64,000 nt of DNA from Picocystis sp. L7 (lineage: Eukaryota; Chlorophyta; Picocystophyceae; Picocystales; Picocystaceae), in contig QXJR01000008.1 in NCBI GenBank assembly GCA_020975725.1, positions 248,001 through 312,000 of the forward strand, read 5' to 3'. Below the pieces are notes generated by a model. It had not been told where the DNA came from. It was given only the letters and a program-made list of their open reading frames with translations, and searched no databases. Shown piece by piece: positions 1-64,000 of the stretch. The translations under genes and the position numbers were made by a program. The stretch's first letter is position 1. Every line of letters begins with the position of its first letter.

Positions 1-2019
1 GTTGGGTAAGAATGCCTTTGAATATTGACTGAAGGTCCACCAATGATTTTACTAAGTTTGCCACTCAATCCATAATAATTGGCATGCACTTGAAAGATGA
101 CAAAACACTGGCAGGTATGATACAATTAGGTGACATCACCACATAAAAGGAACTAAATTTTCAAGCAATAGATGCTTTGGGAGGGCTCGATTGATAAGCT
201 TGGAATAGGGAATGTCGGTGTCTTTGTGTAGCGCTTGGCTTTGAGAGGAAGGCCAACCTTCTCAATATCAAGGTTAGGAAAATGATACGATGATGGAATT
301 ACATTCAAAGACATCGCCTCTAGAGCGGATATAATATGGAGATATGGAGGATTGCACGTAGCTATTCGGGGAAGGTCCTTTCACTTGAGAAAGCTATGTA
401 GACTGACGGATGCACGTGTCAAAAAATATATCCATAACTAGTGAATAAAGTATAGTGTGTGCAATATGAGCATTGTTCTAACGTATTTGACTAGATAATA
501 CGAGATGAATGTGCGAAAGTAAACAGCAAGTACTTATGATCAATATTTCCTTTGCTAGTTGATATGAAACATTGATTGTGTGATTGGTGGATTGCACAAC
601 AAATTGCCTAGCAATGCTTTTATTTCATCATGTGCATTGTGTAGACCAAAGTTGTGTATATGCGTTTTAACCCTAAAAAAAATTCGTATCAATGATCACA
701 ACGAAAATCTAGTAAAGAATTTCAAAATAAGTATAAGATAGTCATGGGAAATGATGAAGCTGCAATAGAGGTTGTCGCTATCCATTTGGAAGTAAGGAAG
801 ACATTGCATTTCTCTTGTTCCCACTTGTAGTTTGTCGTTTTGTCCCCCAATCCAATGTATTTGAAATGACTCAACTTAGAATATTCTAGTGATCGGGCTA
901 CCATGATTGAATGGTTTTATCTTCGGCAAAGAAGTCCACTTGCTAAAAGTCAAGTGAAGCTTGTTTGTAGCAAAGCCTCGTGGGTTAAGGTTTTGTCCTA
1001 CACCTCTCTATTGCTTTTGCTAAGTGCTACACCTTGAATTCCGACAGTGCACAATGTGTGGCAGTTTGACCTCCCGTGGATTTGTAAGAGCAGTCCTTGA
1101 TGTTGTTATCAATCTCTTTCATTAGCAATTGCGGACCATCTTTGCACTTCTTAACATATTTTTTGGTTGAAATTGGACAATCCCTGCTTGCACGTTGTTT
1201 AGTGGAACAATTTCACGAAAAGTAAACATTTTTGACTGTTCTTGAATCAGGCAAATCACCGAAGCGAGGAATCACCTAAGGTAGAGTCGATCGAGCACTC
1301 GTTCGTCTCAAGTTAGCAATGGTGTAATGAATGACACCCATCGTTGCTGGACATACCATTGTGAACCATCCGCATCACGACCATACCTTTCCTCTAAACA
1401 AGCTAGTTTTACGAGGTATTCTTACACCATGTGAAAGGGAAACTTCACGCATAATCAACCTTTAGCTTGACCCTTTTTTTGGATGGCTATGTGAAGCCCC
1501 AAATTCTTAGTAGCCTTTTGAAGACTTGTTCTTTTACAAGGGCATGTCAAGACATGTCTCAATCAAAGCACTTGTAGCTACTTGCCAAGGCAACTCCACA
1601 CAAAATCCTTTTGGCAGAGGGTATAACGCAATTGCAATGAACTAGGCATCGCTACATCATAAAGACATACCATATAAAACGCCTTATTTTTGGTGTGCGT
1701 ATGTAGATGCCTAGGCGCGAGTCCAATGACTTCAAGGAAGCTTGTGTCAATCACTACCACAATATATCCCATAGCCACAATGCTACATGTCGAACTCTTG
1801 AGTGTAACGGTCGTTTCTTAGAACGCTAATTCAAACAATGCTACGTTGAAGGTAACTTTGCTCGCCACAATCCTATACCACGAGCTACCAAAGTGAGCGG
1901 AGAGCAGGTCTAAGAGGCAGTTGACTTCCTCATAGAGCATAAAACCACATCCATTTCAGAGCTCCACGCTCACCTTGAAGCCACGTTTGACGACTTCGAC
2001 ATGGCCGTAGCACACCTAT
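1..2019. other. Gene-poor decayed sequence
   Basis: No reading frame longer than about 66 codons and no recognisable domain was seen on either strand. The sequence is A/T-richer than the gene blocks and full of stops. It lies directly upstream of a broken transposase and a broken Fanzor gene, so the left part of that mobile element may lie here, but I could not define a terminal repeat by eye. Confidence 0.5.
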
Positions 2020-2740
2020 AATGTGTCGCCAAGGACAACAACTTCACACACAAGCGCAACAAGAACGGACACAATCTAAAGCGGCATCACGGTGTCGACA
2101 AAGATCAAAAGGCCGACTGAGAAGGCTTTTGCCATGTTGTCACAACACATCCTTTCAACCGGATCATATCCATCGACGAAATCTTGCTTACGCCCTTCAT
2201 GTTAAGACCATACAACGGAAGAACCATGGGCAAGAATTGCGTCAAGACGACCAACGAGAATAAGGTCTTCACCAAGCATACTTTCGTCGATGGGATCATC
2301 AACTTACGATGCGTGGGTTGGCGGGAGTATAAGCAAGGTACAATGAACGCCCGGCTATTCGTCGAGTTTGTTAGAGCCATCATCGAGAGGTACCATATGG
2401 GCGACTACTTGTTCATCTTCCGCAAAGCCCGAGCTTATAAAGGCCAAGGCATCCGCAATCTGATTAAGGAGACGAGGAATACCTTTCAAAATTTGATTTC
2501 CTACAACCCGTAGACCAACGTGATCGAAATCTAGTATTAGCAATTTAAACACTACACGCGCAACTCCACGACCTAGGGCGTTGCCGGTACACGAGAGGAA
2601 TGTAGGATGTCCATCATGAAGATCAAAGCTTAGCACTACCACAACTACTTCCGGTATGCCTATCATAACTAGTATTACCCAGCCCAACAAAGATCGCGTG
2701 CCTTGATGCGGAGGCATCCCCTGAAGAACTTCAAGATCAA
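2020..2740 (+). pseudogene. Broken DDE transposase, IS630/Tc1-mariner superfamily
   Basis: One frame reads like the catalytic half of a DDE_3-type transposase. An S-I-D-E motif near 2170 matches the first catalytic Asp. It is followed by the family-typical stretch around TMNARLFVEF (about 2340-2370), where the element substitutes its own strand partner in the fold. A G-D-Y-x-x-I-F segment follows near 2400, where the second Asp and its N-A-R-x-H context should be; here it reads F-R-K-A-R and the Asp is gone. Next comes Y-N-P then N-V-I-E near 2510, corresponding to the P-x-x-N-P-I-E box, and a K-H-Y-x-R tail. Several stops interrupt the frame, so the gene is dead. It lies about 600 bp upstream of a Fanzor relic on the same strand, an arrangement known from Fanzor-carrying DNA transposons. 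The family call rests on motif order only. Confidence 0.7.
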
Positions 2741-3336
2741 TGCATGAACACTTCGGGATGAAAGTCGAATTGTGTCGGATTAGGAGGGAACGCCTTGGAC
2801 TCCCCTTGACTCCGGTCCCTCGTCAAGATATCCGCAAACACGGATGTAAAGGATTAGGCATTCCAAAAGATCCCTCAAGCATGGTGGATCAAGGAGCACT
2901 TCCCCTTCTTGGAAGGACCGAGGGTTGGACTCGAGAGACTCTTTCATTGGGTCCCCCACGACCTCTCGATGAGGATCGATCCTGTTCAACCACCTCTTCT
3001 CTCGGAGGATCCTTTAGGGGTGTTGCTAAAAAAGGAATTGCGCCTCGGATCGTTACCCAAATGAAGGAGGCCTCACTACTTGAAAAGTACGGACTACTTT
3101 TGTGAACACCTGCCCACGCACGTGCCTCTCACGTGCGCCAAGAGCCTTCTTTTCCCTTGTTCGTCCCTCCTCACCGCGTGCACCCACGCTAGCTCTACCT
3201 TGGAAGACATCTTCCTACGAAGTTTTCAGGCACAAACGCAACGAGAGCGAGACAGTGCAAGTGTCTCGGATCTCGACGGAATCCACCGCTCATTCTACTA
3301 GTACACCAAGACTGGTCGAAAGAGCGTGGTCCACCA

Positions 3337-5154
3337 CAATTATGTGGTTGTGACACTGTAGGATGCCGCACAGCGAGAAAACTGGATCATGACCCACAAG
3401 CTCCGGTTGCTCAAGTTGTACATGATCCATTGCATTGAATGCGGTATAGTTTTGCCTACAATCGACTGTATGTTCGTGACATCAATGATGAAGGTCCTAT
3501 GTGAAGAGCCCAAGCGAGGGCGACCTCCAAACGGAGAGATCTAGGGCATCAAGGACACGCTGAAAGCGTTCGACGAGGTGCGCTACAAGCCTCACTTGGC
3601 AAGGCAACTCAACTACCGCCATATGAACACAGTGCTTGACTACCGGGCGATCGACGTCATCAAAATGCACGATGACTAAATCAAGCAACGTTTCGTGGGG
3701 TACGTCGAGTGTTTTTTCAACGTATCGTGTGAGAAGAAGGCATTGATTGCGGTCATCAAGAAGCACAAGAAGACTACCACCTGCCACCTGGCGACGGTCA
3801 ACGCACTATGCGCCCATATGTGGAAGATGAAGACAGGCCTGCTGAATCCCGGCCACCCAAAAACGGCACACTCGTTGTACCATGTGTTGATCGACAAGCA
3901 GTTTTGTATTTTGTTGCCTTGAATGAAGGTTCGGAAGGAAAGCATCTACTACGCCACCAAGTACTCGCCTTAGGATTACCTTACATGTATGTTGCACATG
4001 ATGAAGATCGTTGTGGCCGGGAATGTGAGTATGAACAACACATATCCTTTAGGTAGTGAAAGCGTTCCCAAGCACTTCCGTCAAAACACGGTTTCACTGA
4101 TGAACCTATGCTTCATTGCAGATCAGGGCAAGCATAGCGTCTGCACAAGAAAGGGCACCTTGGTTAGGCACCGACGGGAAAATTGGGGCTCCTTCTTGAG
4201 GACTCATGTGAAGTGCTTCCACATGCAAGACGACATGCATGCACACACGTTCGGTCACTAGATATGGACTGCTAGTGTGAGTTGCAGCATCCTCTTGAAG
4301 CAGAGGGACTCGGTTAAAAAACGCATCAAGGGACCGCAACCCAAGAAGGGAAACGACGAGTCGTACATCGACAATGTAGAGGACTACAAACCTCTCAAGG
4401 ACAAACGGGTTGTTGCCATCGTCCCCAATATGAGCGACCTCTTCTATTGTGTGGATGGCGATACCAAGGAGCAAGCCATGTTTCGCTACACCCACGACAC
4501 ACACCGCTAGGAGACAAAGGTAGAGAAGTAGTGCGATTATCAGCAACAGCGAAAGAAAGTGGTTGTCGGTGGTAAGCGTGTGGTGGAGTGGGAAGCGGAG
4601 ATGAGCACCTACAGTCAAAAGACGATGGAATTTGTCACGTTCAAGTCGTACATAAAAAAGAACGAACCCAATGATAGGCTCACGTCGTCCTACGCCGAAT
4701 ACGTCATCCGCAAGCTTGAGCTAGAAAGCTACATGCAAGCCCAAATCACGGAAGCCCTTTTGCATGCACGCTTTCTATAGATGATTGGCAGGCTTGAGGA
4801 GACCGTATCATGATCTTCGACTTTGAACAACGTGAGCCCCGCAGGTTCATAGGGCCCATCAAGAGGTAAGGGTTGAGGACCTTGTTTTGCAAGGACGGCT
4901 AAACCGCATATCCGGTCGACGAGATCCGTACCAGTTGCCACTGCAATGCGTGTGGTGGCGAATGCAAGACGTTCAGAGAGTGCGAGAACCATAGATGGTA
5001 TCAAAGCAGCAGTGTCCTTAGGCACATACTCGTCAAGCCTTAGGGTTGCTCACGCTTGCGGAACAATGACACGTATGCCGCCTCGAAGGTCTTCAAAGTA
5101 GCGTTGATGGCGATTCGAGGGGAGGAGCATCCGGATTGGACATTTGCTTCATAG
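3337..5154 (+). pseudogene. Broken Fanzor (TnpB-like RNA-guided nuclease), copy A
   Basis: A single frame can be followed with interruptions for about 1.8 kb and carries the order of motifs expected for Fanzor, the eukaryotic homologue of TnpB. The N-terminal half (3.3-4.2 kb) is an unbroken family-like stretch around HKLRLLKLYM and LCAHMWKMKTGLLNPG. RuvC-I appears near 4410 as V-V-A-I-V-P-N-M-S-D-L, with Val where the catalytic Asp is expected; Y-C-V-D-G and F-R-Y-T-H follow. Near 4905 the frame reads V-D-E-I-R-T-S-C, then a cysteine-rich finger (CHCNACGGEC and a further Cys), then R-x-R-N-N-D-T near 5060, which keeps the RuvC-III Asp. The gene ends at the stop at 5152. Several breaks show it is inactive. 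It lies behind a DDE transposase relic on the same strand, suggesting one composite element. Family membership is a motif-based call; a profile search would settle it. Confidence 0.75.
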
Positions 5155-5156
5155 AG

Positions 5157-5179
5157 ATATCATGTTCTAGCTATGATAT
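5157..5179. repeat. Short inverted repeat just after Fanzor copy A
   Basis: Arms ATATCAT (5157-5163) and ATGATAT (5173-5179) are perfectly complementary, with a 9-nt loop. The hairpin starts 3 nt after the Fanzor stop codon. In TnpB and Fanzor systems the guide RNA overlaps or follows the 3' end of the gene, so this could be part of such a structure or an element end. A 7-bp palindrome can also arise by chance. Confidence 0.4.
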
Positions 5180-6618
5180 GATGTCACTCTCGTATTGGTA
5201 CCATAAGATACTGTAAGGATGAGGGGGTTCTTACATATCTAGGCTTTCGTCCAATACACCCGAGATGGTGGAATCACGTGAGGTCACACAAGTTGAAACT
5301 TGCAATGCAAATGAAGAAATACTCGTACAGGGGTTCCATCGTGATGATGCGAATGATGGATTGTTCGGTGGTGCGTTTTTGTCCCTAGATCGACGAATGA
5401 GTTTGGAGGGGAATTTAGGTCGCAGCAAGTGGAGGCTGATTTGCACACTCGGAGGGCCGCAACACCTACGCCAATGGTGATGAAGCTCGTCGCTTCTGGC
5501 AAAAAGCTAGGTAAATCTGTAGAAAACTAATTCTTGAACCCCTTGGAGTGTTGGGAGGATTCTTCTCTAGGTCCTATCGTAGTTTTGCCAATACTAGCTA
5601 GGAAGTATTTTACGATTCCTACAACTTATTCAAGCTCGAGATGACATTTTTATATGACAACGGCACTCAGAATGAAGTTGAGAATAAGATCACAATAAGG
5701 TCACTTGGGAGGGCTAACTTGACCGCACTCCTTGTGGCATGCACGTGAGGTAGTGAGGAAATCAACTCAAAATATTGTGGACTTCACAAGAAACAGCAAC
5801 GTTGGAATGGATTTTTGTCGGACTTAAAATGTTACTCAATCGATTTGAAACTAAGATCTGATGCTACCGTACATATCGTAACAAATTGCAAGTTGCGAGA
5901 GCTGTACCGTAAGATAACGTAAGGGCTATGGTACACATCTCTAGTCCGGACAACCTCCAATGAGCCCGAGGCTCAATCAATGGTGCTAGTTTGGTACCAC
6001 ACAACCACAATTTCCACAGGGTTGCAAAGACCCGACGTTAGGCATGTAGGACTGTCCATATCAGGCGTCTTACATACTGAATGGTTTAAGAGTGACTCTT
6101 CAATACGATTTTAAGGAATAGCAAGTCAACAGAAGGAACCGTTGAGAGTTCGTGCTAAAGCTCAGACGTAACGGTTGAAAACACACCATTTGTTGGGGGG
6201 ACTGGTATCTTTCGATGACTTCGTGAACTAGCGTGACGCAAGGGTGTTGGTTTTGTTCCTACGAACTACACATGAGTTCTTTTCCACGCTGTTGCACGAA
6301 GAAAACTTAGAGTGTAGTCCATACTAGTAGCTTGCGTGGTGATGAAACAGTCTGCACAAGTGGCTCACTCCTGGATATGATTGGCACCATGAGCGTTCTG
6401 TTGTCTTTGGATTTTATTCGGGTCTTGTTCATTCTCCAATCACTTTGGCATCACGTTGATTTTTCTAAAGAGAGTATGCAACAAAGACAACAAGTGCTAC
6501 GCTTTGTCCTTGCAGTGTAGTGTTCAGGTGTGACTAACGCAGTACTACTGGCCTTGAGGGAAATCTAAAGACGACTTACTTTCTGCAGTGGAATACTTAA
6601 ATGTGCAATCTGGACATC
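5180..6618. other. Intergenic, no gene recognised
   Basis: Only short frames (up to 72 codons) occur and none resembles a known domain. The sequence continues the A/T-rich, degraded style of 1-2 kb. The right end of the transposase/Fanzor element probably lies in the first few hundred bases, and the 3' flank of the RAB11 gene in the last hundred. Confidence 0.45.
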
Positions 6619-9695
<3,077 letters not shown>

Positions 9696-10877
9696 GTGGA
9701 AAATTCGGTCTTTGGTTTCCGACTTGGAAAGAGCAGCTGGACCATTCGTTGCCCAAAGGTGCACAGGAGACATCGACTTGCAATACGCGTAGACTGTGCA
9801 AAGATGGTGTGTGGACACTCGTGGGCAACTGTTCGTCAGCCCTGTATCTTTGCGCTTTCCTCTTATCGCAAGACCAAGCGGGCAATGCGGAAAGAGACAA
9901 GGAACCGGCGCAGTGAGTTCAGGAAGTCCACATTGAAAAGCTCGCGACTTACAGAGCAAGTGGACGATCTGAGGTTCCAAGAGTTCGTCTTGCACATTCA
10001 AAGCGAGATTTGCAAAGAGGCAGAAGAGATGGATGGGTCAGGAAAAGCTTTTGGCTTTGACAAATGGGAGCGGAGTGCAGATGACCCTAATGCAGGTTTC
10101 GGAATCACGAGGGTTATGGAAGGTGGGAACTTAATTGAAAAGGGGGCATCCAACGTTTCGATCATAAATAGCAAGCTTTCGCCGACAAGAGCCAAAATGA
10201 TGAGTTCGAGAGGACGCGAAGTAAATCCTGAAGGTGGGGATTCGTACTTTGCTGCAGCCATGTCTTTGGTCTTTCATCCACAGTCTCCGTGGGTCCCAAC
10301 ATTACGTGCAGATGTGAGACTCTTTCAAGTGGGAGAACAAAGGTGGTACGGCGGCGGATGTGACCTGACCCCCTCCTATCTCTTTGAGGAAGATGCATCT
10401 TCATTTCATTCCTTCTGGAAGGATTTGTGTAGCAGGCATCACAAGGAATATTACCCAATGTTCAAAACATGGTGCGATGACTACTTTTATCTGCCATCCA
10501 GGAAGGAGCATCGTGGAATAGGTGGTATTTTCTTTGATGATCTTGCAATTTCCCCGGATGGCGAAGACGCAGAGCCGTTTGTGAAGGACGTTGGTCGAAA
10601 CATACTGAATTCTTGGAGAGAAATCGCGGAAAGCAGACGTGAATTGCAATTTGATGACCAACAAAGAAACTGGCAATTATTGCGAAGGGGTAGGTATGTA
10701 GAATTCAATCTGCTCTATGATCGTGGTGTGAAGTTTGGTCTTGAAGGAGGACGTGTTGAATCGATCATGGTCAGTGCGCCTCCTTTGGTGCGTTGGAGCT
10801 ATGATGTGAACCCAGCACACAACACAGAAGAAGCAAGAATATTGGAAGTTTTGAAGCATCCAAGATCCTGGGCTTGA
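9696..10877 (+). CDS. CPOX: Coproporphyrinogen III oxidase, oxygen-dependent
   Basis: Catalyses the oxidative decarboxylation of coproporphyrinogen III to protoporphyrinogen IX in heme and chlorophyll synthesis. The reading frame is 393 residues. From about residue 90 to the end it is a full-length HemF/CPOX domain: G-F-G-I-T-R-V-x-E-G-G, F-H-P-Q-S-P-W-V-P-T-L-R-A-D-V-R, W-Y-G-G-G-C-D-L-T-P-S-Y-L, H-R-G-I-G-G-I-F-F-D-D-L, R-G-R-Y-V-E-F-N-L-L-Y-D-R-G and the C-terminal P-P-L-V-R-W. The first 85 residues are basic and poor in acids (R, K, S rich), consistent with an organelle targeting sequence, but two later Met residues could also start. It ends 31 bp from the convergent IST1 gene. No introns are seen. 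Confidence 0.95.
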   Translation: MENSVFGFRLGKSSWTIRCPKVHRRHRLAIRVDCAKMVCGHSWATVRQPCIFALSSYRKTKRAMRKETRNRRSEFRKSTLKSSRLTEQVDDLRFQEFVLHIQSEICKEAEEMDGSGKAFGFDKWERSADDPNAGFGITRVMEGGNLIEKGASNVSIINSKLSPTRAKMMSSRGREVNPEGGDSYFAAAMSLVFHPQSPWVPTLRADVRLFQVGEQRWYGGGCDLTPSYLFEEDASSFHSFWKDLCSRHHKEYYPMFKTWCDDYFYLPSRKEHRGIGGIFFDDLAISPDGEDAEPFVKDVGRNILNSWREIAESRRELQFDDQQRNWQLLRRGRYVEFNLLYDRGVKFGLEGGRVESIMVSAPPLVRWSYDVNPAHNTEEARILEVLKHPRSWA

Positions 10878-10908
10878 CAAGGTGCCAAACACAAGTCTAG
10901 TAGCCATG

Positions 10909-11910
10909 CTACCTGCGATTCTTCAGCGCTTCGAGCCTTTTCGTCAGCTCGTCGAGCTCTGATTCTGCCATGCTTGTGGGCTCTGGTTCGCTGGGTTCTT
11001 CTCCGCTTGTCTGAAAATGTGCTTCCTCGTTGTCGATGCCTCTTTGATTGATATCTGGCAGGACGACTGCGTCTTCGTCATTGAATGCCCCAGTGTGCTT
11101 GCCTTCCAGAAAAGAGGAGGCGGCCCTTGCAGCTTCTTCGGCACGTGTTGCAGCATAGGCTGCAGCCTGCGCTGCCTCTTCCGGAGAATCGTATTTCCTC
11201 GCGTATCCCTGTCCATCAAGGACTCCTTCGCACCGCAGCACTTCGTCCACCTCTGAATTAGTGATATCATCGATTTTGTCTTTGTTCTGGGTAAGCACGA
11301 GGTCTGCGGATTGCTCCGGATCCCATTCTACCTGGTGCTCCTGTGCAATTTGCTCCAGCATCTTCAGCTTCAGGATAGGTTCTGGCGGCTTGCTGTCCAG
11401 TGAGTCAAACAAGCGCCGGTTCACTTTTGAGTCCAAGGCAGTTTCATACGCACAACAGCGGGCAACGAATTCCTTCCCGTATTTACTCTGCACCACCCTC
11501 TTGACGGTAGCTAGTTCCACCAGATCCGAGGCTCGACCACTGGCAAACACCACGCTTGCGACAGCCTCTTCCAAGTCCACCGGCGGTTCCTTCTTGCTTT
11601 TTTCAATCATTGGCATTCTGATGACGAGTAGATCGCAGAAGAGCTCGAGCACTTCGAACGCCCTGAGCATCATGTGTTCTCGTATGACATACTCCACTCG
11701 TATCCTAGCACTGTCTTCTCTGCCATTTTGGAGGAGCAATGCGACGTCTTTTCTGAGTTCGACGAGGTTCCTTTCTCTCTTGTTTCTTATCAGGTTGATC
11801 CTACCAAGCGTGAGCCTCAGCGCTGTTTTCCTGTCGATCCAGCACCACGAGCTCGGGTCAGTCGCTTCTCCTTTTTTCCCCTCTGTTCCTTGCCTTCCGT
11901 TTTCTTCCAC
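10909..11910 (-). CDS. IST1: IST1-like ESCRT-III regulator
   Basis: 333 residues. Residues about 30-200 form an IST1 domain: it opens with A-L-R-L-T-L-G-R-I-N-L-I-R-N-K-R, followed by L-R-K-D-V-A-L-L-L-Q-N-G-R and A-R-I-R-V-E-Y-V-I-R-E, and later L-x-x-V-K-R-V-V-Q-S-K-Y-G-K-E-F. IST1 proteins bind ESCRT-III subunits and Vps4 and act in multivesicular body sorting and abscission. The C-terminal third is acidic and low in complexity with an alanine-rich helix, as in plant IST1-like proteins, and ends in a short coiled-coil-like stretch (L-D-E-L-T-K-R-L-E-A-L). The gene is convergent with CPOX and divergent from the ARM-repeat gene. No classic MIM motif could be assigned with certainty. Confidence 0.85.
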   Translation of the reverse strand: MEENGRQGTEGKKGEATDPSSWCWIDRKTALRLTLGRINLIRNKRERNLVELRKDVALLLQNGREDSARIRVEYVIREHMMLRAFEVLELFCDLLVIRMPMIEKSKKEPPVDLEEAVASVVFASGRASDLVELATVKRVVQSKYGKEFVARCCAYETALDSKVNRRLFDSLDSKPPEPILKLKMLEQIAQEHQVEWDPEQSADLVLTQNKDKIDDITNSEVDEVLRCEGVLDGQGYARKYDSPEEAAQAAAYAATRAEEAARAASSFLEGKHTGAFNDEDAVVLPDINQRGIDNEEAHFQTSGEEPSEPEPTSMAESELDELTKRLEALKNRR

Positions 11911-12336
11911 CCGTGTACACCTCTTCCCTTCTTCTCCTCCTGTCTTCCCCTCTCCATGTGCACATCGCCACCATTTCCTTCACGTTTGGCTCACATTTTG
12001 CGGTCTCCGGATGGGAAGAGGAACATCGTGTCTGGGTCGAAAGGGCCACGGTACACATCCCTAATCACAACCCATGGACCATCCAATCGAACCCAACCCA
12101 GTCCTCGGACTGGACACGAACCCAACCGAGCAAACGATTGCACGTGCGAGGGGACAGGATTCGGAAGGGACGGGATCAGATCCCAACCCAAAGCACGAAG
12201 TCTGCAACACAAGCGCGAAAGGAAGGACCTGGAAGTGCACCAGAGAGAGAACTAAAGGCCAAAGAGTGCACCAAATCGAACCCATCGATACATCCAGATC
12301 GGAAGGTGAAGGCGAAAGAGAAGGCGCAGGCCAAGG
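11911..12336. other. Divergent promoter region, IST1 / ARM-repeat gene
   Basis: A 426-bp G/C-rich spacer between two head-to-head genes. Several long frames cross it, but they are antisense or extension shadows of the neighbours and show no domain. It must contain the start sites of both genes; no TATA-like box was obvious. Confidence 0.5.
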
Positions 12337-13167
12337 ATGCCGATGCATTCCTTGGAAGAAAAGGTGAAGGAATTGAACAAACAAATCCAAGAAGACGATG
12401 CTGGAGGGAAAAGAGATGCATTGGCCGCCCTTGCCGCGATAGCCTCGTTCAAACCAGACGACGATCGTGCACTGGACGCCCTTCGGCAATCCGCAAACAC
12501 GTGCTTGGAATTGGCAGAAACCTCCGACGACGAAAAGGTGGTCCAGAACTGCGCACTTGTACTCAGCAGCATGTTCAGGTTGGGGACGTTCCAGCCGGAC
12601 GGCGGAACCTCCCACAGGTACGCCGAGACGTTGGTGCGTGCCCTCAGGGAAGAACGTAACGGTGGTGAAACGAAGGCCGCAATTGTCGAAGCCGTTATAG
12701 ATTTCTCTCAAATCGGTAACTCGAACCGGCAACTCCTTCTTGATGCGGGTATCGTCAGCTTCGTGGTGAATGCAACCAAGGGAATCGATGATCCGCGAAT
12801 TCTTTTCACTTTCGGCAACGCACTCATCAACTTGTCCATGGATAGGAATGAATACACAGATGAGCTTGTTAAAGCCGGTGGGCTTCGCGTGTACCTTGCA
12901 TTGATAAAATCGCAAGAACCCAGTGCTCGCCAGGTTGGTCTGTTGGGGGTGGGAATGGCTATAGGAAAAAATGTGTGCTTTGCATTGGAATTCATCAACA
13001 TGCCTGGCGCTATCGGCGAGGTTACTGCGTGCATGCAAAGTCAAAATACGGATGAGAAATCTATTGCGAGCGACATATTCTTCACCTTGGGCGATACCCC
13101 AGAATGCAAGGATGCCTTGTTGGCTGCTCTGCAAGGGAAAGTTGGACACACCTCTGATAATTTTTGA
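12337..13167 (+). CDS. Armadillo-repeat-like protein, function unknown
   Basis: 276 residues, nearly all helical, built of ARM-like units of about 42 residues: for example D-A-L-A-A-L-A-A-I-A-S-F, N-C-A-L-V-L-S-S-M, A-I-V-E-A-V-I-D-F and F-T-F-G-N-A-L-I-N-L-S. The last two units (Q-V-G-L-L-G-V-G-M-A-I-G; S-D-I-F-F-T-L-G) fit the same pattern. It opens with a short coiled coil (L-E-E-K-V-K-E-L-N-K-Q-I-Q). Such folds serve as protein-binding scaffolds; the pattern is reminiscent of SmgGDS/Rap1GDS1-type proteins but the match is not strong enough to name it. There is no signal peptide or membrane segment. The start at 12337 was chosen because the heptad pattern begins right there. It is convergent with the M23 peptidase gene. 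Confidence 0.75.
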   Translation: MPMHSLEEKVKELNKQIQEDDAGGKRDALAALAAIASFKPDDDRALDALRQSANTCLELAETSDDEKVVQNCALVLSSMFRLGTFQPDGGTSHRYAETLVRALREERNGGETKAAIVEAVIDFSQIGNSNRQLLLDAGIVSFVVNATKGIDDPRILFTFGNALINLSMDRNEYTDELVKAGGLRVYLALIKSQEPSARQVGLLGVGMAIGKNVCFALEFINMPGAIGEVTACMQSQNTDEKSIASDIFFTLGDTPECKDALLAALQGKVGHTSDNF

Positions 13168-13236
13168 ATGTGGGCATCTCTCAAGAATGGCCGGTCTGCT
13201 GAATCAGGTACCAGTGCTTCAATCAATGGAAAAATA

Positions 13237-13242
13237 TTTATT
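13237..13242 (-). terminator. Polyadenylation signal of the M23 peptidase gene
   Basis: TTTATT on the plus strand, AATAAA on the minus strand, about 93 nt past the stop codon of the M23 gene and within the convergent spacer. Confidence 0.5.
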
Positions 13243-13334
13243 GCATTCTAACTGCCACACTAAAGGTGGACGAAGGGCCACCAGAACGATGAAAACAAAG
13301 TGTCTTTTGTCATTGGCTGGAACCATGGATGCCA

Positions 13335-13898
13335 TCAGCCCTGAACTTGTTCCACTAGGTCACAAGCGCCAAATGCACAAGGATCCAAAGGAACACCATC
13401 CTTTCGCACTTCGAAGTGAAGGTGGGGCCCAGTGCTCCTGCCAGTACTTCCAACGCAGGCAATCAGCTCGCCCTGTTTTACTTTCTTTCCGGGCAAAGCG
13501 TAAAGCTCTTTGTTGTGTGCATAACGCGTTACAAATCCACCGTCATGGACCACCTCCACCAGGTTACCCAATGCACCTCTCCAGGCCGCAGTCACCACCG
13601 TACCCGGTGCAGCAGCCACGACGGGCGAACCTGTGTTGGCCGCAATATCCACTCCCAGGTGGAAATGGCCACTGTTTCCACCACCCATGGGATGCTGTCG
13701 GGGTCCAAAGGAGGATGAAATCTCGCATGGGCTACCCACTGGAGTGATGAACCATTCCGAATGCTCCTCTGTGCCCACCGAAGATCTCGCACCTCTACGA
13801 TTCCTTCCCTTTTGTCGTTTCCAAGCTGGCACGTAATTGCCCCAGCAACGCTTGTACTTGCTTTCCTGCATTTCTTTCTTCTGGCCGCATTCTGTCAT
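13335..13898 (-). CDS. M23-family (LytM-like) metallopeptidase
   Basis: 187 residues. Residues about 55-180 form a peptidase M23 domain: G-H-F-H-L-G-V-D-I-A-A gives the H-x3-D zinc pair, A-A-P-G-T-V-V-x-A-A-W is the usual beta-hairpin, R-Y-A-H-N follows, and G-x-S-T-G-P-H-L-H-F-E-V-R gives the H-x-H motif. All expected zinc ligands are present. In bacteria these enzymes cut peptidoglycan cross-links. In a eukaryotic alga the substrate is unknown; a plastid role or defence against bacteria are both possible. The N terminus is basic (K, R rich) and has no hydrophobic signal peptide. It looks intact, with no introns. A bacterial origin is inferred from the family distribution, not from base composition. 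Confidence 0.85.
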   Translation of the reverse strand: MTECGQKKEMQESKYKRCWGNYVPAWKRQKGRNRRGARSSVGTEEHSEWFITPVGSPCEISSSFGPRQHPMGGGNSGHFHLGVDIAANTGSPVVAAAPGTVVTAAWRGALGNLVEVVHDGGFVTRYAHNKELYALPGKKVKQGELIACVGSTGRSTGPHLHFEVRKDGVPLDPCAFGACDLVEQVQG

Positions 13899-15200
13899 TT
13901 TCGACCCGGCACGCCTCGTCTTCCCAATCTGTCACGCTAAGACGCACAATCCAGCGTATTTCGAGACGAGTGCGCTTTCTCTACGCTCCACCTGGTTTTT
14001 CCCAGGTTGTCTTGACGCCTGTTTCGCGGACCTCCTTTGCCCGTGCTACGATCGCGGCTGGAGGAGCAGGTTGGTTTTCTGGCGGGAGGCTTCTGCGTCC
14101 TCTTTTCCAACACTGGGTCGAAAGCGCGCCTTCGTCTATCAGTTTCAAAGGATGCGCTCTCGGACGCACGAGTGCACCTTCTTTCGCGGCACGATCCTCG
14201 TGGTTTTCAACGCGCACGTTCTGGTGGTCGTTTCTATCCCGCTTTCCCGCGGGTTTTCCAGAAGTCGCTCTTGGATGTCGTGTACCCACCGGGACGGCTG
14301 GGCGTGCAGGTTCCTAGGGCGTCCTCTTTTACCGCCTTGGACTTTCTTGCTGCCTTGCCTCGTCTTCCTCTGCACGGTCGTGTTTTTTTCTTTCCTCCTT
14401 CCTTTCGTCCTCGCGCGGACGTGGCGTGCGCTTGCGCGTGCCTTTCCAGGTGCGCGTATGTCGGTCCACGAGGGGGAGAGAACCGGGGATGTTCCCCTTT
14501 GTTCCTTTCGCAAGGATGGGACGATTGGTGGGGGATCCTGGGGTCGAACCGAGATCCTCCGGTGGTGTGGTGTTCATCGAAAGACACGACGGATGGGACG
14601 GGAGAGGGACAGGGGGAGGAGAGCCCGGTCTCGTTGTGGTGGTCTGGAACCCGGGATGGGTGGTGGATGAGGGCAGCATCCCCGTCCACCAGGTCCCCCC
14701 ACAATCGAAGGAGGGATATCCCACCCCTCCCCATCCCCAGCTCAGGGACCGCATGGACCGTTCAGAAACAGGCGGTCCCTGGGGGTTCGGGGGGGAGAGC
14801 AGGGGATCGATCCAGACGGACCGTTCCTCCCTACGGACAAGGAAGGGACAAGGGTTGGGGAAGGGTCCAACCCTACCGAATGGAGAGGCGTAGACAGGGA
14901 ACCAGACCTACCACAAACCAAGAAGAAAAGGAAACCGCCACCACTGCAATGCAAGCTAGCGTCAAGTGCGCGACCGCGACTGCTCGGAGAGAGAAGAGGG
15001 TCGAAGGATGGACGACGACGAAGAAGAGGGTCGTACTCGTCAAGGGAGGGACGTCCGAGTCGCAGAAAACGACGTCCAAAAACGCAAAGAACAGCCAATG
15101 GCCCGACGGGATCCCACCGGAAATGGGCGGTCATAAAATGGGTTCAGGAAAACTGTCCCCGAAATCAAGGTCCAAAGGACCAGGAATGGGACCGAAACAC
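13899..15200. other. Long stop-poor spacer between M23 and lactonase genes
   Basis: 1.3 kb of G/C-rich sequence between head-to-head genes. It is open in several frames at once, including a plus-strand frame from 14037 that runs into the lactonase gene. None of these translations shows a domain; they are Arg, Gly, Ser and Pro rich, as random G/C-rich DNA would be. I treat it as promoter and 5' untranslated sequence. Confidence 0.5.
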
Positions 15201-16007
15201 ATGTTCCAATACAAGGAAACAGAGACGGACACCAAAGTGATCGTCCACGAAATGGTGGAACAACTCGCAGAAGGACTCGCACAAGCCGTGGTCGAGTCCG
15301 CCGATCGTGCGGTTCAGGAAAAAGGGGCTTTCGCATTGGCAGTCTCTGGAGGGAGTGCAGGGACACTGCTCGCGGCGCTCGAAGGCAAAGATGCGGATTT
15401 TTCGAAATGGCACGTATTCTTTGTGGATGAACGCTGTGTACCTCTCGACCACCCCGACTCCAACTACAAGGCACTGAAAGATGCTGTCTTCTCCAAGCTA
15501 ACTATACCAGATGGACAGATCTACACGATTGCAGATGGGCAAAGCGCCGCTGAAGTAGCTGCACAGTATGAGGGTGTCCTCAAAAGCATCGGCAATCAGA
15601 TACTGCCAATATCCCCTGAACAATGGCCTATTTTTGATTTAGTTATACTGGGGATTGGTCCGGATGGCCATGTCGGTTCGTTGTTTCCAAATCGTAAAGA
15701 AACTGCTGCAGAGGAGGGATGGGTTCTCCCTGTGGAAAAATCCCCAAAGCCTCCTACTGCCAGAATCACTTTGAGTATGCCAGTGATCAATGCAGCGAAG
15801 AAAGTGATCATTGCGGCAGCTGGAGCTACGAAGTCTGAAATTTGCCAGAGGGCGTTAGAGGTCGTATCGTTGCCTGGAGCCATCCCCGCTCAGTTGGTCG
15901 GATCTCCTACTACGGAAGTTTGTTGGTTGTTGGATGAAGAGGCTGCCAAGGACCTCAGCACCCATAAATGGGAAGAAAAGAAGGCATTTCCACGCAGCAG
16001 TTTCTGA
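15201..16007 (+). CDS. PGLS: 6-phosphogluconolactonase, paralogue 1
   Basis: Hydrolyses 6-phosphogluconolactone to 6-phosphogluconate, step two of the oxidative pentose phosphate pathway. The 268 residues from the chosen Met cover the whole family length. Visible motifs are L-A-V-S-G-G-S near residue 50, F-F-V-D-E-R-C-V-P-L-D-H-P-D-S-N-Y, I-L-G-I-G-P-D-G-H-V-G-S-L-F-P and R-I-T-L-S-M-P-V-I. The frame is open far upstream, but that part is low-complexity and the family alignment begins at about 15201; Met codons at 15138 and 15186 are alternatives and could add a basic leader. The gene is convergent with a second lactonase 87 bp away. The C-terminal K-K-A-F-P-R-S-S-F is not a known sorting signal. 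Confidence 0.93.
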   Translation: MFQYKETETDTKVIVHEMVEQLAEGLAQAVVESADRAVQEKGAFALAVSGGSAGTLLAALEGKDADFSKWHVFFVDERCVPLDHPDSNYKALKDAVFSKLTIPDGQIYTIADGQSAAEVAAQYEGVLKSIGNQILPISPEQWPIFDLVILGIGPDGHVGSLFPNRKETAAEEGWVLPVEKSPKPPTARITLSMPVINAAKKVIIAAAGATKSEICQRALEVVSLPGAIPAQLVGSPTTEVCWLLDEEAAKDLSTHKWEEKKAFPRSSF

Positions 16008-16094
16008 TTTCTTGAGGGAGGTACAAAGGCATTGCCCATTTTTTTTCCCATCCTAATTTTGGCTGACATTTAAGTTCATTTAATCGTGAATCCT

Positions 16095-16847
16095 CTACAG
16101 CTTTCCTCCAGGTAACTTTGATGCTGCTTCACTGTCCAGTAACCAACAAACACTTCCGTCGTTCGGCTTCACGAGGCCTGCAGGGAATTCCGTGCTTCCC
16201 TCCTCAACTATTTTCGCAAGGACCTTTGCTTTCCCCGCACCACTTGTAACAAAAATGACGCAGGAACTGTTGTTAAGTACCGGCAAGGTGAGCGTGATCC
16301 TGCATGGTGGAGGTTTTGGAGAATCCAGAATGGCAGCAACGCTAAGTTTCTCCTCTTGTACCAGCGCGTGTCCCGGGAACAACGAAGCAGTGTGTCCATC
16401 CGGCCCCATGCCCAAGAGGATGAGATCAAAGGACGGGAACCCGTCACGAACTGGTACTTCCTTCAACTGCGCTGCATAGAGTTGCGCACACTCGTGTGGC
16501 TCCTTGGTCGGGTCGATACTGATCACATTTCCCTCGGGGATTTCCACAAGCCGAAGGAAAGCATCCCAGCATGTCTTGAAGTTACTATCTGGATGTGAAA
16601 GAGGCACACATCTTTCATCTGCAAAGAAAACACGACACCTGGCCCATTCGATTTCATTCTTGTACTCTGGTTTGGAAAGTTCAGCCAGAGCTGCGGGAAG
16701 GGAGCCACCCGACAAGGCAAGATAGAAGCATTGATTTCCGTCTACACCGCGTTCCACTTTCCACCTTTGATAGCAGTCTACCACACTCTGCGCCAAGACT
16801 CGGGCAAGTTTTTCCTTGGTAGGAGCGACCTTGATCTGCTTTTCCAT
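16095..16847 (-). CDS. PGLS: 6-phosphogluconolactonase, paralogue 2
   Basis: 250 residues, the usual length for a cytosolic lactonase. It shows the same motifs as its neighbour: L-A-L-S-G-G-S, V-F-F-A-D-E-R-C-V-P-L-S-H-P-D-S-N-F, L-L-G-M-G-P-D-G-H-T-A-S-L-F-P-G-H and R-I-T-L-T-L-P-V-L. Outside the motifs the two copies differ a lot, so the duplication is old or they came from different sources. The start is compact with no clear targeting peptide. It lies tail to tail with paralogue 1. Whether the two serve different compartments cannot be told from sequence alone. Confidence 0.93.
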   Translation of the reverse strand: MEKQIKVAPTKEKLARVLAQSVVDCYQRWKVERGVDGNQCFYLALSGGSLPAALAELSKPEYKNEIEWARCRVFFADERCVPLSHPDSNFKTCWDAFLRLVEIPEGNVISIDPTKEPHECAQLYAAQLKEVPVRDGFPSFDLILLGMGPDGHTASLFPGHALVQEEKLSVAAILDSPKPPPCRITLTLPVLNNSSCVIFVTSGAGKAKVLAKIVEEGSTEFPAGLVKPNDGSVCWLLDSEAASKLPGGKL

Positions 16848-18337
16848 CGTTGTAGTTGATCGTCGAACGTGCCGAATGCTTCGAGGATAGTTTTTCCAGC
16901 AGGTTCACCAAGGTAGTGCTCCAACCGGGTTCTTCTTCGAATTTCGTTTCGACATGCCTAGTATTGCAATCTCCTCACCGCATGCAATCGTTGAACAAAC
17001 CGAGCATCTGATGTGACAAAGCTTGCCAAAGTGTGGTTGAGCTCTGGAAATGGCTTCAGCATGGAACAAAGACTCAAAAGACGTTCCTTGAGCAGAATTA
17101 GAGGTGCGTCAATCCTCCTTTCTACTACAAGAAAACGAACAAGACCTCACACAAATTTTCGGAGGGTAAAACACGGAGCCTTTGCTCACTACAATTTCAT
17201 TCACATCGTATTTTTCCTCCCATGATGCCGTCCAATATAAAACTTCGTAGGATTACGTCGCATGGGAGTTTGCTCTTCAAATTCCTCTAAGGATATGCAC
17301 GATGAGCATATGGTAGATCGACCTCAATGTGCAAGAGGTTTCCCCCATGCGAGCGAGCAGAATGTGTTTGATGCTTTGATCAAGAGAGGAATCCTGAACT
17401 TCATTGCACCGTGTGTTGCATAAAGCAACGGCCGATGTTGCACACATATGATCATCTTGCCCATTTGGCGACTCTTGAGGTCGTGAGATGCAAGAAGGGC
17501 AAGATGTATCCGAAGGGGAACCGGTACATTCTTGACTTTGTCGAAGCTTTCCTCTTTGTGGATGCGGCACAAGTTGGTACGAGGTAGCGGGGAACAAGTT
17601 TGATGGAAGACGAATATTCCTCTGTTTCGTACATCATCCGACACGACGACGAAATCCTATCGCATGAACGGCGCACCATCGAGCATGTTGCAATACATCG
17701 TGAAGCGTGTGACGGTAAACGTTGAATTGCACGAAGCATTGAACATTTCAAGTTTGCAAGGATGGTTTCGGTCCATTGTGTGTGCGAAGAGAACCCCTCG
17801 TGCCTGTACTCCCGACCCTCCTATGGATGGATGATGGGAGTGTCCATCCACTTCGATGAACTTGCCCCATCGCGTAAAAACGCGTGGAACGAGGTTAACT
17901 ACACGTCCGATTCGACGCAGCATTCGAGACCCGGCCTTGCGCTACGGCTCGAAGAAGGAATAGCAGGAGATAAAAGAGACAAGCATCGGTTTGGTGTTGG
18001 AAAAGAGATCTTGGGAGAAAACACGGGATAGCCGAACGTGGGAGGGAGAGGCTACAAAGGAGCCGTGCTTTCGAACGGCGTCGTGTGGCGGGAAATTGGG
18101 ACGCACACCCTACATCGGCTCGGAACGTCGTTACATCGGTTGATTTGACATCAGAGGATTCGCTTCCACTCTGAATCGGACCATGAGCTCTCCGATTCGT
18201 TACTCGAACTGCCGCTCATCTGCTGAAGGAGGAAAGGCCAAGGTAACGTCGGCGATTCACCGCCATCGTCGGAACCATCCGATGCAACCATTCCTGGCCC
18301 TCGGCAGCGACTGACAATAGCATCGCGAACCACGGCC
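16848..18337. other. Intergenic, no gene recognised
   Basis: About 1.5 kb. A plus frame between about 17430 and 18030 is open for long stretches, but it is broken and no domain is recognisable; the minus-strand frames there (up to 106 codons) look like shadows. The left end is the promoter of lactonase 2; the right end, from about 18040, is G/C-richer and probably the promoter of the next gene. The middle may be an old decayed insertion. Confidence 0.4.
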
Positions 18338-18772
18338 GTGCAGATTTCGAGTCCTGTGATGGTTCTAGATGGTTTTGCTAGCGAACCCAGCACGCCCACC
18401 AATGATGAAATGCCCTGCGTGCCCAGACCGTTCGAGCCTGAGGTTTCGGAGACCAGCAGCTGTGCCAAGGCTGAACTGCTCGGTAGAATTGCCGCGTTGG
18501 AGCAGAAGCTCGAAGAAACCCGGACATTGTCGCTCCATGCCTTGGAGATGTCTAGAATGGAGTCTATGTCCAACGATATGCTTGCTAATGAGCTTCGCTG
18601 TCTCCTGGAGACCATCCAAGATCAACTTGCTGCAGAGAGGAAGCTTTCTGAGTGCAACTTGAAAGCATCCAATCGGATTCATCGCATAGGTATGGCCGTG
18701 GGTGCGGTGGGACTGACTTCTCTGGCTGCATTTTTGTTTGCAGTCATGAGATCTCGGCCATCGCGTCGGTAG
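18338..18772 (+). CDS. Small coiled-coil tail-anchored protein
   Basis: 144 residues, family not recognised. Residues about 45-105 are rich in heptads (L-L-G-R-I-A-A-L-E-Q-K-L-E-E; L-L-E-T-I-Q-D-Q-L-A-A-E-R-K-L), predicting a coiled coil. A single hydrophobic segment (I-G-M-A-V-G-A-V-G-L-T-S-L-A-A-F-L-F-A-V-M) sits at the very C terminus, followed by a short basic tail R-S-R-P-S-R-R. That layout is typical of tail-anchored proteins; a short segment with a basic tail favours mitochondrial or peroxisomal membrane, which is inference. The N-terminal third is Ser, Pro and acid rich. An antisense frame of 154-167 codons overlaps but has no features. The start could be Met 1 or Met 8. Confidence 0.65.
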   Translation: MQISSPVMVLDGFASEPSTPTNDEMPCVPRPFEPEVSETSSCAKAELLGRIAALEQKLEETRTLSLHALEMSRMESMSNDMLANELRCLLETIQDQLAAERKLSECNLKASNRIHRIGMAVGAVGLTSLAAFLFAVMRSRPSRR

Positions 18773-19044
18773 GGGCGAGCATGACTGCCCTTCCCAACCT
18801 CCCACCGACGCACGCACGCGGGCGATTGGCTTTGATTCCAACGAATCGTCCGCACACGTAATTTTCAATCTTCACGTTATTGTAGTTGTCTGTTTGTTCA
18901 CGTTGCCGTGGTTTGTCCGTGTCCTCTCCCCTGCCCACTGGCCTCTAGGTGTGCTTTTCCTCTTCCTCACCCCGATGGTCCTGACGAGATTCCGAACACA
19001 GAGCGCGTGAGCACGACTCGCCTCGTGTTTGCCAACCTCTCGCG

Positions 19045-21213
19045 ATGGCTTCGGATTCGTGTGTGCTGCTTGGCACGCCTCGTCTTCTCAGTGGATCTGG
19101 AGGACGTCCACATCGCACGAAGAGGCGCAAGATGGACGGGGAGGAAGGATTTGTACCGGCGACCTTCCGGTCCAGCCGGGATGCACGTGCCGCAGTTTCC
19201 ACTTCACAGCCGGAAGACTTCATGGAAGAGTCTGAACGAGAAGCTTGGAAAGCAAAGCATCTAGGTGTATACGAAGAATATGGAACGATCACGCAAGCTA
19301 TGTATCTCAAGGCCAAACGGGAAGGAAGCAAGGCAGACATGAGAGACAAGGCGCAACACAGCCTCGGTCTGCAAGGAGACGTGGCCACGCTGCTCGCACC
19401 GGTCACAACGTCGGTTGGCATGCGACTGCTTGGATCCCGTACCCGTGTGCCTTCGTCCGTAGCGGAAAGAGACGAGGACATTCGCAGGAGTTTGGAATCG
19501 ATGCAGAAAATGGGTAGGAAAGAAGCCAGCGATCGGAGAGGTGTGGGTTGCTTCTCCTTGCAACGAGTCGAACCGAGGACGATTTCAAGAGGCGGTCCAG
19601 CACAACTAGAATCAGAAATGTATGGGTCCGAGGATGAAGCATCCATGCATGCATTGGACATTTATGGAGCTGAACAAGAAGCTCCAGGATTTGCTACAAT
19701 AGCACTTCCAGGGGAGGATTCTGAAGGAGAGGAGGACCAAAGGCCAGCGTACAGGCCAAGCCTCACGTGGCGCACCCAAGATCCAACGGCGCTTGAAGGA
19801 TTTGCACTATCGCAGTGGGTCCAGAGGAGTGCCGATTGGTTTCCCCCTCCTAAAATTGCAAGAAAGAAAGGAATTGGGAAGATGCACTGTAAGTCCCAGA
19901 GTGGTGCACATTTTGCCACAGAGGTTTCCGACACAGCCAAAACTCTCCCTGTTCCTCCCCCTAAGGATGAAGCCCTCAAAAACAGAATCGATTCCCTTGC
20001 AGCATACGTGGCGAGGAATGGCGATGCTTTTGAGCAAATGGCTAGAAGTAAGCAAGCTGCAGACCCAAAGTTCAGCTTCCTCTTTGGCGGTTTAGGAGCA
20101 AACTACTACAAGCAACGAAAGGCAGCTCTGTGCAAAGCACTTTCTCACACCAACAATAATGTGTTTCAATCTTCTGGAGCATCTCTTACTAAACACAGTG
20201 GTAAAGAACAAGGTACTGCAGGATCTAAACATGCATATGCCAAGAATGTGGACAAAAAAGAAACACCCAGCAATTTTCAGGCAATCTCTTCACCAGTTGC
20301 AGCTCCAAATCTTACAAAAAATTTGATTGGCATTGACAAGGCGGAACTGCACAAGAACCTCAGTTCCCAGTTCGCTCCTGGAGGGGCTAGGGGAAACGCG
20401 CCCTTGCCAACAATTGCTTTTTGTCGGAAATCACTACCCTCGCAAGAGCAAAAGGACAGTGCTGCACATAGCCCAGGAGCTGCAGGTAGAGAATCCACAG
20501 TAGAAAAGGATAAAGGGCCTCACATGTTCCGTGACATATTTACATGGCAGCCGAACCCTTTGGTGTGTAAGCGTTTTGACATACGCTGTCCACAGACAAA
20601 GAAAGGCAAGGAGGTCGTCACCACAAAGCCATCTGCCTCCTTTGTTCTACGCAGCACGCTGAACGTGAGGGGAGACACCGAAGACCAGGGAACATCCAAA
20701 GACACTGCGCACGTTCCTAGCGATGAAATGCAAGATAAAGCTGTCAAAAGCACTACTGAAAAATTTCTGGAGGGAATGCGCAACGATCCGATACTTTTGG
20801 AGCACATGCAGCAAGATCTTGTCGTGGATGAGCAAGGTGGCTATGTCCGCCGTCCGATTGAAGTCTTTCAGGCTATTTTTGACCGAAACGATGGTGCCCC
20901 CGGCTCCAGACCGCAAGCCATCTCCCACCATCATTCGACAGCATCCTGTCCCACAGGTGAACCTAGGGTGGATGTTCAAGAGCCCTCAGGAATCAGCAAG
21001 AAGGAAGTCCTGGAGGAGCGCATTCGAGAGCTGCAAAGGATTTTCGATTCCAAGCACAAGGAACGTAGAAGCGGGGGAAACGAACGCGAACGTGAACTTA
21101 ACCAACACTTGGTGAGTTCAAGAACGGGTCATCCTGACAGCCGCGACGGGTCAGATACTTGGAAGGTAGCAGCACATCACAGAAAGCAAGCACGTCGTAC
21201 GTACGGGACATAG
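19045..21213 (+). CDS. GPATCH1: GPATCH1/TOUGH-like splicing factor with worn G-patch
   Basis: 722 residues. The N terminus has the GPATCH1 signature E-G-F-V-P-A-T-F-R-S-S-R-D and Q-P-E-D-F-M-E-E. Where the G-patch should lie (about residues 125-150) only the start S-V-G-M-R-L-L-G remains, and the glycine-rich W-x-x-G-x-G-I-G core is missing. A SURP-like block follows (N-R-I-D-S-L-A-A-Y-V-A-R-N-G-D-A-F-E-Q), with F-S-F-L-F-G-G later. Near residue 500 come F-T-W-Q-P-N-P-L-V-C-K-R-F-D-I, a conserved box of the family, and a P-x-x-x-F-x-x-I-F motif. These proteins associate with the spliceosome and, in plants, act in mRNA processing and microRNA biogenesis. The C-terminal quarter is charged with a coiled coil. 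The stop lies 35 bp from the convergent NAA40 stop. Confidence 0.82.
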   Translation: MASDSCVLLGTPRLLSGSGGRPHRTKRRKMDGEEGFVPATFRSSRDARAAVSTSQPEDFMEESEREAWKAKHLGVYEEYGTITQAMYLKAKREGSKADMRDKAQHSLGLQGDVATLLAPVTTSVGMRLLGSRTRVPSSVAERDEDIRRSLESMQKMGRKEASDRRGVGCFSLQRVEPRTISRGGPAQLESEMYGSEDEASMHALDIYGAEQEAPGFATIALPGEDSEGEEDQRPAYRPSLTWRTQDPTALEGFALSQWVQRSADWFPPPKIARKKGIGKMHCKSQSGAHFATEVSDTAKTLPVPPPKDEALKNRIDSLAAYVARNGDAFEQMARSKQAADPKFSFLFGGLGANYYKQRKAALCKALSHTNNNVFQSSGASLTKHSGKEQGTAGSKHAYAKNVDKKETPSNFQAISSPVAAPNLTKNLIGIDKAELHKNLSSQFAPGGARGNAPLPTIAFCRKSLPSQEQKDSAAHSPGAAGRESTVEKDKGPHMFRDIFTWQPNPLVCKRFDIRCPQTKKGKEVVTTKPSASFVLRSTLNVRGDTEDQGTSKDTAHVPSDEMQDKAVKSTTEKFLEGMRNDPILLEHMQQDLVVDEQGGYVRRPIEVFQAIFDRNDGAPGSRPQAISHHHSTASCPTGEPRVDVQEPSGISKKEVLEERIRELQRIFDSKHKERRSGGNERERELNQHLVSSRTGHPDSRDGSDTWKVAAHHRKQARRTYGT

Positions 21214-21248
21214 AGAAAGGAAGGAAGCGGGTTTCAACACCAATAATT

Positions 21249-21950
21249 CTAGGCATCGGCGACTTCCTTCACGTCACCAAAGGATTCGCAAGGCTTGGAC
21301 AAAATTTCGTATCCATGCTCACCGGTCGGATCCACAGCACCAGGAGAGGTCTCGTCGAGTCTGTACCCCAGTTTGTAGTAGAAGTTCACTGCTCCTGTGT
21401 TTTCCTTCAGCACGGTCAGGAGAATCCAAGCCATTTCTAATTTTCGGGCGATTATCTCCACCATGGCCATGAGCATCTTCCCGATCCCTTTTCCCTGCTC
21501 ATCTGGGACTACCTGAAGCTCGTACACGTAGAGCACGTGCCTGGTGTCTTCCATTTCGAACCTTATGTGTGCGTATCCGATTGGCTCGTTCCCTTGGTCC
21601 GTGCAGGCGAGCAGGAACCTTGCGTCTTCGTGTTTCAGTTCTTCCCTTTTCTTCTCGTCTTCCCATCCCCACGCGGTTTCGTACAATCGCTTCATGTTTT
21701 TCTTGCAGAGTTGGAACGTCCATTCCAACCATTCTTCTCCCAGGGCGCATGCGTCGTAGGTTTTCCAGTGGACGTTTCCATTCTCCCAGGGGCAGTGGGT
21801 GGTGGCATCCTCCCCTTCCTTTCCCTCCAGCAGTTTCCCTCGGAGTGCATTGGCTCTGCGTACGATCTCCTTCCCTTTCCTTCTCCTTTCGTTTTCTTGG
21901 ATCCGCTTCAACTTCTTCTCTTTCCCTTTCGAGCTGGCCTTCTTCCCCAT
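21249..21950 (-). CDS. NAA40: N-alpha-acetyltransferase 40 (NatD)
   Basis: Acetylates the N terminus of histones H4 and H2A. The GNAT fold spans residues about 85-220: R-F-L-L-A-C-T, G-Y-A-H-I-R-F, V-L-Y-V-Y-E-L-Q-V-V, the acetyl-CoA loop Q-G-K-G-I-G-K-M-L, L-L-T-V-L-K-E-N-T-G-A-V-N-F-Y and the C-terminal Y-E-I-L-S-K. A family-specific E-W-L-E-W-T-F-x-L, N-M-K-R-L-Y-E and W-G-W-E-D-E-K-K-R-E-E-L precede it. The start was set at 21950 because M-G-K-K-A-S-S-K-G-K-E-K-K-L-K-R matches the usual basic start of NAA40; the frame is also open to 22007. It lies 96 nt downstream of XPG on the same strand, unusually tight for separate eukaryotic genes. Confidence 0.92.
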   Translation of the reverse strand: MGKKASSKGKEKKLKRIQENERRRKGKEIVRRANALRGKLLEGKEGEDATTHCPWENGNVHWKTYDACALGEEWLEWTFQLCKKNMKRLYETAWGWEDEKKREELKHEDARFLLACTDQGNEPIGYAHIRFEMEDTRHVLYVYELQVVPDEQGKGIGKMLMAMVEIIARKLEMAWILLTVLKENTGAVNFYYKLGYRLDETSPGAVDPTGEHGYEILSKPCESFGDVKEVADA

Positions 21951-22046
21951 AAGTTCGTTGGTGTTGGCACCACCAGAGGTGGTGGTTCCCGCCAAACCTG
22001 GACCCACCCCCGATCCAACCCGTTCGATCGGATACGGTTGTGGGCT

Positions 22047-25034
22047 TCAACCGTTTGAGGGAGATCCGAGGGGATCCTCTTCCTCCCTCGCCTTGTCTGG
22101 GGATCGATCTCGGGTGATCCCCGCCACGGCCTCCCGGATGCGTTTCGAACGGATCTGGGCGAACCGTTCTTTGAAGCTGTAGAAGGCGTCCAATCGGGTC
22201 TGTACGTAAGACTCCCGTTGGGAAGCCAGTACGGGTCCCAATTGGGCTTGGGCTTGACTGGGTTCCATCCCCAGTTGGTGCAGGCAGAAACGCATCAACA
22301 AGGCCTCGTCGGGAGGTCCCCAACGGAAACGCTCCCGTCCTTGTTCCACGTGTGGATGGGTGTACGCCTGCACCACCGATTCGCTAGGAAAGGAAGGATG
22401 AACCTCCCAATTGCGACGCAAACCGCCGTGCTTCCGATGGAACGAACGTTGGACGTCCGTGTGCAAGACACGCTGGACACCCGGCAAGAAACCTTCCAAG
22501 TCCGGAGTCTCCACCCACTCCCGAAAGTCGTACAAACCATCCAAACCTGGAAAGGCATGGACGATCTCGATCGCATTCACGATGCCCACACCAGTGATGC
22601 CTTCCGTGTAGTCGCTACCAAGCAAAAGAGCCAAATGGATGAGCTTCTCTCGATCCAAACCAAGCTCCTTGTGTATAATGGACGCTTGGTATTCCTCCAC
22701 GTACTTTCGCTCCTCAAACATGTTACGGTAAACACACTGCCCACCGAACAAAAACACATCGCTGTCGTCCGTCACCACACCATCAACCAGGCCCTGCTCA
22801 TTGAGCCAAGCACACTGTGCTTCGGCTTCCATAGGAGCAATGATGTACGGTATGCCAAAGATCGCCAGCAACTGCATCACATCCTGGAACATGTCCTTTG
22901 TTGGCGTTTCCGATGCAATCCCAGCCGCACGCTTGGCATCCTTAAACTCGCCCTTCTCCATATCGTCGAATTCGCCTGACAATGCGGCTGCTGTCTCCTC
23001 TTCTTTACCTGCCACAGAAGGGACGTCTCGAATGTCTGGAAGGGGAGCCCCATGCCTAGAAACTAGTCTCTCACTGTCATTCACTTGTGTCAAGGGGGCG
23101 CTGGTAGACGGGGTCTCCTCATCTTCTGGAATTCTGCGCACGGCAGAAGCCTGGCAAGGCACATTACCAATACTTGTCCCTCTGAAATTGCCACCTGGTG
23201 GTTGAGAAGGGCTGTCTCTTTTGATACTGCCTTCAAGTTCATCTTTCGTAACAGACATCACGCTTCCTTCATTGACGCCATTCTCTTTCAAACCTACATC
23301 CACATTGATTGGCGCTGGCAACACTTGACTCTTGTGTGAAGCAAGCATTGCAGATTGTCCTGTGTGAACTTCTTGACTTTGTTGAGAATTTTGGCTTTGC
23401 CGTGATGGCTTGCTTCCGTTTTCCATTTCCTTGCTTGTACTGGGATGACCAACCGCATGCTCGAATCGCCCAGGTACCAGGGCGTTAAATTGTGTACTAG
23501 GAGGAAGTTTTTCCTGGTCTTGTGACAGCACTGTATCTGCATCTTGCCACTCGAATCCCTCATCATCTGCAGCATTAATCATCGTATTGGTGTGTTGCCT
23601 GTCCTGAAGGCTCAATTTCAGAGCAAGCTCTAGTTCTTTATCTTCATCATCGTCCTCCACAGTCTGCTCTTCTTCTTGGACAGCCCACTCACTCAACTTA
23701 CGCCCCATCTTGAAGCCATGGGCGAGGCTCCAAAACTTTTGTCTGGTTGCTGCTCTTTCTCTCCAATTGCTTGGTACCTGTAGCTGGGGCTTCTCAGAAG
23801 GGCTATCATCCAGACCATCATCCTCAAAAGCTTCCCCAAACAGATCATCTATGGCGGCAGTATCCTCTTTCGATGCATCTAGGTCAATTTCTACAGCAGA
23901 CTCGCAAAGGGCTGCTCCTTCAATGAAGGGCCTTGACCCACCTGTGTCATAATCAATGGTATTTCCATCCACGTCCTTGGGAGCATCGTGAAAAGGTGTC
24001 CTTTTCACCTGCTGCAACCATGGTGGGACATCTGTTGGTGAAAGAAGAGCACGCTTCTTGGGATTTTGCTCTGCATATGTATCTTCGATACTCTTCTTCC
24101 GCTTTGAAGGAGATCTCTTGGCAGGTACTTTGGGAGCTGTTTGGAGTATATATTCGCGCCCTGCCTCTGTCATGATTGGTTTACCGGCACTGCTCTGGTC
24201 AGGCTGAGCTTCGGCATTGATAACCCCTCTTATATCCTCGATCTTTTGCTTAAATTGGGTGCTTTTCAGGTATGCTGATATCTGCATCGAAGAAAAGTCG
24301 GAAGGGTCTTGTGCTAGAGTATACTGTTCTCTGTTGGCAATGTTTTGCTTTTCCCTCATCTTGAGCAGGACATCAAATTGCATTGACGGTGGCAGCGCAC
24401 TCAGTGCTTGGGCGTCCATGTCTGCGATATTGTCAGGAAGGACCACCGATTCATCCTCAAGATGGTCACCGTCCATGCCAGAGGGAGTCGTCTCTGCATG
24501 TTCGGCATCGATCTCATCACAGCTTAAGTCTGAAGCAACAGCTTGCTTCCCCTTGTCCACTTTCATAGGGTGCAAGTTATTTTCAGGTTCCATCGTTTCA
24601 AGTTTCTCACCTTTGCCTGAATGCATTGAGGATCCCTTGCATGCCTCCGAGGTATGCCTTGACAAGGCAAGAGCGGCAGATCTCTGCTTCTTCAGATGGT
24701 TCAGGAGAAGTTTTTCAGCAACCCGTTTCAATTTTGCTTCTTGTACTTCTCTCCTCCGCCGCCGTTCTGCTACTGTTCTCTTCTTCAGAGCAGGAGTTCC
24801 TCCATCAAAGACAAAGACCGGTTTGATCTTGTGGAATAGCATCTTGCAGATCCTCCTGAAGAACCCAAGCAGGTGGGCGTTTTTTATCATTTCACCGCGA
24901 TCATCTCTCATTGCCTTGATGAATTGGGTGATCCATATGGAAGCATCAACTGCCAGTATCTTGCCTGTGAGAAGTTCCACGTTCAATCGTCTTCCGGATG
25001 GCTCCAACAGCTGCCAAAGTCCATGAACTCCCAT
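22047..25034 (-). CDS. ERCC5: XPG-type structure-specific endonuclease
   Basis: 995 residues, close to the length of XPG/Rad2 proteins; makes the 3' incision in nucleotide excision repair. The N-region begins M-G-V-H-G-L-W-Q-L-L and keeps D-A-S-I-W and V-F-V-F-D-G-G. A long, acidic, low-complexity spacer follows (about residues 110-680). The I-region has P-Y-I-I-A-P-M-E-A-E-A-Q-C, V-V-T-D-D-S-D-V-F-L-F-G (about residue 753) and L-L-G-S-D-Y-T-E-G, all catalytic acids present. After the helix-hairpin-helix comes Q-T-R-L-D-A-F-Y near residue 945, a fitting PCNA-binding PIP box. The long spacer and PIP box separate it from FEN1 and EXO1. No introns. Neighbours on the same strand are NAA40 (96 nt) and BolA (205 nt). 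Confidence 0.95.
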   Translation of the reverse strand: MGVHGLWQLLEPSGRRLNVELLTGKILAVDASIWITQFIKAMRDDRGEMIKNAHLLGFFRRICKMLFHKIKPVFVFDGGTPALKKRTVAERRRRREVQEAKLKRVAEKLLLNHLKKQRSAALALSRHTSEACKGSSMHSGKGEKLETMEPENNLHPMKVDKGKQAVASDLSCDEIDAEHAETTPSGMDGDHLEDESVVLPDNIADMDAQALSALPPSMQFDVLLKMREKQNIANREQYTLAQDPSDFSSMQISAYLKSTQFKQKIEDIRGVINAEAQPDQSSAGKPIMTEAGREYILQTAPKVPAKRSPSKRKKSIEDTYAEQNPKKRALLSPTDVPPWLQQVKRTPFHDAPKDVDGNTIDYDTGGSRPFIEGAALCESAVEIDLDASKEDTAAIDDLFGEAFEDDGLDDSPSEKPQLQVPSNWRERAATRQKFWSLAHGFKMGRKLSEWAVQEEEQTVEDDDEDKELELALKLSLQDRQHTNTMINAADDEGFEWQDADTVLSQDQEKLPPSTQFNALVPGRFEHAVGHPSTSKEMENGSKPSRQSQNSQQSQEVHTGQSAMLASHKSQVLPAPINVDVGLKENGVNEGSVMSVTKDELEGSIKRDSPSQPPGGNFRGTSIGNVPCQASAVRRIPEDEETPSTSAPLTQVNDSERLVSRHGAPLPDIRDVPSVAGKEEETAAALSGEFDDMEKGEFKDAKRAAGIASETPTKDMFQDVMQLLAIFGIPYIIAPMEAEAQCAWLNEQGLVDGVVTDDSDVFLFGGQCVYRNMFEERKYVEEYQASIIHKELGLDREKLIHLALLLGSDYTEGITGVGIVNAIEIVHAFPGLDGLYDFREWVETPDLEGFLPGVQRVLHTDVQRSFHRKHGGLRRNWEVHPSFPSESVVQAYTHPHVEQGRERFRWGPPDEALLMRFCLHQLGMEPSQAQAQLGPVLASQRESYVQTRLDAFYSFKERFAQIRSKRIREAVAGITRDRSPDKAREEEDPLGSPSNG

Positions 25035-25239
25035 TTCTTCTTCGTTTCAAATCTCAACTCTTGCTTTCTCTTCACACGTTCGGTTCTGTTCGCAGACTGT
25101 GCTGATAAGCTTGAGTCACGGATCACACGTTGCAGCTGTCCAGGATCTTCTTCGTCTCTGGCGGAGCTGAAACTTCTTCACCGCTTCTCTGGGTCGGCAC
25201 GTCCTTTGCGCCGGAGTTTCTTGTTGCTGGAATTCCAAT

Positions 25240-25500
25240 TCACTTGCTCGTGGCCTTGGCCTGTTCCAAAGTGACAGCCTTGGTGATTGAGATAGCGTGG
25301 ATGGTTTTCAGCTCTTCTTCGAGCACCTGGTGCACAAGCTGGTGTCGTTCGAGAAGTCGTTTCCCACAAAACGCGTCCGACACGATGGCCACTTGAAAGG
25401 CGGAGCCGCAGCCTCCCGACGTGTCGATAACGTCCACTTGTTCGGCCTGCAGATGTTGCTTCAGCTTCTCCTGGATCTGTGAGGCCGAGACAGCGTCCAT
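25240..25500 (-). CDS. BOLA2: BolA-family protein (BOLA2-like)
   Basis: 86 residues from the chosen Met. The whole protein is a BolA domain: I-D-T-S-G-G-C-G-S-A-F-Q-V-A-I-V-S, then F-C-G-K-R-L-L-E-R-H-Q-L-V-H and L-K-T-I-H-A-I-S-I. Both the conserved Cys in the G-G-C-G loop and the C-terminal His are present, as in BOLA2 proteins that bind 2Fe-2S clusters with monothiol glutaredoxins. The frame is open for 39 further codons upstream and includes a hydrophobic stretch; a start at 25617 would add this possible leader. I chose the downstream Met because it gives the standard length. It may share regulation with the iron-related ferroportin gene nearby; that is speculation. Confidence 0.88.
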   Translation of the reverse strand: MDAVSASQIQEKLKQHLQAEQVDVIDTSGGCGSAFQVAIVSDAFCGKRLLERHQLVHQVLEEELKTIHAISITKAVTLEQAKATSK

Positions 25501-27679
25501 TTCGGTGCACGAAACACGAGTCACGCACGCAGCAAGAACGAGCACTGGATGATTGGCCCTGCTGATCGATACAATGGGCATCAACCACATGAAAAGGATC
25601 CAATCCATCCATCCCAATTCTCAGTCATTCAGGAGGAAAGTACATTAATAGGAGACGATGCATCGTAGCGAGAGATACGACGCTTTATGAATGTGCCCAG
25701 ACGCTGCCTGGTGGGACAAATTCACAACACCAGCCACGTGGTGAACCAATTCCGTTTCTTGCCGACCCTGGATCATGAAGGCCCCGGCAAAACGGTCAGA
25801 AGATGCACTAGCAATCCGGCAGCGTGCAAGCACACCGTCTTTTGAGATGCAGGTATACATTACAACATAAAAAGTGCTACAATAAACCATTGACTACTGT
25901 CGGAAGACCAGAGGATGATGATGCACACTTTTCAAACGCCCTTGTTTTCTCAGGCCTGTCTTGTCATACGCGATACACACGAGAAAGTATCATCTATTCA
26001 ACGCACGTTATCTCTACTTATCTGCGTTGGCTTATTTCACTCGGCAGGAATCCTCGTTGTCGAAGATGATGAGCAGTGGCCCTTCTCCGTGTCTATGTTG
26101 GGTTCAATTTGCCTTCCATGAGCGAAATGTAGACAAAGTGCTCCTATCCGCAAAGTAGCATTCCTCTAAAACAAGACTTCTTGCTTGCAGAAGCAGCGTG
26201 GTTCACCTTTCTCGTGTCCGAGGACCAATCCCATTTAGTAAAAATCACCGATGTACGATCACTTTGAGGAGGAACAAACATACGAGAAATATTGCATAGG
26301 TAAGAATGCTACACTGCAACACGCTCGGCCAGCGTTGTTGCTTTCCTCGAAAGTAGAGTGGGGCACCAGGAGATGATCTCCCATTCACCTTGCTTACTGC
26401 TACATGTGAAAATCTACAAGGCCGTGACCAACTTCACATACCTTTTGTGCTTTGGGTTCTCTCGTTCAACAAGAATATCCGACCTGTAGGCGAACTCCAA
26501 TGCCCAGGATGATAAAGCTTTGCGGCCTCTCGAGCGAGTCGATTGGTGTCACGTGAACGAATGACCTACCTCGATCAACTTCCACGAGGAAATACTTCCA
26601 ACGACTGCGACATTGCCTGCTCGTGGGAAGAGTTGTCAAGGGTTGCGGGAGTGGGGTACGGTGGGCACATCTGCAAGTGCCAATTTTCGATTCGTACGTA
26701 TATCATGTTACTCGTACCACTTATTGAAAGGGGTCCCGGGCAGTTGCATCCTCCGCCTTGGAAGTGTCAGTCATACGCTGCCGGTGTGACCCCCCAACCC
26801 CACACATCCAGCCTGGCACCTCCTGAAACCGGGCACCTTCTCCCTTCGGACAGTTGCTTCCATATTCTGGACCGTTCGTACGATTCAAGTTCTATGTTCA
26901 CGTGTTTCCACTTGTTTGGTCGAGGACGCGTCTTGGAAAGAATCGCCCCGCCCCGGCCTTGGATCTGGGGCGCCCTTGGTCCGTCCCCTTAAAGGAGCGT
27001 TAGATCCCTTCGAACCCGATTGAGAAACAGAGGGATTTTCGGTCGAAAGGAGAAGTCGATCTCACGTAGTGGACCCTAGACCCGATCGTTCCCGTCCAAA
27101 CGGGAGGCTGTCTGGTGGAAATGGATCGGGGCGTCCCCAACGGAGTGTGGTTCCGTTCTGGCGGGAAGCCTGGTGGGTACGGTGGCTCGACTCCACCGTC
27201 GATCGTCCGTCCTCCAGGAATTGGGGCTGGATCCACCACAGACGCCACGGGTCGTTGGGGTTGGAATGGAGGAGTGGGATAGGAGCGGAGGTACCCCTCG
27301 ATGGACTGGGGCGAGAATCCTACATCACCCACCTCTAATCTGTCCAGTGTGCGGGAGACGATCCACGTTGGACCAGGAAGCGACCACGCGCAGGCACTTT
27401 CTTCGTGCCTCACCTTGGAAACTGAGTGGAGAGATATACGGGGGACCGGTTGCGCACACCAAAGAGCACCCGCAGTGCACTTTCCGTTCGAAGCTAGGGA
27501 CTGCAGAAGGCGGAAGCAGCGGACCGGACGAGAACGAAACCGACGAAAAAAGAGCGGACAAGACCGCTTGGAGTCGCACTATTGTGGAATGATCCTTGCT
27601 CTCGTCCCAAAAGACGAAAGGAGCAGCTACAGATGGTATGCCAACAACTTAAATTATTGATCAAGTCCAAAGTGCCCAC
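25501..27679. other. Spacer between BolA and bZIP genes
   Basis: 2.2 kb. Up to about 26600 there are only small broken frames and nothing recognisable. From about 26640 the sequence is G/C-rich and open in several frames on both strands, in the style of the other promoter-side spacers of this window; it leads into the bZIP gene. Confidence 0.4.
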
Positions 27680-28486
27680 GTGAACGAAGACATGAAACCG
27701 TGGAGAGGCCATTCATGTCCATCACCTTATTGGAGTGCTCGGGACGAGCTGGATGCCCCAGATTCGAATCGGCTGGATGACCTTGTCCCACAAAGTGCAT
27801 TCTCAGTACCGACACCATCAGTTCGTGTTGAGGGAAGACGGAGTCCTCGCGTCCCTAGCATCACACAACCATCTGCCCTGTTGTTGTTTGGGAAAGTTAT
27901 CTCCACTAGAGATGAAGAGATGGAGCCACAGACTCACACAGTAGCTGACTGGGACACAACAAACCCACATTCTGGAGGGCTTCCAGCATTTTCTCCACCA
28001 GAAACCAGAAAGAGAGAACCTCGAGCACGTGAGATGTGCAAAGTTTCCAATACCACTCACAAAAACGTAGACAAAGACCAACTTACACAGTATGAAAGAA
28101 GAAAATTATCTAATAGACAAGCAGCCAGGCGCTCCAGGTCAAAGAAGGCTGGACAAATAGAGAGACTAAGGCAATGGGTGGGCAAATTGCTGGAAGAGAA
28201 CCATGCGCTCAAATCCCACATACAATTCGTGAACGGGCGATCAATGCATTGGAGACCACAAGAGTTTGACCATCTGTGCCATTCTGCACAATCTGCACAA
28301 ACTGCTGTTGACAGTATGTTGAATAATGCACAAGTAGCTGCAGTCCCAGGCGTCCTGCCCTGTACAGGTGTCGAACTTACATACTCAGACCTGGTGCACG
28401 GCATAATTTCAGAAAAAAATGCCACAGTTGTTCATGACGGATGCTCCAACTTGGAAATGGAAAACCTATCATCGGGGAAGCATTAA
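27680..28486 (+). CDS. bZIP transcription factor
   Basis: 268 residues. A basic region and short leucine zipper lie at about residues 135-180: Y-E-R-R-K-L-S-N-R-Q-A-A-R-R-S-R-S-K-K carries the N-x7-R DNA contact, and the zipper runs through I-E-R-L-R-Q-W-V-G-K-L-L-E-E-N-H-A-L. The zipper is only about three heptads long, as in some plant and algal bZIP proteins. The N terminus is Ser and Pro rich and may hold an activation region; the C terminus has no known domain. The gene is intronless and convergent with ferroportin. Binding site and target genes cannot be told from this sequence. Confidence 0.9.
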   Translation: MNEDMKPWRGHSCPSPYWSARDELDAPDSNRLDDLVPQSAFSVPTPSVRVEGRRSPRVPSITQPSALLLFGKVISTRDEEMEPQTHTVADWDTTNPHSGGLPAFSPPETRKREPRAREMCKVSNTTHKNVDKDQLTQYERRKLSNRQAARRSRSKKAGQIERLRQWVGKLLEENHALKSHIQFVNGRSMHWRPQEFDHLCHSAQSAQTAVDSMLNNAQVAAVPGVLPCTGVELTYSDLVHGIISEKNATVVHDGCSNLEMENLSSGKH

Positions 28487-28704
28487 AGAGAAGGCAGTAA
28501 CCTAATTACTTTCTGCTATCATTGCTTGGTACACCTGCCTCTACCAGTTTTCATATACACCGATTGTACGCATGCCCATGAGGTGAAATGTCACTTACAG
28601 CTTGTTTGCATGCAGCATTTTTCAAAATTTCTCACAATTGGGTGAACTGTGTGGCACAATCAATGTTTCGACCAGCTCTCTTGCGCATGCAGCAATTATA
28701 CAAC

Positions 28705-28710
28705 TTTATT
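28705..28710 (-). terminator. Polyadenylation signal of the ferroportin gene
   Basis: AATAAA on the minus strand, 10 nt after the ferroportin stop codon. Confidence 0.55.
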
Positions 28711-28719
28711 GTACATGAT

Positions 28720-30168
28720 CTAACCGCAGATACAGTACGCACTGTAAAGGACAGCAGCACCAAATACAGCAAGAATCGAAAGTAGAGAAAGGATCCAAAA
28801 CTGGGATGGATGAGAAAGCACACTTGAAGTCAAGAAGAAGCCAAGCTGTAAGACATTTTGGAGACTGTTTTGCGCACCACTTACTGCTGAAAGATTCCCT
28901 TTCTCAACATTCTCTTGAATGAGCTGCGTCACAACCATGTCGAAGGTCCAAAGCCCCCACCTGGACAGAACTACACCTAGCACAAGTAGATGTGTTGATA
29001 CCACACTATCCATGCCAAGTAGAACCCCACTTACTCCGATGAAAAGGCAAACAAGTTGCATGTATACGCCAATCGTACCACTCCAAAGTAAACCTAGCTT
29101 ACGAGTCAACGAAGAAAGCGAAAGGGTCGCTAGAATACCAAACGCAGCACCTACTCCTCTGTAGAGCCCCAAGGTTGCTTCTGTCATTCCCCTGGAGTAG
29201 AGGTATGGCACCATTACACTCCCGAAAGACAGTACAGTGTAGAAAAGCAAAGCAAGGGACAAGGCAGCCTTGCACACATCTTGGGAGAAGTAGATTCTCC
29301 AAGCTTCAAGATAATTCTGAAAATGACCACTCCTTGAATGGAGAGGATCACTTCGTGGATTGCACTCATTCATCAAGTAGCTATACTCTTCTTTCTTGAG
29401 CAGAAAGTGGATACAAAGAATCTCTGGAAACCACATTGCAACGTTCCAAGTCACAATGAAAAGCACACAGATCTTTGGGCCTCCATGAGTTAATAGCAAG
29501 CCTGCCACACCCGGTGCAAGGATTTTGCAGGAAAGATCGATCCTTCGAAGGCCGGCATTCAGCTGCGTCAAGGCTCTAGAATCATCACATGTAAGGGCAC
29601 GCGCCAACTTTTTTTCCAGGCATATTTTGCTCCCCAGGGATCCCAAGCTACTTCCAGCACCACAAACGATGGCCAGTGATGTAAGCAGGACAAACATGAG
29701 ATGGGACAGATTGAGAGTTGCTTCCAGCAGCACAAAAATCAAACATCCCGAAAGCAGGACCATCGTGTTTTGGAATGCAACTGAAGTAAGGAAACAGTTC
29801 CACACGGTCACCTTGTCCATCCAGCTTCCAATGATACTCCCAAACACGGAGATTGCTGCTGAGTCCACCAGGCCGAAGACGGACGGAAGAAGCAGGGTTT
29901 TCGGCCTCAGCTGATAGAGGAGAAGTGAGATACCGAATTCCCACATGCGTTCTCCCCAAGCGGAGAGGAACCTCGCAATGTACAGCATCATAAACCCTTG
30001 TTTCAAGTTCGGTGTCTCCTCCTCGCCTCCTGCGCCCTCCTCCGTCGAATCCAAGAGCGGTTCCTGCAGACGATGGATCTCCTCCGACGACGATTCTGTT
30101 TCGGTTTCGGGCGGTTGATCGGCCATGTCACGGAGGAAACCATCGTATCCCACGTCGCGAGGTTCCAT
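28720..30168 (-). CDS. SLC40A1: Ferroportin-type iron exporter (SLC40 family)
   Basis: 482 residues with about ten to twelve hydrophobic segments after a 55-residue acidic cytosolic N terminus. The first segment has the ferroportin signature L-Y-I-A-R-F-L-S-A-W-G-E-R-M-W-E-F, where conserved acidic residues belong to the metal site, followed by V-F-G-L-V-D-S-A-A-I-S-V-F-G and G-S-W-M-D-K. Ferroportins export ferrous iron and related metals across plasma, vacuolar or plastid membranes. The C-terminal half keeps the major-facilitator pattern. The start at 30168 is the longest; Met 15 is an alternative. Which membrane it serves is open: no clear plastid peptide is visible. Confidence 0.9.
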   Translation of the reverse strand: MEPRDVGYDGFLRDMADQPPETETESSSEEIHRLQEPLLDSTEEGAGGEEETPNLKQGFMMLYIARFLSAWGERMWEFGISLLLYQLRPKTLLLPSVFGLVDSAAISVFGSIIGSWMDKVTVWNCFLTSVAFQNTMVLLSGCLIFVLLEATLNLSHLMFVLLTSLAIVCGAGSSLGSLGSKICLEKKLARALTCDDSRALTQLNAGLRRIDLSCKILAPGVAGLLLTHGGPKICVLFIVTWNVAMWFPEILCIHFLLKKEEYSYLMNECNPRSDPLHSRSGHFQNYLEAWRIYFSQDVCKAALSLALLFYTVLSFGSVMVPYLYSRGMTEATLGLYRGVGAAFGILATLSLSSLTRKLGLLWSGTIGVYMQLVCLFIGVSGVLLGMDSVVSTHLLVLGVVLSRWGLWTFDMVVTQLIQENVEKGNLSAVSGAQNSLQNVLQLGFFLTSSVLSHPSQFWILSLLSILAVFGAAVLYSAYCICG

Positions 30169-31686
30169 GCCTTCTTCGATTGTGTTCCTTGCGTATGCTT
30201 ACATTCCTTTCGAGTGGACACGATTCTATCCCCCAGGTGATCCCCTTCAACCGTCCAATCGAAAGGGACCAACTGGACAGTGGGGTAAGAACGAGGTGGA
30301 TGTCCAAACCGGATCAGTCAGAAGGAAAGGTTAGGCAGCGAAGTCAATCAAGGCACGATGCCGAAATGATGGGTTGTCTTGAGCAACATTGGGGACAGGT
30401 TGTGCGTAACCTCGACGCCGTGTCTATAGTGAACCATTTTGAGGCCGAAGGTCGTGGAGGGACAACATACCTTGCCGTCATGTACCACATCGTCAGAAAC
30501 GTTCCTTCAACAAAACCATGTTCCAACAAATATGCATCGTCCCCGCCTATGCTAATGCTTTGCCCATTCGTTGGATTTACCGCCTTCCGCATACCGAGTG
30601 TAAAGAAATGAGGTAGTAAAGGGTCTCGTTCACCAAGTGGCTTTTTGAGGAAGCTTGTTTGCCTTACGCGGAGGAAATGATGGGTGCCTATGTCTCGTAT
30701 ACTTGACATGCAAATATGTTGTGTGAGCACGGGTGACATTACTACATGATTACAAGTTAAGTATATTTTGTCATTCACCCTATTGGACTCACTTCGTGTC
30801 GAATCGAGTAACTTGTACTTGGGAATCACACTAGGAGCGTGGATTCAAGTTTGGTCTCATAGAGAATCTACACGACCTGGTTTTCACCCAAAAGCCATGA
30901 CGGAAGGGTATGCAAAAACCATTTTACGAGATTATACGCCTTGGCAACACTTCCATATCAATCGTGTTTGTTGTCGCGCCCTCGCCAAGGATGCTCTTTA
31001 TAGCATGACGTTGCAACATTTGATACCCATTGAGAATGGGTAGATATGCGTGTAACGTCTACTTGGCTACTATCACACCGAATTGAATGCGACTTTGAAG
31101 CATCTTACGACATGCGGTGCGTGTATGGAAGCAACGTTGTTTGTTGATGGACTTCTTCATATGTTACGAGTGGACTTCCTATTCGTTTGTAAGGATGATT
31201 CCGTCTCGCCGACGGAGGTTGCATCTTCCTCTAACGTGGACGCAATGTTCGGGCGGGCACACCGAAGAGTGTTCGAGTTTTTTACCCGCATCGCACCACA
31301 GGTTACCAAATTCTCACACTTCCCAACGTAAATCCACGTCTCAAATGGACGGCCTCGATACAATCCGATGGGACTTTTCCTTGTCTGGGTGTCCTTGATG
31401 CACGCCCGTCTGCTCTCCCCTACATGGGGGTCCTTGAACCAAGGCATCCACATGCCTCATTGTCGTGACCAGGGAAGGTGCGACGGACGTGGTTGGAGCG
31501 TCGGAAGAGAAGTCCGTCGCCACGTTTGGACGTCGTCCGGATCGAAGGGTGCTGGATCGGAGACATGTGTCTCGGTAGATCTGATCACCAGCGTAAGTAC
31601 TGGGAAAGGCTCTAGGGGAACGAAACTGCACCCAGTGGCGCAAGCCTGCGTGTGCAATCACGAAGGTGCTTTGGGGACCTGCGAGG
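30169..31686. other. Intergenic, no gene recognised
   Basis: 1.5 kb between head-to-head genes. The first 150 bp and last 250 bp are G/C-rich promoter-like sequence. The A/T-richer middle (about 30340-31330) has long but broken frames on both strands (up to 161 codons) with no recognised motif; it may be a decayed insertion. Confidence 0.4.
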
Positions 31687-32688
31687 ATGGAAGCCGATGC
31701 AGAAGAACTTCTCCGGCATGGGATACGAAAGGAACTGGTGGAGCATCCACTGATGCAACCACAAGTGATCCCTGGCCGGCCGGATTTGGCCATCGAACTC
31801 CGCGAGTACGAGCCGAACGAACGCGGGATCAGGAAAGCCAAAAGGGAGCTACCTTTTCTCTTTTCGGCCTTTTCGCAACCTCCTGAGCTTCTTGCGCATC
31901 TCCAGTACGCTGTCACGGCGCAGGGTGGATGGGGAGAAGAGTTTGAAGATTTCCGCGGATTTCGAGTAGCGGTCCTTCTGCCCTGTAAGCAGGAAGTGGT
32001 ATACCACACTCGGTGTGCGAATGCACAAGAGAGTGCTAGTTTGACATCGGTCTCGGACGATGTGAGGGAATGCAGCACAGATAGCGACTTTGTGTGGGAG
32101 AATCACCCTGTGAAGGTGCGCATGATTGTACCACCCCTCGTTCAAAAATCATGTCAGGTTGCTCATGGGGAAGTGCGCCTGGAGATGGAGTCAAGAGCAC
32201 AGACATCCAAGCCAAGGAAAAGTTCCATGCGTGGAATCAGCGGCAGCTTTGCCAGATTGACAGCATCGCGCTTTGGACGTCCGGTATCTTGTGCCACAAT
32301 ACGAGGTACCCCAGATTTCTTGGAGATTCCCTTCTGGGCCACCAGGCCCGAAAAGAGAAGAAAAGGATATGCCCGTGCCCTCCTTCAAGGAATCGAAGAC
32401 ATCGCAAGGACCGTAGGTGCACGCGAGCTTCTACTTCCCAGTGCCAAGGAACCAGAAGTTAAGGCGGTGTGGGAGCATTTAGGGTTCACTCCCCTTCAGC
32501 CCGACTTTTCTCGCCTTGGAAGCCCTTTCACAGTCCGTCTTGCCAACTCTACAGAACTTGTAAAAAAAGTGCCCCCTCCGCCTTCAATGTTAAAGTTGGT
32601 TGTGAAGCACAGGGAGTTGAGCCACGTGGCCCTTGCAAACATTGGAGACGAAGATAAAGATTCCAATCCCAATAAACCATCAAGATGA
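31687..32688 (+). CDS. GNAT acetyltransferase-like protein (IDM1-like, no PHD)
   Basis: 333 residues from the chosen Met (a Met at 31666 is also in frame). The C-terminal half is a GNAT fold: V-S-C-A-T-I-R, then F-L-E-I-P-F-W-A-T-R-P-E-K-R-R-K-G-Y-A-R-A-L-L, in which R-R-K-G-Y-A fits the acetyl-CoA loop (R/Q-x-x-G-x-G/A), and E-L-L-L-P-S-A followed by W-E-H-L-G-F-T-P-L. This resembles the acetyltransferase part of plant IDM1-like histone acetyltransferases, which also carry PHD fingers; none is present here. The N-terminal half (about residues 1-190) has no known domain. Substrate unknown. It ends about 100 nt before an AATAAA signal. Confidence 0.72.
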   Translation: MEADAEELLRHGIRKELVEHPLMQPQVIPGRPDLAIELREYEPNERGIRKAKRELPFLFSAFSQPPELLAHLQYAVTAQGGWGEEFEDFRGFRVAVLLPCKQEVVYHTRCANAQESASLTSVSDDVRECSTDSDFVWENHPVKVRMIVPPLVQKSCQVAHGEVRLEMESRAQTSKPRKSSMRGISGSFARLTASRFGRPVSCATIRGTPDFLEIPFWATRPEKRRKGYARALLQGIEDIARTVGARELLLPSAKEPEVKAVWEHLGFTPLQPDFSRLGSPFTVRLANSTELVKKVPPPPSMLKLVVKHRELSHVALANIGDEDKDSNPNKPSR

Positions 32689-33345
32689 ACAGGGGTTCAG
32701 TAGCCGAAAGATCGGATCATGTCTTCAGGTGTGGGTACCTATATTTTTGGCAGCGTTTCATCTGAAGCAGCCACCATTCGTTGTTTATTCCAATAAATCA
32801 GCTGTAAGCCGTGCTTCAGAGTGGAAGCATGTCTGCTTGCTTGTTTTCCAGCATTATAAGCCTTCACTTCCTGGTGGTGGAAAATGTGTACGCTGCTGCT
32901 GGCTGCCCCTCATACATCCTCTCCGTTTTTCATTGCCTCCTGTAACATCACTGAATTATGAGGCACTGCCGATGCTTATCCATGAATCCGCCTCTTAAGA
33001 TCATCGAAGGATCCATAGATCACCACGTTTCGGTTCCTAGTTCCATTACCTTGGTGTCTCTTTGGGACCCTGTCACGTCCTTGCCAGACCGGTTCGGTTG
33101 GATTGCAGCCCTTTTCCCAGGCTTTGGATCCTACAGGTTTCCCGTTGGACCTGCCCTGTGAAAGGGGAGCATCCTTCCTTTCGAAATGAAATCTTTTCCC
33201 GGGGGTGTTGCCCTTCCTCTCCCGGTCCATCCGACGATGACTGCCAGGGCGAAAGGGGGATCGAGTGGGTGCTCGATCGAGTGGGTGCGACCGAAGGAGC
33301 AGGTGAAGAAGTGCGTCGGACACCGTCCCTTCGTTGTTCGCCGCC
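32689..33345. other. Spacer between GNAT and DRG2 genes
   Basis: Holds the 3' flank of the GNAT gene, with AATAAA at 32792, and from about 33000 the G/C-rich promoter and 5' leader of DRG2. The antisense frames here have no domain. Confidence 0.5.
32792..32797 (+). terminator. Polyadenylation signal of the GNAT gene
   Basis: AATAAA about 104 nt past the stop codon. Confidence 0.45.
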
Positions 33346-34542
33346 ATGGGGGTGCTGGAGAAGATCAAGGAGATCGAAGATGAGATGGCCAGGACGCAGA
33401 AAAACAAAGCCACGGAATATCACTTGGGACAGCTCAAGGCCAAACTGGCGAAGCTGCGCACCCAACTGCTCGAACCACCCAAGGGTTCGTCGGGCGCGAG
33501 CGACGGATTTGAAGTCTCCAAGTACGGCCATGGAAGAGTGTCGCTCATTGGTTTTCCAAGCGTTGGAAAATCTACTCTGCTCACCATGCTCACTGGAACC
33601 AACTCTGAAACTGCTGCGTACGAATTTACGACGCTCACCTGCATCCCAGGTGTGATCCACTACAAGGACACCAAGATACAGCTTCTAGACTTGCCAGGAA
33701 TCATTGAAGGTGCTTCGCAGGGAAAAGGTCGAGGAAGACAAGTGATTGCCGTCGCTAAGAGTAGCGACTTGATCCTTATGGTGCTTGATGCATCCAAATC
33801 CAGGGGGCATAAGGAGATCCTGACGCGGGAGCTAGAGGCTGTGGGACTGAGACTGAACAAAAAACCACCGAACATATCCCTCATCAAGAAGAAGACAGGC
33901 GGCGTCACCTTGAATAGCATGGTACCTCTCACACATTGTGATGAAAAGCTTGTGTATCAAATTCTCAGCGAGTACAAGATCCACAATGCTGAAGTTTTGT
34001 TTCGGGAGGATGCTACGGTGGACGACTTGATTGACGTCATCGAAGGCAACCGAAAGTACGTGCGTTGCTTGTACGTGTACAATAAGATAGATGTGTGCAG
34101 CATTGAAGAGATCGACCAAATTGCTCGTCAGCCACATTCCGTGGTTATCAGTTGCAACATGAATCTCAACCTCGGTGGTTTACTGGAGTCCATGTGGGAG
34201 CACATGTCGCTTCGCCGCGTATATACCAAGAAACAAGGGTGTAAGCCTGACTTTGAAGAGCCTGTGATTTTGTCAGAAGATCGAGGGGGGTGCACAATCG
34301 ACGTATTTTGCAAACAACTTCACGCTGAGCTTATCAAGAGCGTGAAGTATGCTTTGGTGTGGGGAACAAGCTCAAAGCACTATCCTCAACGGTGTGGCCT
34401 TGGCCACACCTTGGAAGACGAAGACGTGGTCCAGGTCGTGAAGAAAAAAGTAGCAGAGGATGGTCGCGGTCGATTCAAGACGCAGGGGCAAGACACACAG
34501 CGCATCGCAGACCGGGAGAAGAAGGCGAAGCTCAAGACATAG
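33346..34542 (+). CDS. DRG2: DRG2, developmentally regulated GTP-binding protein
   Basis: 398 residues, an Obg-superfamily GTPase that binds ribosomes with a DFRP partner. The start M-G-V-L-E-K-I-K-E-I-E-D-E-M-A-R-T-Q is the standard DRG2 N terminus, so the Met at 33346 was preferred to one 12 nt upstream. G1 is G-F-P-S-V-G-K-S-T (residues 69-77), G3 is D-L-P-G-I-I-E-G-A, G4 is N-K-I-D and G5 lies near V-V-I-S-C. The family stretch G-K-G-R-G-R-Q-V-I-A-V-A is intact. The C-terminal TGS domain ends in Y-A-L-V-W-G-T-S-S-K-H-Y-P-Q-R-C-G-L-G-H. The matches to DRG2 (rather than DRG1) are the R-L-N-K-x-x-P-N-I and E-V-L-F-R-E-D blocks. An AATAAA lies 29 nt after the stop. Confidence 0.96.
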   Translation: MGVLEKIKEIEDEMARTQKNKATEYHLGQLKAKLAKLRTQLLEPPKGSSGASDGFEVSKYGHGRVSLIGFPSVGKSTLLTMLTGTNSETAAYEFTTLTCIPGVIHYKDTKIQLLDLPGIIEGASQGKGRGRQVIAVAKSSDLILMVLDASKSRGHKEILTRELEAVGLRLNKKPPNISLIKKKTGGVTLNSMVPLTHCDEKLVYQILSEYKIHNAEVLFREDATVDDLIDVIEGNRKYVRCLYVYNKIDVCSIEEIDQIARQPHSVVISCNMNLNLGGLLESMWEHMSLRRVYTKKQGCKPDFEEPVILSEDRGGCTIDVFCKQLHAELIKSVKYALVWGTSSKHYPQRCGLGHTLEDEDVVQVVKKKVAEDGRGRFKTQGQDTQRIADREKKAKLKT

Positions 34543-35152
34543 GAGGTGTTGGTTTCTTTCAAACGTCTGAAATAAAAGGCTTGATGTTAGACGAGCAATC
34601 ACGAGTCAGGAATGAAAACCCGTAGATGTATGGTTGTTGATGCTTTGACCAACCGACTCGCTGGAACGACAAACTCCGACTTGAACCTGTGGAGAGCCTT
34701 ACCCGATATTGCTCCAGTGCAATTTCTCCCGTCCATGAAACCGGTATTTCGGCACATGCGTGTTTGAGCTGGATAACCTATGCAATTGGAGCATTCAATG
34801 GTGCGTGTTTCGAACACGGCATCCATTTGTATGCATGCATGAATGGTGTGACCACCAGTAGGATCTTTTCGGTGACTCTCCCTCCCCCAGCCACAAACCG
34901 AAGCTGCTTCACCCCTCGTCCATGGAACCTAGTTTCCTAGGTTGTCCTGCTTGCCTCATTTGTTCCTTGATCGACGATACCTTTCCACGAGTGTGCTCGC
35001 GAAGTGCTTCGTGCACGTCTCGTGGGCGATTAGGATACGCTGACACTTGATCCGCTGTGCACATCCCGAGGTGTGGGCCGCGCTATTGACCGTCGAAACG
35101 TGCGTCTTGTTGTGACTGCCTGGTACGCACCTGAAGTCGCGTTTGAGGAGAC
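34543..35152. other. Spacer after DRG2, nothing recognised
   Basis: Contains the DRG2 polyadenylation signal at 34571 and, from about 35080, the G/C-rich leader of the next gene. No domain is seen in the short frames. Confidence 0.45.
34571..34576 (+). terminator. Polyadenylation signal of DRG2
   Basis: AATAAA 29 nt past the DRG2 stop codon. Confidence 0.6.
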
Positions 35153-36277
35153 GTGGGAAGAATCGAGAGACAGTCCTTGGGATCAGACATGAACGTGGTG
35201 GCGCGGCTCGGAACGCGATGTAGAACGTGCAGGTCGAACCGATTGGGCGAGACTCGTGTCCATCGTCTTCGTTCGAGCCGTTGCGCGAGGACAAGTGGCA
35301 CAGCCTTGACGGTTTGGAGAGACGCGACCACGAGAGCGTCGGAATTCTTCGGTCAGGTGCTGGAAACCACCGCGGCGAGTGCTCGCATGGTGCTGCGAAG
35401 GTGGATTCCGATCGTGGCGAAGCAGCTCAAAGGTAAACGTGGACATGAATGGCGCAACTGCAAAGATTGTGGAGCCAGATTCAAAATCTTGCAGACCCAA
35501 AAGGCGTGGTTGGAACACGAAGGACTTGGTGAAATGGCCCGATGCAGGAAGTGTAGACAATTCAAAAAGTTCTCGAAGCTAGAAGGAGGTGTGTACGTAC
35601 CATTACAGGAAGCCAGGCTGCACCTGTGCATGGGGAAGCTGGGTTCGTACACGAAGTGGGAGCACTGCACGGACGAACTATCCATGTGGTATTGCGACCA
35701 GGCTCAGAAGATTGAGTACAGTGCACTGCTCTCTGCTGCCCAAAGCAAGCTAGATTTTAGGATATTTAGAAACAAGTACCTCAAAAAACGGAGAGAGACA
35801 TACAAGCTGCAGGAGAGGGTTTTGAACAAGAAAGACTATGTGAGCTGCCATGTGTTTCAAACAACAGCAAGGAGAGTCGGTAAGAATCGTGTCCGTGGAC
35901 AGTTTGCAGAAGCAGCAGGGGATCATGAGTACTTGAGGATACAGAGAAAGAGAAGAGCGGCAATGAAACCCAGAGAAATATGGAATGTTCGCCGGCGTGC
36001 TGCCAGAAGGCTTGCCCGTGTTAGAAGAGGAGGTGGACCAGTGGCCATCCCCGCCGACCTCAAGAGACTCCTAGCCAGCGCCCCCGAACGTAAATGGGAA
36101 AGGAGACGGTTAGAGGCCTACGAAATCAGGGAAGCACTCAAGTACATTGGCGAAGATGGTTCTCTGCCTCTCCCCAGTGTAATGGACAATCTTCCTCCCC
36201 CGCCGCCATTGCCTACCAAGAGGTTGATGGGTGGGAAGAATCTACTATGGCTTGCCAACGCTGGAGCCAGGCAATAA
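35153..36277 (+). CDS. Zinc-ribbon protein with basic helices and poly-Pro tail
   Basis: 374 residues in the longest form; Met 79 (35387), just before the first domain, is an equally good start. A small zinc ribbon follows it: N-C-K-D-C-G-A-R-F then C-R-K-C-R-Q-F-K-K, close to the probable zinc-ribbon (trcl-type) pattern. The rest is rich in Arg and Lys with long helices (K-K-R-R-E-T-Y-K-L-Q-E-R; R-R-R-A-A-R-R-L-A-R-V-R-R), suggesting RNA or DNA contact. Near the C terminus there is P-P-P-P-P-L-P, a possible SH3/WW/EVH1 ligand. No family is recognised beyond the ribbon. An AATAAA overlaps the stop codon and the gene is convergent with the Tudor-like gene. Confidence 0.7.
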   Translation: MGRIERQSLGSDMNVVARLGTRCRTCRSNRLGETRVHRLRSSRCARTSGTALTVWRDATTRASEFFGQVLETTAASARMVLRRWIPIVAKQLKGKRGHEWRNCKDCGARFKILQTQKAWLEHEGLGEMARCRKCRQFKKFSKLEGGVYVPLQEARLHLCMGKLGSYTKWEHCTDELSMWYCDQAQKIEYSALLSAAQSKLDFRIFRNKYLKKRRETYKLQERVLNKKDYVSCHVFQTTARRVGKNRVRGQFAEAAGDHEYLRIQRKRRAAMKPREIWNVRRRAARRLARVRRGGGPVAIPADLKRLLASAPERKWERRRLEAYEIREALKYIGEDGSLPLPSVMDNLPPPPPLPTKRLMGGKNLLWLANAGARQ

Positions 36278-36278
36278 A
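36273..36278 (+). terminator. AATAAA overlapping the stop of the zinc-ribbon gene
   Basis: The hexamer overlaps the TAA stop at 36275. If used, the mRNA would have a very short 3' untranslated region. Confidence 0.35.
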
Positions 36279-36336
36279 AAGGCATGAAATGTACACAGCT
36301 CACAGAGGACCTTCTAAAACAGACAAGGTGTTATCA

Positions 36337-36342
36337 TTTATT
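36337..36342 (-). terminator. Polyadenylation signal of the Tudor-like gene
   Basis: AATAAA on the minus strand, about 106 nt past the stop, in an A/T-rich stretch with a second T-rich run beside it. Confidence 0.45.
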
Positions 36343-36447
36343 TCTTTTATTTTCAAAAATATCATTCTGCTTTTAGGCATTTTGTAGTAGAGGTAGAAGT
36401 ATGCAGGAAAATACAAACAGAGTCATCTAGTTCTAAGGCACGCATGG

Positions 36448-37185
36448 CTACTCTGCAGCCGAGCGATTAGGCTTGCTTTGCTTACGCTTGCTTCTTGAAT
36501 GGAACTCCTTGTGTTCAGACAAATCTTTGCTGAGACGAAAGCTGGAGGTTGTAACTTGCGGCTGAAAGCTGGAACGATGGCTTTTGCTTAACCTCATAGA
36601 TTTAGATGCCTTTTCCTCAAACGGAAAAAATGACGAATCTTCCTCGGGTAAGGCACCCCATCCACAACCATCAGTGCAGCTGCTGGTATCACTTTCGACT
36701 TCCATAGCAACAGAACAGTCCTGCATACTGCTGTTCAGCCAGACAAACTCTTCGTGCTCTAAGTCCAGGTCCCACAGAACCTCGTGGCCATGGTCACCAT
36801 TGAACATCACCCTGTGTAGACCTTCAGAAGCATCATAGTTCAACACAATACCTTCCATCCATTCTCCTTTTCCATCCTTTGACTGAAACTTTAATTTTTC
36901 CTGTGGAAGAAAAACCTTGATGCGTCGACCAAAATCATGCTTGCAGCGCAACTTGGCGGGATCCGCAGCTTTCAGAGCAAGTAAGAGGGCTTTCTGTAGC
37001 TCTTCCAGTGTGTCTTCCATGTTCCCCATCATGGCTCTTAATTTCTTACATGCATTCTTCTGACTCCCCACGTCAGTGTTCCCTATTGTTTCCTTCTGAT
37101 GATGCCCTCTTTTCCCCAAGATCCCATTCCTGGAGATGACACCCATATGTTTTCTTTGTGTAAGAATGTGTGACAAGTCTGCCAC
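36448..37185 (-). CDS. Small Tudor-like domain protein
   Basis: 245 residues. Residues about 85-150 look like a Tudor-type barrel: F-G-R-R-I-K-V-F-L-P-Q-E, then E-W-M-E-G-I-V-L-N-Y-D-A-S-E-G-L-H-R-V-M-F and H-E-V-L-W-D-L-D-L-E-H-E-E-F. This is the pattern seen at the end of PDS5 and in some plant chromatin proteins. A short helix (E-E-L-Q-K-A-L-L-L-A-L) precedes it. The C-terminal third is Ser and Lys rich and ends basic, which could be a nuclear signal. A chromatin or methyl-mark reading role is inferred; the aromatic cage cannot be judged without a structure. The start at 37185 is the longest; Met 14, Met 52 and Met 56 are alternatives. Confidence 0.68.
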   Translation of the reverse strand: MADLSHILTQRKHMGVISRNGILGKRGHHQKETIGNTDVGSQKNACKKLRAMMGNMEDTLEELQKALLLALKAADPAKLRCKHDFGRRIKVFLPQEKLKFQSKDGKGEWMEGIVLNYDASEGLHRVMFNGDHGHEVLWDLDLEHEEFVWLNSSMQDCSVAMEVESDTSSCTDGCGWGALPEEDSSFFPFEEKASKSMRLSKSHRSSFQPQVTTSSFRLSKDLSEHKEFHSRSKRKQSKPNRSAAE

Positions 37186-37949
37186 CTAGTCTCAGCTAAT
37201 TCTTAATATCCTCTTGTGATGTGCGGTACAAGAATGTACTTCTTGTGTTATCCCTGCAGTTCAAAATTCTTTGTACCCCTACAGAAAGTTAAGGGTTGTG
37301 TTGCTCCAGGGTTTTGGGTGGGCCACGTAGCACCGAGGGGAGGGATCTTCGCAAGCGTTTTCGACGCTCAAAAGGTCCGATTTCGAGTGCTAAAAAAAAA
37401 GAGTTAGCGCTTTCGAGCCTACCCGGACGGTTAGTGAAGCGTTGGGGGCGAACGCGCGACAGATCGTGACGTTCGGGCGGAGCTTCAGTGGCGAGATCGG
37501 CGGTCCAGTCTCCCTGCTGCTACCACTCAGCACGCGTCCTGGGGCAACTGGCGGCTGGGGGGGGTCTGGAAGCTCCGGTGGGTTGGCGTCTGAAAACATC
37601 CCCCGAACTGACAATAGAGCTCACAGACATTCGACTTCGAAGTTGTCCACAGGTTCAAACCAGCTCTCGTTCGGGTCGAATCCTACTGTTGAATGGAAGA
37701 CATGGTGCCTTTCGATCGGGGTGAAGAGGACGGAAAAGCAGGAAGGAAGATTTGAGGCGAAAAGCCCAGTCGACAGCAATTACTACCAGCCAACTAAATA
37801 ATGGGACACTTTGATACGTCGTTCCTTCAGTCGATGCATACACAGGCAAAATATATTGGAACACCTTCACCTGTGCACCAACATTTGGAAACGTTTGTAG
37901 CTACGGTATATGTCTTATAACTGAACAATCACCTAAGGACGAAACGTGT
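37186..37949. other. Spacer before Fanzor copy B
   Basis: Mixed sequence with a frame of 119 codons (37442-37801) that lacks a recognisable domain. The left part is the promoter of the Tudor-like gene. The end of the Fanzor-bearing element may lie within it. Confidence 0.4.
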
Positions 37950-39620
37950 TTGAGTACCATGGACCCCGACGGCGGTTTGAAAACGCCGATCGGTGAAAAG
38001 AGGAAACGTCCCGATTGCTCTCGAAGGATCGAAGATCGGAAGACCGTGCAAGAAGCCATGGTGAAGTGCGCGTTTAACGGTCTACTGCGCGGAGATGGAC
38101 CGTCCAAAGAAAGCGTGAGACGAGCCGTTCAAAATCGGGTCACGGCTATTCCAAACACATGCACTTGGCTAGCATGTCTTTCAACCTGTTGCCTCGGGAA
38201 ACCTTCCGCGACGTAGGCACGAGCGAATTGGGCGACGCATACACTTTCCGAATATTCGATCAAACGATCCATCGTCATTTGAAGTCGGACATGAACAGAA
38301 CGCACAAAACATTCGTGGAGATTGTCCCGGTCAAAAACCAACAACCCGATCTCTGCGTCATGCTGGACGCGTGCGAACGGTACATGGGCGGTAGCAAACT
38401 TTACTCGTTCGGTGCCGTCAAGTTCCTGACCAACCTCAAAAACCACTACGTGGCGGGGTTGACGCGTTGGATCAAACGTTGGGTCTACTCCTCGACGGGC
38501 AAGAACGCGGTCTTTGTCCACCGCCACCTCAAGACGCATTCAGAAGGTCGGATGTTTGACCTTGCACCGCTCTTTCGAGTCCGAAACAAAATCGCGAGCT
38601 TCGACACCAACGTGTAGCACGGGTGTTTCGAGAATTGGGATGGGCAAATGCCGATCACCCCTCCTTCGGCGAGATGAGCAAACAACATTGGTCCTCCGTG
38701 TTGGACGTAGACGAGGTGTGTGAGAGAGACGTGAAATTCACGCACACGGTGGAAATTGATGGTACGCCCGTGTGCGTTCATTTCAAACGACCCAAAAAAG
38801 CGCACGCAAAACCTGTTGGATATTCCGTCCTCGTACGTTTGGGACCGAACGACGTGGGCGTGGGGATCGATCCGGGTAGGTCGAACATCTTGTATTGCGT
38901 TTGGCATGACGGATGCGACCACCGCTCGATGGTCCTTACGAGACGACGGTACTACATGGAATCGGGAATCAGCCGGGCCAAGCGAAAAGTCGTCGCCTAG
39001 CAATCGCGAGAGGACGTGCAGACGGCATCGGAAACGCTGTCCCAAACCTCGAGCAAGGGTGTTGATCTCGAGGCGTTCCTTCGGTGCTTGCAAGCAATGA
39101 AATATACCTACGAATGCCTTTGGTCGGTCTACACGCGACGCAAATGGGCCGATCAAGCGTTGCTTTTGTACAAAGGAAAAAACGCACGTTTGCTAAATTT
39201 TTGGATCGCATGCATGCGGCGTTCGGAAAGGACAAGACGCTCAAAGTGTCCTATGGGTCGGCAAAATTCGCACCCGGTGGAAAGGGGGAGGTGTGCGTGC
39301 CGACAAGTCGCGCTACCAAGGAGTGCGCGTACCGTTTTCGCATTCGTCGCACGGACGAGTTGCAAACAATAGTAGTCCACCACGAAACGCTCGCGATCAT
39401 GAAAGGGGTCACGAGACTCGATACGAAACGAGAGGTCGGAGGCTTGCAATGGTGTTGTTCCACCAATTAAACGAATTGCAAGTTGGTCAATTGGGGTCAA
39501 AACGCCGCGATCAACATTTTCAATTGCATGCTTCGAAAGCGACCCAACTTGCTTTGTCGGTCAAACAAAGATGCAGTTTCGAACCGGATCGGACGTTGGA
39601 TACCCAAATGTGAAAAATGA
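37950..39620 (+). pseudogene. Broken Fanzor (TnpB-like nuclease), copy B
   Basis: The frame can be followed through several breaks from M-S-T-M-D-P-D-G-G to a stop at 39618. The N-terminal part contains S-F-N-L-L-P-R-E-T and F-D-Q-T-I-H-R-H-L, typical of the family's alpha-helical half. A beta block (F-T-H-T-V-E-I-D-G-T-P-V-C-V-H-F-K-R-P) leads to RuvC-I V-G-I-D-P-G-R-S-N with the Asp present. RuvC-II is Y-G-S-A-K-F-A near 39250, followed by V-P-T-S-R-A and T-D-E-L-Q-T-I-V-V-H. A reduced finger keeps W-C-C-S-T. RuvC-III reads V-N-W-G-Q-N-A-A-I-N-I, where Gly replaces the usual Asp. Length fits a 550-residue nuclease. Multiple breaks show it is dead. No transposase gene was found beside it. 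Confidence 0.82.
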
Positions 39621-39674
39621 CGTCGTGGATGGGGAATGGAAGCATAGAAGGCTTTCCCGATGCAAAGTTCACGG

Positions 39675-39724
39675 TGTAGGCACATCGAACCCATGGCTGG
39701 CGGATTTTGGGAAACGTGCCTACA
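39675..39724. repeat. Inverted repeat after Fanzor copy B
   Basis: Arms TGTAGGCAC (39675-39683) and GTGCCTACA (39716-39724) pair perfectly over 9 bp, and CCCA/TGGG (39690-39693 with 39708-39711) can extend the stem. It starts 55 nt after the Fanzor stop. It could be part of an RNA scaffold or an element end. Confidence 0.5.
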
Positions 39725-42700
39725 TTTCCCCGTCATTCCATGCACGAAAGGTCAAGGCAAAGGTGTCCCATTATTGCCTTGGCCGAATGTACTACCAACG
39801 AACCTGACCTTCCTTCTGAACTACGCCTTTTCTCTCTTTCCATGCTTAAGCAAAGAATACTTTTTCAGATGGTCGGAGGTGAAAAAGGAGGATTTGGCAA
39901 CACAAGTTGTAATGTCACCTCACACTCGGCCAACCGAATTGTGGAACACATTGCTTCAACAAGCCAGCTCCAGGTATAGGGGGTCGAATTACACGGCTAA
40001 AGGGTTGAAAGAGCAACCGTAAGCATCCCTTACCCTACATATAGGCAGTCCAACACGATCAACAATCCATGGGGTCGCCTAGCAGCCCCCATGGCAGTCC
40101 GCATTCACTTATTCTCACCAACGGATGTGCTTTGGGGCCTACCTTGCGTAGCAATGCAACACAACTCCAACACCCTCACCGACAAGGCCAAGCACCTCCT
40201 AACGTTAAGACTAGTATGAAGGTCACAATTCACGAACTTGCCATAGTTGGTGGATTCGTACCACATCAAGCCCTTGACCGTAACCGCTTTTTAGCTTTCT
40301 CCAAACTTGGTTGATCACCATGCCATCGCTTGCGTCACCATGATTGATCCGATATCGTCCACAATTTAGTCTTAAAGCGTTTGGCACGCGTTGAATGCTT
40401 TGGTTATCGGCAATGTCACTTCACCTCGATCGCCAGTGTAAAGTTTGCCGTGCCATTGGCCGCGAAGAGAAGCGTGCCCTTTGTTGCAAGCGATGTAGTG
40501 TTTGCGACACTTTCTAGGAAGGTCGCAAATGCCCTCATCTCGCTGCCGTACATCCGCAACCATTGGCGTGCCCATCGCAGCTTCGGGCACTCCTCTCAAA
40601 ACATGTCATGCTTGCCAAAACTTAGCATCCGAGAATCGTTGATGCGCCTCAACAATCGAGCTCTATGTATTGGCACTTGACTACTATTCCGGAGCTTGCC
40701 ACAAGGTACCTTGCTACGCTTCCGATTGTGGGCTCGCTTTTAGGATTGTGCTCTTTACGAGATACCTCTTCCCCATCGGCTTTTAGCTCTTGCTCGTTGT
40801 TAGGAGCGAGCTTTCTAGTTCCTGAGCTTCACTGACGTGAAGTTGACATGGAGGTCGAGGAGGCGCTTGGAAGGCGGCTCGTCCTTCAAGGTCAAGATCA
40901 ACTTAATGACAAAGTGAGGGCGGGGGGGAGTTAAGTGCTTCTGCCGATTGGGGTTGAACCATCCATTGAAGGGGTCCAATGGATGAGGAACAAATAGAGG
41001 GTGTTGGTTCCTAACACTCCTCCCGTTGGACATCTTTAGTGCCATGGAGAAAATGTTTGTGCATGTAGGGGCCTTCCAAAGAATAACATACTCGTCCAAC
41101 GTGTCCGTTGGCACACTCCTAGTCATGGGCGCTGCCGCAACGAAAGTTTGATCATCTATGGATTTCTTGATCCAAATTGAATCCATACATATGCTTATGC
41201 CGTTGTTGTCCACCATCTGGGTGAACTCTGGCCCATGCCGCACAACTTGTCGATTGTGAAGGTCGGTGTCCACTGCTTAGCCGCCATGCCGCGCCCACAG
41301 AGGTTGGAGAGCAAAAGGGGGGATTCCTAAGTGAGACCCCATCATTCAAAATCAAGTCCCACGTGTGCCAACTTAGCGTGTGCCACCAATCATGCCGCTG
41401 CCAAGCCCACATTCTGAAGATCTCCTCTTACTTCTTGTCTAACTTGAGCGACAACACAAAAGGTAACACCTCGTTTCGGATGCATAGTACATTCACTACT
41501 ATCGTCTTCCTAGCAATCACAAAGCATCGATACACAATGTCAGAAAGGAACAACGACGTAGGCATATTGCCTCGTATCTTTTCCAACACTAACCCTAAGG
41601 GATGTATAAATATGTCATATCGCAATGGCGACGTCACGGAAATGCTTAATACTATTGTTCGGTAAAAGATTGGGGGCAACTCTATGTCAATGAATTTGCT
41701 GAAAAAGGTTTCAACTCCTCGTGAAGCTAGAAACGTCTTAGGATCAAGAGAGTTCAAAACATATTCGATTTTAATCGACATTTTCGCGGTAAATTTCGTA
41801 ACGTATGTCCGGGGTGTACATAGGAAGTAGGACTTCGACGCATGAGCTGTCGTTCTTGAGAGAATAAACCAGCCTCACTCGTGCCTATGTACACGCTTAG
41901 TTCAAGTTTCTTATTGAGCGATAGTTGTCCATTCATGCAAGGTGTAGGAGCCGCTCACGGTGGTTAGTTCTTGTCGTAGGGAAAAATACCCAACTTGAGG
42001 ACTTCAACCGCATGTGCACTGAAGGGCACGGTAAGAAATATTTTTTTTTATTTTTTTTCATGAAGACACATGGTTGTGTGAGACACCTTGGTATTAGGAC
42101 TTACTTTTTTTTCAAGCGAGCAACATTCATTCGAGTGGCAAGAGTAATGGATAACAAGGAGGATTTCATTGTTGGACCCTATCGTCGTGTTGGTCGTTTG
42201 ATGGCGGTTGGTCCAAGAAATAGACAGACCGGCGCCATTCTAGAGGATGGGTGCAAAGATATCTAGAATTGGAGGACGATGAGAGAATAAATCGCCATGA
42301 AGTCCGGCCTTAGGCGAAGACAAATCAAGCACGGACAACGAATTCATATGGTAAAAAACGGCTTGTTAATGTCCGAAAGCAGCAAGGTATGTTGAAGATG
42401 AAGGTTAGTGGACTAGGGCGTCTCTAGCGAAGGAGTTCCTTTAACGAGGTTCAACCATCGGTTACCAGAGATCCCCACGTCATCATAAAGGTGCCATCTC
42501 GTACATTCATGGCCATGAAACCTTAAAATGGTCTCCTAATGCTCGGTAGCATGGTAGCGTTTGTCCCTTGATTAGCAAATCTAGGACAAGTATGTCATGC
42601 TCTAAAGCTTACCCTTACTAGAGGCAATGGCATTGGCTCGTGGAGTGTACATGGTATTGATACAGGAATAGCGCCTGAAGTGATTCATCAAGTGTGGTCT

Positions 42701-43273
42701 CAAGGAAACGCAAGTCTTATGGATGCGCGTCCAACCGATATGAAGCAAAGTACAAAGCAACATGGTGATCACTTTTGCTGTTGCAATCGTGCGGTCTACC
42801 TTTTCCAAAGGCCGACAGTGATCAACCGTGTCCTTTGCCATGGAAAGAGGGTGTGCTAGGATACTAGTTGGACCCTTCCTAGACTGGGTCTAAGGAAGAC
42901 CTTCCCGCACAATGGGGCATTCCGAGTGGAGCTGCCAAACGTGCCATGAGAGTAGTTCAAATGCCTGTTTTAATACCAAGAGGGTGATGCTAAGAAGCAG
43001 GGTATGCCGATGCTTGCCGCACCCGTGCATTGCGGCAAGTCGTAGCATGTATCGCCATGGAGAACACTTGACTTTGTGAGCAAAGCCTTAGCAGTTGTCT
43101 AACGGTGCGCATCGCTATCCTACACCACCCCGTCCTGGAAGAGCTCGGTTGAACTCCAACAGGCACAGGTTCTGAACAGGCAGAAAGGAGCCTATCGATG
43201 GACCATGAAAGCACCCAGCATGAATTTACAAATCCAAAAAGGGCAGCTACTGACCGAAATCTATTATCTACTT
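39725..43273. other. Second gene-poor decayed island
   Basis: 3.5 kb without a convincing gene. Frames of up to 152 codons occur on both strands, but stops and shifts abound and no domain was recognised. Base composition is A/T-richer than around it, as near copy A. I see no long repeats by eye. The last 100 bp is the 3' flank of RPL26. Confidence 0.4.
40815..41273 (-). pseudogene. Unidentified reading-frame remnant
   Basis: 152 codons without a stop in an A/T-rich stretch, with protein-like composition (for example M-D-S-I-W-I-K-K-S-I-D-D-Q-T-F-V). Upstream the frame is broken. No family recognised. It may be chance or the remains of a gene or transposon. Confidence 0.2.
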
Positions 43274-44305
43274 TCAGTCAACGTTTGCCATTTCCACATC
43301 TCCACCAGCTGCAGCGCCCTTCTTTCCCTTTGAGCCCTTGCGCTCAAGGAGTGCCTTACGATCTTTGTCTAGCTTGATCTTCGTGATCACCACTTTAGAA
43401 GGATCGATGCCCACATTCACTGAGGTCCCTGTCACCTTATCTCTCGTGATACGTTCAATGTGGATGACCCACTTTTTGCGGTACACCTGCACTACCTTGC
43501 CTTCACGGCCCTTGTAAATGCCACGCGTAACTTGCACTTCGTCATCTTTGCGAATAGGGACGGAGCGAGCCTGCAGCACAACAGGGTCAGTACACTCGGA
43601 CAAGCAAACTTGTGTGGATCTAGACTAGAAAGGGATACAACACATACCCCGTACTTGTTTCGAAGCTCTGCAGAGAGAGGAGAGCTCATCAACTTTTGCC
43701 GCACCGAGGAAGGAGCAGTGAAGTGTGCCTGTGTGCGAGACGAAAGAGAACAGAAACGTCAGAGCCAGCACCCAGCACGGATCAATCTCGAATACCAAAA
43801 TACGTAGACAGTACAACTGCAAAGCACAAGCTGCGGGAAAGGATACGACGGATCCCGACGCCAGAAAGTGCAACGAAGGAAAGAGACGCGTCGTCTACGT
43901 TCAGGCTGTTGGGTCTGCTGGTACACCTCGGCCATGGTTCAACCGTCCTTTCCGCTGAAGCACTGTCGCTCAGGCATCCGAAAACCCTGGGCGTGCGAAC
44001 GTGCTCCTGGCACTCCCCCTCCAACGGCACTAAGACGTGTCACATCCGGCGACTTCGCTCGCAAGAATCTCGCCGATTCAGACACGGCACGGGTGTGGTA
44101 TACCAGCACATTGGATTCGCATTCGCACGGTCTTTCCTGCAGCTTCCCTTTTCGCTCGCTCTCTTCCAACCAGCAAACCCCAGCGTCGCCGATCTATTAC
44201 CGTGCGCAAGGGTTTCGCTTTTTTCTTTCCGTCGCGTAGTTTCCTGCTTCACCTCACCTTCCTGTTCTTTCTCCTAGAGGAGGTCACGCTCGGGTTGTAC
44301 TTCAT
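43274..44305 (-). CDS. RPL26: Ribosomal protein eL/uL24 family, cytosolic RPL26
   Basis: Large-subunit protein near the peptide exit tunnel. Three exons on the minus strand: 44305-44258 ([16 protein letters not shown]), 43728-43648 ([17 protein letters not shown]) and 43570-43274 ([14 protein letters not shown] to the stop). Introns are GT-AG, 529 and 77 nt. The joined protein is 141 residues, the usual RPL26 length, and includes the KOW motif ([20 protein letters not shown]). Phases agree at both junctions. It is head to head with GID8, 420 bp between start codons. Confidence 0.97.
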
Positions 44306-44724
44306 CGCGGCGCGTTCACGATCCGCCAAGCTGCGAAGCGACTGGTGGCGGCGCGAGCGGATTCCCTTCCTCTCAGGGATCCCTCCCCACAAACCTCCCC
44401 GTTCGACCCCGACTGTCCCCCGGCTGGGAAGACCGTGGATGGACCGCATGTACAGGGCTGTCTTTGCGATCCAAGAGTGCAGGCGGGAGGGGCGTCCAGG
44501 TACGGCGTAGGGGTACGGGAAGGCTGGTCCTGGGTGGGTCCGGTTGGGATTGGAAGAACGCCTCCCTTTTGAAAGGGAAGGAAGGAACCGCACCCTTGGC
44601 GCATTCTCTCATCGTCTCATCTCGCGTTTCGTGGCCAGTTGCACGACGAACAAGACCAGGCGGTCCGGACGCACCTCCGACGGGATTCCAAAGCACGCGT
44701 GAAACTGGTTCGGTCGGCAGCATC
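44306..44724. other. Divergent promoter, RPL26 / GID8
   Basis: 419 bp between the two start codons. G/C-rich with no clear TATA box. Frames crossing it, including an upstream extension of GID8, show no conserved sequence. Confidence 0.55.
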
Positions 44725-45420
44725 ATGGGACGAGGGGAAGCGTCTTCGAAAAAAGTAATCACGAGAGAACAATGGGAGAAGAAGCTGGCGTCGATCAAAG
44801 TCAAAAAAGAAGACATGAACAAGCTCGTGATGAACTTTCTTGTCACAGAAGGATACCTCGACGCGGCAAAATTGTTTCAAGAAGAGTCTGGAACTGAAAT
44901 GCACGCGGATGAGAAGAACATTTCGGAAAGAATGCACATCAGGAAAGCCCTACAGTCTGGTGACGTGGAGGGAGCGATTGACAAGGTCAACGACTTGAAC
45001 CCGGGCATCCTAGAAGACAGAGATCATCTCTTCTTCCATCTTCAGCAGCAAAAGTTGATTGAATTGATAAGGGAAAAAAAAGTGGAAGATGCTCTGGAAT
45101 TCGCTCAGGAGTACCTTGCACCAAAGGGGGAAGAGAATGAGGCATTCCTTGAAGAACTGGAGAAAACCGTAGCCTTGTTGGCATTTGAAGATGCTTCATC
45201 ATGCCCCATCAAAGACCTGTTGGAGTTCTCTCAGCGTCAGAAAACTGCAGGAGAGCTAAATAGCGCTATTCTTGCCAGCCAAGGCAAAGAAAGGGAACCC
45301 CGTTTGCCAGGTCTCCTTAGGTTGCTGACGTGGGCACAACAAAAGCTGGATGAAAAGGCTGTGTATCCAAGGATAAATGATTTGAGCACTGGGAAACTGG
45401 AAGATCCACCCCTGGAATAA
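44725..45420 (+). CDS. GID8: GID8-like LisH-CTLH protein
   Basis: 231 residues. LisH motif at about residues 28-55 (M-N-K-L-V-M-N-F-L-V-T-E-G-Y-L-D-A-A-K-L-F-Q-E), CTLH from about 60 (R-M-H-I-R-K-A-L-Q-S-G-D-V-E-G-A-I), and the CRA segment to the end (F-A-Q-E-Y-L-A-P then L-E-K-T-V-A-L-L-A-F-E-D). This is the scaffold subunit of the GID/CTLH E3 ubiquitin ligase, which degrades gluconeogenic enzymes in yeast. The frame is open for 87 codons upstream, but the family starts at about the chosen Met (M-G-R-G-E-A-S-S-K-K). The N-terminal start is in a purine-rich context. Intronless, with AATAAA 19 nt after the stop. Confidence 0.94.
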   Translation: MGRGEASSKKVITREQWEKKLASIKVKKEDMNKLVMNFLVTEGYLDAAKLFQEESGTEMHADEKNISERMHIRKALQSGDVEGAIDKVNDLNPGILEDRDHLFFHLQQQKLIELIREKKVEDALEFAQEYLAPKGEENEAFLEELEKTVALLAFEDASSCPIKDLLEFSQRQKTAGELNSAILASQGKEREPRLPGLLRLLTWAQQKLDEKAVYPRINDLSTGKLEDPPLE

Positions 45421-45438
45421 TCACTCACTTATATCTCT

Positions 45439-45444
45439 AATAAA
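45439..45444 (+). terminator. Polyadenylation signal of GID8
   Basis: AATAAA 18 nt past the stop codon. Confidence 0.6.
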
Positions 45445-45804
45445 TGGAAGTGCATTCTGTGTAATCGCCACAGCAGATTATTGTTACCTGGCATTGCTGC
45501 AAGTGCTCTCCAGATGTTGCCCGTGGTCAGGGTCTTTACTGTGACGGCCAACCTGCACATGAAGGGGTGTTTACCACTGGATCCTCTTCTATACGAGCGC
45601 CATGTAGGCCACGCTTGACGATAGCAACCGAATGGAATTGTGGCCCCATGTGCCCGTCGAATCAAATCTGGTTTGAAGAACTTCCTTTGTGCCTTGAAAG
45701 GCTGGTCAGCGGTCGACATTTGCCTGCACAGTCTTTCATCTCGATGTTTACCCCCTGCTCCAGTAAAGTGGGCATAGTTATTGCTATCCACCGGCAAGTG
45801 AATT

Positions 45805-46038
45805 TTGAAACACTTCTCTTATGCCCGAAGAACAGAAGGTGTTCCCATGCATCCCATCGACCGCCATAGAGTTGCTTGCCGCATGTACCCAATGCAGAAC
45901 AGCATGCGCAAAGTTGCTCTGCTACTGCAAGCTAGCCCTGCATCCGTCTACCGTTGGCGGCAACACCGGAATGATAGCCATACAGCTGCCGTGCCTGCAA
46001 GTCCTAGCAGGTCGTCGCCACGCCGAAGGGTTGCATAA
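45805..46038 (+). pseudogene. Helix-turn-helix fragment upstream of Fanzor copy C
   Basis: A 77-codon frame containing M-R-K-V-A-L-L-L-Q-A-S-P-A-S-V-Y-R-W-R, which fits a helix-turn-helix of the transposase or recombinase type. The frame is broken beyond it. From 46080 to 46700 further broken frames follow without a clear domain. It may be the N-terminal part of the Fanzor gene or a separate first gene of its element. The finding is weak. Confidence 0.35.
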
Positions 46039-46707
46039 CCTCCAAACCGCTCTACACCCTTGCCCAGATCACCGAACTGGTGCATAGCATGGAGGAGGAT
46101 GCCAACAAGAAGCATGGGCACGCAAATTGCTCAGAGAAGCTGAAGCGGCGCAAGACGACCGTGGAGACTGTGGTCAAGGCAAGCCTGCAGAAACACCTGT
46201 GCGGCGATGGTCGGCAAAGGTTGCGCGACGCCAATCAAGTGCGTGTGTTGGTCTCCTTGCAACCCTACCACCTCGTGAGCATTGCTCTGTCGGGCAGGCT
46301 CAAAGAGTGCTTCGATGGGGCCGAGGACGTCGCAACAATCGCGTTGCCTGACCGGACGTGCCCATCCTTTTTATTGGCAGCTCGTGCTCTTTGTGGAAGA
46401 CGCCCAAAAACCTGACCCTACGTCAAAGCGTACTGCTAGACTCATCCTCTGTTGGTGGCCAAGCTGCCGTCGCAACGCCAACGTGGAGAATGCAACATTT
46501 ATAGCGCAAGTGCCCAAAAGTACACGACCAACCTACGCAACCAGTGTCGTGGGCTTCGAAGGGCGGTTGGGCAAGTTTCCGCGTGCCTTCCAAGATGTCA
46601 GGGACTTGACAAGCTGGCAACGCATGTTAATGTTGCTCGAGGTCTGTGGATGGCCCGTCCTTGTAGACCTTGGATCCTTGCCACGGCTGCCCGCAATGCA
46701 GCTGTAG

Positions 46708-47926
46708 GTGGATGAGCACCGTCGCATCCTTGGCTTGGCAGCGGGCAAAGACGTCTTGTAACAATGGATGAACAACAAGAACAATCTGCACCGCTTGGTG
46801 CGTCATCCGGTCCACCTATCCAAGTTCTTGGAGCGGGTTGAGTAGCCAACCCTTGACCCCGTGCCGGTTGACAAGGAAGGGTGCGTAATTAATCTTGGCA
46901 GACACCTCCGTGTACTACGGCCGGCTGAAGAAGCCGAGGGTGGTGCAGTGCAACGAGAAGGCCTTCGTCGCCCATGCTGCCAAGCATTGGGCAGCGTCCT
47001 TTGCGATCAACAGGTTGCAAGGAAAGGGCAGCGGGGAGTTCACCCGCAACGCGGAGAGCGACGGTGTAAGCGTTTCTGTGTACTTCCAACAGATCAAGTT
47101 GGTTCGGGATGACGTGCTTGTAGTCTCGGTTGCTTCATGATCCCGGAGCCCGTTTGTTGGTTGTGCGGACAATTACGACGTCCTCGGGAACGACCCGGCG
47201 CTCCAACATCTACTACATCGCCAAGGAAGAAGCTGGCGGGAGGTTCAAGAGCTAGAAGAAGGCGAGGAAGCATCATTGCATGGAGTGCGGCATCACGGCA
47301 GCAAGTAGAGCCAGCCAACACCCGGCGGTGCAGCAGGTAGTGCAAAAGTTGTACCACGTCACCTTGAAGGACATGGGCATGGCGGCGCACCGTGAGTTTT
47401 TGAACGCGATGCGGGAGACGTACGACGAGCTGTGGGCCGAGTACCTGAAGATACGTTGGGCGAACCAGCAACTTAGGTTGTACGGCGGCAGTACGAGGGT
47501 GCTCGCCACCATCCTGAAACACGTGGCGAGGGAGGCCGCCGGCGCGGCGGGCAAGCCCTTGGTGGTCGCCTACAGCACGGCCAAGTTCGCTCTGAGCGGC
47601 CGCGGAAAGCTAGCAGCTCCGACATCACGGGCGTTCAAGGAGTGTGTCCAACGCTTCAAGCCCGTGTTGGTGGACGAGTTGAGGACGACCGTGGTACACA
47701 TGGGGGGGGGGGGGGGGGGCTCATTGAAGAAGCAGGTTTGGGGCAGGCAGCGGTTAAGCGCTTGATGTGGTGTGGTTCCACCAACGGCAAGTTCGCCACC
47801 CGTGACCTGAACTTTGCTCTAAACATTCGGATGTGCCAGGCTTTGTCGGTCTGGCCGGCAAAGCTGTGATGTGTTGCAGTGCAAGAGCGGTTGAATATGG
47901 TCGTCGGCAGGGTCATTCGATGCTGA
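46708..47926 (+). pseudogene. Broken Fanzor (TnpB-like nuclease), copy C
   Basis: Readable pieces in changing frames follow the order of copy B. A beta block (E-S-D-G-V-S-V-S-V-Y-F) precedes RuvC-I H-D-P-G-A-R near 47145, Asp present. Next come a helical stretch (L-Y-H-V-T-L-K-D-M-G-M-A) and RuvC-II context V-A-Y-S-T-A-K-F-A then P-T-S-R-A-F-K-E-C and V-D-E-L-R-T-T-V-V-H. After a long G run, a reduced finger (W-C-G-S-T-N) leads to RuvC-III F-A-T-R-D-L-N-F-A-L-N-I with the Asp intact. The C-terminal tail V-V-G-R-V-I-R-C mirrors copy B. Several breaks occur, so it is inactive, though better preserved than copy A in its C-terminal half. It lies between GID8 and GCVH, both apparently unharmed. 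Confidence 0.85.
47702..47719 (+). repeat. 18-base G homopolymer within Fanzor copy C
   Basis: An uninterrupted run of 18 G between the V-V-H segment and the finger of copy C. The reading frame changes across it. The run could be slippage in the relic or a sequencing length error. Confidence 0.85.
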
Positions 47927-48070
47927 AGAGAGAAGAGATGGCGGGTTGCTATTGGGGTCGTTGGGCAACCCAATGGATTGGTGTGTGCGTTGGGCAAATT
48001 GTGTCCGAATTGGCTCAGGAGACGCTCGCGGTTGCTTTACACACCCAATAGCGTTGTAGGTCGACAGCAT

Positions 48071-48130
48071 ATACACTCGGGGGGGCTGAAGAAAAGTGAG
48101 ATGTTTCATTTTTCAGCTGACCGAGTGTAT
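48071..48130. repeat. Inverted repeat after Fanzor copy C
   Basis: Outer arms ATACACTCGG (48071-48080) and CCGAGTGTAT (48121-48130) match over 10 bp; inner arms GCTGAA (48085-48090) and TTCAGC (48112-48117) over 6 bp. The whole would form a bulged hairpin about 145 nt past the relic's stop and about 320 bp before GCVH. It may belong to the Fanzor element or to the GCVH promoter. Confidence 0.6.
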
Positions 48131-48451
48131 TAACTATCCCGTTGGTCCCAAGCCAAGTGCGGACCGAGACGCCACCTGTCCCGTCTGAGTTCCTCTCGAC
48201 ACGAGTGCTTCCCCATCCGACAGATCCAGCATCTCCCTGTTCGGGGTTGTTCCTGTCCCTGGGTCTCCTTCTGCGGTTGAAAGGGAGGTAAATTTTCAGA
48301 TGATATTTTCCTGGCCACCGTCTTGGGGGAGGATAGGGATGGCGGTGTAACAAGGTTTTCGATCGCACCTTCCCGACCGACTTTACGAGCGGCTTGCAGC
48401 TCGCATCCACGCGCGTTCCATCGAAACGAGCAGCGTCGATCGTCTGTAAGC
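48131..48451. other. Promoter region of GCVH
   Basis: Roughly 320 bp of G/C-rich sequence directly before the GCVH start; antisense frames are without a domain. Confidence 0.45.
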
Positions 48452-49319
48452 ATGGCCATGCGAACGGCTGCCTCCAAAATGGCTGGGGCCCTGGGGCTCC
48501 GAGTGCAAAACAATGGCGGAGCCTTTCAACGCCTCATGGCGACGGGTGCGTACGGAGCTCGACAGGACCGATCGCCGCGCTGAACGTCCGATTCTTCCAC
48601 TCGCGATGATCATGGATTTCATGCGACAGTTGGTCAAGGGATTGCGGGTGTATATGTGCATCAAACGAACGTTGGGTGCTTCGATCGCAACTCGGCCTAC
48701 CACCGGTCGAGATGTACGGTCATTTTGCCGAAGCGGATAAGGGGGTCGCAGAATCTGGGAGAGAACGCAGACTGACCACGCCTTGCGCCTGAAACGCTGC
48801 ATTTGTTCCTCCGCCATGCTGTCGTGGTCCACGACCATCGTTTCGAATACCCACACAAACAGTTGCCGACGGTCTCAAATATCAGCCTTCGCACGAGTGG
48901 GTGAAGCCCGAAGGCGACGTCGGGGTGATCGGCATCAGTGACTTTGCGCAGGTGCGTTCGCTCGAAGGATATTTACATGTAGTGACACTGCGCGAATTAC
49001 CTGTCTGACCCTTTTTGCATGCATCACGCAGGCTGAACTTGGTGACGTCGTGTATGTCGAGCTGCCGGAGGTTGGATCAACCCTGGAGAAAGGCGAAACT
49101 TTCGGCGTAGTGGAGTCCGTCAAGGCTGCTAGTGATGTGTACAGCCCGGTGAGTGGAGAAGTCATTGAGACAAATACTGTGCTGTCGGACGAACCTGCGT
49201 TGGTTAACAGCAGCCCTTTTGAGAAGGGATGGATGCTCAAGGTGAAATTGAGCAATCCTTCCGACCTGGATGGCCTCATGGATTCCAAGGCCTATTCGTC
49301 TCACATCGAAGAGCATTAA
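48452..49319 (+). CDS. GCVH: Glycine cleavage system H protein, mitochondrial
   Basis: Lipoyl carrier of the glycine decarboxylase complex, important for photorespiration. Three exons: 48452-48545, 48863-48951 and 49032-49319, with GT-AG introns of 317 and 80 nt. Phases join cleanly to give 156 residues. The first exon ([15 protein letters not shown]) is a mitochondrial-type presequence: no acids, several Arg and Lys. The mature part has [23 protein letters not shown] and the lipoylation site E-S-V-K-A-A-S-D, Lys present. The C terminus (K-G-W-M-L-K-V-K) is complete. The stop is 121 bp from the convergent FHA gene's stop. Confidence 0.96.
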
Positions 49320-49440
49320 TCCGTGTGTGGGCAGCAATCTACACAGAGCCAATGGTCCCGAGGTGGCTAATATGAAATATAACCGGTGAGAGCCTGCAGG
49401 GCACATGTGATGCTGCAGCAGGACATGGTGAGACTATTTT

Positions 49441-50220
49441 TCAATGCGCAAGTTCTACCCTCCATGCGGTGCCTAAATCCCCGAATGCGACCACATCTCC
49501 CACTTTAAGCTTCACATCGACATTTGGTCGCAATTTTGCTCGGTTCAAGAATGTTCCGTTAGTGCTTTCTAGGTCCCGGATGAGGTATCTGTCTTGCTCG
49601 TGATTCTTAGTGAGCATTGCATGAACCCCGGAAACGGTGGGCACGTCAACATTCATAACTTCGTATCCGCTGTCCTTGCAAAGCTGGTCGAGCATCAACA
49701 TGTTCTTCAACCTCCCCGAGCGCGAACGGATGAAGCCGAAGGCATCTTTGTGTATATCTGCTCCTATCAAAATACTCTGAGCACTTTTCAGCGCGAAGCG
49801 TGGGGTAAGGTCTTCATCCAGATCCGAGAAAACATCCATGACCGGATCGTGCGTGGCTACTAAAGTCCAACGTGATAGGACGTCCTCGAATTCGGTTCCA
49901 CTGCTGCCTTTGATCGCTTGTGGCATGTACCTAGCAAGCTTCAAACCCGCATTCCACGTGCCCACGGGCCTACTGGACGTGAATGCAGAGAGTGGACCTG
50001 AACCTCGAGGCCTGTGGAGCACAGTGTCTTCTGTTCCCACTGCCACACAAAGGACGACCGCTACCTTCTCCCGATACGAGTTCCTCGAGCATGGATTCCT
50101 GGCACGACGTTCGAACTTCCGTGATGAAGCCAGTGGGCCTCCGTTGTGTTGCTTGGAAGACATTGGTTTGGACGTGTTCGGTCCAAGTCTCCGGTTTCCG
50201 TTCCTCCAACCCGTCCCCAC
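49441..50220 (-). CDS. FHA-domain protein, possibly plastid
   Basis: 259 residues with a single FHA domain at the C terminus (about residues 170-259): T-V-S-G-V-H-A-M-L with the conserved Ser and His, then L-I-R-D-L-E-S-T-N-G-T-F-L-N and V-G-D-V-V-A-F-G-D. The match to T-V-S-G-V-H-A and the late G-D-x-V-x-F-G-D resembles plant chloroplast FHA proteins. The N-terminal 75 residues are rich in Ser, Arg and Lys with few acids, as expected for a transit peptide. FHA domains bind phosphothreonine; no partner can be named. It is divergent from the DUF4079 gene. Confidence 0.82.
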   Translation of the reverse strand: MGTGWRNGNRRLGPNTSKPMSSKQHNGGPLASSRKFERRARNPCSRNSYREKVAVVLCVAVGTEDTVLHRPRGSGPLSAFTSSRPVGTWNAGLKLARYMPQAIKGSSGTEFEDVLSRWTLVATHDPVMDVFSDLDEDLTPRFALKSAQSILIGADIHKDAFGFIRSRSGRLKNMLMLDQLCKDSGYEVMNVDVPTVSGVHAMLTKNHEQDRYLIRDLESTNGTFLNRAKLRPNVDVKLKVGDVVAFGDLGTAWRVELAH

Positions 50221-51557
50221 TTACACGTTCCCCCGATTCGTCTCCTCTCAGCGTGCGGCTCCTTCCTGGCGCACAAATCTTCGCCTTGCTTTGTCCCGTG
50301 CGATGGACAGGTCGCGTTCCACCGTCCCGTATCTGGACACCTGTGTCACCGTTCCACCACGGTTGGACAGGGCTGTGGGATTCAGTGGGTGTTCACCGAC
50401 TGCCTCCACGGTCCTCATCTTTCCAAGACGCTTCGGCAAAGGGGAGACAGTGTCGGACAGTCCCGGTGCGTGAAAGGGACCGTCCTGGACTAGAAGGGAG
50501 GGTCGACGTGGAATCCAACCGGATCGATGGAGTGGATAGGGCCGAGTGGGACAGCCAACCGACGACCATCGACGCACGGCGGTAGGGAGTGGAGGTCGAG
50601 CCCACGACGCGGCGCCGTCCCCAGGCGGCAGGTGAAGCAGAAACAAGAGTGGGACGGATACCATGGATCCGTTGCCAAGCGGATGGGAAACGTCGGCCTC
50701 GCACGGCACATGCTGCGTGAGGCCGATCGAACACCGCCGGTAGCGAGTGTCCAGTGGTTGTGAGGTGAGGGTATCGTTTCGACCGCCCAGACGCAACGCA
50801 GGGGAGCGATCCATTCGCCATCCAATCGTCGGCATTGGCCAATTCGTCGATGGACGCGATGGTCATCCTGCCCGCGAGGTCTTCGGTTGCCTTCGGCCAA
50901 GACCAGGTCGGAGTCCAACCGGCGTGAACGAGGCCACCCAACGACACCCTCCGAACGCGCATCTGGGCGACCGAGTCTTTGGCCTCGTGCTCCGTTCGTG
51001 TCAACACCACCTTCCATTGTACCAAGTGCGTTCTGGGTTGTGGCGCTGATGGACGCGTCACCTTTCGTCACGTGGATTTCCTCCACCGTCCGTTGGGGGA
51101 GAGGGGTGACGTGGCCCGTGTTGTGCTCAACGAGCGGACCACGGCGGTTGCAGGACTTGCACCAGGCGGTGCGGGACGACGGGAGGGACGCATCGTTCCA
51201 CCTGGACGCGGACGTGGCTTGGTCACCCGATTCCTGCCACGGTTCACTCCGAAAGACGTTCCGACGTCCCCGTCCACTCCCACGAAAGCCGTCTGGTCGC
51301 GTCGTCTTCCCGTCCGAACGGTCTCGATCCATCGTCTTCCACACCCCTCTCCACCCGCCTTGTCCTGGGGTTATCCCCATCCCCCACCCTTCTGGAGGCT
51401 TCGGGAAAGTGGGTGGATGGGACCAATGAAAGGGGGGTTCCCAGGGACGGACCCACCCCACCCCTCCGAGAAAGGGAAAGGCCTTCATTAGTGAAGTTGG
51501 GAGCGCGTCGACGCAACCGAACTCCGGAGACGCACCAGCTCGAACGCAAGAGACGCC
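50221..51557. other. Stop-poor divergent spacer, FHA / DUF4079
   Basis: 1.3 kb of G/C-rich sequence. Several frames on both strands are open for hundreds of codons, including a 443-codon antisense frame that overlaps the DUF4079 gene. None shows a domain, and their composition (Arg, Ser, Pro, Gly) is that expected from base content. Treated as promoter and leader sequence. Confidence 0.5.
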
Positions 51558-52346
51558 ATGCTCGCGATGCGCGCGACTTCGATGCCCGTGCGTGGATGCA
51601 CGAAAGCCAGGACGATGAAGCCGGGGGTGAGGTCGGTCGCACGTGCCGTCCAAGGGGAGAGGATCCGCGAAGAGATCGTCCAGGTTGAAGACACGTCGAC
51701 GAAGGCTTCGACAGTGGGATGGGCCCAGCTCGCCACTGCCTTCACGCTCGTCGCTGGAAGTGCCAATGCTGCGGGTGGGGAGTACGGGATCCTGGAAGGG
51801 AGGACCTTGGCCCTCCTGCATCCAGCCGTAGAATTCTTCCTGCTCGGAGCTACGTTCTATGCAGGGTATCTGGGCTTGCAGTGGCGTTCACTGCGTACCA
51901 TCGGAGACGAAATCAGCGAGCTGAAAAAGCAAGTCCCGGCTGTCGCCGAAGGAGAATCCTCTGGACCGAAGAGTGAAGCGGAGAGAAAGATCGACGAACT
52001 CACTGCAAAGAGGAAGGAGCTGGCAAAGGGTGGATTCCGGGACAAACACAATGCGATGGGCTCCCTCCTGCTAGGACTTGGTGTGACAATGACTGCAGCG
52101 GGGTGCTTCAACACTTATCTGAGGACCGGAAAGCTCTTTCCTGGACCGCACCTGTATGGAGGCATGGGCATCACCGTGCTCTGGGCATTGGCTGCAGCGC
52201 TGGTGCCTGAGATGCAGAAAGGAAACAACACAGCAAGGAATCTCCACATTGGATTGAATGTGGCCAACGTCCTGTTGTTTGTGAGTCAGGTCCCCAGTGG
52301 TTTGGAGATCGTCGATAAAGTTTTCCAGTTTACTTCATGGCCGTGA
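51558..52346 (+). CDS. DUF4079 membrane protein, plastid
   Basis: 262 residues. The first 50 are basic and hydroxylated, consistent with a transit peptide, followed by a hydrophobic A-T-A-F-T-L-V-A-G-S-A-N-A-A that may be a second (thylakoid) signal. The rest is the DUF4079 domain: H-P-A-V-E-F-F-L-L-G-A-T-F-Y-A-G-Y-L-G-L-Q-W-R, an acidic linker, F-R-D-K-H-N-A-M-G-S-L-L-L-G, then G-P-H-L-Y-G-G-M-G and M-Q-K-G-N-N-T-A-R-N-L-H-I-G-L-N. Four membrane helices are visible. The family is shared by cyanobacteria and plastid-bearing eukaryotes, and its function is unknown. It supports a photosynthetic host. Confidence 0.88.
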   Translation: MLAMRATSMPVRGCTKARTMKPGVRSVARAVQGERIREEIVQVEDTSTKASTVGWAQLATAFTLVAGSANAAGGEYGILEGRTLALLHPAVEFFLLGATFYAGYLGLQWRSLRTIGDEISELKKQVPAVAEGESSGPKSEAERKIDELTAKRKELAKGGFRDKHNAMGSLLLGLGVTMTAAGCFNTYLRTGKLFPGPHLYGGMGITVLWALAAALVPEMQKGNNTARNLHIGLNVANVLLFVSQVPSGLEIVDKVFQFTSWP

Positions 52347-52506
52347 ATCTGCTTGGATGGAATCTGCGTAGGTACAACATCAATCGCTTTTGGCCGGATT
52401 TTGCAATAGAGTATGCATATCATTGACTCCTTCTGCAAGGTAGAAATTATAAATGCACAGACAGACAGTGGCATAGAAGCGGTTGCGAACGACCGGTCAA
52501 CTCATT

Positions 52507-53802
52507 TCATAGCTCGTCGTGCGGATTCCCCATTGTCTCTCCTTCCGTTCGAAACTTCTGGGACCAACGCAAAGTCGATTCCAAGTACAAGTTCGCTGCA
52601 CCTGCCCCTTCTCCATAGGATGCATACCCTTCCTTTTGTACTGCTGGTTCTATCTGTGTACCTTCACCCCACTCGTTGTAGCTCGTGATAGACACAATGT
52701 CAGCACCAGCAGTAATTGCTGCTGACCATGCTCGGTCATACGTGAGCCCTTCCTCTCGATCAACTGTTGTAGCTGCGTTCCATGGCCGTATTCTAGTGTC
52801 GTTGTAACCGGGACCGACGCTTGCAACAAAAGCCTTGCGCGCCTCCTTGGCAAATGCCGCAAGTGCCTTCCAGTTGGAACGCTTTGAACCGTAAGAGACT
52901 GCTTCACTTGCAAAATAAGTGTAAAAGCCATCAAACTGACCCCGCACGATTTCATGGCCATCGCCCTCATTTAAGAATAAAGCAATGAAAAATCCATCAT
53001 ACGGTGTTCCCCTCAGTGAAAACTTGCTTTGTCTGCCCAGGACGGTAGCCCATTCGTAAGATGGGATGTGATATGAATCATAAACATAGAAGACAGGTTT
53101 TCCATGCAGGCGCAGCAGTGCTCGGGAGGAACCCACACGGCCCAGGAGGTACTTCACATCTTCTCCTACAGTTGCTGCGGATCTCCCAGGGTAGGGCTCT
53201 AAGTGAAAAGCTACATACATGCCATCGACTTCTTCTGCTGCTGCAAGCAAATCCAGGATTGCAGAGTCTGTCGACACACCTTGAGTATCACTGGTGCCAG
53301 CACGAAACTCTGGGCCCCACCAGGAGGCTGCAACTGCGCCCACTCCATGGTGCACAAGCTCCTTCAATTGTTCCTTCAGTGTCCATCTATCACGTGACGA
53401 ATAGCAGCCGCGCTTTGGGTAGAAGCCTGAATGAATATCCCGTGGGGGTTGGAACCGGATTCCGTAAGGATATCGTTCTCTCAACACAGGATCCCAGTGG
53501 GGAAGAATTTCATGGTTCCAATGCAGATACTTCCCGTCGGTTTCTGGGTTTCCATACCACAAGTAAAAGAAAGCATGAACACGAGGGAAGCTGTAAGCCT
53601 CGCTGCAACTGCTCATCTGTAAATAAAGGAGTGCAAAAAGCCTGGAAACCACGACGAACGTGGCAGTCAATCCTAGGCGTGTGGGTCGCATTGGCGTGCA
53701 GAAGCACGAGCCTGTATGTAAAGGCTTCGGCTTGGAGTACCAATCTCTGCAACAGCTGGCTCGGAATATATCTTTCGCAGCTGGGCAAGATAAGTTCGAC
53801 AA
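52507..53802 (-). CDS. MANEA: GH99 endo-alpha-mannosidase-like
   Basis: 431 residues. Near residues 43-63 is a hydrophobic segment (L-G-L-T-A-T-F-V-V-V-S-R-L-F-A-L-L-Y-L) typical of a Golgi type II anchor; Met 38 (53691) could be the true start and would give a short cytosolic tail. The GH99 domain then begins with F-F-Y-L-W-Y-G-N-P and contains W-N-H-E-I-L-P-H-W, Y-P-K-R-G-C-Y-S-S-R-D, F-H-L-E-P-Y-P-G-R (catalytic Glu region) and S-Y-N-E-W-G-E-G-T-Q-I-E-P-A. These enzymes cut glucosylated mannose from N-glycans in the Golgi. Complete and intronless. It is convergent with the DUF4079 gene. Confidence 0.92.
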   Translation of the reverse strand: MSNLSCPAAKDIFRASCCRDWYSKPKPLHTGSCFCTPMRPTRLGLTATFVVVSRLFALLYLQMSSCSEAYSFPRVHAFFYLWYGNPETDGKYLHWNHEILPHWDPVLRERYPYGIRFQPPRDIHSGFYPKRGCYSSRDRWTLKEQLKELVHHGVGAVAASWWGPEFRAGTSDTQGVSTDSAILDLLAAAEEVDGMYVAFHLEPYPGRSAATVGEDVKYLLGRVGSSRALLRLHGKPVFYVYDSYHIPSYEWATVLGRQSKFSLRGTPYDGFFIALFLNEGDGHEIVRGQFDGFYTYFASEAVSYGSKRSNWKALAAFAKEARKAFVASVGPGYNDTRIRPWNAATTVDREEGLTYDRAWSAAITAGADIVSITSYNEWGEGTQIEPAVQKEGYASYGEGAGAANLYLESTLRWSQKFRTEGETMGNPHDEL

Positions 53803-54986
53803 ATTCTACAGACCACTCGACACTAAGCAACAACGCGCTTCCAGGCAGTCGAAGTCCCTCCTGAGTCTGCTGTATTCACTTTCTGGAGCTGCGTTGTACC
53901 GAGATACACGCGACCCGCTGCACTCGAACCCAGACAAAGGCAAACTTCTGCCATGGGCAATCGCAATTGTCACAGGCGATTGCGGCAAATCATGAAGAGG
54001 GTGATGCGTGCAGGCTCGGTACTGGCAATCGAGAGAATCCTTCGGTTTCTCCCGGCGTCGACGCGAAAGCAACGGTGTGGCCAATAGGAGGCAAAGTTGC
54101 GATTATGACTTTACGTATGCATGCACGAAAGTTTTGAAGGGAGGGCCTCACCGTGCCAACCAAAGTTCGCTCCACAACGGCAAACGAGAAATGCCTTGTA
54201 AACATGTTTGAGAATACAAGCACTTCCAGGCATCCCTAGCGCATATCTTCAAAGTCGATATCGCGTCCCATGAATACATGCAGATTGGAAGTTCTTCCTT
54301 GATTTTGACACGAGAAGGTAAGTGTTCATCTCGATATACTAGATTTGCATGTGGGCAGACTAGCAACAGCTTCATGAACGACCCTCTAAAATATTGAATT
54401 GGGCATTGGAAATTTCATTGTTCCTTGCCATAACTTGGCACTATGAAATTCAAAGCAAGTAGACCGCCTTGCCATCGTAAGTGCTCAAACCCATTGTCAT
54501 CTGTATTGTTTTGACGGATTGATGTATTGTCCTTGGCTTGAGAAAAGTCAACGAAGTGTCTATCGAGCATTTGTAACTATTTTCGGGTCTTTTGCATGAA
54601 TATTCTATCGAACGTCCTCCTTACAATCACCAGAGGCGGCATGAATGGTTCGCAGAGAAGGCTCCAATGTGCTCCAAGCTGATTCGCAGCCCAATCGATT
54701 CACAGTTCGCTCCTCCCACCTCGACTCTTATCAACGATAGAATTCGTGACGAACATGTGGTAGCATGGACGAGGGTGAGTATGGATTGATTGTTCAACCT
54801 TCAAGGCAAGGACAAGCGTCCGCCGTTTCCACAAATCTTCTACTGCAAAGACATACTAGAAGCGCGGCTACCTCGTATTGCCATCTTTAGCGAAGGACGT
54901 GTATTCGGCATGGGATGCTTTGTCCATGCATAGTAGTTCCTGGGACGAGCCATCCCCGTCTCGCCATCTCTTGCAAAGGGGGGCAT
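53803..54986. other. Intergenic, no gene recognised
   Basis: 1.2 kb. The first part is promoter of the GH99 gene; the middle has short frames and no domain, A/T-richer than flanks. The last 100 bp leads into the next gene. No repeats were seen by eye. Confidence 0.4.
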
Positions 54987-56597
54987 ATGTTCGGACGTCA
55001 TGGGGTCGTCGGGGCGTCTCCTGATGCCCCGGCTTCAAGGATCCCGCCAATCCGGAGGGAAACTCCTGTTTGTCAGGCCTCGACAGACCCTACAACGGTC
55101 ACTGGACTGGATTCGTCGCAGACCCTGCAACAGGCGCGAACAGGCGAGCGATTCGGGACATTCCTCGGCGACTCGCAGGTCTACATGTCGAGCACGGGAC
55201 TTCGAGATGTCACCAACTTGGCCCAAGGGGATCGTGTGGGAAAACTGACACGACACAGCGACGAATCCATTCGTGTTGACGTTCCAGTAGACGTCACAAG
55301 TACCCCGTGGAAAGATGCGTTCGAGCCTGTCACACCCAATGAAGTCTTTGAAAAGAATAGCGCCCCCTACGTCTCTGTAATGGACGGAGGATCCCTCCAA
55401 AAGTTGGTGACTAGCAGGATGCTGGACGCAGAGCAACGATTGAGGCGTGTGCTTGAGCAAGAAGGCTGGACGCCCTCGCCCAGGAAGGTCCGTCTTCAGC
55501 CTGAATACTCTCCAGGAATGGGACCTACTTTCTCACCCTTGTCGAGACAAAGCAGTCCATATAGTGCCAGAGCAAGCTCTACTTCACCTGCAGCAGAGTC
55601 CCGTGTTCGTGCACCTGGGCAATCTGAGACTAAAGCACGGCACTTGTGCAGTACTGCTTCCCCCTCACATGGTGCGGATCAATTTCAATCCAGCAGAGAA
55701 CAGATGTCTGCTGGAGTTTGTTCTCTACCAGGCAACCAGTCAGACATACCTGCAGAAGAAGCTCAGTGTGAAGCAGAGAGAGATATTTCATCGACCTTTC
55801 GAAAGGGGCAGGAGCTTCAACTATCGGAGCATAGAGAGCAAGTACCTCTAGACTGCAAAAAATTGGAGAACAAGTCGGACCAGTCCTTGCACAGACTTGG
55901 ACAAGGTAGAGCTTCTACCTCCAAAAGTTGCGACTTTTCATCTCACTTCGAGCAGTATCTACCCAACCAAGAAACGATTGGCCCTTACGCTGCTGCTGGT
56001 GAAGTCATACCATCTACTGATACAAGTGCGTCAGACAATCATCAGCTATCTTCATATTCGACAGGTTCAGTGAATCAAAGGGTGATGACTAATTCATGCA
56101 GCGTCATTGCTACCGGCAGGCAACCAGGAGTTGGCGAGCTGCATAGTAAGTCGGTACACTTTGGAAATGGATCTTTCATGAAGTTGGAGGAGGAACATCG
56201 TACCCCGCAGAAAGGAACAAATGTGCAAAGCCACATTTCCATGGAGGTCGGGGACTTACAAGAACCTCTCAGACATTACATCCCTGGACACAGAACAAGC
56301 AGTGACACAGTGCGACAAATCTGCAGTGGGTCTTTGAAGATCCTTCGTAACATTTTCAGCAAGCTGCATCAAATGACGGATTCCATATGCAAGCGACAGC
56401 CGGGGTTCCTGGCGCATGTTTCTGCTGGCTGGAGTCTGACACTTGCAAGCGAGTGCGCAGCTAAATGTAGCAACTGGAAGCTGTCAAGGTGGCAAACTCT
56501 GATTTCTGTTTATGTTGTAACATTGCATGTTCTGGTCTGCTATCACATGCTACAGTACTTGGAACGACCTCATGCACAGGGGCAGTTTTACAAATGA
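54987..56597 (+). CDS. Orphan protein with C-terminal membrane segment
   Basis: 536 residues from Met at 54987 (a start at 54915 would add 24). No domain recognised. Most of the chain is Ser, Gln, Thr and Pro rich and likely disordered. Residues about 105-155 (A-E-Q-R-L-R-R-V-L-E-Q-E-G-W-T-P-S-P-R) include a short helix. Near the C terminus W-Q-T-L-I-S-V-Y-V-V-T-L-H-V-L-V-C-Y is a membrane segment, followed by about 20 residues; this is a tail-anchored layout, as in KASH or SNARE-type membrane proteins, but neither signature is present. Length and uninterrupted frame support a real gene. Confidence 0.6.
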   Translation: MFGRHGVVGASPDAPASRIPPIRRETPVCQASTDPTTVTGLDSSQTLQQARTGERFGTFLGDSQVYMSSTGLRDVTNLAQGDRVGKLTRHSDESIRVDVPVDVTSTPWKDAFEPVTPNEVFEKNSAPYVSVMDGGSLQKLVTSRMLDAEQRLRRVLEQEGWTPSPRKVRLQPEYSPGMGPTFSPLSRQSSPYSARASSTSPAAESRVRAPGQSETKARHLCSTASPSHGADQFQSSREQMSAGVCSLPGNQSDIPAEEAQCEAERDISSTFRKGQELQLSEHREQVPLDCKKLENKSDQSLHRLGQGRASTSKSCDFSSHFEQYLPNQETIGPYAAAGEVIPSTDTSASDNHQLSSYSTGSVNQRVMTNSCSVIATGRQPGVGELHSKSVHFGNGSFMKLEEEHRTPQKGTNVQSHISMEVGDLQEPLRHYIPGHRTSSDTVRQICSGSLKILRNIFSKLHQMTDSICKRQPGFLAHVSAGWSLTLASECAAKCSNWKLSRWQTLISVYVVTLHVLVCYHMLQYLERPHAQGQFYK

Positions 56598-57209
56598 GAG
56601 GGTGGACACGCTGCAATGAGTCAACATACCATTGAATTCAATCTGCTTGCCACCAGCATGGTGTCTAAGGGTCCAGTCTTTCCGTTATTTCGTTTGGCAT
56701 TGGAACAGAGAAGCAAAATGGTTTGGCTCCACCTTCGATTGAACTATCCGATAAAGTTTGTCGCTAGCAATCCCTCGGATTTGCTTTGAGTCATCGAGAC
56801 ATACACGTAATGAAGCACCATCTCACAGAGCTGGGTTATTTTGATAGTGGCCGGATAATACTGTAACATTTCGATTTCCCTTGGATTGCATGGGCATGCA
56901 TCGTCTTTCGGACCCCAACGCCTGCGTGTACGAATCCTTTGTTCTGCATTCGCCGTTGAAACACCCTGGGCTCGCATTGGCCATGTGGTTTCCACCATTT
57001 TCCTTCCTGGCAGACACCGGCCACTCTGCTCTGGGTGTTCCCCTGGTTCTCTCTCAACCATTTGCCATTGTCTGGTTTCGTTGGGACGTCTCTAATTGGA
57101 CCGGGTGAGGTCCGATCCCATCCATGGGGAGGTGCCTACATGTCTTCTCACAGGTGAAGTGAGAACTTTCGAAGAAGGGACACGAATTGGACCGAGGTGG
57201 TCGAAGCGC
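56598..57209. other. Spacer before XPF
   Basis: Holds the 3' flank of the orphan gene and the promoter and leader of XPF. The XPF frame stays open up to 57096; no other frame shows a domain. Confidence 0.5.
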
Positions 57210-60017
57210 ATGGATGACACCACACGTGCCCAGACCAGGTCCGGTTTGGAACGAGGACCATGTGTGGACGTACCATCCACGTCTTCCGACGAAGAAGAAA
57301 TCGCGGACGTGCCGCTGTTGCTCCCGTTCCATCGACACATCGCCAAGGACATGCTTCAGGAAGACGGACTCTGCGTCTTGGGAACTGGCATGGGACAAGC
57401 CAGGGTCGCTGCGGCATTGCTGGCGATGCAGGAAGATCGAGACAAGCGGAATGGAAAGGCAAACACCGTGGTGATCGTGCTCGGTGCATCGGAAACGCAA
57501 CGGGCAGCCGTGGATGCGGTGCTCCACCAGCTGTCACAGAAACAAGAACCGTCGCGTTTCGTCAGCACCGAGTATACATCCGAGGCGCGTGCTGCGTTCT
57601 ACGCAAAGGGTGGAATACTACACTTCACCACACGCATACTTGTTGTGGACATCTTGACCAAAAAGCTACCCTTTGCCAATGTGTCAGGTGTGGTGGTGTT
57701 GAATGCAGAACGAGTGTCGGAGAACAGCGGCGAAGGTTTCTCTGTAAGATTGCTGCTTGAGGGAGCGGCTGAATTGAACCAAAAGTCAATCTTCATCTGG
57801 GGGCTCTCGGACTCACCGCATCGGCTGGTGGGAACATTCGGGGCTGTGGAGAAGGTGATGAAAGCCTTGTACGTGAGGCGGTTGTATCTATGGCCCCGTT
57901 TTAAGGCTGAGGTGCATGAAAGTCTGCCGAAGGAAGTCCTAGAGCCTTGTGTGGTTGAAGTCTCACAGCCACTGACACCCAGGATGCAAGCAATACAGGA
58001 TGGGCTCTGGGACGTGATGAAGGCATGTCTGAAAGAGCTACGGCGTGTGGCCAAGGGGACCCTGGACACGTCAGACATTGACACTGATGACACTTGCGGA
58101 TTGTTTAAGGACGTAGAAGAGCAACTTTGGCGCCAAATAAGAGGGGCAAGACATGCCGTAGGATCGAAAACACGGCAAATTGTGCGAGATATTGGCACCC
58201 TTCGGAGATTAGTTGGTCATCTGCTTCGGCTAGAACCGGTGGTTTTCCTCAAGCTCCTAGAAACTCTGCGTGCCGCAGAAGGAATTAGCACTGTGTGGTT
58301 GTACACAGATGCTGCGCACCTTGTCTTTGAATCTTCCCGCAGGCGTGTTTATCAGATGAAAAGACAGAATGCACTCAGGACAGATCTGACAAGCAATAAG
58401 AATAAAGCAGAGGAGTACAAGCCCCTCCCAGCCCAAATGAGTCCAGTTTTTGAACCACTGCCCAAGTGGAACCTGGTGAAAGACATCATTGACGAGGCAC
58501 GTGCAGAACTACAGAGAGGCCCTCTGGCACAAGCGTCTAGAAAATGCAGAGAAACAGACAAGGCATTGGGAAAAGAGGGCCCAAGGGTGCACCACCCCAT
58601 TCTCATTGCTGTGCAGGACAGTGCAACGGCATGCCAACTTTATGCCGTCTTGAAGTTTGGCGCAGATAGGGTAATGGAAAAATCATACCAAGGCTATGAA
58701 CAAGAGAAGAAGTCTGCGACAAAATTGCAAGGCGGAAAAAAAGTACAGAAGCAGCAAAAGCGCAAAGCTGATGCCCTGCCGATGGCTTCAGCTACTCCAA
58801 TCAATGCTGCAACGGTGAACTCAATTGTCATAGAAGCTGCAGCAGCTCAGGAGGCCGCTCAAACACTGGAATATCAGGAGATCAAGGATTCTTTTGGTGA
58901 TGCAGGGAGCTTTGATGATATTTATTTCCACGTCCTGGGTGACCGTAGTGAAGTTCTCACGGACATCAGCCCGATTTTCATAATTATGCACGATCCAGAC
59001 CTCGCGTTCCTGCGGCAAGTGGAAATGTACAAATGTGAGCAAAGGGGTCGACCTCTCAGGCTTTACTTTGTGCAGTACGAATCGTCGATCGAGGAGTTCA
59101 AGTACCGGGCAAGCGTTGAAAGAGAAACTAGTGCCTTTGAGCGGTTGATTCGGGGAAAAGCCACCATGCTTGTACCAGTAGCCGGCGACCGTAGTCAAGT
59201 CGTTCCTCGCTCATCAACAATGGAAGATCAAGTTGCAACGGACCACCTGGTAGCATCACATCGATCGGGTGGGTGGCTTTCCACGACAACCAAGAAACCC
59301 CGGCCTCGCATTGTGGTTGATATTCGTGAGTTTATGTCAAGCTTACCAGCAGTTTTGCATCAGCAAGGTTTTGACATTCTGCCAGTCACATTGGAAGTGG
59401 GAGATTATGTCCTCTCTTCTGATATCTGTATAGAACGAAAAAGCATATCTGACCTCTATGGCTCCTTCAACTCTGGTCGCCTCTTCACCCAGATGGAAGC
59501 AATGACGAAAAACTATAAGATACCAGTTCTGCTCATTGAATTTGATGCAAATGAAACGTTTGGGCTGACTTCGACTTCAGATATCAGTGATGCTATTAAT
59601 GCCCAGCATATCACTTCCAAGATAGCCCTCTTGATATTGCACTTTCCGCGCACGAGGATAATTTGGTCAAGATCTTTGAACGCTACAGCTGACTTATTTC
59701 AGGCACTCAAGTCCAACCAAGATGACCCAGATCCAACCCTTGCAGCCCAAGTTGGAGTCCCTGAAGAGGACCAGTCTAACAAGGATACCGCAGAAGATCT
59801 CTACAACCAGGCAGCTATAGATGTCCTTCGAAAGCTGCCTGGCGTCACGAATAACAATTTTCGCCAGGTCATGGGTACGTACAAAAGTTTGGCTGAGATT
59901 AGCACTGCATCGAAGGAGGATCTGGCCAAAGTTCTTGGAGGCATGCAGAATGCAAAACGGTTGCACGACTTCCTGCATGCAGAGTGTCCGCGCAGTGATT
60001 TTATTCGCACATTGTAA
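57210..60017 (+). CDS. ERCC4: XPF-type repair endonuclease
   Basis: 935 residues from Met at 57210; the frame also starts at 57096. Partner of ERCC1; makes the 5' incision in nucleotide excision repair and acts in crosslink repair. The N-terminal helicase-like region matches XPF closely (L-P-F-H-R-H-I-A-K-D-M-L, G-G-I-L-H-F-T-T-R-I-L-V-V-D-I-L-T, V-R-R-L-Y-L-W-P-R-F). The ERCC4 nuclease follows at about residues 700-860: V-V-D-I-R-E-F, V-G-D-Y-V-L-S-S-D-I-C-I-E-R-K-S-I-S-D-L, all metal ligands kept, and F-T-Q-M-E-A-M. The C terminus has two helix-hairpin-helix units (L-R-K-L-P-G-V-T-N-N-N; L-G-G-M-Q-N-A). Intronless. It is convergent with PNO1, stop codons 117 bp apart. Confidence 0.96.
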   Translation: MDDTTRAQTRSGLERGPCVDVPSTSSDEEEIADVPLLLPFHRHIAKDMLQEDGLCVLGTGMGQARVAAALLAMQEDRDKRNGKANTVVIVLGASETQRAAVDAVLHQLSQKQEPSRFVSTEYTSEARAAFYAKGGILHFTTRILVVDILTKKLPFANVSGVVVLNAERVSENSGEGFSVRLLLEGAAELNQKSIFIWGLSDSPHRLVGTFGAVEKVMKALYVRRLYLWPRFKAEVHESLPKEVLEPCVVEVSQPLTPRMQAIQDGLWDVMKACLKELRRVAKGTLDTSDIDTDDTCGLFKDVEEQLWRQIRGARHAVGSKTRQIVRDIGTLRRLVGHLLRLEPVVFLKLLETLRAAEGISTVWLYTDAAHLVFESSRRRVYQMKRQNALRTDLTSNKNKAEEYKPLPAQMSPVFEPLPKWNLVKDIIDEARAELQRGPLAQASRKCRETDKALGKEGPRVHHPILIAVQDSATACQLYAVLKFGADRVMEKSYQGYEQEKKSATKLQGGKKVQKQQKRKADALPMASATPINAATVNSIVIEAAAAQEAAQTLEYQEIKDSFGDAGSFDDIYFHVLGDRSEVLTDISPIFIIMHDPDLAFLRQVEMYKCEQRGRPLRLYFVQYESSIEEFKYRASVERETSAFERLIRGKATMLVPVAGDRSQVVPRSSTMEDQVATDHLVASHRSGGWLSTTTKKPRPRIVVDIREFMSSLPAVLHQQGFDILPVTLEVGDYVLSSDICIERKSISDLYGSFNSGRLFTQMEAMTKNYKIPVLLIEFDANETFGLTSTSDISDAINAQHITSKIALLILHFPRTRIIWSRSLNATADLFQALKSNQDDPDPTLAAQVGVPEEDQSNKDTAEDLYNQAAIDVLRKLPGVTNNNFRQVMGTYKSLAEISTASKEDLAKVLGGMQNAKRLHDFLHAECPRSDFIRTL

Positions 60018-60049
60018 GGGAGCCGACACCAGAAATTCGAAACGTGTAG

Positions 60050-60055
60050 TTTATT
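60050..60055 (-). terminator. Polyadenylation signal of PNO1
   Basis: AATAAA on the minus strand about 80 nt past the PNO1 stop. Confidence 0.45.
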
Positions 60056-60134
60056 AATTGGCTCCAGTGGTGGGGCCCTTCCAATGATACACCCCTTGTT
60101 CCCCACACAGCATGCCACAATGCATGCGATCTGT

Positions 60135-60839
60135 CTATGCCTGCTCTGATACACGTGCAGCAATGGTCCTCATGCGGGAGTACACTTTTCCAGGAGGGGA
60201 TCCCAGGATGAGTCCACAGATCGCGTCCCTGGCGACTCTGATGTTTTGAAAGGTGCCCAGGATGCTGATGTGCGTGTCTGCAAGCACGATGCGTGTGCGA
60301 GTGGTGTTTTCGATCGTGAATTTGGTCTTCCCGTTTTTCCCCGAGATCCGCCCAATCGCTCTGGAGAGATGCTCTCCTTTGAGTGTCTGTTTGACGTCTT
60401 TGATTTCGAACCTTTCGATGTAAAGATCGTCCAAACGAAGCAGCGCAATGGCATCCTGGACTTCGAAGCCCAATATGAATGCGTTCACAAAGTCGGCACA
60501 TTTTTGCAGGTTCCCTCCAGCCACTGGATCGTTCGACTCCTTTTTGTGTCGGAGCTCCACCCTTCTGGACCGCAGGTTCATCCGCATGTCCACGCCCATC
60601 TGTTCAGTCACCGGCTTGTAAATTTCCATCCAGGCCTTCCTCAGCGGCGTGTACCTGTGCGAAGGCACGGCCACGCGCAGGATGGTGGGCGTTTCGCGGC
60701 CAGCCTTGGCTTCGGCGTGCGCCGGATCCCGTCCAGCGTCCGTTTCCATCGTCGTCGCGTCCTTTTCTTCGCGCAACGGGACCTCTGCGGGCCTCAGAGG
60801 GATCGTGTCCGCCTGATTCACGCGCCCTTCCTTCGGCAT
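60135..60839 (-). CDS. PNO1: PNO1 (Dim2), 40S ribosome assembly factor
   Basis: 234 residues. Binds the 3' end of 18S rRNA precursors in 40S assembly. Residues about 90-234 carry the family core: N-L-R-S-R-R-V-E-L-R, F-V-N-A-F-I-L-G-F-E-V-Q-D-A-I-A-L-L-R-L-D-D-L-Y, F-E-I-K-D-V-K-Q-T-L-K-G-E-H-L, then the KH motif G-R-I-S-G-K-N-G-K-T-K-F-T-I-E and the tail L-G-S-P-P-G-K-V-Y. The family usual length is about 250. The N terminus is acidic and low in complexity. The gene is divergent from MoaA. Confidence 0.95.
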   Translation of the reverse strand: MPKEGRVNQADTIPLRPAEVPLREEKDATTMETDAGRDPAHAEAKAGRETPTILRVAVPSHRYTPLRKAWMEIYKPVTEQMGVDMRMNLRSRRVELRHKKESNDPVAGGNLQKCADFVNAFILGFEVQDAIALLRLDDLYIERFEIKDVKQTLKGEHLSRAIGRISGKNGKTKFTIENTTRTRIVLADTHISILGTFQNIRVARDAICGLILGSPPGKVYSRMRTIAARVSEQA

Positions 60840-61402
60840 GACGCTCGCAAAGGCACTCGCGCTCGAGCTTCGCGCGCGAAGGCGCGTCTATGGCGTCGCG
60901 ACTCGCGTGGAATGGCGGTGGTGGCGGCGGCGGGGTTGGTTTCCCTATCAATATCCTCCCCCGATCGGGAGAACGGAGAAGGGAGGCGCGTGGGTTCGAA
61001 CCGGTCTTCTGGACCATTCGATCGGTACGGTGCGTCCGGTCTGTCGCCTTGGGGAGCAACGGAGGTCCTCCCCTTCGAACCCGGATGGACCTACCCACGT
61101 CCAAGGCCCCCTTTTGGCCTGCTTTCGTCGTGCTATTCACAGTAGAACTAAGTGGATCTGGCTCGAAGTCGATCCCCTTGGTCGTCTCGGTCCCTCGTAC
61201 CTGGTCCCTTGTGTGGCTTGGAGAGGTGCCCGTCCCAGTCCCGAAAGGGTGCTTCGTCCACTTCGAATCGGTGGAAGACCGAAGCACCTCCAACACCTGC
61301 TTCGAGAGGAACAATTGCTGGCGCGTTGTTGGAAGCACCACAGGCGCTCCGGTCTATGGATCGTGGACAGGAAGGTGGAGAAGGATTGGGAAGCAGAGCA
61401 CC
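60840..61402. other. Divergent promoter, PNO1 / MoaA
   Basis: 563 bp of G/C-rich sequence. The MoaA frame stays open back to 60890, but this part is low-complexity and not alignable to the family. Confidence 0.5.
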
Positions 61403-62692
61403 ATGAGAACGGGGAAGAGACAGCTCCGGAGGATGGTCCACACGTTGCGTCAGCAAAGGGACAACCACGTAGAAACAGATGCTCGTCGGAGAAGGTTGGA
61501 AGAAATGGAACGCGTGCAAGGGATAAAATGGGACAACATCCACGTGGAACAACCGGGAGACCGGAAATATGCCGGCGTCACGGATAGGGGTGCCTTGAAA
61601 ACCAAGCAAGAAGAGGTCCTAACCGACACTTTCGGGTACGGCGTCCGAAATAGCGGTCGCAAGAGTCGTCGTTGCACCCTGTCCGACAGGCTGACATCGA
61701 ATACGCGCGATCTCGTATACAACAGGAGGAGACACACGTATTTGCGAATCTCCCTCACCGAAAGGTGCAATCTGCGTTGCCTGTACTGCATGCCCGAGGA
61801 AGGCATCGAACTCACCCCCAAGAAGAGCCTGCTTACCACAGAAGAAATTGTGCGGTTGGCAAGGCTGTTCGTTTCTGAAGGTGTGGAAAAGATCAGGCTG
61901 ACAGGTGGTGAGCCGACGGTACGAAAAGATTTCATGGACCTGGCCGCAGAGCTGGGGGGCATCCCGGGCTTGAAGCACCTGGGGATCACGACCAACGGGA
62001 TTGTGCTTGCAAAGAAATTGCCGCTGCTGAAAGAGCTCGGCATGGACTTGCTAAATATTTCGCTAGATACCCTCCGTCCAACCACATTCCAGCAGCTTAC
62101 CCGTAGAAATGGATTGGAGAAAGTGCTCCGGTCCATTGACGTTGCCTGTGACTTGGGCTACGATCCTGTGAAGGTGAATTGTGTGGTGATGAGGGGACAG
62201 AACGATCAAGAAATTTTGGACTTCGTGGAGCTCACGAGAGAAAAACCAATAAACGTGCGTTTCATCGAATACATGCCGTTCGATGGAAATGCATGGGCCA
62301 ACAAGAAAATGGTATCCTACAGAGAGATGGTGGGGATGATAGAGGCCAGGTATGGAGAGGGGTGCTTGAGGAGGATGAACGACGGGAAGAGTGAAGTGGC
62401 AAAAAACTTCACCATTGATGGACACAAGGGGAGTGTGTCTTTTGTCACATCGATGACGGAGCATTTCTGCTCAGGCTGCTCTCGTTTGCGAATCATGGCA
62501 GACGGGAACCTGAAAGTCTGTCTCTTTGGTCCTTCAGAGGTTAGCTTAAGAGACGCCATGCGCTCCGGCGCTACTGACGATGACATGTTGGGCATTATAT
62601 CCGCGGCCGTGGATCGTAAAAAGGCTGCCCACGCGGGGATGTTCGAACTTGCGAAGACCAAAAACCGTTCGATGATCAAGATCGGGGGTTGA
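61403..62692 (+). CDS. CNX2: MoaA/CNX2, molybdenum cofactor synthesis step 1
   Basis: GTP 3',8-cyclase, a radical SAM enzyme that starts molybdenum cofactor synthesis in mitochondria. From the chosen Met it is 429 residues; the frame is open back to 60890 and Met codons at 61433 and 61508 are alternatives. The first cluster is C-N-L-R-C-L-Y-C within [10 protein letters not shown], and the second is C-S-G-C-S-R-L-R then N-L-K-V-C-L-F-G, giving the C-x2-C-x13-C spacing. [10 protein letters not shown] is the SAM-binding stretch. The protein ends in I-G-G, the C-terminal Gly-Gly that the enzyme needs. The first 110 residues are basic and probably include a targeting sequence. Nearest neighbour on its strand is PDS5. 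Confidence 0.94.
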
Positions 62693-63135
62693 TTGGCTGC
62701 CGTGCTTCCAGGCCTTGCACTTTCTCTCGTTCCCTCACGGTGGGCCTTCGCATGTCGATGTTGTCTTGCTGTGCCGTGTTGGAAGCAGTTGTTTCACGTA
62801 TAATATGTGTACACTTCAAGAGCACTTGGGATGGGGTCTCCCGGCTCCTCTCGACCGCCCCTCGACGTCTCCGAATCCACACTGTCCGGGATCCTCGTCG
62901 GCGATTGACCGAGCCTTGCCCTCTCCCGGACATAAAACCAGTCATCGACCGTGCATGCGACGGATTGCGTTGAGGAATCTCTCCTCCACGGCACACGCCC
63001 TCGTCCGCGTCGCACTCGATCCCTCCCTGGCGATCTCGATAGACCCGGATCCCCCTCGATCCATCCTTCTCTCCCTAGGGGAAGACGGCCTTCGTCCCTG
63101 GTTCGATAGGGGCGTTCCCGCCGCGTGTTCCCGCC
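62693..63135. other. Spacer before PDS5
   Basis: 3' flank of MoaA and G/C-rich promoter of PDS5. Long frames on both strands (up to 273 codons on the minus strand) are shadows of PDS5 or follow from base composition. Confidence 0.5.
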
Positions 63136-64000
63136 ATGACCCGTCGAGGAGTGTTCGAACACTCTTCCAAACAGACGCGAATCGAAGCAAAAAAGGCGCG
63201 AGACGAAGCACGCCGCGTGCGCACACGAGCGCTTCCATCCGCGATGGCGAAGCGACGCACGCGAGGGAGAGCCAAGAAGGAACAGGTGGAAGCGGCGAAG
63301 GAGGTGGAAGAAAAAGCAGATGAGAAAGAGGAGCGCGTGGAAGGGCCGCGAAGCCAAGACGAGGAGCTGGCGATGCTCGCCGGAAGGATCAGGAACGAAA
63401 GCGGTAAAGATGCACTGGTCAAAGCACTCGGGAAGCTGGCTGAGATGCTCGAAGTGGCGCCGCAAGCAAAGATGAGCGTCAGGAGCGCGTACCTGCCATG
63501 CGCCTTGGCCCTGACGGAACCAGGTGTCTTTCGCCACAAAGACAGGGAAGTCAAGCTGCTGCTTGCTACTTGCTTGGCGCACGTCATGCGCCTCTACGCC
63601 GGCGTGCCTGACCATCCCTACAATGACTCTAGGCTTGCAGATGTTTTCGGACGGTTCTTATGGACCTTTCGTCTCCTAGGTGATGCTGGGGGTAGTTCGT
63701 ATGCACGTGCTCTGCATGTGCTGGAGATCATCAGCCGCATCAAGTGCTGTGTGCTTCTCCTTGACTTCGAAAATCAGGAGCTCACGCTTGATGTGATGAC
63801 AGTTCTGTTCAGTGCTGTCAATGCAGAGAATCATGGAAACGTTGCACCGCTGGCATTGGATGTTTTGTGTGATATTGTCCGGGCCTGTGAAGGTGATGTT
63901 CATCAGGATATGCTAGATGTAATACTTTGGGCTTTGATTGAGGGCAGAAAAATAGAACAGCACACCTTCGAATTGGCACTAGGAGTTCTCCGTCGCTGCG
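63136..64000 (+). CDS. PDS5: PDS5-like cohesin regulator, N-terminal part
   Basis: 288 codons to the window edge, no stop; the gene continues beyond. Opens with a basic, lysine-rich coil (residues 1-75), which may be a nuclear signal, then HEAT-like helices: R-H-K-D-R-E-V-K-L-L-L-A-T-C-L-A-H-V-M-R-L-Y, typical of PDS5 (K-D-x-x-V-K-x-L-V-A-x-C-L-A-x-I-L-R-I), Y-N-D-S-R-L-A-D-V-F, and A-L-H-V-L-E-I-I-S-R-I-K-C-C-V-L-L-L-D. PDS5 binds cohesin and controls its loading and release. The start at 63136 has C at -3 and is the first Met; a second Met 36 codons on could also serve. Its C-terminal Tudor-like domain, if present, lies outside the window. Confidence 0.85.
   Translation, partial: MTRRGVFEHSSKQTRIEAKKARDEARRVRTRALPSAMAKRRTRGRAKKEQVEAAKEVEEKADEKEERVEGPRSQDEELAMLAGRIRNESGKDALVKALGKLAEMLEVAPQAKMSVRSAYLPCALALTEPGVFRHKDREVKLLLATCLAHVMRLYAGVPDHPYNDSRLADVFGRFLWTFRLLGDAGGSSYARALHVLEIISRIKCCVLLLDFENQELTLDVMTVLFSAVNAENHGNVAPLALDVLCDIVRACEGDVHQDMLDVILWALIEGRKIEQHTFELALGVLRRC

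What the first reader, a model, noticed from the sequence alone, without database searches (positions are those of the whole stretch)
2020..5180. Transposase plus Fanzor relic, likely one composite element
Seen: a broken DDE transposase (IS630/Tc1-mariner motif order) is followed on the same strand by a broken Fanzor gene, copy A. Known: Fanzor genes occur as passengers in eukaryotic DNA transposons, including mariner-type ones. Inference: this was one element that carried both, now long decayed. The element ends are not defined.
Basis: partly seen in the sequence, partly recalled or inferred. Interest (0 to 1): 0.8.

Follow-up and report, generated by a model that had tools for sequence, protein, structure and literature searches.

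The report
Dead algal transposase-Fanzor pair, CWG-mutated
A plant-like genome carries the wreck of a mariner-like jumping gene next to the wreck of an RNA-guided DNA-cutting enzyme (Fanzor), a pairing already known in kind, and the DNA around them has lost most of its CAG and CTG triplets, which looks like the scar of a host defence.

Summary
Both genes are real. An IS630/Tc1-mariner DDE transposase relic lies at 1815-2702 (+) (DDE_3 E 1.5e-6; IS630 model E 1.9e-8). A Fanzor1 relic follows on the same strand at 3170-5160 with one frameshift (Parasitella Fanzor1 E 2.5e-11, Spizellomyces Fanzor1 E 1.4e-8). Together they hold 24 in-frame stops. Mariner elements carrying Fanzor1 were described in 2013, so as an element this is a new member of a known kind. 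That both genes were one element is plausible, not proven: no inverted repeats beat shuffles, no second copy was detected in the window, and CWG retention shifts weakly at 3110, between the genes. The unexpected result is the decay. CAG/CTG (CWG) is depleted in 2-6513 and in other islands (Markov o/e 0.34 against 0.91); TAG, CTA, CAA and TTG are enriched, while CCG and ACG are nearly unchanged. Sixteen of 24 stops are TAG. This fits C-to-T mutation at CWG, the context that in plants needs CMT3 alone. Methylation was not measured and no sequencing reads were seen.

The parts
1815..2702 (+). Relic of an IS630/Tc1-mariner-type DDE transposase gene, one frame, 296 codons, 10 in-frame stops
   Evidence: DDE_3 E 1.5e-6; NF033545 transpos_IS630 E 1.9e-8, model 34-292 of 299; third-position GC 0.61 in this frame against 0.46 and 0.34 in the others, over 1801-2702
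2703..3169 (.). Linker between the two relics; no recognised gene
   Evidence: ORF 2740-3105 has no Pfam match at E up to 10; CWG 3 of 31
3170..4798 (+). Fanzor1 relic, first frame: N-terminal part (by frame continuity) and RuvC-I; 10 in-frame stops; the first RuvC aspartate position (4421-4423) reads Val
   Evidence: Joined search: Parasitella Fanzor1 2.5e-11, Spizellomyces Fanzor1 1.4e-8, from about 4172 on; frame and stops
4798..5160 (+). Fanzor1 relic, second frame after the frameshift: RuvC-II glutamate region and damaged zinc finger/RuvC-III; 4 in-frame stops
   Evidence: Parasitella Fanzor1 E 1e-4 on its own
2..6513 (.). CWG-depleted island that contains both relics; it may run beyond the left edge of the window
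   Evidence: 77 CWG of 645 CWG-plus-product triplets against 1771 of 4285 outside all six islands, Fisher p 7e-54; same segment in four of four HMM settings

Best explanation
The locus is the dead remnant of a Tc1/mariner (IS630-like) DNA transposon that most likely carried a Fanzor1 RNA-guided nuclease as its 3' cargo, in a green-lineage nuclear genome. In life (inferred from the families) the DDE transposase would cut the element out and paste it at TA sites, and Fanzor would use a guide RNA from the element's end to cut target DNA and so favour the element's persistence. The host then appears to have marked the whole island for silencing. Cytosines at CAG/CTG turned to T on either strand, turning CAG codons into TAG stops; ordinary mutation added the rest. 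Shown: both gene identities, order, strand, broken frames, and the CWG depletion with its products. Inferred: that both genes moved as one unit; that the CWG change comes from CMT3-like methylation followed by deamination.
For: Gene identities. Same strand, 467-bp linker without a recognised gene. Similar pyrimidine-ending codon bias: NNC fraction 0.69 in the transposase and 0.68 in the Fanzor, against 0.48-0.63 in five other window ORFs and 0.42 in a sixth reading whose span crosses stops. No GC change point between the genes; the only one in 1-6500 is at 1860. Precedent for mariner transposase plus Fanzor1. Decay: CAG/CTG is the outlier triplet, island/host ratio of Markov o/e 0.37, next lowest 0.80; CCG 225/923 in islands against 1202/4838 in host, ACG 339/1170 against 1429/4482; CAG:CAA 8:22 although AAG:AAA is 57:18, and stops TAG 16, TAA 6, TGA 2. 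In plants CAG and CTG methylation needs only CMT3 while CCG needs MET1 too (PMC5221884, passages); CMT3-like enzymes are reported in all green plants (PMC11540031, passages).
Against: No inverted repeats above shuffles; no TA duplication defined; no second copy seen. CWG retention is lower on the transposase side than on the Fanzor side (20/281 against 54/333), with a weak change point at 3110, which suggests two units or ages. Third-position GC differs a little (0.615 and 0.662) and one host gene (DRG-like) reaches 0.608, so codon bias is weak evidence for a shared origin. The IS630 model score is below its cut-off. The second catalytic Asp of the transposase is not visible. No guide-RNA-like fold stands out downstream (z -1.04). 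CAC and CAT are also somewhat lower in islands (382/646 against 1781/2674; 438/690 against 1538/2171). In 1-1800 CpG is low too, o/e 0.63. Methylation was not measured.
Confidence: 0.55

Rival explanations
1. Two independent elements: an older mariner relic and a separate, later Fanzor1 element (or Fanzor1-only mariner derivative) that landed beside it.
For: CWG retention shifts from 0.071 to 0.154 at 3110, in the linker, best single change point in 1-6000 (23 of 500 shuffles reach it); 3001-5500 keeps 38/230 against 27/358 for 1-3000 plus 5501-6000, p 0.001, boundaries chosen after seeing the data. Fanzor1-only elements with mariner ends are known (PUl-4, PMC3627910).
Against: Same strand and short linker; similar NNC codon bias; no GC break at the linker; no inverted repeats found around the Fanzor alone, 2680-3200 against 5100-6600.
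Confidence: 0.3
2. Plain neutral ageing of a composite element, with the CWG pattern a by-product of base composition or codon use.
For: Eight of 24 stops are TAA or TGA; many conserved Fanzor positions are changed in ways that CWG mutation cannot give (alignments).
Against: CWG depletion is as strong in 1-1814, where no gene was recognised (14/198), as in the transposase (6/83). Host DNA without long open frames keeps CWG (347/911), and host blocks of 281 events range 0.367-0.495. One recognised frameshift for 24 stops is few for ordinary pseudogene decay (my expectation, not computed against homologues).
Confidence: 0.07
3. Assembly artefact: 5-methylcytosine at CWG sites miscalled as T by the sequencing or base-calling method, so that the real genome still holds CWG here.
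For: The signal is confined to transposon-like islands and to one symmetrical context; the reads and method are unknown.
Against: Miscalls on both strands should also give TAA/TTA; these are hardly raised (o/e 0.65 against 0.60). Long host frames such as 995 aa at 22047-25034 are clean. The relics also have damage outside CWG.
Confidence: 0.08
4. The genes use a changed genetic code (TAG, perhaps TAA, read as an amino acid) and are not broken by those stops.
For: 16 of 24 stops are TAG and one frame stays open for long stretches if TAG is read through.
Against: CTG is lost as strongly as CAG, and the loss covers 1-1814 and the linker, where no gene was recognised; host genes end in ordinary stops; the Fanzor relic has a frameshift and an altered RuvC aspartate position.
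Confidence: 0.02

Closest known systems
Mariner elements carrying Fanzor1: PGv-1, PUl-1, and Fanzor1-only PUl-4 (Bao and Jurka 2013, PMC3627910)
   Same: Mariner-type transposase in the 5' part and Fanzor1 in the 3' part, in eukaryotes and their viruses
   Different: Here both genes are dead, ends and TA duplication are undefined, and no endonuclease gene like that of PGv-1 was recognised between them. The text read does not state strands for PGv-1.
Fanzor1 of Parasitella parasitica (PDB 9cf0) and Spizellomyces punctatus (PDB 8gkh)
   Same: RuvC-I, RuvC-II and start of the zinc-finger region align
   Different: The relic has Val at the first RuvC Asp position, stops, a frameshift and a damaged zinc finger
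CMT3-dependent CAG/CTG methylation of plant transposons (PMC5221884 passages; K. nitens CHG/CHH on silent transposons, PMC5890265 passages)
   Same: Same CWG preference with CCG lower; same kind of target
   Different: Here the record is mutational, not methylation data, and CpG in the islands is not depleted relative to host (o/e 0.99 against 0.86), unlike the CG-plus-CHG marking usual in plants
Repeat-induced point mutation (RIP) of fungi (PMC9246332 passages)
   Same: C-to-T mutation that destroys transposon genes by stops
   Different: RIP is described for fungi, mostly Ascomycota; its CpA preference is recalled, not looked up; here the context is CWG and no repeat pair was shown

Membership tests
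Tc1/mariner (IS630-like) DNA transposon | IS630/DDE_3-type transposase | tested here: met
   DDE_3 1.5e-6 at the gathering cut-off; IS630 model 1.9e-8, below its cut-off
Tc1/mariner (IS630-like) DNA transposon | Complete catalytic D-D-E/D triad | tested here: inconclusive
   By eye in the translation: first D (SIDE) and last E (VIE) are visible, the second D position is not; motif places are recalled. Decay would explain it.
Tc1/mariner (IS630-like) DNA transposon | Terminal inverted repeats | tested here: inconclusive
   Four region pairs tested; best inverted match at or near shuffle level in all four (at least 14.5% of 200 shuffles reach it). Short decayed ends could be missed.
Tc1/mariner (IS630-like) DNA transposon | TA target-site duplication | tested here: inconclusive
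   TA-flanked end pairs listed without a convincing pair; ends undefined
Fanzor1 | RuvC-type C-terminal half homologous to solved Fanzor1 proteins | tested here: met
   9cf0 2.5e-11, 8gkh 1.4e-8
Fanzor1 | Intact conserved motif (D ... [TS][TS]xx C4 zinc finger ... RD) | tested here: not met
   First D position reads Val, the second half of the zinc finger and the RD are altered: a dead descendant, not a working member
Fanzor1 | Guide RNA at the element's right end | tested here: inconclusive
   5130-5330 folds no better than shuffles, z -1.04; right end unknown
Mariner-Fanzor1 composite element | Both genes inside one pair of ends | tested here: inconclusive
   Ends not found, no second copy
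Mariner-Fanzor1 composite element | Transposase upstream, Fanzor1 downstream | tested here: met
   1815-2702 then 3170-5160, both +
Decay by CMT3-type CWG methylation | CAG/CTG lost with their C-to-T products gained, CCG spared | tested here: met
Decay by CMT3-type CWG methylation | 5mC at CWG in these islands, and a CMT gene in the genome | not testable with these tools
   No methylome; genome not held
Repeat-induced point mutation | Mutation triggered by repeated copies | not testable with these tools
   Genome not held

The most novel reading that the evidence does not exclude
A green-lineage genome defends itself with a CWG-only mutagenic process, RIP-like in effect: transposon islands, including RNA-guided Fanzor elements, are destroyed by C-to-T change at CAG/CTG while CpG and CCG in the same DNA are left alone. 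It would act through chromomethylase marking without accompanying CG methylation, or through faster, active deamination.
Probability: 0.35. Interest if true: 0.75.

Novelty: new member of a known kind. Interest (0 to 1): 0.5.

Why it matters
The pair adds a case to the known link between mariner transposases and Fanzor1, here probably in the green lineage. The larger point is the decay. A CWG-only mutation scar with sharp island borders is a sequence-only readout of where a host marked foreign DNA. It could let one map silenced transposons, and estimate how long they were exposed, in algal genomes without methylomes. It also makes a question testable: can CWG marking by itself, without CG methylation, serve as a mutational defence outside fungi?

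Tried and rejected
Inverted repeats: four region pairs aligned against shuffles, plus a list of TA-flanked pairs; nothing convincing. Repeat search in 1-10000 gave only short matches. Relatives: five scans of viral contigs for the Fanzor or transposase by peptide or degenerate pattern (with 63 a sixth, for the transposase) and one of genome contigs gave none; copy C was scanned in viral contigs and genome contigs, none. These scans need exact short peptides or patterns, so they are weak tests for decayed queries. GC segmentation gave one change point, at 1860, and so no right end. The downstream RNA fold was ordinary. A longest-run statistic for CWG islands was dropped: in 50 shuffles the mean longest run was 333 bases but one reached 5546; the Fisher contrasts are used, and the islands they test were chosen on the same data. 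Changed genetic code, plain ageing and base-calling artefact are treated as rivals. Structure prediction and fold search were not run: no relatives for an alignment.

Literature: 9 of 10 searches used. I found no paper describing CWG-only depletion in transposon islands in the listings; these listings were capped at 12-15 papers and the library holds open-licence papers only. Papers: PMC3627910 parts 1 and 2 of 7; passages only of PMC10711439, PMC10432273, PMC9861306, PMC5221884, PMC5890265, PMC9246332, PMC12344493, PMC5410703, PMC11540031.
Full report
What is there. The window is nuclear DNA of a eukaryote whose genome is not held. It has a Ras-superfamily (Rab-like) gene piece in the 6.5-7.0 kb region on the minus strand (Pfam Ras E 1.1e-13), interrupted as if by introns. 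Its uL24 ribosomal protein has its best PDB scores with entries that I recall as land-plant ribosomes; the table itself prints no species. I therefore take the host to be green-lineage, as an inference.

Transposase. The frame from about 1815 to 2702 matches DDE_3 (E 1.5e-6, at the gathering cut-off) and the IS630 family model over nearly its full length (E 1.9e-8, below that model's own cut-off). It did not match any PDB chain. By eye the first Asp and the last Glu of the triad are visible and the second Asp is not (motif places recalled). Ten stops interrupt 296 codons.

Fanzor. The frame 3170-4798 and, after one frameshift, 4798-5160 read as Fanzor1. The second piece alone hits Parasitella Fanzor1 at 1e-4. 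With the last part of the first frame joined on, Parasitella (2.5e-11) and Spizellomyces (1.4e-8) Fanzor1 are the top two hits, and the third is at 0.19. The alignment shows the RuvC-I stretch with Val at the Asp position, and the RuvC-II stretch with its Glu. The N-terminal 330 or so codons have no hit and are assigned by frame. Fourteen stops interrupt 664 codons.

One element or two. For one: order, strand, a 467-base linker with no recognised gene, a similar preference for C-ending codons (0.69 and 0.68), no GC break between the genes, and the 2013 precedent. Against: no ends, no second copy, and lower CWG retention on the transposase side (20/281 in 1-2702 against 54/333 in 3170-6513, p 0.0007) with the best change point at 3110, reached by 23 of 500 shuffles. 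I give the single-element reading about two to one over two units.

The decay signature. Codon counts in the relics (959 codons) show CAG 8 and CAA 22, although AAG is 57 and AAA 18; stops are TAG 16, TAA 6, TGA 2. Triplet counts explain this. In 1-6000 plus 37900-42400, CAG/CTG has a Markov observed/expected of 0.34, against 0.91 in 9700-37000 plus 48000-64000; the ratio, 0.37, is far from the next lowest, 0.80 (the host set still contains three small islands). The products CTA/TAG (1.34 against 0.89) and CAA/TTG (1.29 against 1.00) are raised. Part of the TAG rise is expected, because coding host DNA avoids stops; TCA/TGA also rises (0.94 against 0.72). A two-state segmentation finds six islands: 2-6513, 8239-9527, 16713-18152, 30345-31385, 37879-43135 and 54026-54940. 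Two stricter settings drop 16713-18152 and 54026-54940, and two of four settings start the second island at 8591. Outside the six islands CWG is 1771 of 4285; inside 2-6513 it is 77 of 645 (p 7e-54; islands chosen on the same data). The loss is as deep in 1-1814, where no gene was recognised (14/198), as in the transposase (6/83).

Controls. CCG (225/923 in islands, 1202/4838 in host) is unchanged; ACG (339/1170, 1429/4482) and GAC/GTC (310/1020, 1452/4362) are slightly lower; CAC (382/646, 1781/2674) and CAT (438/690, 1538/2171) are somewhat lower. Host DNA without long open frames keeps CWG (347/911), so this is not a property of all non-coding DNA. CpG o/e is 0.99 in islands and 0.86 in host, but it is 0.63 in 1-1800, so some CpG loss in that stretch is possible. 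Double products TAA/TTA are hardly raised (0.65 against 0.60), which fits one hit per site and not two-strand miscalls. The depletion is deepest in CCAGG (2 counted in islands, 0.06 of the host rate) and weakest where T flanks (TCAGT 0.64, TCAGA 0.63).

Mechanism. In plants CAG and CTG methylation needs only CMT3, while CCG also needs MET1 (PMC5221884, passages). CMT3-like enzymes are reported in streptophytes, chlorophytes and prasinophytes (PMC11540031, passages), and CHG and CHH methylation sits on silent transposons in Klebsormidium (PMC5890265, passages). Methylcytosine deaminates to T. A CMT3-like mark over these islands, followed by deamination, gives the pattern seen: CWG lost, CCG kept. 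What is unusual is that CpG in the islands is not more depleted than in host DNA. Either CG methylation was sparse there, or it was repaired. An active, RIP-like process is not excluded.

Verdict. The composite reading is plausible and ordinary in kind. The strongest new fact is the CWG scar, which accounts for much of why the genes are broken.

Noticed in passing
window 38159-39620 (+): Copy B: Fanzor-like relic of another type, recognised by motif reading only (a GIDPGRSN stretch; an altered RD region); no Pfam or useful PDB hit for the pieces tested. CAG is 0 of 6 Gln codons in the two frames counted.
   Followed up: partly
window 47190-47770 (+): Copy C: same type as B (blastp of B against C E 1e-15); no relatives in viral contigs or genome contigs.
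   Followed up: partly
window 40431-40610 (-): A fourth fragment of the B/C type, on the opposite strand, found by tblastn with copy C (E 2e-7).
   Followed up: no
window 8239-9527, 16713-18152, 30345-31385, 54026-54940: Further CWG-depleted islands with low open-frame coverage (0.18, 0.13, 0.53, 0.05) and no recognised content; one ORF tested in each of the first three gave no useful Pfam hit.
   Followed up: partly
window 37879-43135: Second large CWG island (52 of 459), holding copy B and the minus-strand fragment; four ORFs at 40818-42263 and one at 39660 gave no useful Pfam hit.
   Followed up: partly
islands 1-6000 and 37900-42400: Flank preference of the CWG loss: CCAGG 2 in islands (0.06 of host rate), while TCAGT, TCAGA, ACAGT and GCAGT keep 0.54-0.64.
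   Followed up: no
window 5230-5390 (+): A short open stretch in the same frame as the second Fanzor piece, downstream of its end; no Pfam match when searched together with that piece.
   Followed up: partly
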